A stretch of DNA of 33,458 nucleotides, from positions 1 through 33,458 of the forward strand of contig WLHL01000014.1 in the NCBI GenBank assembly GCA_009702755.1, read 5' to 3'. A model generated the notes under the pieces. That model was not told where the DNA came from and ran no database searches. It saw only the letters and a list, made by a program, of their open reading frames with translations. Each line of letters starts with the position of its first letter. Position 1 is the stretch's first letter. The position numbers and the translations under genes were made by a program. Source of the stretch: Actinomycetota bacterium (lineage in GTDB: Bacteria; Actinomycetota; Acidimicrobiia; Acidimicrobiales; Ilumatobacteraceae). Below are positions 1-33,458 of this stretch, piece by piece.

Positions 1-36
1 CTCCTTCGCAGTTAGTTCCTATGTATTTGTTTTTTG

Positions 37-110
37 TAGCGTCGATCGGGTTCGAACCGATGACCTTCCGATTATGAGCCGGATGCTCTGACCAACTGAG
101 CTACGACGCC
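37..110 (-). tRNA. tRNA-Met (anticodon CAT)
   Basis: On the minus strand a full cloverleaf can be folded. The acceptor stem GGCGTCG pairs with CGACGCT (one G-T pair), the D-arm is GCTCAGTTGGTCAGAGC, the anticodon loop is CTCATAA and the T-arm carries TTCGAAC. The anticodon CAT fits elongator Met; a lysidine-modified tRNA-Ile2 has the same gene anticodon and cannot be excluded by eye. The CCA end is not encoded. It lies 43 bp downstream of tRNA-Thr on the same strand, so the two may be transcribed together. Confidence 0.93.
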
Positions 111-153
111 CTGGCGTATTGGTCTTCAACCATTCAACAACGCCGAATGGCGG

Positions 154-226
154 AGCCCTCTGTGGGAATCGAACCCACGACCTTTTCCTTACCATGGAAA
201 CGCTCTGCCGACTGAGCTAAGAGGGC
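154..226 (-). tRNA. tRNA-Thr (anticodon GGT)
   Basis: The minus-strand cloverleaf has acceptor stem GCCCTCT pairing with AGAGGGC, a D-arm GCTCAGTCGGCAGAGC, anticodon stem TTTCC/GGAAA with loop ATGGTAA, and a T-arm with TTCGATT. The anticodon GGT reads Thr codons ACC and ACU. The CCA end is not encoded. It sits upstream of tRNA-Met in the same direction. Confidence 0.94.
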
Positions 227-296
227 GCGCACGCTGAAGCAAAGCCTCAGTGAGCCGGACTGAAAATGCTATCGGTCTGTAAGACACTTACTCCAC

Positions 297-302
297 TAGG
301 TT
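297..302 (+). promoter_or_regulatory. Candidate -10 box (TAGGTT) for the acetyltransferase gene
   Basis: TAGGTT matches the actinobacterial TANNNT -10 pattern and lies 7 nt before an in-frame GTG at 310, a spacing that would give a leaderless transcript from 310. No convincing -35 box is visible. This is weak, position-based evidence. Confidence 0.3.
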
Positions 303-318
303 CTTGGGGGTGGGAGAC

Positions 319-816
319 GTGATTATTCGCCATGCGACCGAGGCAGACGCTGAGGCAATTCGCCAGATCTATAACTATGAGGTGGAACACGAAACAGCCA
401 CCTTTGACCTGGTTCCCCGCAGTCTTGAGGACCAAATCGCCTGGCAGAATGCCCGCCAAGGTGCCTTTTGCGTCTACGTCGCCGAGCTGAATGGCGAAGT
501 CGTGGGCTTCGGAGCTCTTTCTCCTTATAAGGAGAGGGCTGCCTACCGGACCTCTGTGGAGGACTCCGTCTACATCCGCCGAGACCTCGGCCGACAAGGC
601 ATTGGCCGGGTCATGCTGAGGCATCTCTTGACTGCCGCTGCCGATGGCGGATTCCACGCTGTGATGGCTCGAATCACCACTCTTTCGGCGGGCTCGATTG
701 CCCTCCATGAGGCTGTGGGGTTCCAATTAGTCGGAATTGAGCGAGAAATCGGCCGAAAGTTCAATAAATGGCTCGATGTGGCGCTGATGCAGTGCCTTTT
801 GCACGAAATCGAGTGA
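319..816 (+). CDS. GNAT-family N-acetyltransferase, phosphinothricin acetyltransferase-like
   Basis: A 165-residue protein of the Gcn5-related acetyltransferase superfamily, subgroup COG1247 (Pat/Bar/MnaT-like), which moves acetyl from acetyl-CoA to a small amine substrate in the cytoplasm. Visible signs are the N-terminal IIRHATEADAEAI opening, the subgroup signature ETATFDLVPRS near residues 25-35, and acetyl-CoA-binding motif A, RRDLGRQGIG, near 87-96, followed by a helix. The C-terminal ALHEAVGF near 128-135 is also typical. The start is uncertain: TTG 304, GTG 310 and GTG 319 are all in frame. GTG 319 gives the family's usual N-terminus, while GTG 310 suits the TAGGTT box upstream. The gene is isolated between tRNA genes, so context gives no substrate. 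Substrates in this subgroup range from methionine derivatives to herbicide-like amines. Confidence 0.85.
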   Translation: MIIRHATEADAEAIRQIYNYEVEHETATFDLVPRSLEDQIAWQNARQGAFCVYVAELNGEVVGFGALSPYKERAAYRTSVEDSVYIRRDLGRQGIGRVMLRHLLTAAADGGFHAVMARITTLSAGSIALHEAVGFQLVGIEREIGRKFNKWLDVALMQCLLHEIE

Positions 817-893
817 TTTTCAGCCGAATTTTGGCGAAATTGGCTGATTTTGGTGATTCTCAACGATTTTGGGGTCAGCCTCGCTGATTTGGG

Positions 894-957
894 GCCAAAC
901 AGCACTCAACCCCGCTGGCGAACCAGCGAGGTTGAATACGGGTTGGGCTGTTTTGGC
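894..957. repeat. Long imperfect inverted repeat / candidate bidirectional terminator
   Basis: The core stem is 907-918 against 923-934 (12 bp, one mismatch) with tetraloop CGAA. An outer pair, gccaaacagc at 894-903 against gctgttttggc at 947-957, extends it with one bulge. It lies between the 3' end of the acetyltransferase gene and the 3' end of tRNA-Tyr, where both transcripts converge, so a terminator role is plausible. No clean U-run follows the core stem on either strand. The stretch 817-893 upstream holds imperfect repeats of gctgattttgg-like sequence and no gene that I can support. Confidence 0.5.
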
Positions 958-988
958 TTTCGCCATTTCAGTTTCATGGATTGCTCCA

Positions 989-1073
<85 letters not shown>

Positions 1074-1103
1074 CTATATGAACTGCCAAGGTTATCGGGT
1101 GAC

Positions 1104-1109
1104 TAGCCT
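1104..1109 (+). promoter_or_regulatory. Candidate -10 box (TAGCCT) of yajQ, leaderless spacing
   Basis: TAGCCT fits TANNNT and is followed by exactly 8 nt before the yajQ ATG. No Shine-Dalgarno sequence is present in those 8 nt (TCCACCCC). The arrangement matches other genes in this window and predicts that transcription begins at or next to the A of the ATG. Confidence 0.45.
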
Positions 1110-1117
1110 TCCACCCC

Positions 1118-1606
1118 ATGCCTTCATTCGACATTATTTCTGAAGTTGACCGTCAAGAACTCCGCAATGGAGTGGACCAGGCCCAGCGCGAGATGACCCA
1201 GCGCTTCGATTTCAAGGGGACGAACTCCTCCATTGAGCAGAATGACCTGGTCATCACCATCAAGACCATCTCAGAAGAAAAGGCTCGTGCCGTGCGAGTT
1301 CTTCTCGAAGAGAAGTTTGTGAAGCGCGGGATGTCATTGAAGGGCATCGACTGGGGCAAGTTTGAACAAGCCAGCGGCGACACCGTTCGTCAACTTGTGA
1401 CCATCAAGGTCGGCATCTCTTCTGACAAAGCAAAAGAGATCAACAAGCTCATCAAGGAAAAAGGTCCGAAGGGCACCACGAGCCAAACACAAGGTGAGCA
1501 AGTACGCGTCACAAGTAAGAAGCGCGATGACTTGCAAGCAGTGATGGCATTGCTCAAAGGCGAAGACCTTGGCATTCCGTTGCAGTTTGAAAACTTCCGC
1601 GACTAA
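1118..1606 (+). CDS. yajQ: YajQ family nucleotide-binding protein
   Basis: A 162-residue cytoplasmic protein that matches the YajQ/DUF520 family over its full length (usual length about 160). It starts with the family's MPSFDIISEVDRQELRN block, followed by QRFDFKGT, and ends with the characteristic LGIPLQFENFRD. Family members have two ferredoxin-like domains and bind nucleotides; a Xanthomonas homologue is a cyclic-di-GMP effector and an E. coli homologue binds nucleotides or tRNA. The exact role here is not known. The ATG start is supported by the conserved N-terminus and by a TANNNT box 8 nt upstream without a ribosome binding site. The gene stands alone, divergent from tRNA-Tyr. Confidence 0.95.
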   Translation: MPSFDIISEVDRQELRNGVDQAQREMTQRFDFKGTNSSIEQNDLVITIKTISEEKARAVRVLLEEKFVKRGMSLKGIDWGKFEQASGDTVRQLVTIKVGISSDKAKEINKLIKEKGPKGTTSQTQGEQVRVTSKKRDDLQAVMALLKGEDLGIPLQFENFRD

Positions 1607-1618
1607 AACTTTTACGAA

Positions 1619-2104
1619 ATTGCGATAGTCGCTGCACAAATGTTGAACGCCGATTAATCGTCGGGCATTTTGCAATTCTTTTTGCCTCTCCCTGCTTACA
1701 GTTAAGTCGTACACATCTTCCCCATGACACACGGAGGAGAATGAACGATGTCAATCACACAATCTCGAAGATACGAGATGCACGAAGTATTGCGGGAGAA
1801 ATCGGGCGTGGGCGTAGCAGACACACTTGTTGAACATTTACCGCCAGAAGGTTGGGGTGATGTTGCAACGAAGAAGGACCTTTCACAGGTACGAACAGAA
1901 CTTCAGATGGAAATCGCTTTGTTGCGATCAGAATTGCACCAGGAGATCGCACTATTGAGATCAGAGATGATTCAGATGGAAGAACGACTCACGATGAAAA
2001 TTGATTTGGCTATCGCAAAAGCAATTTCCAATCAGAACAAGTGGATGATCGGATTTATGTTTTCGCTTGTGGTGCCTATGAGCATCGCATTATTGCGATA
2101 GTCG
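1619..2104. repeat. 13-bp direct repeats flanking the small coiled-coil gene
   Basis: The 13-mer attgcgatagtcg occurs at 1619-1631, just after the yajQ stop, and again at 2092-2104, spanning the stop codon of the small gene at 1748. The two copies bracket that gene and its leader. Such flanking repeats can be left by insertion or by duplication, but no integrase, transposase or tRNA target accompanies them, so chance cannot be ruled out. Confidence 0.35.
1748..2101 (+). CDS. Small coiled-coil protein with C-terminal membrane segment
   Basis: A 117-residue protein that I cannot assign to a function. Residues about 42-85 form a strong heptad-like coiled coil with a repeated EIALLRSE unit, and residues about 97-116 are a hydrophobic membrane segment ending in LLR. 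The layout (short N-terminal head, coiled coil, single C-terminal membrane anchor) resembles the DUF1640/CCDC90-like group, but this is a resemblance in architecture only. The ATG has a strong Shine-Dalgarno sequence, GGAGGAG, 8 nt upstream, unlike its neighbours with leaderless-type starts. The 141-bp leader before it carries no convincing terminator. It is flanked by 13-bp direct repeats. Confidence 0.75.
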   Translation: MSITQSRRYEMHEVLREKSGVGVADTLVEHLPPEGWGDVATKKDLSQVRTELQMEIALLRSELHQEIALLRSEMIQMEERLTMKIDLAIAKAISNQNKWMIGFMFSLVVPMSIALLR

Positions 2105-2120
2105 TAACAGGTTTCAAGAA

Positions 2121-2140
2121 TGTGGGTCAGCCGGCCCACA
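2121..2140. terminator. Candidate hairpin between convergent genes
   Basis: TGTGGGTC pairs with GGCCCACA around an AGCC loop (8 bp including one G-T pair). It overlaps the last codons of the lipoprotein gene and lies 20 bp past the stop of the facing small gene. The position suits a shared terminator, but no T-run follows on either side. Confidence 0.4.
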
Positions 2141-3056
2141 CGTAGCCAGCGCCTAATTGCACCGGGTCGCCGTTTCCGGCCCACACACTGAGAACACCTT
2201 TTTCAGTCACCATTGCTGAGCGCTGACCGTTCATCACGTACGACGCAGTTCCACGAGGAATTTCAATTGTTGAATGTGATTCAAATGCTTCTGCGTAGCG
2301 GAAGTCGAGAATGTCTTTCCCTTCAGCACCATCGCGCCGGGTCACAAGATTCTCGTTCTCATCTGCACCAACAAGACCGACACGCCAGAGATCCTCAGAC
2401 TCCCAATTCACGGTATCGGTGATGAGTTCGCCGGAACGAAGTGTTCCTTCACTAACTGTTGCAATCCACACAAAGGCGCCCTTGGGCGTAAAGCCACTAA
2501 TTGCAACTTGATCACCGTTAATCCATGCTGACTTGTACATCGTTGCTTCATTGGCCTTCGGAAGCGCAATGGTTGTTGACGGTTTTTCTGGTGCAGCGAC
2601 AGACGATATCAGCAACTCTTCATAGGTAACCAACGCCAATAGTTCGCCATCGGGGCTGATTGCAGGCAAGTGACCCATGAGTTGCAACCATTCGCCTTTC
2701 TTCTTCCCCTCATAAAACGTGATGCCACTTACTGGTTCACAACATGCACCAACAAAAACAGTGCAATCTTTGGGCGACACTGCAACTGATTCCACCACCG
2801 TGAGATCATTCCCCGTGGTTTGTGCAAATGGGTCATCACCGAGCTGATCTAGTTCGCGTGGCGTGTTTGACGAAGGGTCATCCCACACGCGCACTCGATA
2901 CTTTTCCGTAATCGCAGAGAGACCCATTGTGGGTTTCTCGATTGTCGCAGCACAAGCGGCAACTACAGCCGTGTCCTTCTCATTATCTGGAGTTGACTTC
3001 GTTGTGGAAGAACACGCAGAGAGAAGAACAACTGCAACAACGAGAAGTCGCTTCAT
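2127..3056 (-). CDS. Putative lipoprotein of unknown function
   Basis: A 309-residue protein with a type II signal peptide: MKRLL, a hydrophobic stretch, then the lipobox LSAC with lipidated Cys15. It should therefore be anchored to the outer face of the cytoplasmic membrane after a flexible SSTTKSTPDNEK linker. The rest has repeated beta-strand-like segments (for example AISPDGELLALVTYEELL, and KGAFVWIATVSEGTL) resembling WD40/beta-propeller-type folds, but I do not recognise a named family. Two Cys pairs (VAACAA near 35; GACCEP near 105) may form disulphides. It follows acs on the same strand with only 3 bp between them, and the SD GAGGA lies 7 nt before its ATG, so the two are probably co-transcribed. 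Confidence 0.8.
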   Translation of the reverse strand: MKRLLVVAVVLLSACSSTTKSTPDNEKDTAVVAACAATIEKPTMGLSAITEKYRVRVWDDPSSNTPRELDQLGDDPFAQTTGNDLTVVESVAVSPKDCTVFVGACCEPVSGITFYEGKKKGEWLQLMGHLPAISPDGELLALVTYEELLISSVAAPEKPSTTIALPKANEATMYKSAWINGDQVAISGFTPKGAFVWIATVSEGTLRSGELITDTVNWESEDLWRVGLVGADENENLVTRRDGAEGKDILDFRYAEAFESHSTIEIPRGTASYVMNGQRSAMVTEKGVLSVWAGNGDPVQLGAGYVWAG

Positions 3057-3059
3057 CGC

Positions 3060-5012
3060 CTAATCCTCGCTCGGGGCTTCCGACGCCCGCTTTTGCAGCT
3101 CGTTGACTACGTTTGCGTCGGCAAGTGTCGTCGTGTCCCCCAGGTTTCGGCCCTCTGCAACATCGCGCAACAAACGTCGCATGATCTTGCCACTACGAGT
3201 CTTTGGCAACTCAGGCGTGAAGTAGATCGTCTTTGGCTTTGCAATGGCGCCGATTTCACCTGCCACGTGATTACGCAGAACTTGTTCATCAACTTCCATG
3301 CCACCCACCAAGGTGACGTAGGCGATGATTGCTTGACCAGTCGTTGCATCATTTGCACCCACCACTGCTGCTTCTGCAACAGATGGGTGCGATACCAACG
3401 CTGATTCCACTTCTGTTGTGGAGATTCGGTGTCCTGACACATTCATCACGTCATCAACGCGACCGAGCAACCAGAGATACCCATCGTCATCCAACTTGGC
3501 GCCGTCACCAGCGAAGTAGCGACCTTCGAAACGTGACCAGTACGCATCTTTGTAACGCTCAGGGTCTTTCCAGATTCCACGCAACATGCCGGGCCACGGA
3601 TGTGTGAGTGTCAGATAGCCACCGCCGTGTTCCACATGCTTGCCGTCGTCATCAAGAAGTTCTGCACCGATACCAGGTAACGGGAACGTTGCAGAACCAG
3701 GCTTGGTTGTTGTTGCACCAGGCAATGGCGAAATCATGATGCCACCAGTTTCTGTTTGCCACCATGTGTCAACAATCGGACAGTTACCGCCGCCGATGTT
3801 CTCGTGATACCACATCCACGCTTCAGGGTTAATGGGCTCGCCCACACTGCCCAACAATCGCAATGATGAAAGATCGTGCTTTGCAGGTTCTTCCACTCCC
3901 CACTTCATGAACGTGCGAATTGCCGTTGGCGCAGTGTAGAAAATCGTGACCTTGTATTTATCAATAATCTGCCACATGCGGTCGTTGCCGGGAAAGTTAG
4001 GAACACCTTCGTACATCACCTGAGTGGCGCCATTACTTAATGGTCCGTACACGATGTAGCTGTGTCCGGTGATCCACCCAACATCTGCGGTGCACCAGTA
4101 GATGTCCTTTTCAGGATTGAGGTCGAACACGTACTTGTGCGTGTAGGTCACATGGGTGAGGTACCCGCCCGTGGTGTGCATGATGCCTTTGGGCTTGCCA
4201 GTCGTTCCTGAGGTGTACAGCAAGAACAACAACTGTTCAGAATCCATTGGTTCTGCAGGGCACACTGCATCTGCGGCTGCCATGAGGTCGTGATACCAGT
4301 GATCACGACCAGCTTTCATTTGAACGGGGTTATTGCCACGCTGCACCACCACAACACTGGTGATTGTCGTGGTGTTGTCGACTGCTTCGTCAGCCTGTGG
4401 CTTGAGAGGGAACACTTCGCCGCGGCGATATCCGCCATCAGCAGTAATCAAAACTTTTGCTTCGGCGTCGTTAATGCGATCAGCAAGTGCTTGTGATGAG
4501 AAGCCGCCGAACACCACAGAGTGTGCAGCACCAATGCGTGCACACGCGAGCATGGCAACAGCGGCTTCCACAATCATTGGCAAGTAGATGTTGACGCGAT
4601 CACCCTTCTGAACCCCAAGGCCCTTCAGCACATTGGCAAACTTCTGCACTTCGTCAAGCAGTTGCGCATAGGTGACCGTGCGCGAATCGCCCGGTTCACC
4701 TTCAAAATGAATCGCTACTTTGTCACCCTTGCCTGCAAGAACATGACGATCAAGGCAGTTGTACGAGACATTGAGTTGACCGCCAACAAACCACTTACTG
4801 AAGGGAAGTTCCCACTCACACACGGTATCCCATGGCTTCTGCCAGATGACCAACTCTTCTGCTTGCCGAGCCCAGAATGCTTCATAATCCTCATTGGCTT
4901 CGTCATAGAGATGAGTGCCAACAACGAGGGAGTTCTTCTTGAATGCATCGGACGGCACGAATGTGCGCTTTTCCCACTGCAGAGCATCAATTGTCTCGTG
5001 ATTCTCGGTCAT
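3060..5012 (-). CDS. acs: Acetyl-CoA synthetase (AMP-forming)
   Basis: A 650-residue cytoplasmic enzyme that converts acetate, ATP and CoA into acetyl-CoA, AMP and PPi, feeding acetate into central carbon metabolism. It carries the ANL-family phosphate-binding loop [11 protein letters not shown] at 266-276, the acetate-pocket block [10 protein letters not shown] at 415-424, and the hinge/C-terminal motif [14 protein letters not shown] at 523-536. The motif KTRSGK ends at Lys609, the lysine needed for adenylation and the target of regulatory acetylation; the number matches that in enterobacterial Acs. The reading frame stays open upstream to 5483, but ATG 5012 gives the normal family length and has AGGGGG upstream. 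It is divergent from the EamA gene and leads into the lipoprotein gene. Control by lysine acetylation is inferred only from the conserved site. Confidence 0.97.
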
Positions 5013-5090
5013 ACATTGCCCCCTGGTGCCATACCGAACACTAGTGAAAAGAACTCTCTCCTTCGTAGGGCAACCGACAAGACTGGAGCT

Positions 5091-5999
5091 ATGAATTCCC
5101 CCATCTTGGGTCGCGACACCGACCAGCACTTTGGCCCGACCGAATGGGGCATGAGCACCATGGTCGCGCTGTCTTGGGGAGCATCTTTTCTCTTCATCGC
5201 CATCGCCATCGATCACGTGGCTACCGGTGTTGTGCCCTTTGCTCGACTCGCATTTGGTGCCATTGCATTGGCTTGCTTTCCTGCAGCTCGCAAGCGCATT
5301 GATCGCAGCGCCATGAAGCGAGTGGCCATGCTGGGTCTCGTTGCAATGACAATCCCCTTTTATCTCTATCCATTGGCTGAGCAATCGGTGTCGTCTTCGA
5401 TCACTGGCATGATCAATGGTTCTATCCCCATCACGACTGTTTTGGCCGCAGCCATCCTCACGCGGCGAGCACCGTCTGGCCAACGCATCATTGCTGTTCT
5501 CATCGGCTTCTTTGGAATTGCACTCATTTCATTCGGGAGCGTGGGCGACGGCAAAGGTGCCTCTGCGCACGGAGTGATCTTCTTGTTGGCAGCGACCTGT
5601 TGCTACGCATTCACCAGCATCATGTCGAGAGAGATGCAAGTGAAGTACGGGACTCTCACCGTCTTGTTATGGCAGGAACTTTTCGCTCTGTTGTTCTCAT
5701 TGCCACTTGCGATTCCAGCCTTGATGAGTGATGACACCACGTTTACCTGGTCGGCATTCTTTGCCTTGTTTGTGCTGGGAACAGTGGGAACAGGTTTTGC
5801 TTATGTGGTGTACGGAACACTGATGGTGCGTGCTGGCGCAGTGCGAGGCGTCATCGGCGTTTTCTTCACACCCATCGTGGCAACCATTCTTGGACTTGTC
5901 TTTCTCGACGAATCCGTCAGCATCATTGCCGTAGTGGGAATGTGCATCGTGATTTGCGGGGCGTACCTCACGAGCCGCCCCGACAAAGTTGCTGCTTAA
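5091..5999 (+). CDS. EamA/DMT-family membrane transporter
   Basis: A 302-residue integral membrane protein with about ten hydrophobic segments, arranged as two EamA repeats typical of the drug/metabolite transporter superfamily. The first repeat begins [20 protein letters not shown] and contains the P-F-A-R-L-A-F segment common near the second helix. The second begins after residue about 160 ([17 protein letters not shown]). Members export amino acids, metabolites or drugs; the substrate cannot be read from sequence. The reading frame continues upstream into acs as antisense, so the start is chosen at ATG 5091 with GGAG just before it. ATG 5151 ([10 protein letters not shown]) is a reasonable alternative. 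It is divergent from acs (78 bp apart) and overlaps the end of the facing ABC permease gene by 4 bp. Confidence 0.88.
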
Positions 6000-6745
6000 G
6001 CATCTCGCTTTACAAATAAGACAGCGCTAAGGACGACAAACACTGTCACAAAGGCAGTGAAATACATCGCCGAAACACCCCATGAGTTCATCTCTGAATC
6101 CAGTACGTCTCGGACCAATTGAAACCCATTTTGGACAGGTGCCCATCGAAAGAAATTTTTGTCAGTTGCGACTGTGAGAAGTCCGAAAATCAATCCTTCA
6201 ATGATGGTGGGCCACAGCAGCAGTGCAGAGAGGGCACCAGGAGGACTCTTGAAGATAACGCCCAACGCAAGACCCAGAATTGCCATCAACGGCACGAGGA
6301 CAAAGAAAGCCAAGATAATGCGATCGTTCTCTCCAATTAGTTCGAACTGAAGTCCGCGAGCATTCATAATGATCTGAGACAGCCCAAGGCACCCGATCAT
6401 GAGAACTACAACTGCGCCGATTGCAACGGCAACCATTGTCACCAGTTTGGCCAGCAAGACTGTCCAACGTTGTGGAGTCGCTACCAATGTGATGCGAATT
6501 GTGCCTTGGGAATATTCCTGTGTCGAACACAAAACGCCAACGACTCCGATCAGGAGTGCAACAAGTGGACCGAATCCCGAGACATTGGCAATCACAGTTG
6601 ATCCCACGACGCCATCTTTAAAAGCAAACTGCGCGATTAACGCCTGGATAACCATGGGGAGGAACACGGCGCATATGAGGACAACCTTGGGGGCACGGGT
6701 CGTACGCAGTTTGAATAGTTCAGAACGAAAAACATTAAGCATCAT
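5996..6745 (-). CDS. ABC-2 type transporter permease
   Basis: A 249-residue integral membrane protein with six hydrophobic segments, matching the ABC-2 permease group that exports drugs, antibiotics or surface molecules. It opens with the typical cytoplasmic LNVFRSELFKLRTTRAP segment. Between helices 2 and 3 is the conserved block STQEYSQGTIRITLVATP, found in these permeases next to the ATPase coupling helix. Its start overlaps the ATPase stop (ATGATG/TGA), showing translational coupling, and AAGGA lies a few bases upstream. Substrate is unknown. The pairing of one ATPase and one permease implies homodimers of each. Confidence 0.9.
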   Translation of the reverse strand: MMLNVFRSELFKLRTTRAPKVVLICAVFLPMVIQALIAQFAFKDGVVGSTVIANVSGFGPLVALLIGVVGVLCSTQEYSQGTIRITLVATPQRWTVLLAKLVTMVAVAIGAVVVLMIGCLGLSQIIMNARGLQFELIGENDRIILAFFVLVPLMAILGLALGVIFKSPPGALSALLLWPTIIEGLIFGLLTVATDKNFFRWAPVQNGFQLVRDVLDSEMNSWGVSAMYFTAFVTVFVVLSAVLFVKRDA

Positions 6746-7668
6746 TTGATTCCTTCACTGGAAGAACCGGTTTCGCCACGGAACTCCACCGATGCGTCTG
6801 TTGCATCAAGGAAGGCCTGTTCAAGAGAACCCGTTTGCGGGGAAAGCTCATGCAACACAATGTTGTTCGTAGCGGCAATCTCACCAACTTGAATTGCTGT
6901 CACTGCATGGAAGTCACCGCCATCGTTTGTTCGTTCCACTGTGCCGCCTTGAGCAGTGACCAAGGTGGCAAGGGCATCAAACTGTGGGGAGACGACACGT
7001 ACCCATGACTTCGCATGTTGTGTCATGAACTGTGCAATGGGGCCAGCAGAGATGAGCTTTCCTTGACCAATCACCACAAGATCATCGGCAACCAGTGATA
7101 ATTCCACCAACTGGTGGCTGCTCACCAACACGGAACGACCCGCATCAGCAAGACTTCGCATGACATCACGGGTCCAACGAATTCCTTCTGGGTCAAGTCC
7201 GTTGGCAGGCTCGTCGAGAATGACCGTGTGCGGATTACCAAGCAGAGCAACTGCAAGACCAAGACGCTGACGCATACCGAGTGAGAACTTCCCGACTTTG
7301 GTTTTTGCAACGTCAGACATGCCGACTTGATGGAGGACTTCATCCACCCGGCTCTTGGGGAAACCATGCGTCATCGCAATCCAACGCAGATGATTTTGTG
7401 CACTACGGCCCTTGTGAGCATCGCCTGCGTCAAGAAGAGAACCGACATGCGTCAACGGCTGATCAAGGTCGCTGTATTTCTTGCCATCAAACGTGACCGA
7501 GCCAGCATCTGCAGCATCAAGACCCAGCATGCAACGCATCGTTGTGCTCTTGCCCGAACCATTCGGCCCGAGGAACCCCGTCACTCGTCCGGGAGTCACT
7601 GTGAAAGACAGGTCGTCGACCGCTTTCTTTGACCCGTAAGTCTTTGTCAGTCGGTCAACAACAATCAT
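6742..7668 (-). CDS. ABC transporter ATP-binding protein (drug-export type)
   Basis: A 308-residue ATPase of the CcmA/DrrA-like group that powers the adjacent ABC-2 permease. Visible motifs are Walker A GPNGSGKS (34-41), signature SLGMRQ (129-134), Walker B TVILDE (148-153) with D-loop GLDP following, and the switch His185 in LVSSHQ. The region after about 220 is a C-terminal extension usual in this group. The gene begins 24 bp after the methyltransferase stop on the same strand. It may be read through from the nuo operon or from a local TANNNT box 6 nt before the ATG. Nothing in the sequence ties it to respiration. Confidence 0.95.
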   Translation of the reverse strand: MIVVDRLTKTYGSKKAVDDLSFTVTPGRVTGFLGPNGSGKSTTMRCMLGLDAADAGSVTFDGKKYSDLDQPLTHVGSLLDAGDAHKGRSAQNHLRWIAMTHGFPKSRVDEVLHQVGMSDVAKTKVGKFSLGMRQRLGLAVALLGNPHTVILDEPANGLDPEGIRWTRDVMRSLADAGRSVLVSSHQLVELSLVADDLVVIGQGKLISAGPIAQFMTQHAKSWVRVVSPQFDALATLVTAQGGTVERTNDGGDFHAVTAIQVGEIAATNNIVLHELSPQTGSLEQAFLDATDASVEFRGETGSSSEGIK

Positions 7669-7674
7669 GGTGTC

Positions 7675-7680
7675 AACCTA
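7675..7680 (-). promoter_or_regulatory. Candidate -10 box (TAGGTT) of the ABC transporter genes
   Basis: On the minus strand TAGGTT is followed by GACACC and then the ATG of the ATPase gene, again a leaderless-type spacing (6 nt) with no Shine-Dalgarno sequence. A small hairpin (AGGTG/CACCT, loop AATA; 7686-7699) straddles the preceding methyltransferase stop and could partly separate the two units. Confidence 0.35.
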
Positions 7681-7692
7681 GTTCAGGTGTAT

Positions 7693-8721
7693 TCACCTAT
7701 TATCCCACTGCAACACGGTGAAATTGCCCAGTCCGGTTGGGTCAAGCAAAGCTTCGGCTTCGCTGATACGACTACGCATCTTCATCACAGCCAAAGTGGG
7801 CGCCGCTGCGGATTCAGTCCAAACTCGCCGCCCTTCTTCTACCAACTCATCGATTCCCCACAGCTGGAGAAACTGGGACTGACTACGCATGGCGTCAGGT
7901 TCTCGGACTGCAGCAAGCTGATCAATACACACTTGTGTTGTGATGTCCTGCTGGCCCGCATCACGTAAGTAGTGAGTGCCTCGTTCATGACCGGCATACG
8001 TGCGCAACCATTCACGCCATGGCATCGATGCCACTTCTGCAGTCAACGGAGTGCAGTAATCAAATGCGATCAGACTTCCGTTCTTCAAAGACCCGAGTGC
8101 AGTGCGAAGCCATTCAGCGGCGACTGTCTGCACTGGTGCACGAGACCCGTGAGGCACTCGTGCCGGCAAGCAAGATGGCGTTGGAGCATTCTGAAGAACC
8201 TCAGCGAATCCATCACCTTGTTCGATGATGTGCGACTGGCGCCAGCCATCGTCAAAGACCCACAACTCAAAGGGCAGATTGTCAAAGAGTTCATTGGCGA
8301 TGATGACGCCGTTCTCAATTGATGTCGGCATCACATCGGTGCTGGTGATGCCCTCTGGATGAGAGTCGCGCTGTGACGCACCGACTTCCACAGCGATGTA
8401 TTCACCGTTCGCAAGGCACTTTGGTTGTGCAGCGAGGATGGAACGAGCCAATGTTCCTGGGCCTGCACCTACTTCAACAATCTGAAATCCTTCAGGAGAG
8501 CCAAGCTTCGTCCACACAGCATCAATCGCATTGGCCACCACGTTGCCAAACAATGGACCCACTTCGGGAGATGTGAGGAAATCGCCACGACGCCCGGCGC
8601 GACCAGAACCAGAGTAAAAACCACCGTCGCCATACAACGCGAGTTGCATGAACTGAGAGAACGGAAGAGATCCGCCCGCAGCAACTATTGCTGCGCGAAG
8701 AGAACTACTTGCCGAAGGCAC
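7693..8721 (-). CDS. MidA/NDUFAF7-type SAM-dependent methyltransferase, putative complex I assembly factor
   Basis: A 342-residue class I methyltransferase of the COG1565 (MidA/NDUFAF7) family. It has the SAM-binding glycine loop EVGAGPGTL (83-91), the family hallmark NELFDNLPFELW (143-154), the N-terminal LPFSQFMQLALYGDGGFYS block, and GDFLTSPEVGPLFG (46-59). The mitochondrial member NDUFAF7 symmetrically dimethylates an Arg of the complex I subunit NDUFS2 and is needed for assembly. This gene directly follows nuoN of the first cluster and overlaps its end, and the NuoD of that cluster keeps the matching Arg (Arg69), so the same job is a reasonable inference. The start is uncertain: GTG 8721 and GTG 8742 are both possible and neither has a clear ribosome binding site. 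The frame is open to 8793 inside nuoN. Confidence 0.88.
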   Translation of the reverse strand: MPSASSSLRAAIVAAGGSLPFSQFMQLALYGDGGFYSGSGRAGRRGDFLTSPEVGPLFGNVVANAIDAVWTKLGSPEGFQIVEVGAGPGTLARSILAAQPKCLANGEYIAVEVGASQRDSHPEGITSTDVMPTSIENGVIIANELFDNLPFELWVFDDGWRQSHIIEQGDGFAEVLQNAPTPSCLPARVPHGSRAPVQTVAAEWLRTALGSLKNGSLIAFDYCTPLTAEVASMPWREWLRTYAGHERGTHYLRDAGQQDITTQVCIDQLAAVREPDAMRSQSQFLQLWGIDELVEEGRRVWTESAAAPTLAVMKMRSRISEAEALLDPTGLGNFTVLQWDNR

Positions 8722-10210
8722 CGGCGAGACCGGCGATATCACCAAAGTGCAATGGGATGCCTGGGAATGTTCCCAACACCAACGTTGCAACACTGGTAAT
8801 CACAAGAGCAACACTCAACGAGGAGTACACAGTGACCGGTGTTGTGTCACCGTCTGGCACTGGCTTCATCCACATTTCACGAAGGATCTTTCCGTAGTAA
8901 CCAAAGGCCACTGCCGAGTTGATACCACCGATAATTGCCAATGCATATGCCCAAGTTGTTCCTGCCGAAACAAGAGACTGGAATGCAGCGAACTTGCCGA
9001 ACCATCCACCAAATGGTGGGATACCGGCAAGTGATGCCATAAACATTGTCATCAACGTTGCGATGCCAGGTGCATAGGAGAACAAACCGCCATAGGAAGA
9101 AATTTCTCCGCTGCGAGTCTTGCGAGCAACCACCATGACGACTGCGAAGACACCAAGGTTTGTTGCTGCGTAGACCAAGAGATACGTCACAATCGCGCGC
9201 AATGCAGAATTAGCCACTCCGTCAATGCCTGCTACCGCGAGAGGCATAAGGATGAAGCCACCCTGCGCCACCGATGAGTAAGCCAACATGCGAACGATGT
9301 TTGTTTGCTTGAGGGCAAGAACGTTGCCCACTGTCATTGTGAGAGCAGAAAGAATCCAGAACACTGGCTGCCACACATCGTGCGAGCCGGGGAAGCCAAC
9401 GAAGATCACGGTGACGAGAGCAACAAAACCAGCAGCCTTTGAAGCTACTGACAAGAAAGCGGTCACCGGTGTTGGTGCACCTTGGTAGGTATCAGGTGCC
9501 CACGTATGGAATGGAACTGCAGAAACCTTGAATGCGAAACCGACGACGATGAAGAACACAGCGAGTGCACGGACTGATGTGAGATCTGTTCCCAAGTACT
9601 TGGAGATTTCCACCAACTTTGTGGAACCTGAGATGCCGTACAACAACGACATGCCGTAGAGCATGAGAGCTGATGCAAAGACACCGAGCAGGTAGTACTT
9701 GATGCCTGCTTCATTGCTGCGAAGATCTCGCTTGCGCCACGCGGCCATCATGTACGCCGGAATCGACAAGAGTTCCAACGACACGAAGATGGAAACCAAG
9801 TCACGACTTGATGCCATCATCACCATTCCCAAGAGGCTGGTGAGCAACAAGAACCAATATTCACCTTGGTAGTAATCGCCCTCACGCAAGTGATCCGCTG
9901 TGAGAAGAATCACGACATAACCAGACAGAAGGAACAAGCCCTTCATCACGAGGCTGAAGTTGTCCACCATGTAACGGTCATCAAAAAGACTGCGTACGCC
10001 ACCATCGCTCAAAGCGAGGGTGAGAACGGGGATGAATGCACCCAAGACAATGAATGATGCAAGCGGAGTAAGAATCCACTTCTTTGCATCAGCCACAAAC
10101 AAGTCGAGGAGAACGAGCAGCACGATGCCTCCCGCGAGAATCATCTCGGGGGCAAGTGCGTGGTAATCGATTGTCGGCGATGTCCACGCCGGGGCTAGTG
10201 CGCTCAACAC
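8705..10210 (-). CDS. nuoN: NADH-quinone oxidoreductase subunit N, cluster 1
   Basis: A 501-residue antiporter-like membrane subunit, one of three proton-pumping modules in the complex I membrane arm, with about 14 hydrophobic segments. The pump signature Glu is in SIFVSLELLSIPAYMMAAW (near residue 165) and the pump Lys in KVSAVPFHTWAPDTYQGAPTP (near 225). The central helix block reads TNIVRMLAYSSVAQGG, with Val where the paralogue at 22016-23509 has Lys (TNVKRMLAYSSISHAG). The GTG start has GGAGG 7 nt upstream and is 3 bp from the nuoM stop. It is the last nuo gene of cluster 1, with the methyltransferase gene overlapping its 3' end. Confidence 0.95.
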   Translation of the reverse strand: MLSALAPAWTSPTIDYHALAPEMILAGGIVLLVLLDLFVADAKKWILTPLASFIVLGAFIPVLTLALSDGGVRSLFDDRYMVDNFSLVMKGLFLLSGYVVILLTADHLREGDYYQGEYWFLLLTSLLGMVMMASSRDLVSIFVSLELLSIPAYMMAAWRKRDLRSNEAGIKYYLLGVFASALMLYGMSLLYGISGSTKLVEISKYLGTDLTSVRALAVFFIVVGFAFKVSAVPFHTWAPDTYQGAPTPVTAFLSVASKAAGFVALVTVIFVGFPGSHDVWQPVFWILSALTMTVGNVLALKQTNIVRMLAYSSVAQGGFILMPLAVAGIDGVANSALRAIVTYLLVYAATNLGVFAVVMVVARKTRSGEISSYGGLFSYAPGIATLMTMFMASLAGIPPFGGWFGKFAAFQSLVSAGTTWAYALAIIGGINSAVAFGYYGKILREMWMKPVPDGDTTPVTVYSSLSVALVITSVATLVLGTFPGIPLHFGDIAGLAGAFGK

Positions 10211-10213
10211 AGG

Positions 10214-11755
10214 TCAGCCTCCGAATGCTTTGAGGGTCACGCCCACTGCTGGGTCAAGAACCTGGAACATGAGTTGTGGGTACACACCGAACACAACAAT
10301 TGCGATGAGCAATGGTGTCCATGCAATCCACTCAAACTTGTTGACATCGTGGATGTCTTCGTCATGGCCATGGCCAGCTGCGAACTCTTCTGTTGGCTCG
10401 CCAAATGCTGTGCGCTGATAGAGCCACAAGAGGTAACCAGCGGCAAGCACTGTTCCGATTGCGGCGACAACCATGTACACACGGAAGACGGTGACATTGA
10501 GTCCTGGAGCAGGCTGGTACGCCGAGAGGATCGCGGGGAATTCACCCCAGAAACCTGCAAGGCCGGGAAGACCAAGTGACGCCATTGCACAGAAACCAAG
10601 AATCCAACCGAGCTTTGGCATTTGCACCAACATGCCTGAGAGACGCTTGATTTCGAGGGTGTGATAACGCTCTTTCACAGAACCTGCAACGAAGAACAAC
10701 ATGCCGGTGATGAGACCGTGTGCAACCATTCCGAACATTGCAGCGTTCATGCCGAATGAAGTGAGGGTTGAGATACCGAGCATCACGTAGCCCATGTGAG
10801 CAACTGACGAGAACGCAATCAAACGCTTCATGTCGGTTTGTGCAAGACAACCGAGTGCACCGTAAATGATTCCGATAACAGCAAGAAGTCCGATCCACGG
10901 AGCCCACTCTTTTGCGGCTTCAGGAAGGATTGGAATTGCGATACGAACGAAACCGTATGTACCGAGCTTCAACAAGATGGCAGCCAAGATGACTGAGCCT
11001 TGTGTTGGAGCCTGGGTGTGGGCATCGGGCAACCATGTGTGGAATGGGAACATCGGCACCTTGACGGCAAAGCCAACGAACATTCCGGCGAAGATCCAAA
11101 TCTGGGTGTTCTTCGCGATGGCTCCACCATTTTCAATGAGGAACGGAATTGCGAAACTCTCAGCGCCTGTCTTGAAGAACAATGCTAGGAACGCCACCAA
11201 CATGAGGGCGGAGCCAAACATTGTGTAGAGGAAGAACTTGAGCGATGCGTACTGGCGGTTCTCGCCACCCCATACACCGATCATGAAGTACATCGGCAAC
11301 AAGACGAGTTCGAAGAACACGAAGAAAAGAACGAGGTCACGCGCAATGAATGTTCCGGCCATACCTGTCTGGAGAACCAGCATCAAGATGTAGAACGCCT
11401 TTGCATTCCCTGGCGATGGAACATGGTTCCAGCTGTAAATCATCACAAGCAATGTGATGACCATCGAGAGGAAGTACAACGGCAAGCTAATGCCGTCGAG
11501 ACCGATGAAATACGAGGACTTGATGACTGAGATCCACTCAGCCTGTGCCACGAACTGCATCTCTCCGGCTTTGTCGTAGTTGAACTGGACCATCGTGAAC
11601 ACGCCGACTGCCAACGTTGCCGCTGCGGTACCGATGGCTACTGCCTTCGATAACGCCTCGTCTGCCTTCGGTATGAAGAGCATGATGAGGACACCGACAA
11701 GCGGCAAAAATGTGCCGACTGTCAATACCCAATTGTGGTCGCTGAGGACTTCCAT
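10214..11755 (-). CDS. nuoM: NADH-quinone oxidoreductase subunit M, cluster 1
   Basis: A 513-residue antiporter-like membrane subunit with about 14 hydrophobic segments. It keeps the pump Glu in LFFVFFELVLLPMYF, the Lys in KVPMFPFHTWLPDAHTQAPT, the central TDMKRLIAFSSVAHMGY block and the last-module Glu in FWGEFP. The loop before the final helices is His-rich (GHGHDEDIHD near 460), a shorter version of the loop in NuoL of this cluster. The ATG has AGGGAG about 9 nt upstream. It lies 14 bp after nuoL and 3 bp before nuoN. Confidence 0.96.
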   Translation of the reverse strand: MEVLSDHNWVLTVGTFLPLVGVLIMLFIPKADEALSKAVAIGTAAATLAVGVFTMVQFNYDKAGEMQFVAQAEWISVIKSSYFIGLDGISLPLYFLSMVITLLVMIYSWNHVPSPGNAKAFYILMLVLQTGMAGTFIARDLVLFFVFFELVLLPMYFMIGVWGGENRQYASLKFFLYTMFGSALMLVAFLALFFKTGAESFAIPFLIENGGAIAKNTQIWIFAGMFVGFAVKVPMFPFHTWLPDAHTQAPTQGSVILAAILLKLGTYGFVRIAIPILPEAAKEWAPWIGLLAVIGIIYGALGCLAQTDMKRLIAFSSVAHMGYVMLGISTLTSFGMNAAMFGMVAHGLITGMLFFVAGSVKERYHTLEIKRLSGMLVQMPKLGWILGFCAMASLGLPGLAGFWGEFPAILSAYQPAPGLNVTVFRVYMVVAAIGTVLAAGYLLWLYQRTAFGEPTEEFAAGHGHDEDIHDVNKFEWIAWTPLLIAIVVFGVYPQLMFQVLDPAVGVTLKAFGG

Positions 11756-11769
11756 GCTGAGTTGCTCCC

Positions 11770-14208
11770 TTAGAAGTTAATGATGACGAGTACGAGTGCA
11801 CCGATGGCGGCAGCGCCGAACAACAATGCACCGTATTGATTGACTTTTCCTGATTGAACGGGTTGCAACGCACCACCAGCATTTTCAGCTGATGTACCTG
11901 CTCCGTTCACCGCTCCATCGACCAGTTTTTGGTCGACATTGCGATAGACCCAACCGGCAGTTTTCCTGGTGCTGGTACCAGCACCATTCACAATGCCGTC
12001 GAGGACGTTCTGATTGAACCAATAGGCACCACGAGAAATGGGGTGCGCAATGGAACGGACGATGATCTTCTCGTACAAGGTGTCGAGGTAGTACTTGTTT
12101 GCGAGGAATGAATACCCAGCGCCAAGAGCCTTGTTGCGCTCTGTGAGACCAACAAGTTTCTTGTTCTTACGGGTGTACAACTGCACACACAGCAACCAGC
12201 TGAGAATCATGCCCAAGAACACAATGCCCACCGACATGCCGGCCTTCCACCATTTGAAAGGTGCGTGCTTCAGTTGCGGTGCATAACACACGCCACCAAC
12301 AGGAGTTTTTGAACCACAGTCTGAATAGTGATGCCCACCGTCTTTACCGGCTTCAGCTTTGCTGTGGCTACCAGAGTCGGCTGCTTCACTATGACCGTCA
12401 TCAACGGGTTCCTCGGACCCCGCTGCAAGACGAGTTTCACCATGTGCGCCTGCAGGCTTAGCAATGCCTGTCACGCTGACGACTTCTGCACGTGGCTCAA
12501 CCCACTTCTTCAGATTCTCCCACTTCTCACCAAACGCTGGTGCGTTCAGGAAACCTGAGCCAAGAGCAAGTGTTGCCAAGAGAATGAGCGGCACTGTGAT
12601 GATGAGGCCTGATTCGCGTGGACCATGCGACCCATGATCGTCGTGTGAATCATGCGCAGCATGTGAGTCATGTGCGTGCGCATCGTGACCATGTGCATCA
12701 TGACCGTGATCATCGTGTGAAGCGTGAGCGTCATGCTCGTCGTCATGATGTTCACCAGCAGCTGCACCACGTGGCTCACCGAAGAAGGTGAGGTATGTCG
12801 CACGTGTCATGTACGCGGCAGTAAGGAATGCGCCGAACAATCCGACGATCATGAAGAAGTTGTAACCCGCATATCCCACGTTGTCGATGATCTCGTCCTT
12901 TGAGAAGAAACCAGAGAATGGGAAAACGCCGCACAGCGCAAGAGTGGAAATAATCCATGTGCTGAAAGTGATGGGCATGAACTTACGCAGTCCACCCATG
13001 TCCTTCTTCATGTCGAATGAGTGGTGCGATGCACTGTGGCTAATGGAGCCAGCACCGAGGAACAAACATGCCTTAAAGAATGCGTGGGTGAAGATGTGGA
13101 ACACCGCTGGCAACCAAGCGCCAGCGCCGAGACCCATCATCATGTAGCCCAACTGCGACACCGTTGAGTACGCAAGCACCTTCTTGATGTCGTTTTGAAC
13201 GAATGCCAATGCAGCGGCAATGACAATCGTGACGCCACCAATCAGAACGATGAAGTTCACGCTGTTGCCGTAAATGTTCATTCCCTCGTAGAACACTGGG
13301 TACACACGAGCGACCAAGAAAACACCGGCAACCACCATGGTGGATGAGTGCAAGAGCGAGCTAACCGGTGTTGGACCAGCCATTGCATCTGGCAACCAGG
13401 TGTGCAGTGGGAACTGACCCGACTTACCGATGCATGCAATGAACAGAGCGACTGCGCCCACTGTGATTGCTGCACTACTTGGATCTCCCGACAGCGCCCA
13501 TGCGGACAAGCCGCGGATGCTGAAACCAGAAACACCAAGAGTCTTCTGGGTCCAATCGTTTGCAGCGAAGAACAAGACCGACGTACCAACGAGAAGCCCA
13601 ATGTCACCGGTACGAGTGGTGAAGAAAGCCTTTAGTGCAGCGCGACTATTTGCACCCTCTTCCCACCAGTGGCCGATGAGCATGAATGAGCACAAGCCCA
13701 TGAGTTCCCAACCAAGGATGAGCTGAATCATGTTCTCGGCAACGACCATGTTGAGCATGCCCGCAGAGAACAGAGTCAATGACGCAAAGAAGTGCGTGTA
13801 TCGACGATCTCCGTGGAGATACTCAGTGGAGTAGATCTGCACAAGAGAAGAAATAAAAGCGACAACAACAAGGATCGTGATGGAAAGACCGTCGATGTGC
13901 TGGCCGATTCCCAATGAGACACCATCGTTTTGCCACCATGTCCATGACCGAATGATCGGCTTCACATACGTTTCTTCAGAGACGCCATTGACGCGCTGAA
14001 TCCACTGATAGGCGGCGCCAATTGACATCACCAATGCAGCGAACATCGACACAATGCCGAACTCAGAACCCTTCATCGGCATCTTCTTGCCGAAGAAAAT
14101 GATCAAGAAGAATGCAACTGCAGGAATGATCGGAATGATGAACGCGTTTTCGAGGAACCAGCCGGACTTCAAGATGACTTCAGCAGCTTCGGTAGATGCA
14201 GAGAACAT
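11770..14208 (-). CDS. nuoL: NADH-quinone oxidoreductase subunit L, cluster 1, with His-rich insert
   Basis: An 812-residue distal proton-pump subunit, far longer than the usual 610-660 and than its paralogue here (636). The core is complete: Glu in GWELMGLCSFM (near 169), Lys in GKSGQFPLHTWLPDAM (near 262), NDIKKVLAYSTVSQLGYM (339-356) and the Lys in HAFFKACLF (near 379). The extra length is in two loops. Residues 487-528 contain 16 His with many Asp, and residues about 560-650 form a hydrophilic loop with a His pair and two Cys (631, 641). The C-terminal part holds two copies of a DG-VNGAGTS unit in the lateral-helix region and a final membrane anchor. The reading frame is uninterrupted through both inserts. 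It starts 3 bp after nuoK. Confidence 0.96.
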   Translation of the reverse strand: MFSASTEAAEVILKSGWFLENAFIIPIIPAVAFFLIIFFGKKMPMKGSEFGIVSMFAALVMSIGAAYQWIQRVNGVSEETYVKPIIRSWTWWQNDGVSLGIGQHIDGLSITILVVVAFISSLVQIYSTEYLHGDRRYTHFFASLTLFSAGMLNMVVAENMIQLILGWELMGLCSFMLIGHWWEEGANSRAALKAFFTTRTGDIGLLVGTSVLFFAANDWTQKTLGVSGFSIRGLSAWALSGDPSSAAITVGAVALFIACIGKSGQFPLHTWLPDAMAGPTPVSSLLHSSTMVVAGVFLVARVYPVFYEGMNIYGNSVNFIVLIGGVTIVIAAALAFVQNDIKKVLAYSTVSQLGYMMMGLGAGAWLPAVFHIFTHAFFKACLFLGAGSISHSASHHSFDMKKDMGGLRKFMPITFSTWIISTLALCGVFPFSGFFSKDEIIDNVGYAGYNFFMIVGLFGAFLTAAYMTRATYLTFFGEPRGAAAGEHHDDEHDAHASHDDHGHDAHGHDAHAHDSHAAHDSHDDHGSHGPRESGLIITVPLILLATLALGSGFLNAPAFGEKWENLKKWVEPRAEVVSVTGIAKPAGAHGETRLAAGSEEPVDDGHSEAADSGSHSKAEAGKDGGHHYSDCGSKTPVGGVCYAPQLKHAPFKWWKAGMSVGIVFLGMILSWLLCVQLYTRKNKKLVGLTERNKALGAGYSFLANKYYLDTLYEKIIVRSIAHPISRGAYWFNQNVLDGIVNGAGTSTRKTAGWVYRNVDQKLVDGAVNGAGTSAENAGGALQPVQSGKVNQYGALLFGAAAIGALVLVIINF
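12625..12750 (-). repeat. His/Asp-rich repeat tract within nuoL
   Basis: A degenerate tandem array of His-Asp-x units (such as HDAHGHDAHAHD) coding for residues 487-528 of the cluster 1 NuoL. At the DNA level it shows as recurring catg/tcatg words with a period of mainly 6-9 bases. It probably arose by slippage-type expansion. As protein it would lie in a solvent-exposed loop before the last helices and could bind divalent metal such as Zn, Ni or Cu, which is inference. Confidence 0.85.
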
Positions 14209-14211
14209 GAG

Positions 14212-14511
14212 TTAGCCCTTCATCTCTGAGAGATCGTCGAGACCAACGGAACGACGGTTGCGGTACATGAGCAAGACCATTGCAAGACCAACACCGACTT
14301 CGGCTGCAGCCACTGCAATGACGTAAAGAGCAAACGTGTGTCCGTCAGGTGTTCCATTGCGTAAAGAGAACGCAAGAAGGTTGATGTTGACGGAGTTCAG
14401 GATGAGTTCGATGGACATCAGCACGAGAACTGCGTTCTTGCGAACAATGACGCCATAGACACCGATGCAGAAAAGAACTGCACCAAGCATGAGGAACTGA
14501 TTGAGCAACAT
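14212..14511 (-). CDS. nuoK: NADH-quinone oxidoreductase subunit K, cluster 1
   Basis: A 99-residue, three-helix membrane subunit of normal length. It keeps both key membrane Glu residues, in MSIELILNSVNI (Glu near 35) and AAAEVGVGLA (Glu near 71), which form part of the proton path linking NuoH to the antiporter modules. An ideal Shine-Dalgarno sequence, AGGAGGG, lies 7 nt before the ATG inside the end of nuoJ. Confidence 0.96.
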   Translation of the reverse strand: MLLNQFLMLGAVLFCIGVYGVIVRKNAVLVLMSIELILNSVNINLLAFSLRNGTPDGHTFALYVIAVAAAEVGVGLAMVLLMYRNRRSVGLDDLSEMKG

Positions 14512-14513
14512 TG

Positions 14514-15026
14514 TTAGTCCCTCCTCGCGAGCACGATTGCTCCGATAGCTGCAGCGAGCAAGACAAACGACAAGGCCCAGAACGGAAGCAAATAGATTCC
14601 AAAGATCTGGTCAGATACTTGCTGCGTTGAGACGAGCGGAGCATCAGCGGACAATTTTTCAGCCTTGAATCCGTCATTCAATGCAATCAGCATTGTTGCC
14701 AACAAGAGAACGGCGATGGGAAGACCAATAATTCCGTTCTTGTTGTTGAGATCTTTCTCTGCACCAATTTGTGCACGAGTGAGCATGGTTCCGAAAAGGA
14801 ACAAGACCATCACTGCGCCGATGTAGACCATGACCTGTGTGACAGCAAGAAATTCTGCGGCAAGCAAAATGTATTGAGCAGCAGCGCCGGCGAGAACCAC
14901 GACAAGCCACAGTGCTGCATGCACCACGTTCTTTGTCGTGACGACGCGTAACGCACCAATCACCATGATTACTGCGATAATCGCAAAGCCCACGTTCTGG
15001 GCAACAAGCACATCTGAAGCGAGCAT
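14514..15026 (-). CDS. nuoJ: NADH-quinone oxidoreductase subunit J, cluster 1
   Basis: A 170-residue membrane subunit with five hydrophobic segments, usual length for the family. The conserved third-helix block QVMVYIGAVMVLFLFGTML (family YxGAxxVLFLFxxML) is present; in mitochondria and E. coli this helix changes shape during turnover. Its ATG overlaps the nuoI stop (TAATG), so translation is coupled. Confidence 0.95.
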   Translation of the reverse strand: MLASDVLVAQNVGFAIIAVIMVIGALRVVTTKNVVHAALWLVVVLAGAAAQYILLAAEFLAVTQVMVYIGAVMVLFLFGTMLTRAQIGAEKDLNNKNGIIGLPIAVLLLATMLIALNDGFKAEKLSADAPLVSTQQVSDQIFGIYLLPFWALSFVLLAAAIGAIVLARRD

Positions 15027-15523
15027 TATTTTTTGCCCTTCTTCTCTGCGCCTGCTTCAAGTTCTGGAGCTTCAGGCACGGTCTGCATCCACTCGCCGAG
15101 CTTGGCCTTGTCATGCAAGAGATCGGCAATACGTGGTTCGGAGTATTCGTATTCAGGACTCCAGAAGAGCGCATCAAACGGACACACTTCTACGCAGATA
15201 CCGCAGTACATGCACAATGCGTAGTCAATGTCGAAACGATCAAGCTTGTTGACTTTGCGTGGTGCACCACCAGCACGACGAGGTGGTGCAAGCTCCTTGT
15301 GACCCTCGATGTAGATACACCAGTCGGGACATGAGCGAGCGCACAACATGCAAGATGTGCAGTTGTCTTCATGAAGTGCAATGACTCCACGTGCACGAAT
15401 TGGAGGTGTTTCCTTTTCGTGTGGGTACTGAACTGTGTCCGCACCATTTTTTGCAGTCGCCAAGAGAGTGGCGAATGTGACGCCAAGACCCTTGAACATG
15501 CCCGGAACTTTTGGCTTAGCCAT
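15026..15523 (-). CDS. nuoI: NADH-quinone oxidoreductase subunit I, cluster 1 (two [4Fe-4S])
   Basis: A 165-residue ferredoxin-like subunit that carries clusters N6a and N6b. The ligand sets are Cys55-58-61-65 followed by Pro, and Cys104-107-110-114 followed by Pro. The open frame extends upstream to 15592, but ATG 15523 overlaps the nuoH stop (ATGA) and gives a normal start. The N-terminal [17 protein letters not shown] is the amphipathic anchor seen in NuoI. It is distinct in sequence from the paralogue at 27891-28547, notably in its first ligand block ([15 protein letters not shown]). Confidence 0.96.
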
Positions 15524-16587
15524 CAGAAAGCCACCTTCAGAACAGCAGTCAACATGATGTTGACTAGCGAAATTGGAATCAGAACTTTCCATGCGAAACG
15601 CTGCAACTGATCCTCACGCAAACGCGGAGAAGAGAAGCGAATCCACATAATGAAGAAAACAAGGGCCATCATCTTGGCGAACAAAATGAGCGGTCCAGCA
15701 AAATTCATCCAGTTGTCAACACTGTCGATGGTGGTCCAGCCGAACCAAGCGAAAGGCACTCCCCAACCACCAAGGAAGAGAATCGATGCGATCATCGCGA
15801 AGACACCTGCTGTTGCAAACTCACCAATGAAGAAGATCAGGAAACGGAAACCCGAATACTCCGTCATGTATCCAGACACAAGTTCGGATTCCGCAATGGG
15901 CATGTCGAACGGAGTTTGTGAAAGCTCTGCCTGCACAGAAATCATGAAAATGATGAAGGCAACAAACTGCGTCAGAACGTACGGATTGCCAATGCCATCC
16001 CAGCCGAACATTGAACCCGTGTTTTGAGCAACAACAATCTGCTGCAAGTTCATGGTGCCTGCCTGAATGACAACACCAATCACTGCAAGAACCATCGGCA
16101 ACTCGTACGCAACAAGCTGACCTGCAGCGCGCAAACCACCAAGCAACGAGTACTTGTTGGCACTTGCCCAGCCGGCGATGAGGATTCCCAAGACTGATAT
16201 CGACGACACAGCAAGTGCGTAGAAGATTCCAGTCTCAAAATCGGTGAAGAGTGCATCGGGACCAAATGGCACGACAACAACAAGCAAGAAAGTGCTTGCC
16301 AAAACAATCAGCGGTGCCATTTTGAAAATACGTGCTTCAGGCTGAGCATTCGCAGGAACGATGTCTTCCTTCTGCAGCCACTTGCCCACTTCGGCAAACA
16401 ACTGCATCGAGCCATACGGACCAGCTTCCATTGGTCCGAGACGTGACTGCATGAACGACAACATCTTGAAAAGGAACAGGTACACCACGGTGCCCGCAGG
16501 GAGCAACACGGCAACGAGTCCACCAAGGACGCGGAAGATTGACTGCAGCCAATACGGCAAGTCAGAAGCAAAAAGGACAGCGTTCAT
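15523..16587 (-). CDS. nuoH: NADH-quinone oxidoreductase subunit H, cluster 1, altered quinone/E-channel motif
   Basis: A 354-residue, eight-helix subunit that links the quinone cavity to the membrane proton path. The hallmark block normally reads close to NR-PFDLPEAE-EL. Here it reads [18 protein letters not shown], so Ile231 replaces the near-universal first Glu (E. coli NuoH Glu216 by offset from the shared Asp), and Asn-Arg is replaced by Ser-Gln. The neighbouring acids Asp228, Glu233 and Glu235, and TEYSG, are kept. The codon for Ile231 is ATT at 15895-15897. The paralogue in cluster 2 has the normal [11 protein letters not shown]. The start overlaps the nuoD stop (TGATG). Confidence 0.96.
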
Positions 16588-17759
16588 CAGCGATCAATGT
16601 CTCCGAGAATGAAGTACAAAGACGCAAGGATGGTGATGATGTCGGGGACATACACACCTTTGAGAAGCCAAGGAACAATTGAGATGTTGTTGAACGATGC
16701 GCTGCGAATCTTCACACGGAATGGACCTTGGTCGCCTTGAGAGACAACGTAGTAACCCATTTCGCCAAGTGGGTTCTCGGTTGAGACCCATGCTTCGCCT
16801 TCAGGAACCTTGATGATCTTGGGAACCTTGGCCATCACTGGACCAGCAGGAATCGTGTCGAGAAGTTGATCAACAATCTTTGTTGACTCACGCACTTCTT
16901 GCAGACGAACCCAGCAACGTGCGAACGAGTCGCCATCTGGGTGTGTGATGACTTTGAAATCTGTCTTGTTCCAAGCCATCGGGATGTCTTGGTCACGACG
17001 AAGGTCCCAGTCAACTCCACTTGCACGAAGGTTCGCACCCGACAAGCCGTATGACAATGCGACGTCTTTCGGAATCACACCAATGCCACGCGTACGTGAT
17101 TGGAAGATTTCGTTTCCGAACAAAAGGTCTTCAATCTGATCGCAGAAGGTACGCAACTTCTTCATGACGATTCGTGTCTCGTCGATGAAGCCAGCAGGCA
17201 AGTCATCTTTCAATCCACCGATGCGGTCGAAGTTCGGGTGGAAGCGTCCACCGGTTGCACCCTCAATCAGGTTCAACACATATTCACGGTCGCGGAATGC
17301 GAAGAAGACTGGAGTGATTGCGCCCAACTGCACACCGAGGTCACCAAGGAACAATGAAACGTTCGCGATGCGAGACAACTCGAACAAGATGGTGCGAATG
17401 TGCTGCGCGCGCGATGGTGCTTCCACGCCCATCAACTTTTCAGCAGCGAGAATGAAAGGAACTTCGTTAGCGAAAGAACCCAACCAGTCGATGCGGTTCA
17501 CCAATGCAGTGACCTGAGGGAACGTACGGACTTCTGTGAGCTTTTCGTATCCACGGTGCATGTAGCCAGCAGATGGTTCAGCCCACACCACTTGTTCACC
17601 ATCAAGGCGAGCAATGATGCGCAGTGTTCCGTGCGTTGCAGGGTGCTGCGGTCCGATGTTGAGGGTCATGCCCTCTGTTTCAAGTTCAACGTTGACTCGT
17701 GCATCGGCAGCCTGGGATGCGATGTATGCGAGTTGTTGACGGTCGCCAAGCATGGTCAT
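16587..17759 (-). CDS. nuoD: NADH-quinone oxidoreductase subunit D, cluster 1, altered quinone site
   Basis: A 390-residue peripheral subunit (49-kDa/NDUFS2 homologue) that forms the quinone pocket with NuoB. The GPQHPATHG loop is intact with His39 and His43. By gapless alignment with human NDUFS2, residue 92 is Trp where the quinone-contacting Tyr is expected (RIDW against RLDY). Residue 144 is Gln (GVQLGAITP) where the Asp that pairs with the pocket His is expected (ALDLGAMTP). Arg69 in MHRGYEKL corresponds to the NDUFS2 Arg dimethylated by NDUFAF7. No hydrogenase-type terminal Cys pairs are present, so it is not a [NiFe] hydrogenase. It overlaps nuoC by ATGA and is followed directly by nuoH; nuoE, F and G are missing from this position. 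Confidence 0.96.
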
Positions 17760-18439
17760 GATGCTTCGCCTTCCTCTTCGTCGTCGCCGGGCAATGGTTC
17801 AACATCAACGATGCCTGGCCATGGCTTCACGATGCGTGCAAGCAACGGGAAGTCCTTGCGCATCGGATGTCCTTCAAAATCTGTTGGGAGATACATGTTG
17901 CGAAGATCTGGATGGCCGTTAAAGCCGATACCAAACATTTCGTGAGCTTCGCGCTCATGCCAGTTTGCTCCGGCGAAAACGCTGGACCAGGAATCAACTG
18001 CCATTACGTCATCGGCGACATCAACCTTGATGTTGATTCCGATTGTTGTGAAGGGCTGCACCAAACGAGCAATCACTTGGAAGCGAGTATCGCCACCGGT
18101 GTAGCCCTGCTTGATTGTGGAATCTCGCTCGCCTGATGGACCAGATGCATCATCTTCGCTCTTGCCGAACGGTGATGGAAGCCAGTCAATGGCGGAGACA
18201 TAACCGAAGTAGGTGTAACCCAAGGCCTTCAATTTTTCTGCTGTTGCACGCCATGTCTCTGCGGTCACGCGGATCCACATGTCATCGTTTGGCTTCAACA
18301 GCGAATCGACAACGCCAGCACCGAGTGCTTCAAGAATGCGCGCAAGTTCTGCTTCGCGCACTGTGTCGCGAGGTGCCTCAGTTGGGGTATCAGTTGTGGA
18401 CGACAACGGGAACACCACCCTTCTCAGCTGATTCGCCAT
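17756..18439 (-). CDS. nuoC: NADH-quinone oxidoreductase subunit C, cluster 1
   Basis: A 227-residue peripheral-arm subunit (30-kDa homologue) with the family block [20 protein letters not shown] followed by [11 protein letters not shown]. The C-terminal tail is acidic ([10 protein letters not shown]). The listed ATG makes it overlap nuoB by 50 bp, which is unusual. In-frame GTG codons at 18418 (preceded by GAGAAGG) and near 18363 are alternatives, and the conserved part begins only after residue about 28. It is not fused to nuoD, unlike in E. coli. Confidence 0.94.
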
Positions 18440-18947
18440 CGACGATGTTCATTGACTTGGTGCCTTCACCGCGCCAACGTGCGCCCATGTCTTCGTTCTT
18501 GATGCGTTGTTGCAGCAACACGATTCCTTCAAGCAACGCTTCAGGACGTGGTGGGCAACCAGGGACATACACATCAACAGGAATGATTTGATCGACGCCC
18601 TTGGTGACCGAATAGCTGTCCCAATATGGACCGCCGCAGTTTGCGCAGCTTCCCATTGAGATCACGTACTTCGGTTCTGGCATCTGCTCGTACAAGCGCT
18701 TGATAGCTGGTGCCATCTTGTCGGTGACAGTTCCGGAGATAACAACAAGGTCCGCTTGGCGTGGTGATGCAGGAAGAGGAATCACTCCGAGACGCATGAC
18801 GTCATAGCGAGGTGAACCGAATGCAGCACCCATTTCGATGGCGCAGCATGCGAGTCCCCACTGGTACACCCACAATGAATATGAGCGACCCATATTGAAG
18901 AGTGATGTGAGTGGCTTTGGAAGCCGACCGCGATCAACAAGTCCCAT
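18390..18947 (-). CDS. nuoB: NADH-quinone oxidoreductase subunit B, cluster 1 (N2 cluster)
   Basis: A 185-residue peripheral subunit that holds the terminal [4Fe-4S] cluster N2 next to the quinone site. The four ligands are visible: adjacent Cys34-Cys35 (GLACCAIEM), Cys101 (MGSC) and Cys131 (PGCPPRPE). The conserved ASPRQADL block is present, preceded by the less usual GVIPLP. It begins 18 bp after the nuoA stop. Confidence 0.95.
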
Positions 18948-18965
18948 AATCGATGAACCTTTTCC

Positions 18966-19331
18966 CTAGACCCAGCGCAGGACGCCCTTGCGCCATGCGT
19001 AAACAAGACCAAGAAGAAGAATGCCGACGAAGACACCCATTTCTACAAGTCCGAATACGGCATAACGCTCGAGTTGAGTAGCCCACGGGAAGATGAACAC
19101 TGCTTCAACGTCAAAGATGACGAAGAGAAGTGCGAAGACGTAATAACGAATCTGACTTTGCGACCAACCATCACCGACGGGATCCACACCACTTTCGTAG
19201 GTGAGCAACTTTTCTCGGGAGGGCTTATTGGGGCGAATTAGCGCGGAGATACCCAGCAATAATCCGGCGACCAAAAACGCGGCAAGCCCGAACCACACAA
19301 CTGTGAGATAGGACCGTAGAAACTCAGACAC
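18966..19331 (-). CDS. nuoA: NADH-quinone oxidoreductase subunit A, cluster 1
   Basis: A 121-residue, three-helix membrane subunit. The loop after helix 1 has YESGVDPVG, where the usual family form is YECG-P, so the loop Cys is Ser here. FDVEAVFIFPWA, with its conserved Asp-Val-Glu, follows in helix 2. The start codon is GTG with no Shine-Dalgarno sequence at proper distance, and TAGTTT 8 nt upstream suggests a leaderless start. It is the first gene of cluster 1. Confidence 0.94.
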   Translation of the reverse strand: MSEFLRSYLTVVWFGLAAFLVAGLLLGISALIRPNKPSREKLLTYESGVDPVGDGWSQSQIRYYVFALLFVIFDVEAVFIFPWATQLERYAVFGLVEMGVFVGILLLGLVYAWRKGVLRWV

Positions 19332-19339
19332 AGCCTTTG

Positions 19340-19345
19340 AAACTA
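19340..19345 (-). promoter_or_regulatory. Candidate -10 box (TAGTTT) of nuo cluster 1
   Basis: On the minus strand TAGTTT precedes the nuoA GTG by 8 nt within the 52-bp gap after the amidotransferase gene. The spacing equals that at yajQ and ilvA. Read-through from the upstream amidotransferase gene, in the same direction, is equally possible. Confidence 0.4.
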
Positions 19346-19383
19346 CTACGGAGCCCTATTCAGACCCCAACTTCACAAGGGAT

Positions 19384-20091
19384 TCAGCCTTGTGGCATGT
19401 GCCCTTGTGCGATGGTGGAGAGGAACCAGTCGACCAGTGCCTCACATCGATCTTCAGAATCTGCCACCTGAAGCCGAGTCGTCGATAAGAGGTCCTCGGC
19501 ATCAATTCCCTGACCCACGAGTTCTTCCACCCCATCGTCTGATGACCACATCTTGACGATGGTTTCGGTGGCTTCAGGGTGAAATTGCAGCCCCAAGGCT
19601 CTCCCACAGACAAAAGCTTGGGGACCGGCGGGAGACTGAGCCAGAGCCGTTGCCCCAGAAGGAACACTGAAGCTGTCGTAGTGCCACTGCATCCAGGGGC
19701 CATCGAAGAGGACTTTGGGGGCAATTTGTGCTGTTTCGGGCACATTTTCGACCGAAAACCACCCAATTTCCGTACTTTGTGCCTTTGTGACCACTCCACC
19801 GAGGGCACGAGATAGCTGCTGGCCCCCGAAACAGACCCCCAGAACCGGGATATCCCTGGCCATTGCCTCCTGCATCAGCAACTGCTCCGCCAGAACCGGC
19901 TCGGCCACATGGTCCCAATAGGTGCTCCACCCCGACCCCAGAGCCACGACCAGGTCAAAACCATCCAGAGAAGGCCAGTCTGCATGCTGCTCTCGGAGGA
20001 AGTCAGTGAGGGCATAGCCGCGACGGCGCAAGGAACGACCCACGAAACCGGGGTCAGCTTCATTCATATTCGCGACGAGCGCTACACGCAT
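19384..20091 (-). CDS. Class I glutamine amidotransferase (GMP synthase-like domain)
   Basis: A 235-residue stand-alone type 1 amidotransferase. The nucleophile elbow is GVCFGGQ with Cys87, and the catalytic His-Glu pair is His171-Glu173 in LQFHPEAT, so the triad is complete. The closest-looking group is the free GATase1/GuaA-like proteins, which hydrolyse gamma-glutamyl compounds or supply ammonia to a partner synthase. No partner is encoded nearby. The frame begins at GTG 20097, but ATG 20091 is preferred because it lies 7 nt after a TACCGT box. It is divergent from ilvA by 20 bp and precedes nuoA on the same strand. Confidence 0.88.
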   Translation of the reverse strand: MRVALVANMNEADPGFVGRSLRRRGYALTDFLREQHADWPSLDGFDLVVALGSGWSTYWDHVAEPVLAEQLLMQEAMARDIPVLGVCFGGQQLSRALGGVVTKAQSTEIGWFSVENVPETAQIAPKVLFDGPWMQWHYDSFSVPSGATALAQSPAGPQAFVCGRALGLQFHPEATETIVKMWSSDDGVEELVGQGIDAEDLLSTTRLQVADSEDRCEALVDWFLSTIAQGHMPQG

Positions 20092-20094
20092 GAC

Positions 20095-20107
20095 CACTAC
20101 GGTAGTG
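20095..20107. promoter_or_regulatory. Palindromic divergent promoter between amidotransferase and ilvA
   Basis: CACTACGGTAGTG is a 13-bp odd palindrome. On the plus strand it contains TACGGT, 8 nt before the ilvA ATG. On the minus strand it contains TACCGT, 7 nt before the amidotransferase ATG. Both match TANNNT at leaderless spacing, so one palindrome can provide the -10 box for both genes. The two boxes overlap almost completely, so polymerase could bind for only one direction at a time. Confidence 0.5.
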
Positions 20108-20111
20108 ACGC

Positions 20112-21323
20112 ATGCCCGTGTTCCCTATTGACCCCTCTGACATCCTTGCTGCTCGCAAGGCAGGAGCCGGCGTTGTGAAGCGAACACCAGTGACCGAATC
20201 ACTTTCTCTCACGGAACGTTTTGGTGGCAATGTCGTTCTCAAGGCAGAGAACCTTCAGCGAACGGGCTCCTTCAAAATTCGCGGAGCAATGAACAAACTG
20301 GCGTCACTCGGCGATGCTGCAAAGAACGGCGTTGTTGCAGGAAGTGCTGGCAACCACGCGCAAGCTCTTGCCTTTGCCGCAAAGCACTACGGCGTACCGT
20401 GCCAGATTTTTGTTCCTACTGGTGCGTCGTTGTCAAAGATGAAATCAGTGTTGTCCTATGGCGCAACATTGACTGAAGGTGGCGACACATTGTCTGATGC
20501 AGTTGCAGCAGCACAAGAGCACGCGGACAAAACCGGCATGATTCTTTGTCATCCTTTTGATGATCCGATTGTTGTTGCTGGTCAAGCAACTCTTGGTCTT
20601 GAACTTGTGGAAGATATCCCCGACCTTGCAACGGTGATTGTTCCACTTGGTGGTGGTGGACTCACTGGTGGAGTCGCGATTGCAGTGAAACAAGCAATGC
20701 CTCACGTACGCATCATTGGCGTACAAGTTCGTGCATGTGCGCCGTATGCAGGCGATCATCCAGCAGACGGACCCATTGTCACACTTGCTGACGGTATTGC
20801 TGTGAAAACACCAGGCGACTTCACGCGACCCATCATTGAACAATTCGTTGATGAAATTGTTGTTGTCGAAGAAGACCTTGTTGCCGATGCGATGGTGATG
20901 TTGATGGATCGCAGCAAGTTGTATGTCGAAGGTGGCGGCGCAGTTGGTGTGTCCGCACTGCTGAGTGGCCAGGTTGTTCCTTCAGCGACTGGAACAACCT
21001 GTGTTGTTCTCTCTGGTGGCAATGTTGACCTAGGCCTCGTTCCTAACCTCATCCGACGAAACGAAACACAAGCTGGACGACGCCTGATTCTGTTTGTTCG
21101 TATCTCTGATCGGCCCGGTGGACTTGCGCGACTTCTCACATTGTTCGCAGGTGCTGGCGCCAATTTGATTGAAGTGGAGCATGTTCGTGAAGGCATCTCA
21201 CTTCATGTTCGTGAGACCGGAGTACAAGTTGTTCTCGAAGTTCGCGGACGTGAGCATGCCGACAGTGTGATCTCTATGGCACGCCAAAACGACTACGTGG
21301 TTGACGAAGTCATCTCACGATGA
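20112..21323 (+). CDS. ilvA: Threonine dehydratase with ACT domain
   Basis: A 403-residue PLP enzyme that deaminates threonine to 2-oxobutanoate, the first step towards isoleucine (or threonine breakdown). The PLP lysine is Lys55 in GSFKIRGA, the substrate loop SAGNHAQ is at 78-84, the phosphate-binding glycine loop GGGGLTGG is at 180-187, and SGGNVD lies near 307. Residues about 328-400 form one ACT domain (LFVRISDRPGGLARLL), which in this family senses an amino acid. One ACT domain and this length fit the shorter TdcB/IlvA group. It has no Shine-Dalgarno sequence and a TANNNT box 8 nt before the ATG. The stop overlaps the next start (ATGA), so translation of the two is coupled. Confidence 0.94.
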   Translation: MPVFPIDPSDILAARKAGAGVVKRTPVTESLSLTERFGGNVVLKAENLQRTGSFKIRGAMNKLASLGDAAKNGVVAGSAGNHAQALAFAAKHYGVPCQIFVPTGASLSKMKSVLSYGATLTEGGDTLSDAVAAAQEHADKTGMILCHPFDDPIVVAGQATLGLELVEDIPDLATVIVPLGGGGLTGGVAIAVKQAMPHVRIIGVQVRACAPYAGDHPADGPIVTLADGIAVKTPGDFTRPIIEQFVDEIVVVEEDLVADAMVMLMDRSKLYVEGGGAVGVSALLSGQVVPSATGTTCVVLSGGNVDLGLVPNLIRRNETQAGRRLILFVRISDRPGGLARLLTLFAGAGANLIEVEHVREGISLHVRETGVQVVLEVRGREHADSVISMARQNDYVVDEVISR

Positions 21324-22015
21324 ATCCACCACTGATTGCGATACCTGGACGGCGTTCTGATGAAGCCAAGGGCCACCGCACACCAGTTGTCAGTGGAGGT
21401 CGACTGTATGCCGATGCAGTGCAACGCGCAGGTGGACTTCCTGTTGTCATTCCGCCCACTGATGACGTAGATCTCATTCGTGCCACTGTTGAACGGTGCG
21501 ACGGAATGGTCCTCTTGGGCGGCGGTGATGTGAGCCCTTCTCAGTACGGCCGCGAAATCAACGCTCGTTTGTTCGGTGTCGATGAATTCATTGACGACTT
21601 TGAGATTGCAGCAGTGCAACACGCAGTGTCCTTAGATATGCCTGTTCTTGCAATCTGTCGTGGGCATCAGATACTCAATGTTGCGTTGGGTGGAACACTC
21701 ATTCAGCATCTTGAGAACTATGAAGTGCACCGCGACACAATGCATGATGTGCAACTGACCCAAGGATCGCTTGTCGCTGAAGCAATGGGCACAACTCATC
21801 CCATGACCCACTCATTTCACCATCAAGCGATTGAAACAGTTGCGCCGTCGTTGACAGTGGTTGGCCACTACAGCGACGGAACAGTGGAAGCGGTGCAACA
21901 CGCCACAGCGACATGGGTCATCGGTGTGCAGTGGCACCCGGAAGACACCGCGGAAGAAGACCCTGCAAACCAGGGACTCTTTAACGCGTTAATACAACGC
22001 GCAGCTCGGCGTTAA
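21320..22015 (+). CDS. Peptidase C26 / gamma-glutamyl-gamma-aminobutyrate hydrolase-like
   Basis: A 231-residue class I amidotransferase-fold hydrolase of the PuuD/peptidase C26 family, which cleaves gamma-glutamyl amide bonds. Cys113 is in the elbow AICRGHQILN, and His206-Glu208 are in GVQWHPED. The GGGDVSPSQYG block (67-77) and the HHQAI motif (167-171) are typical of PuuD-like enzymes. It overlaps ilvA and was probably recruited to its operon; a link between threonine deamination and a gamma-glutamyl compound is not obvious. It converges with nuoN of cluster 2 with no gap. A perfect palindrome TTAACGCGTTAA lies near its end (21981-21992). Confidence 0.9.
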   Translation: MNPPLIAIPGRRSDEAKGHRTPVVSGGRLYADAVQRAGGLPVVIPPTDDVDLIRATVERCDGMVLLGGGDVSPSQYGREINARLFGVDEFIDDFEIAAVQHAVSLDMPVLAICRGHQILNVALGGTLIQHLENYEVHRDTMHDVQLTQGSLVAEAMGTTHPMTHSFHHQAIETVAPSLTVVGHYSDGTVEAVQHATATWVIGVQWHPEDTAEEDPANQGLFNALIQRAARR

Positions 22016-23509
22016 TCAAAGAGGCGCGAAGCGCACAAGTTCGATTGCATCAAGCAAGATGCTGGGGAAGAACCCAATCACGAGCGTGAAGGCTACGGAG
22101 ATCCCGATCACAACACTGACAACTGTTGGAATCTCGAGAGGTTCCTGTGTCTCTGGTTCTTCCATCCACATGCTGACAACAATGCGCAAGTAGAGGAAGG
22201 CGCCAATGACGGCACCCACCATTGCAGCGATACTGATGCCGTAGGAATCGACTTCAACAGCAGCCTTGATGACGCCAAACTTGGCGACAAATCCGGAGGT
22301 GAACGGCACGCCCGCTTGTGCAAACAGCAGTGTGCTGAATGCCAATGCAAGAGCGGGACGACGCTTTGCGAGACCCTTAAACGCATCGAGTGTCGTTGCT
22401 GTGTCGTTCTTGCCTGCCACTGCAATCAAGATTGCAAATGAGCCCATGACCATCATTGTGTAGATCGCCAAATATGTTGCGGAAGCCGCAAGACCATTGC
22501 CTTCCATATGCGCAGCAGCTTCGACTCCAACAAGGATGAAACCAGCGTGGCTAATCGATGAGTACGCAAGCATGCGCTTGACGTTGGTTTGCACCACTGC
22601 CATCGTCGAACCAACAAAGATGCTGAGAACGGCAAGAACCCAGATCACTGGACGCCAATCATCAACACGTGACTCGAGTCCGACAATAAAGATTCGCAGT
22701 AACGCTGCAAAAGCAGCAACCTTGGCAGCAGATGCCATATATGACGTCACTGACGTGGGTGCACCTTCGTACACATCAGGGGTCCAGATCTGGAAGGGGG
22801 CTGCAGAGACTTTGAAGCCAAGGCCCACCAGCATGAGGCCGATTCCCACCAGCAACATTGCATCCGAACCACCCACAGCAATTCGTTCTGTCAATGCTTC
22901 AGCAATGCCATTGATGTTCGTCGAAGCAGTTGCGCCATAGACAAGGGCAACGCCGTACAACAGGAATGCTGATGCAAAGCCACCAAGAATGAAGTACTTG
23001 AGACCCGACTCTTGGCTTTCCTCGCGGCGGCGATCGCTTGCAGCCATCAGATACAACGAGAGGCTCAGAATTTCCAAGCCAAGGAACAAAACAATCAGGT
23101 CATTTGCTGAGCCCATCACGACTGCGCCAATTGCAGAAGTCAGGAGCAACGCATAGTTCTCCAATGGATCGCCATTTGCATCATCATGATGCGCTGATGC
23201 GAGAAGTGCACCGAGAGCAACCGCAACCGTGATGATGATGGTGATCAGTACAGAGAAACGATCGATCGAAATCGCATCAGCAACAATGGAGTACCCCTTG
23301 CGGTAGTACAGATTGTTCCATTGCACGCACGCAGCGGTTCCGGCGGCAAGCGCGGTGACAATTGTGAGAGTAGGTGTCGCTACTCGAGGCCAGCGGGGAA
23401 CAAGTGTTCCCAACAAAAGAAGAAGACAAGTACCACCCAGGAGAATGAGAAGTGGGGTTAACGCACCCCATGCGATCTCAGGAGCCGTCATTGTTGCTGC
23501 GAGAACCAT
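22016..23509 (-). CDS. nuoN: NADH-quinone oxidoreductase subunit N, cluster 2
   Basis: A 497-residue antiporter-like membrane subunit with about 14 hydrophobic segments. The pump Glu is in LFLGLEILSLSLYLMAA, the Lys in KVSAAPFQIWTPDVYEGAPT, and the central block TNVKRMLAYSSISHAG is canonical (Lys kept, unlike cluster 1). The ATG overlaps the nuoM stop (TAATG). It is the last gene of cluster 2, meeting the facing peptidase gene end to end. Confidence 0.95.
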   Translation of the reverse strand: MVLAATMTAPEIAWGALTPLLILLGGTCLLLLLGTLVPRWPRVATPTLTIVTALAAGTAACVQWNNLYYRKGYSIVADAISIDRFSVLITIIITVAVALGALLASAHHDDANGDPLENYALLLTSAIGAVVMGSANDLIVLFLGLEILSLSLYLMAASDRRREESQESGLKYFILGGFASAFLLYGVALVYGATASTNINGIAEALTERIAVGGSDAMLLVGIGLMLVGLGFKVSAAPFQIWTPDVYEGAPTSVTSYMASAAKVAAFAALLRIFIVGLESRVDDWRPVIWVLAVLSIFVGSTMAVVQTNVKRMLAYSSISHAGFILVGVEAAAHMEGNGLAASATYLAIYTMMVMGSFAILIAVAGKNDTATTLDAFKGLAKRRPALALAFSTLLFAQAGVPFTSGFVAKFGVIKAAVEVDSYGISIAAMVGAVIGAFLYLRIVVSMWMEEPETQEPLEIPTVVSVVIGISVAFTLVIGFFPSILLDAIELVRFAPL

Positions 23510-25110
23510 TACTCGCCTCCCTCATGTGCAGTATCGGTTGCAGGCGAATGTCCGCCCTTATGCACCGGGGCCTTGTAGTCAGAGTGCAATTCCACATGCT
23601 TGACCAGCTTGTCGACACTGGGTTCAATGCGATTCAACATTGGCTTGGGGAAGAGACCTGTGAACACGATGAGTCCGATGAACACCATCAACAACGAGCC
23701 CTCACGAAGTGTGAGTTCCTTGAACGTTGAATTGGCTTCATCTGGCTCGCCATGGAAGACACGTTGGTATGCCCACAACAGATACAGAGCAGCCAAGATG
23801 ACACCCGTTGCGGCGATGATTGTCCACCACCGCGCAGTTTCAAATGAACCGATGAGGATGAGGAATTCGCCAACGAATCCATTGAGTCCAGGGACTCCGA
23901 CGGATGACAGCATCACGACCATAAATGCGGCAGCAAAGATGGGAGCAACCGACTGAATGCCCTTGAGTTCCGCGATGACTCGCGTATGGCGACGTTCGTA
24001 AATCATTCCGACCAAGAGGAACAACGCACCGGTGGAGACACCGTGGTTAATCATCTGCATCACACTTCCGGTGAGTGACTGCGACGTGATGGCGAACGTA
24101 CCCAGAACAATGAAGCCCAAGTGAGCAACCGATGAATACGCAACTAGACGCTTGAGGTCCGTCTGCATAGTTGCTGCAATCGCACCATAGATAATGCCGA
24201 TAGTCGCAAGCGTGAGAATGACCGGCTTTGCCCAGACGGCAGCTGCGGGGAACAAATAGAGCCCAAAGCGGAGGAACCCGTATGTTCCCATTTTCAACAG
24301 CACGCCAGCAAGGATGATGGAACCACCTGTTGGAGCCTGAGTGTGTGCATCCGGCAACCAGGTGTGTAGCGGGAAGATTGGAACCTTCACCGCGAAAGCA
24401 ATGGCGAATGACAGGAACAACCATCGAGCTGTGTTGGTTCCAAAAGTTGCTTCTTCTGCAATCTTCACAAGATCAAAGGTGATGTATCCGAGGTCTCGCT
24501 GGGCCAGCACTGCAGTTGCAATGATGCCGACCAGCATGAATGCGGAGCCAAACATTGTGTACAGGAAGAACTTCGTCGCTGCATAGATGCGCTTGTCGTA
24601 GCCCCATCCACCAATGAGGAAGTACATCGGAACAAGAACAATCTCGAAGAAGATGAAGAACAGGAACAAGTCAAGACTGAGGAAACTTCCCATCACTCCA
24701 GCTTCAAGAAGCAGTATCCATCCGAGGTAGCGCTTTTCATCGTGGTGCGGATCCACACCAACAATGACGAGTGGGAAAAGGATGCCGGTCAGAACGACGA
24801 GGAAGAGGGAAATACCGTCAACACCGAGGTGCCACGAGATACCCCATGCACGAATCCATTCGTGTTGAGAAACGAACTGAAACCCAGCCTCATGTGAGTC
24901 AAATTTGGCCAACATCCACAATGACATTGCGCCAGTACCTGCACTGACGATGAGCGCAGTGAACTTCACATACTCAGGCCGACGATTGGACAACAACGTC
25001 ACGAGGACGGCACCCAGAAGTGGAACAAGAATCAATGCGGAAAGGATCGGGAATGCAACAGCAGTTTTCTCCGTTGCTGCTCCAGCACTTTGTATAAGCG
25101 TTGACAACAT
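23509..25110 (-). CDS. nuoM: NADH-quinone oxidoreductase subunit M, cluster 2
   Basis: A 533-residue antiporter-like membrane subunit. It keeps the pump Glu in LFFIFFEIVLVPMYF, the Lys in KVPIFPLHTWLPDAHTQAPT, TDLKRLVAYSSVAHLGF in the centre and the Glu of FVGEFL. The frame is open to 25137, but ATG 25110 overlaps the nuoL stop (TGATG), in keeping with the rest of the operon. Its C-terminal tail is hydrophilic with several His (HKGGHSPATDTAHEGGE). Confidence 0.95.
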   Translation of the reverse strand: MLSTLIQSAGAATEKTAVAFPILSALILVPLLGAVLVTLLSNRRPEYVKFTALIVSAGTGAMSLWMLAKFDSHEAGFQFVSQHEWIRAWGISWHLGVDGISLFLVVLTGILFPLVIVGVDPHHDEKRYLGWILLLEAGVMGSFLSLDLFLFFIFFEIVLVPMYFLIGGWGYDKRIYAATKFFLYTMFGSAFMLVGIIATAVLAQRDLGYITFDLVKIAEEATFGTNTARWLFLSFAIAFAVKVPIFPLHTWLPDAHTQAPTGGSIILAGVLLKMGTYGFLRFGLYLFPAAAVWAKPVILTLATIGIIYGAIAATMQTDLKRLVAYSSVAHLGFIVLGTFAITSQSLTGSVMQMINHGVSTGALFLLVGMIYERRHTRVIAELKGIQSVAPIFAAAFMVVMLSSVGVPGLNGFVGEFLILIGSFETARWWTIIAATGVILAALYLLWAYQRVFHGEPDEANSTFKELTLREGSLLMVFIGLIVFTGLFPKPMLNRIEPSVDKLVKHVELHSDYKAPVHKGGHSPATDTAHEGGE

Positions 25111-27020
25111 CAGAGGACTCCCCTCAAGAGGAACCATGCAAGCACAAGGACTGCACCGAGCCCGATGATTGCGGCATACGAACGAACGAGGCCATTTTGT
25201 ACTTTGCGCAAGAGACCACTTGCTGCACGTACTTCAGTACCAACCCCGACAACTGCGCCATCGACGATGTGAGCATCAAAGGCCGCGACTGCATCAAACG
25301 CTCTGCGACCTGGGCCACCGACGAATGCAGAAACGCTTGAGTCATATCGCCATGCATCGGCAAGAACCTGCGGCTCAATTGCCTTGAACTTGCCTTTGGC
25401 GTAGACCGCGATGCTTGCAGCAATACCCGCAGATGCAATGAGAACTGCAAGACCAAGGAGCAGCCACTTGTTGTCGTAGGCCCATGTGCCCTTGATGTTT
25501 GCTTCAGAGTGATGCACAACGGGCTCGAGCCAATGCTCAAGCCAATGTGTTTCTTTCGAGAATGGCAACTGCATAACACCGCCGGTGATGGCGAGTCCGG
25601 ACAGAATCACCAAAGGTGCAGTCATTGTCCACGGGCTCTCATGCGGAGTGTGATCTCCGTGAGCACCGTTCTCTTCAGCATGATCGTGCCAGCGAGCTTC
25701 ACCAAAGAACACCATGATGACTTGACGTGTCATGTAGAACGCTGTGAGGAGTGCAGCTAAGACTCCGATGAAGTAGAGGAAACGGTTATTGGCGAATGCA
25801 TAGAGAAGAATCTCGTCCTTCGACCAGAAACCGGAGAATGGCGGAACACCCGCGATTGCAAGCCAACCGATAATGAAGGTGATTGCCGTAATCGGCATGA
25901 CCTTGCGCAATGCACCCATTCGACGCATGTCTTGTTCATGATGCATTCCGTGAATCACGGAACCAGAGCCCATGAACAACAGTGCCTTGAAGAATGCGTG
26001 GGTCACCATGTGGAAGATGGCAGCAACGTACGCGCCAGAGCCAATAGCGAGGAACATGAATCCCAATTGCGACACCGTCGAGTACGCAAGGACTTTCTTA
26101 ATGTCCGTTTGCGCGACAGCAATCGTTGCCGCAAACAGAGCTGTCAAAGCACCGACCGTTGCAATGACATCGCTCGACCATGGGTACGCCGCATGAAGAA
26201 CTGGAGCCATGCGAGTGAGCAAGAAGACACCTGATGTCACCATCGTTGCTGCGTGAATTAACGCAGACACTGGCGTCGGACCTTCCATCGCGTCAGGCAA
26301 CCAAATAAACAAAGGCAACTGAGCGCTCTTACCGCAGGCGCCAACGAACAACATCATGGCGATGCCGGTTGCGGTAACCGCTGCAAGGCTTCCACTCTCT
26401 GCTGCGTGGTTAATGCCCTCGTAGGACAACGTGCCCACCGCAGCGAAAGCCAAGAACATTGCGACAAGCATTCCCCAGTCACCAACACGGTTTGTGACGA
26501 AAGCTTTCTTTCCCGCTGTTGCTGCGGAGTCGCGTGTGTGCCAGAACGAAATAAGGAAATAGGAGCAAGCTCCCACGCCTTCCCAACCAAGGAATGTCAC
26601 CAACAGGTTCTCACCCAGCACCAACATCAACATGGAGAAGATGAACAGGTTCAGGTACATGAAGAACTTGGGGAACTTTGCATCACCGTGCATGTACCCG
26701 ATGGCGTACAAGTGAATCAGCGCACCAATTCCAGTAACGAAGAGAGCCATCGTGATGCTGAGAGGGTCAGCGAGCAATGCCATATCTACTTGAAGACCAC
26801 CAACAGGGATCCACGAGAACAGCGTGACAACGTGCTTGCGCTCTTCAGATGGAAGCGACAAGAGCTCGAAATAGATGCCGGCAACGACGACGAACGATGA
26901 AGCGGTCATGACCGTGGCAAGCACACCAGCGAACGGGTCACCTAACTTTCGGCCGAAAAGAAGGATGAGAAGAAAACCGGTGAGCGGCAGAGCAGGAATG
27001 AGCCAGACGAGATCCAACAT
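25110..27020 (-). CDS. nuoL: NADH-quinone oxidoreductase subunit L, cluster 2
   Basis: A 636-residue distal proton-pump subunit of normal length. The key residues are present: Glu in FLGWEGVGACSYFL, Lys in GKSAQLPLFIWLPDAM, TDIKKVLAYSTVSQLGFM, and the Lys in HAFFKALLF. The loop before the last helices is moderately His-rich (HDHAEENGAHGDHTPHESP), far shorter than in cluster 1. The C-terminal lateral helix and anchor are present. The ATG has AAGGGA upstream, 8 bp after nuoK. Confidence 0.96.
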   Translation of the reverse strand: MLDLVWLIPALPLTGFLLILLFGRKLGDPFAGVLATVMTASSFVVVAGIYFELLSLPSEERKHVVTLFSWIPVGGLQVDMALLADPLSITMALFVTGIGALIHLYAIGYMHGDAKFPKFFMYLNLFIFSMLMLVLGENLLVTFLGWEGVGACSYFLISFWHTRDSAATAGKKAFVTNRVGDWGMLVAMFLAFAAVGTLSYEGINHAAESGSLAAVTATGIAMMLFVGACGKSAQLPLFIWLPDAMEGPTPVSALIHAATMVTSGVFLLTRMAPVLHAAYPWSSDVIATVGALTALFAATIAVAQTDIKKVLAYSTVSQLGFMFLAIGSGAYVAAIFHMVTHAFFKALLFMGSGSVIHGMHHEQDMRRMGALRKVMPITAITFIIGWLAIAGVPPFSGFWSKDEILLYAFANNRFLYFIGVLAALLTAFYMTRQVIMVFFGEARWHDHAEENGAHGDHTPHESPWTMTAPLVILSGLAITGGVMQLPFSKETHWLEHWLEPVVHHSEANIKGTWAYDNKWLLLGLAVLIASAGIAASIAVYAKGKFKAIEPQVLADAWRYDSSVSAFVGGPGRRAFDAVAAFDAHIVDGAVVGVGTEVRAASGLLRKVQNGLVRSYAAIIGLGAVLVLAWFLLRGVL

Positions 27021-27028
27021 GATGATTG

Positions 27029-27355
27029 TTATCCCTTCAAAGCCGAAAGATCATCGGCAGTGATGCCGTTACGACGACGCATGATTGCAACGATGATGCC
27101 TAAGCCCACGACGACTTCTGCTGCGGCAACAACCATGACAAAAACAACCACGACTTGACCATTGATATTGGAAAGTGCTGTCGCCAATGTGACGAAGGTG
27201 AGGTTGACGGCATTCAACATCAGTTCAATGCACATAAACATCACGAGTGGATTGCGACGGACCATGACGCCAAAGGCGCCAATGCCGAACAAAACAGCAG
27301 CGAGGATGAGATACCAACTGCTCGTGGGTTGGATAACCGACAACATGGTGCTCAC
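27029..27355 (-). CDS. nuoK: NADH-quinone oxidoreductase subunit K, cluster 2
   Basis: A 108-residue, three-helix membrane subunit with both membrane Glu residues, in [12 protein letters not shown] and [10 protein letters not shown]. The GTG start at 27355 overlaps the nuoJ stop (GTGA), which supports it over the internal ATG codons at 27346 and later. Confidence 0.95.
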
Positions 27356-27891
27356 TTCCCTGCCCCACCAGACTTCACTCGCCTGGCCATCAAAACCGTG
27401 CCAATAACGGCAACAAGCAACAACACTGACGTGAGTTCGAAGGCAAACACATTGTTGCCGAAGATTTCACGGGCTACTTGACGAATGTTCGCGTCAGGAC
27501 TTCCCAACGTTGTCTCGTCAAGACCACCAACCTTGCGACCAAGAAGATCTCGTGATGTAACGACAGCTGCGATCACAATGCCTATGACTCCGGCACTAAC
27601 GATCAGAGCCAACGGACGTTGCACTGTGATTGGCTCGATATTGACATCTTCAGTTCGGTCGACGCCTAACAGCATGATGACGAAGAGAAACAGAACGACG
27701 ATTGCGCCGGCATAGACAATGACCTGAACGGCAGCAAGAAATTGTGCATCGTGGGACACGAACATCACAGCGATACCAAACAATGTGAGCACGAGACTCA
27801 GAGCTGCATGCACAGGGTTAGACCGAGTGATGACACCAAGTGCTCCACCCAAAACCATGGCAGCGGCAACGACGAATACGAACAGTTCCAT
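27352..27891 (-). CDS. nuoJ: NADH-quinone oxidoreductase subunit J, cluster 2
   Basis: A 179-residue membrane subunit with five hydrophobic segments. The third-helix block [21 protein letters not shown] is close to the family consensus. The start overlaps the nuoI stop (TAATG), and the stop overlaps the nuoK GTG. Confidence 0.95.
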
Positions 27892-28547
27892 TAGTGACTG
27901 CCTCCGTCGGACTGATCACGGACTTCCTGAACTGGTTCTGGCTTGCGTACGCCGTATCCCAACTCACCGCTCCAGGAGACAACGCCTTCGAAGGTTGCGT
28001 CACCTGCAGGTGCTGTTGCACGCATCCAACCTGACGTGTTCTGGTCTTCACCTGGACGCCAGTCTTCCCACGGCAGATGCTGCGGCATGCCATCATCGCC
28101 AACAAGCAATTCATCCTTGGTGTAAATCGCATCACGACGATTCAGGAAAGAAAACTCAAACAACTTTGTTTCTGTGATTGCTTCTGTCGGGCATGCTTCC
28201 ACGCACATGTCGCAGTGGATGCAACGCAAGTAATTGATCTCGTAGATGAAACCGAAACGCTCACCAGGTGATGTTGGATTGTCCGGATCATTATCTGCTC
28301 CGCGCACATAGATGCATTTCGCAGGACACACACCAGCACATAGCTCACAGCCAATGCACTTTTCCATGCCGTCTTCATAACGATTGAGAACATGACGACC
28401 ATGCAAGCGCTCTGGCTTGTCAATCTTTTCGTCCTTGGTATCGCGATTCTTTTTACGGAAAACACGACCGCCTGAGTACTCAGTTGTCACCTTATTCTTT
28501 GCGCCGTGTTGGCGCATGGTGACGAGGAATCCGCCGAAGTAACCCAT
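27891..28547 (-). CDS. nuoI: NADH-quinone oxidoreductase subunit I, cluster 2 (two [4Fe-4S])
   Basis: A 218-residue ferredoxin-like subunit that carries clusters N6a and N6b, with ligand sets Cys64-67-70-74 and Cys109-112-115-119, each followed by Pro. It has a C-terminal extension of about 80 residues beyond the second cluster ([16 protein letters not shown] onward), as in other actinobacterial NuoI. The start overlaps the nuoH stop (TAATG). Confidence 0.96.
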
Positions 28548-29773
28548 TAGAAGCTTGCTCCGTCCTTCTCACGGTTGGCACGACTGACCTTGTAGGCCAG
28601 TTGCAACAACACGTATCCGACAATGAGAACAATCGCTGTGGAGAGAGTGACGACCGCCTGATCCCATCCGGCATCGCGACCCACGCGCTGTGCGGCCAGC
28701 AACATAAACCATCCGAGAGATGCGGGGATCAAGATGCGCCAACCGAGATCCATGAGTTGGTCGTAGCGGAATCGAGGAAGTGTCGCGCGGAACCACACAT
28801 AGATGTAGAGGAAGACCAACACCTTGAGGAGCAACCACACGGTTCCTTCCAAAGCATTCGGAAGAAGTGGAATATCAAGTGTGGTGTTACCGATTGAAAT
28901 TGGCTGAGGGCCACCGAAGAACAACGTGACAATCAATGCCGACATCGTGATGGTGTTCATGAACTCGGCAAGGAAGAAGAGCGCAAAACGAATTGAGGAG
29001 TATTCAGTATTGAATCCACCTACAAGTTCTTGTTCCGCTTCCACCAAGTCAAACGGAGGTCGGTTCAGTTCTGCCGTGGCGGCAATCATGAAGATAAAGA
29101 AGGGTACGAAACCGGTTGCGACGATGTTCCAGTTGCCCACGGATGACTGCAGATCCACAATGCCTGCGGTGGACAATGTGCCTGAAACGAGAAGCACTGC
29201 TGCAAGTGAGAGACCAAGTGCTGCTTCATACGACACCATCTGTGCCGAGGCACGGACCGAACCCAGCAATGGATACTTCGAACCACTTGACCAGCCCGCA
29301 AGCATGATGCCGTACACAGCAATAGCTGAAATTGCGAGAGCAAAAAGAACGCCCACCGGTGGATCTGCCAGTTGCAAACGAGTCTCATGTCCGAACAAAG
29401 TGACAATGCCACCCTTGCCATCGCGGAAGTCTCCGCCCAACGGAATGATCGCAAACGCCAAGAACGCCGGCGCGAGCACAAGGTAAGGAGCAAGGCGGAA
29501 AACCAGTCGATCAGCCCGTTCAGGAATCAAGTCTTCTTTGAAGAAAAGCTTTGTTCCGTCTGCCAATGTCTGCAGCAAGCCCCATGGACCAGCTTTGTTT
29601 GGTCCGACACGGTTCTGCATTCCTGCAATGACTTTGCGTTCAAACCACACCATCAACATCGTGGCAACAAGACCAACAACGAAGACGACAAGAACTTTGA
29701 TCAGAACGATGAAAAGCGGTGTCCAGAAAAGGCCACCCTCTAAGAGAGGATCAACTGCGAGAAGTGATGACAT
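28547..29773 (-). CDS. nuoH: NADH-quinone oxidoreductase subunit H, cluster 2
   Basis: A 408-residue membrane subunit that joins the quinone cavity to the membrane arm. The hallmark block is canonical, [18 protein letters not shown], with the Glu that is lost in the cluster 1 copy. [20 protein letters not shown] near the N-terminus is also standard. ATG 29773 overlaps the nuoG stop (ATGA); a GTG one codon upstream is the only alternative. A hydrophilic C-terminal tail follows the last helix. Confidence 0.96.
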
Positions 29774-32142
29774 CACATCGACTCAATTCTCACGTCAACC
29801 ACTGAGTCTCCGTGACGAATCAACTCACGAACATCTGCACCTGGCTGATTGAAAGGAATAATCGCTGTACCGCGGGGAACCTTCTCGTTTGACTGAACTG
29901 GCAACACGATGCTGCTGTGCGCGTTGGAGACGCGAACATTGGCGCCAACGGCTGCGCCCACTCGTTCAAGGTCAAGTGGATGAATCGTGATGTTCACGCC
30001 TGTTGCCAAATTGGCAAGCGCAGGACTGGTAATTGTTCCCACCGCACGGTCATAGAGCTTGCGACTGACATCAACACGGAACTCGTACGAGTTACGCGGT
30101 GTGATGGTTGGTGCAGCAAATGACGTCCGAGTTGGTGTGGGCACCGATACGACAACACCGTCGCGCTTCACGGCAACTGAAGTTGTCGTTGCACCAAAGC
30201 CAGGAACTTTTTTGCCCATCAACTTTTGTACATCAGCAAGCGTGGTGACGTTGCTGTCATGACCGAGCATGAGACCAAGCTCAGCTGCAATCATCCAGTC
30301 GGCACGTGAAGTACCGCGAGGAGTGATCTTCTGAACGACATTCGTGACGCGACCTTCAAGGTTCATCGTGGTGCCGTCTTTTTCACCGTATGCAGCAGCA
30401 GGCAAAACAATGTCGGCGTGTGCTGCAGATTGTGTGAGGAACGTATCGATGGCAACAACAAACTTGGCTCCGGCGATACCACGACGTGCAAGATCTGCGT
30501 CTGCAATGTCATTCATCGGATCAGCACCCAAGAGAATGAGGCACTCAACTTGACCGCGTGCTGATGCTTCAAGAATTGCAGCTGCATCTTTGCCGCTTTG
30601 TGGCGCAAGGCCGAGCGACAATGCACCGCGAACGTTGCCGCGACGAAGAACAGGAAGAACTGAGGCGTTTGGTACTCCGGCAAGAACTGCGTCAACTGCA
30701 GCCATTGTGTGTGATGCATCTTCGGCAAGGTTTGCGCGACCTGCAACAACAACCACCGGACCAGAAGCCAACTGTGCTGCAATTGCAGAATCAGCAAGCA
30801 ACTGCTGAACTGCGATCACTGATGTGCCTGATTCGGCACGCACAGAACGCCATGCGTGCTTCGTGAGGCCAGTCTCGCGAGCGGAGATTTCAATGATGCG
30901 AATCTTCTTCTTTTCTGCAGCATCGCGGAGACGAATATGAAGAACGGGAAGTTCTTCCTTCATGTCAGGAGCCAACAAAATGACAGTTCCCGCTGAACAT
31001 GCAGCGTCAATCGTTGCCTGCGGGTAACTGAAGATTGATGCAGGCAAACCGTCATCGAGCTGTGCATCGCGCATGGTGATACCTAAGGCATCAGCCAACT
31101 GTGCCCACATGAACGCGTCTTCGTTTGTGCCACGTGCGCCACCAAGAATCGCAATGGAACCTGGTGTTGCGTGACGAATCGTGCGTGCGATGGTGTCGAG
31201 TGCTGCAGACCAAGTGGTCGTGGCGTATGAGTCGCCTGACTTCGTCTGAGGATTCTCTAAACGATCTTCCGAGTTCACTGACTGGAAGTTGAAACGGCCA
31301 CGGTCACACAACCATCCCCAGTTCACTGGGTCACTGTCAACACCTTGGTAGCGGAGCAGTTCATCGCGGCTGGACTGCACCACTGTGCGACAACCGACGG
31401 AACATGTCGTGCATGTGCTCTCACGTTGTTCAAGGTCCCAAGGGCGAGCCTTGAAACGATATGGCTCAGCAGTGAGCGCACCCACTGGGCAAATCTGCAC
31501 AACGTTTCCACTGAAGTACGAAGCAAATGGTTCGTCAGGGAAGGTCATGACTTGTGTGTTGTTTCCACGCTGCGTGAAGCTGATCAGCGGGTCGCCAGCA
31601 ACTTCGTCAGCAAAACGTGTGCAGCGATCACACAAGATGCAACGTTCACGGTCGAGGAACACCAATTCGCTAATTGCAATTGGCTTCTCGTAATGGCGCT
31701 TCTCTTCAACGAAGCGACTTTCACCAGCACCATGGCTGAATGCCTGATCTTGCAACGGACATTCGCCACCCTTGTCACACACGGGACAGTCGAGTGGGTG
31801 GTTGGCAAGAAGCAGTTCGATGATGCCCTCTTGAGCGCGCTTTACCTGAGGAGTGTCCGTACGAACAATCTGGCCCTCGGCCACTGGTGTCATACAGCTC
31901 ACCACCATCATCGGACCGCGTGGTCCTTCGACTTCAACGAGACATTGACGGCACATGCCGACAGGGCTCATGCGTGGGTGATAACAGAAACGTGGAATGA
32001 ATTCATCGGCGCGGTCAGCGGCGGCAATGATGAGCTCGCCCTTTTGAGCCTCAACGGTGCGACCGTTGATCGTGATGCTGACTGCGTTGGGATCCTTTTC
32101 AGGCATCTCTGAAGATTCAGTGTTCGTATCGATAGTTGTCAT
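29773..32142 (-). CDS. nuoG: NADH-quinone oxidoreductase subunit G, cluster 2, with N7 site
   Basis: A 789-residue peripheral subunit that carries most of the Fe-S chain from NuoF. All ligand sets can be read: [2Fe-2S] Cys53, 64, 67, 83; N5 His115, Cys119, 122, 128; N4 Cys168, 171, 174, 218; and the extra N7 set Cys244, 247, 251, 279 with the exact x27 spacing of E. coli and Thermus. The rest is a molybdopterin-oxidoreductase-like domain, as in other long NuoG proteins, with the ILGGARGTNEDAFMWAQL segment. The start overlaps the nuoF stop (TAATG). Confidence 0.97.
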   Translation of the reverse strand: MTTIDTNTESSEMPEKDPNAVSITINGRTVEAQKGELIIAAADRADEFIPRFCYHPRMSPVGMCRQCLVEVEGPRGPMMVVSCMTPVAEGQIVRTDTPQVKRAQEGIIELLLANHPLDCPVCDKGGECPLQDQAFSHGAGESRFVEEKRHYEKPIAISELVFLDRERCILCDRCTRFADEVAGDPLISFTQRGNNTQVMTFPDEPFASYFSGNVVQICPVGALTAEPYRFKARPWDLEQRESTCTTCSVGCRTVVQSSRDELLRYQGVDSDPVNWGWLCDRGRFNFQSVNSEDRLENPQTKSGDSYATTTWSAALDTIARTIRHATPGSIAILGGARGTNEDAFMWAQLADALGITMRDAQLDDGLPASIFSYPQATIDAACSAGTVILLAPDMKEELPVLHIRLRDAAEKKKIRIIEISARETGLTKHAWRSVRAESGTSVIAVQQLLADSAIAAQLASGPVVVVAGRANLAEDASHTMAAVDAVLAGVPNASVLPVLRRGNVRGALSLGLAPQSGKDAAAILEASARGQVECLILLGADPMNDIADADLARRGIAGAKFVVAIDTFLTQSAAHADIVLPAAAYGEKDGTTMNLEGRVTNVVQKITPRGTSRADWMIAAELGLMLGHDSNVTTLADVQKLMGKKVPGFGATTTSVAVKRDGVVVSVPTPTRTSFAAPTITPRNSYEFRVDVSRKLYDRAVGTITSPALANLATGVNITIHPLDLERVGAAVGANVRVSNAHSSIVLPVQSNEKVPRGTAIIPFNQPGADVRELIRHGDSVVDVRIESM

Positions 32143-33458
32143 TAGGACACCGCCGTCACAGGAATGAGAGTGCGCTTTGTTACGCGAGCTTCGAACTCAT
32201 CACGGAACAGCGTGAGTGCAGAGTGCACTGGCGCGTACGCGGATGGTCCAACGAAACAGATCGTGTTCATGCGATATGGGAATGGCACGGCTGCAATACC
32301 GAGCTTCTCATTTGATGCATGTGGGAAAGCGCCTGGGCAGATTGACTCGCCCACTTCCATGAGTTGATCAAGATCAGCGTCTGTTCCCTTGCCGTCGACA
32401 ACACGAGACAAGATGCGCTCGAGCCACGTGCCGCCTTCGCGACATGGTGTGCACTTTCCACATGATTCGTGCGCGTAGAAACGCGTGAGCGTCAACGCAG
32501 CGCGAGGAATGTCAGTGGTGGAATCCATCACCATGATGGCGCCCGAACCAAGCATTGAACCTGCAGGTCCTACTTGGCTTGCTTCGAACGGAAGATCCAA
32601 CTGATCGGGTGTGAACCACGGAGCGGATCCGCCACCGGGAACAAATGCCTTGAGTTCGTTGCCATTGCGAATGCCTTGGCAGAACTCTTCGCCGTACAAC
32701 AAGTCACGGAATGTGGTGATGCCGTTGATGATTTCGTACACACCAGGACGCTGTACGTGACCAGAAACTGCAACCATGCGAGTACCAGGAGATGTTGCTG
32801 TACCAATCGCTGTGTATGCAGCTGCACCGTTACGCAACAACCAAGGAAGGTTGGCCAATGTTTCAACGTTGTTCACGATTGTTGGCTGACCATACAAACC
32901 AATGGCTGCTGGGAAATACGGAGGCTTCAAACGTGGCATACCGCGGTTGCCTTCGAGACTTTCGATCAGCGCTGTTTCTTCTCCGACGACATACGCGCCT
33001 GCACCCCAGTGCAAAACGATGTCGACAGAGAACTTCGAACCAAGAATGTTCTTGCCCACGTATCCGGCTGCGTATGCCTCATTGAGTGCTTCGGCAACTC
33101 GCTCTTGCGCAAGTGCCATCTCACCGCGGATGTACAAGAAACACTGGGAAAGTCCAGCTGCGTAACAAGCGATGAGACAACCCTCAATGAGTTGGTGCGG
33201 ATCGCGTTCCATGAGCAAGCGATCTTTGTAAGTGCCTGGCTCTGATTCATCACCGTTGACAACCAAGTAACGCGGCCAGACACCTTGTGGTGTGAGTCCC
33301 CATTTGTTGCCAGCAGGGAAACCTGCTCCACCGCGTCCAAGAACTGTTGCGTTTTTTACTTCATCATGAACATCAGTTGCTGGGCGACCGAGAGCCGCGC
33401 GTAGACCTGCATATCCATCGGTTGCGAGGTAACGCTGCAATGTGTAGGAATCTTCGTA
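32142..33458 (-). CDS. nuoF: NADH-quinone oxidoreductase subunit F, cluster 2 (5' end outside window)
   Basis: The 438 C-terminal residues of the NADH- and FMN-binding subunit; the frame runs off the right edge, adding YEDSYT before the first listed TTG codon. The FMN/NADH loop GRGGAGFPAGNKWGL, NGDESEPGTYKDR, GEETALIESLEGN and VNNVETLANLPW are all present. The N3 cluster ligands are in ESCGKCTPCREG, plus a Cys in TICFVGPS. About 22 extra residues, including one more Cys, sit between the third and fourth N3 ligands compared with usual NuoF. It is the NADH input for cluster 2; nuoE should be next upstream, beyond the edge. Confidence 0.96.
   Translation of the reverse strand, partial: YEDSYTLQRYLATDGYAGLRAALGRPATDVHDEVKNATVLGRGGAGFPAGNKWGLTPQGVWPRYLVVNGDESEPGTYKDRLLMERDPHQLIEGCLIACYAAGLSQCFLYIRGEMALAQERVAEALNEAYAAGYVGKNILGSKFSVDIVLHWGAGAYVVGEETALIESLEGNRGMPRLKPPYFPAAIGLYGQPTIVNNVETLANLPWLLRNGAAAYTAIGTATSPGTRMVAVSGHVQRPGVYEIINGITTFRDLLYGEEFCQGIRNGNELKAFVPGGGSAPWFTPDQLDLPFEASQVGPAGSMLGSGAIMVMDSTTDIPRAALTLTRFYAHESCGKCTPCREGGTWLERILSRVVDGKGTDADLDQLMEVGESICPGAFPHASNEKLGIAAVPFPYRMNTICFVGPSAYAPVHSALTLFRDEFEARVTKRTLIPVTAVS

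Follow-up and report, generated by a model that had tools for sequence, protein, structure and literature searches.

The gene nuoD2 would encode one subunit of a second complex I, an enzyme of 11 subunits present in many Actinomycetota alongside the canonical enzyme of 14 subunits. Trp92, which stands where canonical NuoD has a quinone-contacting tyrosine, marks one NuoD clade in this phylum, found in nuo clusters that lack nuoE, nuoF and nuoG (EFG-less clusters) or moved out of them. The best reading of the comparisons described here, taken as a single explanation that includes the identity of the gene, is that the complex would be a functional, proton-pumping paralogue whose quinone pocket has been rebuilt, and this is considered moderately probable. 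A fuller statement is offered more tentatively, as plausible but on balance slightly doubtful: that this widespread second complex I does quinone chemistry without the Tyr considered essential and without the control point at ND1 Glu202, after two concerted bursts of change across NuoB, NuoD and NuoH, with a one-turn jump of the carboxylate that pairs with the His and with its own arginine methylase tuning one Acidimicrobiia lineage.

The window, the whole stretch of 33,458 nucleotides that was analyzed, belongs to a host genome of 1.84 Mb whose closest named relatives are MAGs labelled Ilumatobacteraceae, Acidimicrobiaceae or only Actinomycetota. The second nuo set (A2, B2, C2, D2, H2, I2, J2, K2, L2, M2 and N2; positions 19331-8705, minus strand) holds nuoA-D and nuoH-N in a single cluster from which nuoEFG is absent. 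The window also carries the canonical nuoF-N, separated from the second set by threonine ammonia-lyase and amidotransferase-like genes. Contig C51 holds nuoA-E and, at its end, the beginning of this nuoF, so that together the two contigs seem to encode all 14 canonical subunits. Against the NCBIfam NuoD models, NuoD2 scored 392 with NF004739 (cut-off 360), 398.5 with TIGR01962 (cut-off 459.35) and 409 with NF008974 (cut-off 522); with the FpoD model NF040602 it scored 330 and did not reach the cut-off of 600. The genes are as follows.

22016..33440, minus strand: canonical nuoF-N, with nuoA-E on contig C51
18966..19331, minus strand: nuoA2, by PF00507
18390..18947, minus strand: nuoB2; N2 ligands Cys34, 35, 101 and 131 kept, Thr73 present, Pro59 in place of Arg
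17756..18439, minus strand: nuoC2, by PF00329 and NCBIfam
16587..17759, minus strand: nuoD2, 390 amino acids, by PF00346 and NCBIfam; quinone-site and N2-facing subunit of the EFG-less paralogue
15523..16587, minus strand: nuoH2; E-R of the ERK motif, R195 and E202 replaced (presumed ND1 numbering)
15026..15592, minus strand: nuoI2; all eight N6a/N6b cysteines kept, strong divergence at other positions
14514..15026, minus strand: nuoJ2, by NCBIfam scores
14212..14511, minus strand: nuoK2; Glu35 and Glu71 kept
11770..14208, minus strand: nuoL2, 812 amino acids, longer than NuoL1
10214..11755, minus strand: nuoM2, by NCBIfam scores
8705..10210, minus strand: nuoN2, by NCBIfam scores
7693..8793, minus strand: midA-like open reading frame, by PF02636; its GTG start overlaps the nuoN2 end

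NuoD2 has His43, Trp92 and Gln144, and phmmer alignment with solved chains showed no gap from the GPQHPATHG loop past residue 144. Five of the 54 matched chains were compared, 2fug_4 (Thermus Nqo4), 6hum_H, 7eu3_H, 8ba0_D and 8b9z_D; all five place Tyr opposite Trp92 and Asp opposite Gln144, and the one-residue insert in 6hum_H occurs only downstream, near residue 173. Human NDUFS2 was among the matched chains, with the register judged on the other five. The residue numbers given in a first-pass annotation of this DNA were borne out, and a shifted register is ruled out. Adding 16 gives the bovine numbers (His59, Tyr108, Asp160), in agreement with the residue names in the available text of PMC7567858 and PMC9120487. 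Measured by the features of canonical NuoD, the pocket His is present in NuoD2, and the quinone-contacting Tyr (now Trp92) and the acid at the Asp160 site (now Gln144) are absent; at these three sites NuoD1, the canonical copy in this genome, carries His, Tyr and Asp. The codons concerned are listed below.

17631..17633, minus strand: His43 (bovine His59), retained, from the alignments
17553..17555, minus strand: Arg69 (bovine Arg85, Yarrowia Arg121), retained in NuoD2 by alignment; Thr in the canonical paralogue
17484..17486, minus strand: Trp92 (bovine Tyr108), computed from the protein and the alignments
17340..17342, minus strand: Asp140 (bovine Thr156, Yarrowia Ser192), the relocated carboxylate; Asp or Glu in 148 of 148 sequences with His, Trp and Gln (H-W-Q)
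17328..17330, minus strand: Gln144 (bovine Asp160), from the alignments

A set of 286 NuoD sequences was drawn from 200 loci (80 from one search of relatives plus 120 selected) and from short loci; it is redundant, with NuoD2 itself included four times and some genomes probably represented twice. Residue 92 is Trp in 225 of these sequences, Tyr in 58 and odd in three, which stand outside the counts that follow (a divergent copy in L209 and two overlapping frames of a broken, frameshifted canonical gene in L280). Residue 144 is Gln in 148 and Glu in 77 of the Trp sequences; among the Tyr sequences it is Asp (27), Glu (27) or Asn (4). The sequences are related, and these counts are not independent events. 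The 120 selected loci were hand-picked among the matches listed and are not a random sample; 92 of them, from 92 genomes, have Trp and 28 do not. A sequencing error or chance is ruled out as the source of the H-W-Q pattern, because 144 of the 148 H-W-Q sequences stem from loci other than the four copies of the gene itself.

A tree was built quickly from 155 representatives and the window sequence (156 rows) after rows more than 93% alike had been removed; several of its forks are open and some of its branches long. In it the Trp rows form a single branch of 100 rows and the Gln rows a branch of 45 rows nested inside it, each with support 100. The change from Tyr to Trp therefore needs to have happened once in this sample, and that to Gln once within it. 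A clade of EFG-less NuoD sharing Trp, which the first-pass annotation had named as support, was thus found, with Gln limited to the one nested lineage. The canonical paralogue does not share the changes in the 17 genomes in which both NuoD copies were read (ten with loci L234-L243, plus G000, G044, G053, G015, G045, G046 and G058); the canonical copy has Tyr in 17 of 17. An eighteenth two-copy genome, G038, has a broken canonical gene. Nonomuraea gerenzanensis also holds both forms, one copy with Tyr, Thr69 and Glu and the other with Trp, Arg69 and Glu. Outside the phylum, Trp was seen in five of the 10 haloarchaeal plasmid NuoCD genes read, where it apparently arose by a separate change.

The absence of nuoEFG does not by itself explain Trp. 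The EFG-less cluster of Paenibacillus cellulosilyticus has Tyr, Asp and ND1 R25 and E202 intact, and Tyr also stands in several actinobacterial clusters whose fetched stretch lacks nuoE, nuoF and nuoG, L219 and L225 among them; Trp is found, moreover, in haloarchaeal NuoCD. An EFG-less cluster as the cause of Trp is accordingly ruled out. Comparison copies from E. coli, Shinella and Rhizobium have Tyr and Asp.

In 14 of the 120 selected loci nuoD2 was found without its sister genes, alone in 13 of them (L179, L187, L189, L192, L194-L197 and L200-L204) and accompanied in L175 by nothing but F- and G-like frames, on the opposite strand. A B2-type nuoB was nonetheless detected in all 11 of these 14 genomes that were tested, the G371 match being interrupted by one stop, and a second nuoH was found in 10 of them, all but G302; a lone NuoD2 that works without a complex is therefore rejected. 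As C2 runs directly into H2 in seven of the 11 B2 loci read, nuoD2 has moved out of the cluster rather than been lost. Nine frames surrounding nuoD2 in L195 had no match in a Pfam scan.

The loss of two canonical pocket residues, as first claimed, holds for the Tyr and is half right for the Asp, as an acid was gained at residue 140 where it was lost at 144. Among the tree rows, with the three odd ones set aside, residue 140 is acidic in 49 of 49 rows without an acid at 144 versus 0 of 104 rows with one, which indicates that the carboxylate moved from 144 to 140. All 45 Gln rows are acidic here (29 Asp, 16 Glu), as are four Asn rows of family f81, and the relocation was seen in these two lineages only. 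Across the 148 H-W-Q sequences residue 140 is Asp in 132 and Glu in 16. The two positions are four residues apart and lie on the same helix in a low-confidence AlphaFold model of NuoD2 built from 16 close sequences (mean pLDDT 44, too poor for distances). In the available text of PMC7567858, Thr156 and Asp160 are placed near the inhibitor head group and an interaction of His59 with Asp160 is described. Asp160 had been called near-universal in the first-pass annotation, but in actinobacterial NuoD a Glu at this site is commonplace, occurring in 27 of the 58 Tyr-type sequences and in the solved 8e9g NuoD chain.

Matching changes were found in the subunits that adjoin NuoD2. NuoB2 keeps all four N2 cysteines. 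The Arg beside N2 is supplied by NuoD2 (Arg69), with Thr73 in NuoB2, and in the canonical pair this arrangement is reversed. Thr73 was present in 186 of 186 NuoB sequences next to a W-type NuoD and in 26 of 27 next to a Tyr-type NuoD with Arg69; next to a Thr69 NuoD, NuoB has Arg in 25 of 27, the other two being gaps. The canonical Thr69-type NuoD also has a longer loop near residue 310. A switch of Arg and Thr between NuoD and NuoB is known for Yarrowia versus Thermus (PMC8042128, available text). Both forms of the switch are present in one cell here. Another NuoB Arg, found in 19 of 20 canonical sequences, is Pro or Ala in 36 of 36 Gln-type and 43 of 43 Glu-type sequences.

Changes of the same kind were seen in NuoH, at columns that we take, through the alignment, to be R25, E24, R195 and E202 of ND1. 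R25 (the Arg of the ERK motif) is absent from 77 of 77 W-type sequences and E202 from 76 of 77, the remaining one being a gap. Both residues are kept in 17 of 17 canonical NuoH and in the single Paenibacillus sequence; other Tyr-type NuoH keep R25 in 24 of 27 and E202 in 23 of 27. The exact ERK column depends on a gap, and in both alignments the NuoH2 of the window has non-basic, mostly hydrophobic residues there. Two further changes belong to the Gln lineage, in which E24 is lost and R195 is replaced by Gln (34 of 34 sequences each); Glu-type NuoH2 keep E24 in 37 of 43 and R195 in 38 of 43. Glu202 is described as a possible control point for proton transfer in the available text of PMC9120487.

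The remaining subunits are more conservative in part. NuoI2 keeps eight of eight N6a/N6b cysteines and is strongly divergent elsewhere, as would be expected if NuoG no longer docks. For L2, M2, N2 and K2, most charged columns share their commonest residue across the canonical, Gln-type and Glu-type sets. Some other conserved charges of the membrane arm are not kept, which counts against the best explanation; in 69 of 70 sequences NuoN has Val or Ile for a Lys (N1 K311), NuoM likewise has Tyr or Phe for an Arg (R383) in 69 of 70, and in NuoA an Arg (R55) has given way to Gln in 79 of 79.

The open reading frame that follows nuoN2 (8793-7693) matched PF02636 with 94.1 bits (cut-off 23.3) and matched the NDUFAF7/MidA structures 4f3n, 1zkd and 5ztz. 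In Gln-type loci that include nuoN2 and more than 1.2 kb downstream (L114-L173), a PF02636 frame overlaps nuoN2 or starts within 0.9 kb of it in 28 of 29, L118 being without one. Among the Glu-type loci of the class listed (L148-L172, n=23) eight have the frame so placed, three have it at 2.0-2.5 kb and 12 have none in the stretch; it was found in none of the 17 phylum-level loci listed (L174-L205). A survey by genome covered 26 D2-bearing and 23 D2-less genomes chosen among the matches listed (G039 has no NuoD match at all and G056 is 88% complete). Within the class, PF02636 was detected in each of the 18 D2-bearing genomes tested; outside it, in two of eight; and in none of the 23 D2-less genomes of the order that were tested. 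Its absence from six of the eight tested D2-bearing genomes outside the class places MidA outside the core system. In bovine NDUFS2 the counterpart of Arg69, Arg85, is dimethylated by NDUFAF7 according to the available text of PMC3829151, and by analogy the MidA-like methylase of the Gln lineage probably acts on Arg69 of NuoD2.

These patterns can be arranged in two steps. At the base of the clade, NuoD Tyr would have become Trp, the NuoB Arg would have become Pro or Ala, and R25 and E202 of ND1 would have been lost from NuoH. In the second step, confined to one Acidimicrobiia lineage that includes the window genome, the carboxylate would have left 144 for an acid at 140, with R195 changed to Gln and E24 lost. 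In the resulting enzyme, electrons from a low-potential donor, and not from NADH through a module of its own, would enter at NuoI and reach N2, which would reduce the quinone of the cell, probably menaquinone, in a shifted pose. Since Trp is unable to donate a proton as Tyr does, protonation would lean on His43 and the carboxylate at 140 or 144, and coupled proton pumping is suggested by the conserved residues. One published result cuts both ways for this explanation: in the available text of PMC7567858, Yarrowia Tyr144 variants turned over Q1 and Q2 with near-normal Vmax and raised KM, in its favor, but did not reduce Q9, which argues that Trp alone should impair an enzyme that uses a long-chain quinone. 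The NuoB and NuoH changes may make Trp workable with such a quinone. As NuoB2 and NuoH2 changed together with NuoD2, a different binding mode, one of the options raised in the first-pass annotation, is the natural reading. Its other option, a non-quinone acceptor chemistry, found no direct support, the N2 ligands, His43 and the Arg beside N2 all being kept.

A separate complex without an NADH module, coexisting with a canonical forward enzyme, would also suit an enzyme that runs mainly in reverse, in which proton-motive force drives electrons from menaquinol to ferredoxin, F420 or a similar acceptor and the pocket favors quinol oxidation. Loss of the Tyr donor and of ND1 E202 (the "control point" of PMC9120487, available text) would alter proton handling in both directions. 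No sequence feature indicates the direction, however, and of the genomes tested for homologs of FrhB (PF04432), 16 of 24 with D2 and 16 of 18 without it have them; we regard reverse operation as unlikely. Input of F420 electrons through FrhB was rejected on the same lack of correlation with the cluster. The genome studied here has two PF04432 matches, both on other contigs. The concerted NuoB, NuoD and NuoH changes around the head group, in a cell whose canonical enzyme keeps a normal pocket, could likewise reflect a modified menaquinone or another lipid-soluble carrier as acceptor, which the first-pass annotation had allowed. A shared membrane pool would normally serve both enzymes, though, His43, N2 and the Arg neighbor are kept, and none of the scanned neighboring ORFs of the window resembles a carrier-synthesis gene, and we hold this to be a little less probable again.

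Piericidin is made by streptomycetes. If Trp protected against complex I poisons of this kind, the paralogue would be an inhibitor-resistant spare, and in the available text of PMC7567858 the producer Streptomyces mobaraensis has Trp at this site and Tyr108 bonds piericidin. Trp is clade-wide, however, and includes freshwater Acidimicrobiia MAGs and Nonomuraea, and the Tyr-type enzyme is retained in genomes in which both copies were read, which leaves resistance quite improbable. Decay of the cluster with drifting pocket residues, to which the change of residues called strictly or highly conserved in the literature might point, is already disfavored and seems barely credible, as the replacements themselves hold throughout a deep clade (Trp92 in 225 of 225), with the cysteines and main pump charges kept. 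A working, pumping paralogue with a rebuilt pocket remains the preferred reading.

Models of coupling in complex I are built around the Tyr of NDUFS2, its His-Asp pair and Glu202 of ND1. With the Tyr and Glu202 replaced, the carboxylate moved in part of its members, and the His and the main pump charges kept, this clade would be a natural experiment on which protons matter; if the fuller statement above is true, nature would have provided a test of the coupling between quinone protonation and pumping. The published link between Trp and piericidin in Streptomyces deserves a recheck for paralogy, as work on inhibitors in actinobacteria may mix two enzymes; the Trp of S. mobaraensis may simply be that of its Nuo2 copy. 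Already known are the EFG-less second cluster (PMC7771536) and Trp itself, remarked once, for S. mobaraensis (PMC7567858). In the available text of the literature searched, the actinobacterial NuoD2 pocket is not discussed beyond that one sentence, and no earlier account was found there of the clade-wide Trp, the concerted changes, the carboxylate shift or the methylase link. No mention of SCO3392 or SCO4599 was found in the available text of PMC8981147.

Several described systems, most of them compared here through the available text of the sources, resemble this one in part. The EFG-less cluster of PMC11238625 has the same gene set without NuoEFG as Nuo2, but Paenibacillus, the only Bacillota EFG-less cluster compared, keeps Tyr, Asp and ND1 R25/E202. 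The second nuo cluster of Ca. Actinomarinales (PMC7771536) is the same kind of EFG-less paralogue near a canonical nuo cluster, and its quinone-site residues are not treated in that text; F420 was suggested by its authors, which is disfavored as a general rule because FrhB-type subunits do not track the cluster here. Canonical actinobacterial complex I (8e9g) shares the family and the pocket His with NuoD2 and differs in its residues 92, 144 and 69, which are Tyr, Glu and Thr, and in having an NADH module. The NDUFAF7/MidA-NDUFS2 Arg85 system (PMC3829151, PMC8042128) has its parallel in a PF02636 gene adjoining nuoN2 and in an Arg at the would-be target site of NuoD2, a site at which the canonical NuoD1 carries Thr. 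The S. mobaraensis complex I (PMC7567858) shows the same substitution of Tyr108 by Trp, there as a trait of a piericidin producer and here as the mark of a paralogue clade that coexists with Tyr-type NuoD in other actinobacteria.

Within NuoD, the stretch matching residues 305-323 of NuoD2, the NuoD of the EFG-less cluster, is 19-21 residues long in proteins with arginine at residue 69 (bovine Arg85), both W-type and Tyr-type (Trp or Tyr at residue 92). The same stretch comprises 44 or 60 residues in canonical NuoD of the Thr69 type. NuoL2, encoded at 11770-14208 of the window, is 812 amino acids long versus 636 for NuoL1 of canonical complex I, with the surplus falling in the C-terminal part.

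Unusual nuo gene sets were also observed. The complete-looking genome G302 contains B2-, D2- and I2-like genes (locus L293) and only a weak trace of H2, and a search of this genome gave no match to a second nuoH of the usual kind. In the NuoD proteins of family f81 (L208, L210, L211 and L217), residue 144 is Asn and residue 140 is Asp; the clusters encoding them include F- and G-like genes, and no NuoI match was found in these four clusters. The canonical nuoD of G038 (L280) reads as two pieces in different frames, which points to either a frameshift or a mistake in the assembly. An extra, distant NuoD-like gene (29% identical) occurs in each of two Acidimicrobiales genomes that gave no NuoD2 match.

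NuoCD-like genes are present on haloarchaeal plasmids, and five of the copies read (L319-L323) all combine Trp at the Tyr site with a retained Asp. Five other haloarchaeal plasmid NuoCD copies have Tyr at this site. The plasmid Trp apparently represents an independent Tyr-to-Trp change.

Locations of the distant NuoD-like genes and of the L319 gene.
G055:C17:48829-49920, distant NuoD-like gene
G050:C16:50848-51633, distant NuoD-like gene
NZ_CP119560.1 (Haloarcula halophila plasmid), 466164-467804, NuoCD-like gene L319

None of the four Trp-bearing genes whose surroundings were read (L319, L321-L323) adjoins another annotated nuo gene. Two more haloarchaeal plasmid nuoCD copies each have a single other nuo gene at most 3 kb away: nuoI in Haladaptatus caseinilyticus (L324) and nuoB in Halomicrococcus (L325).
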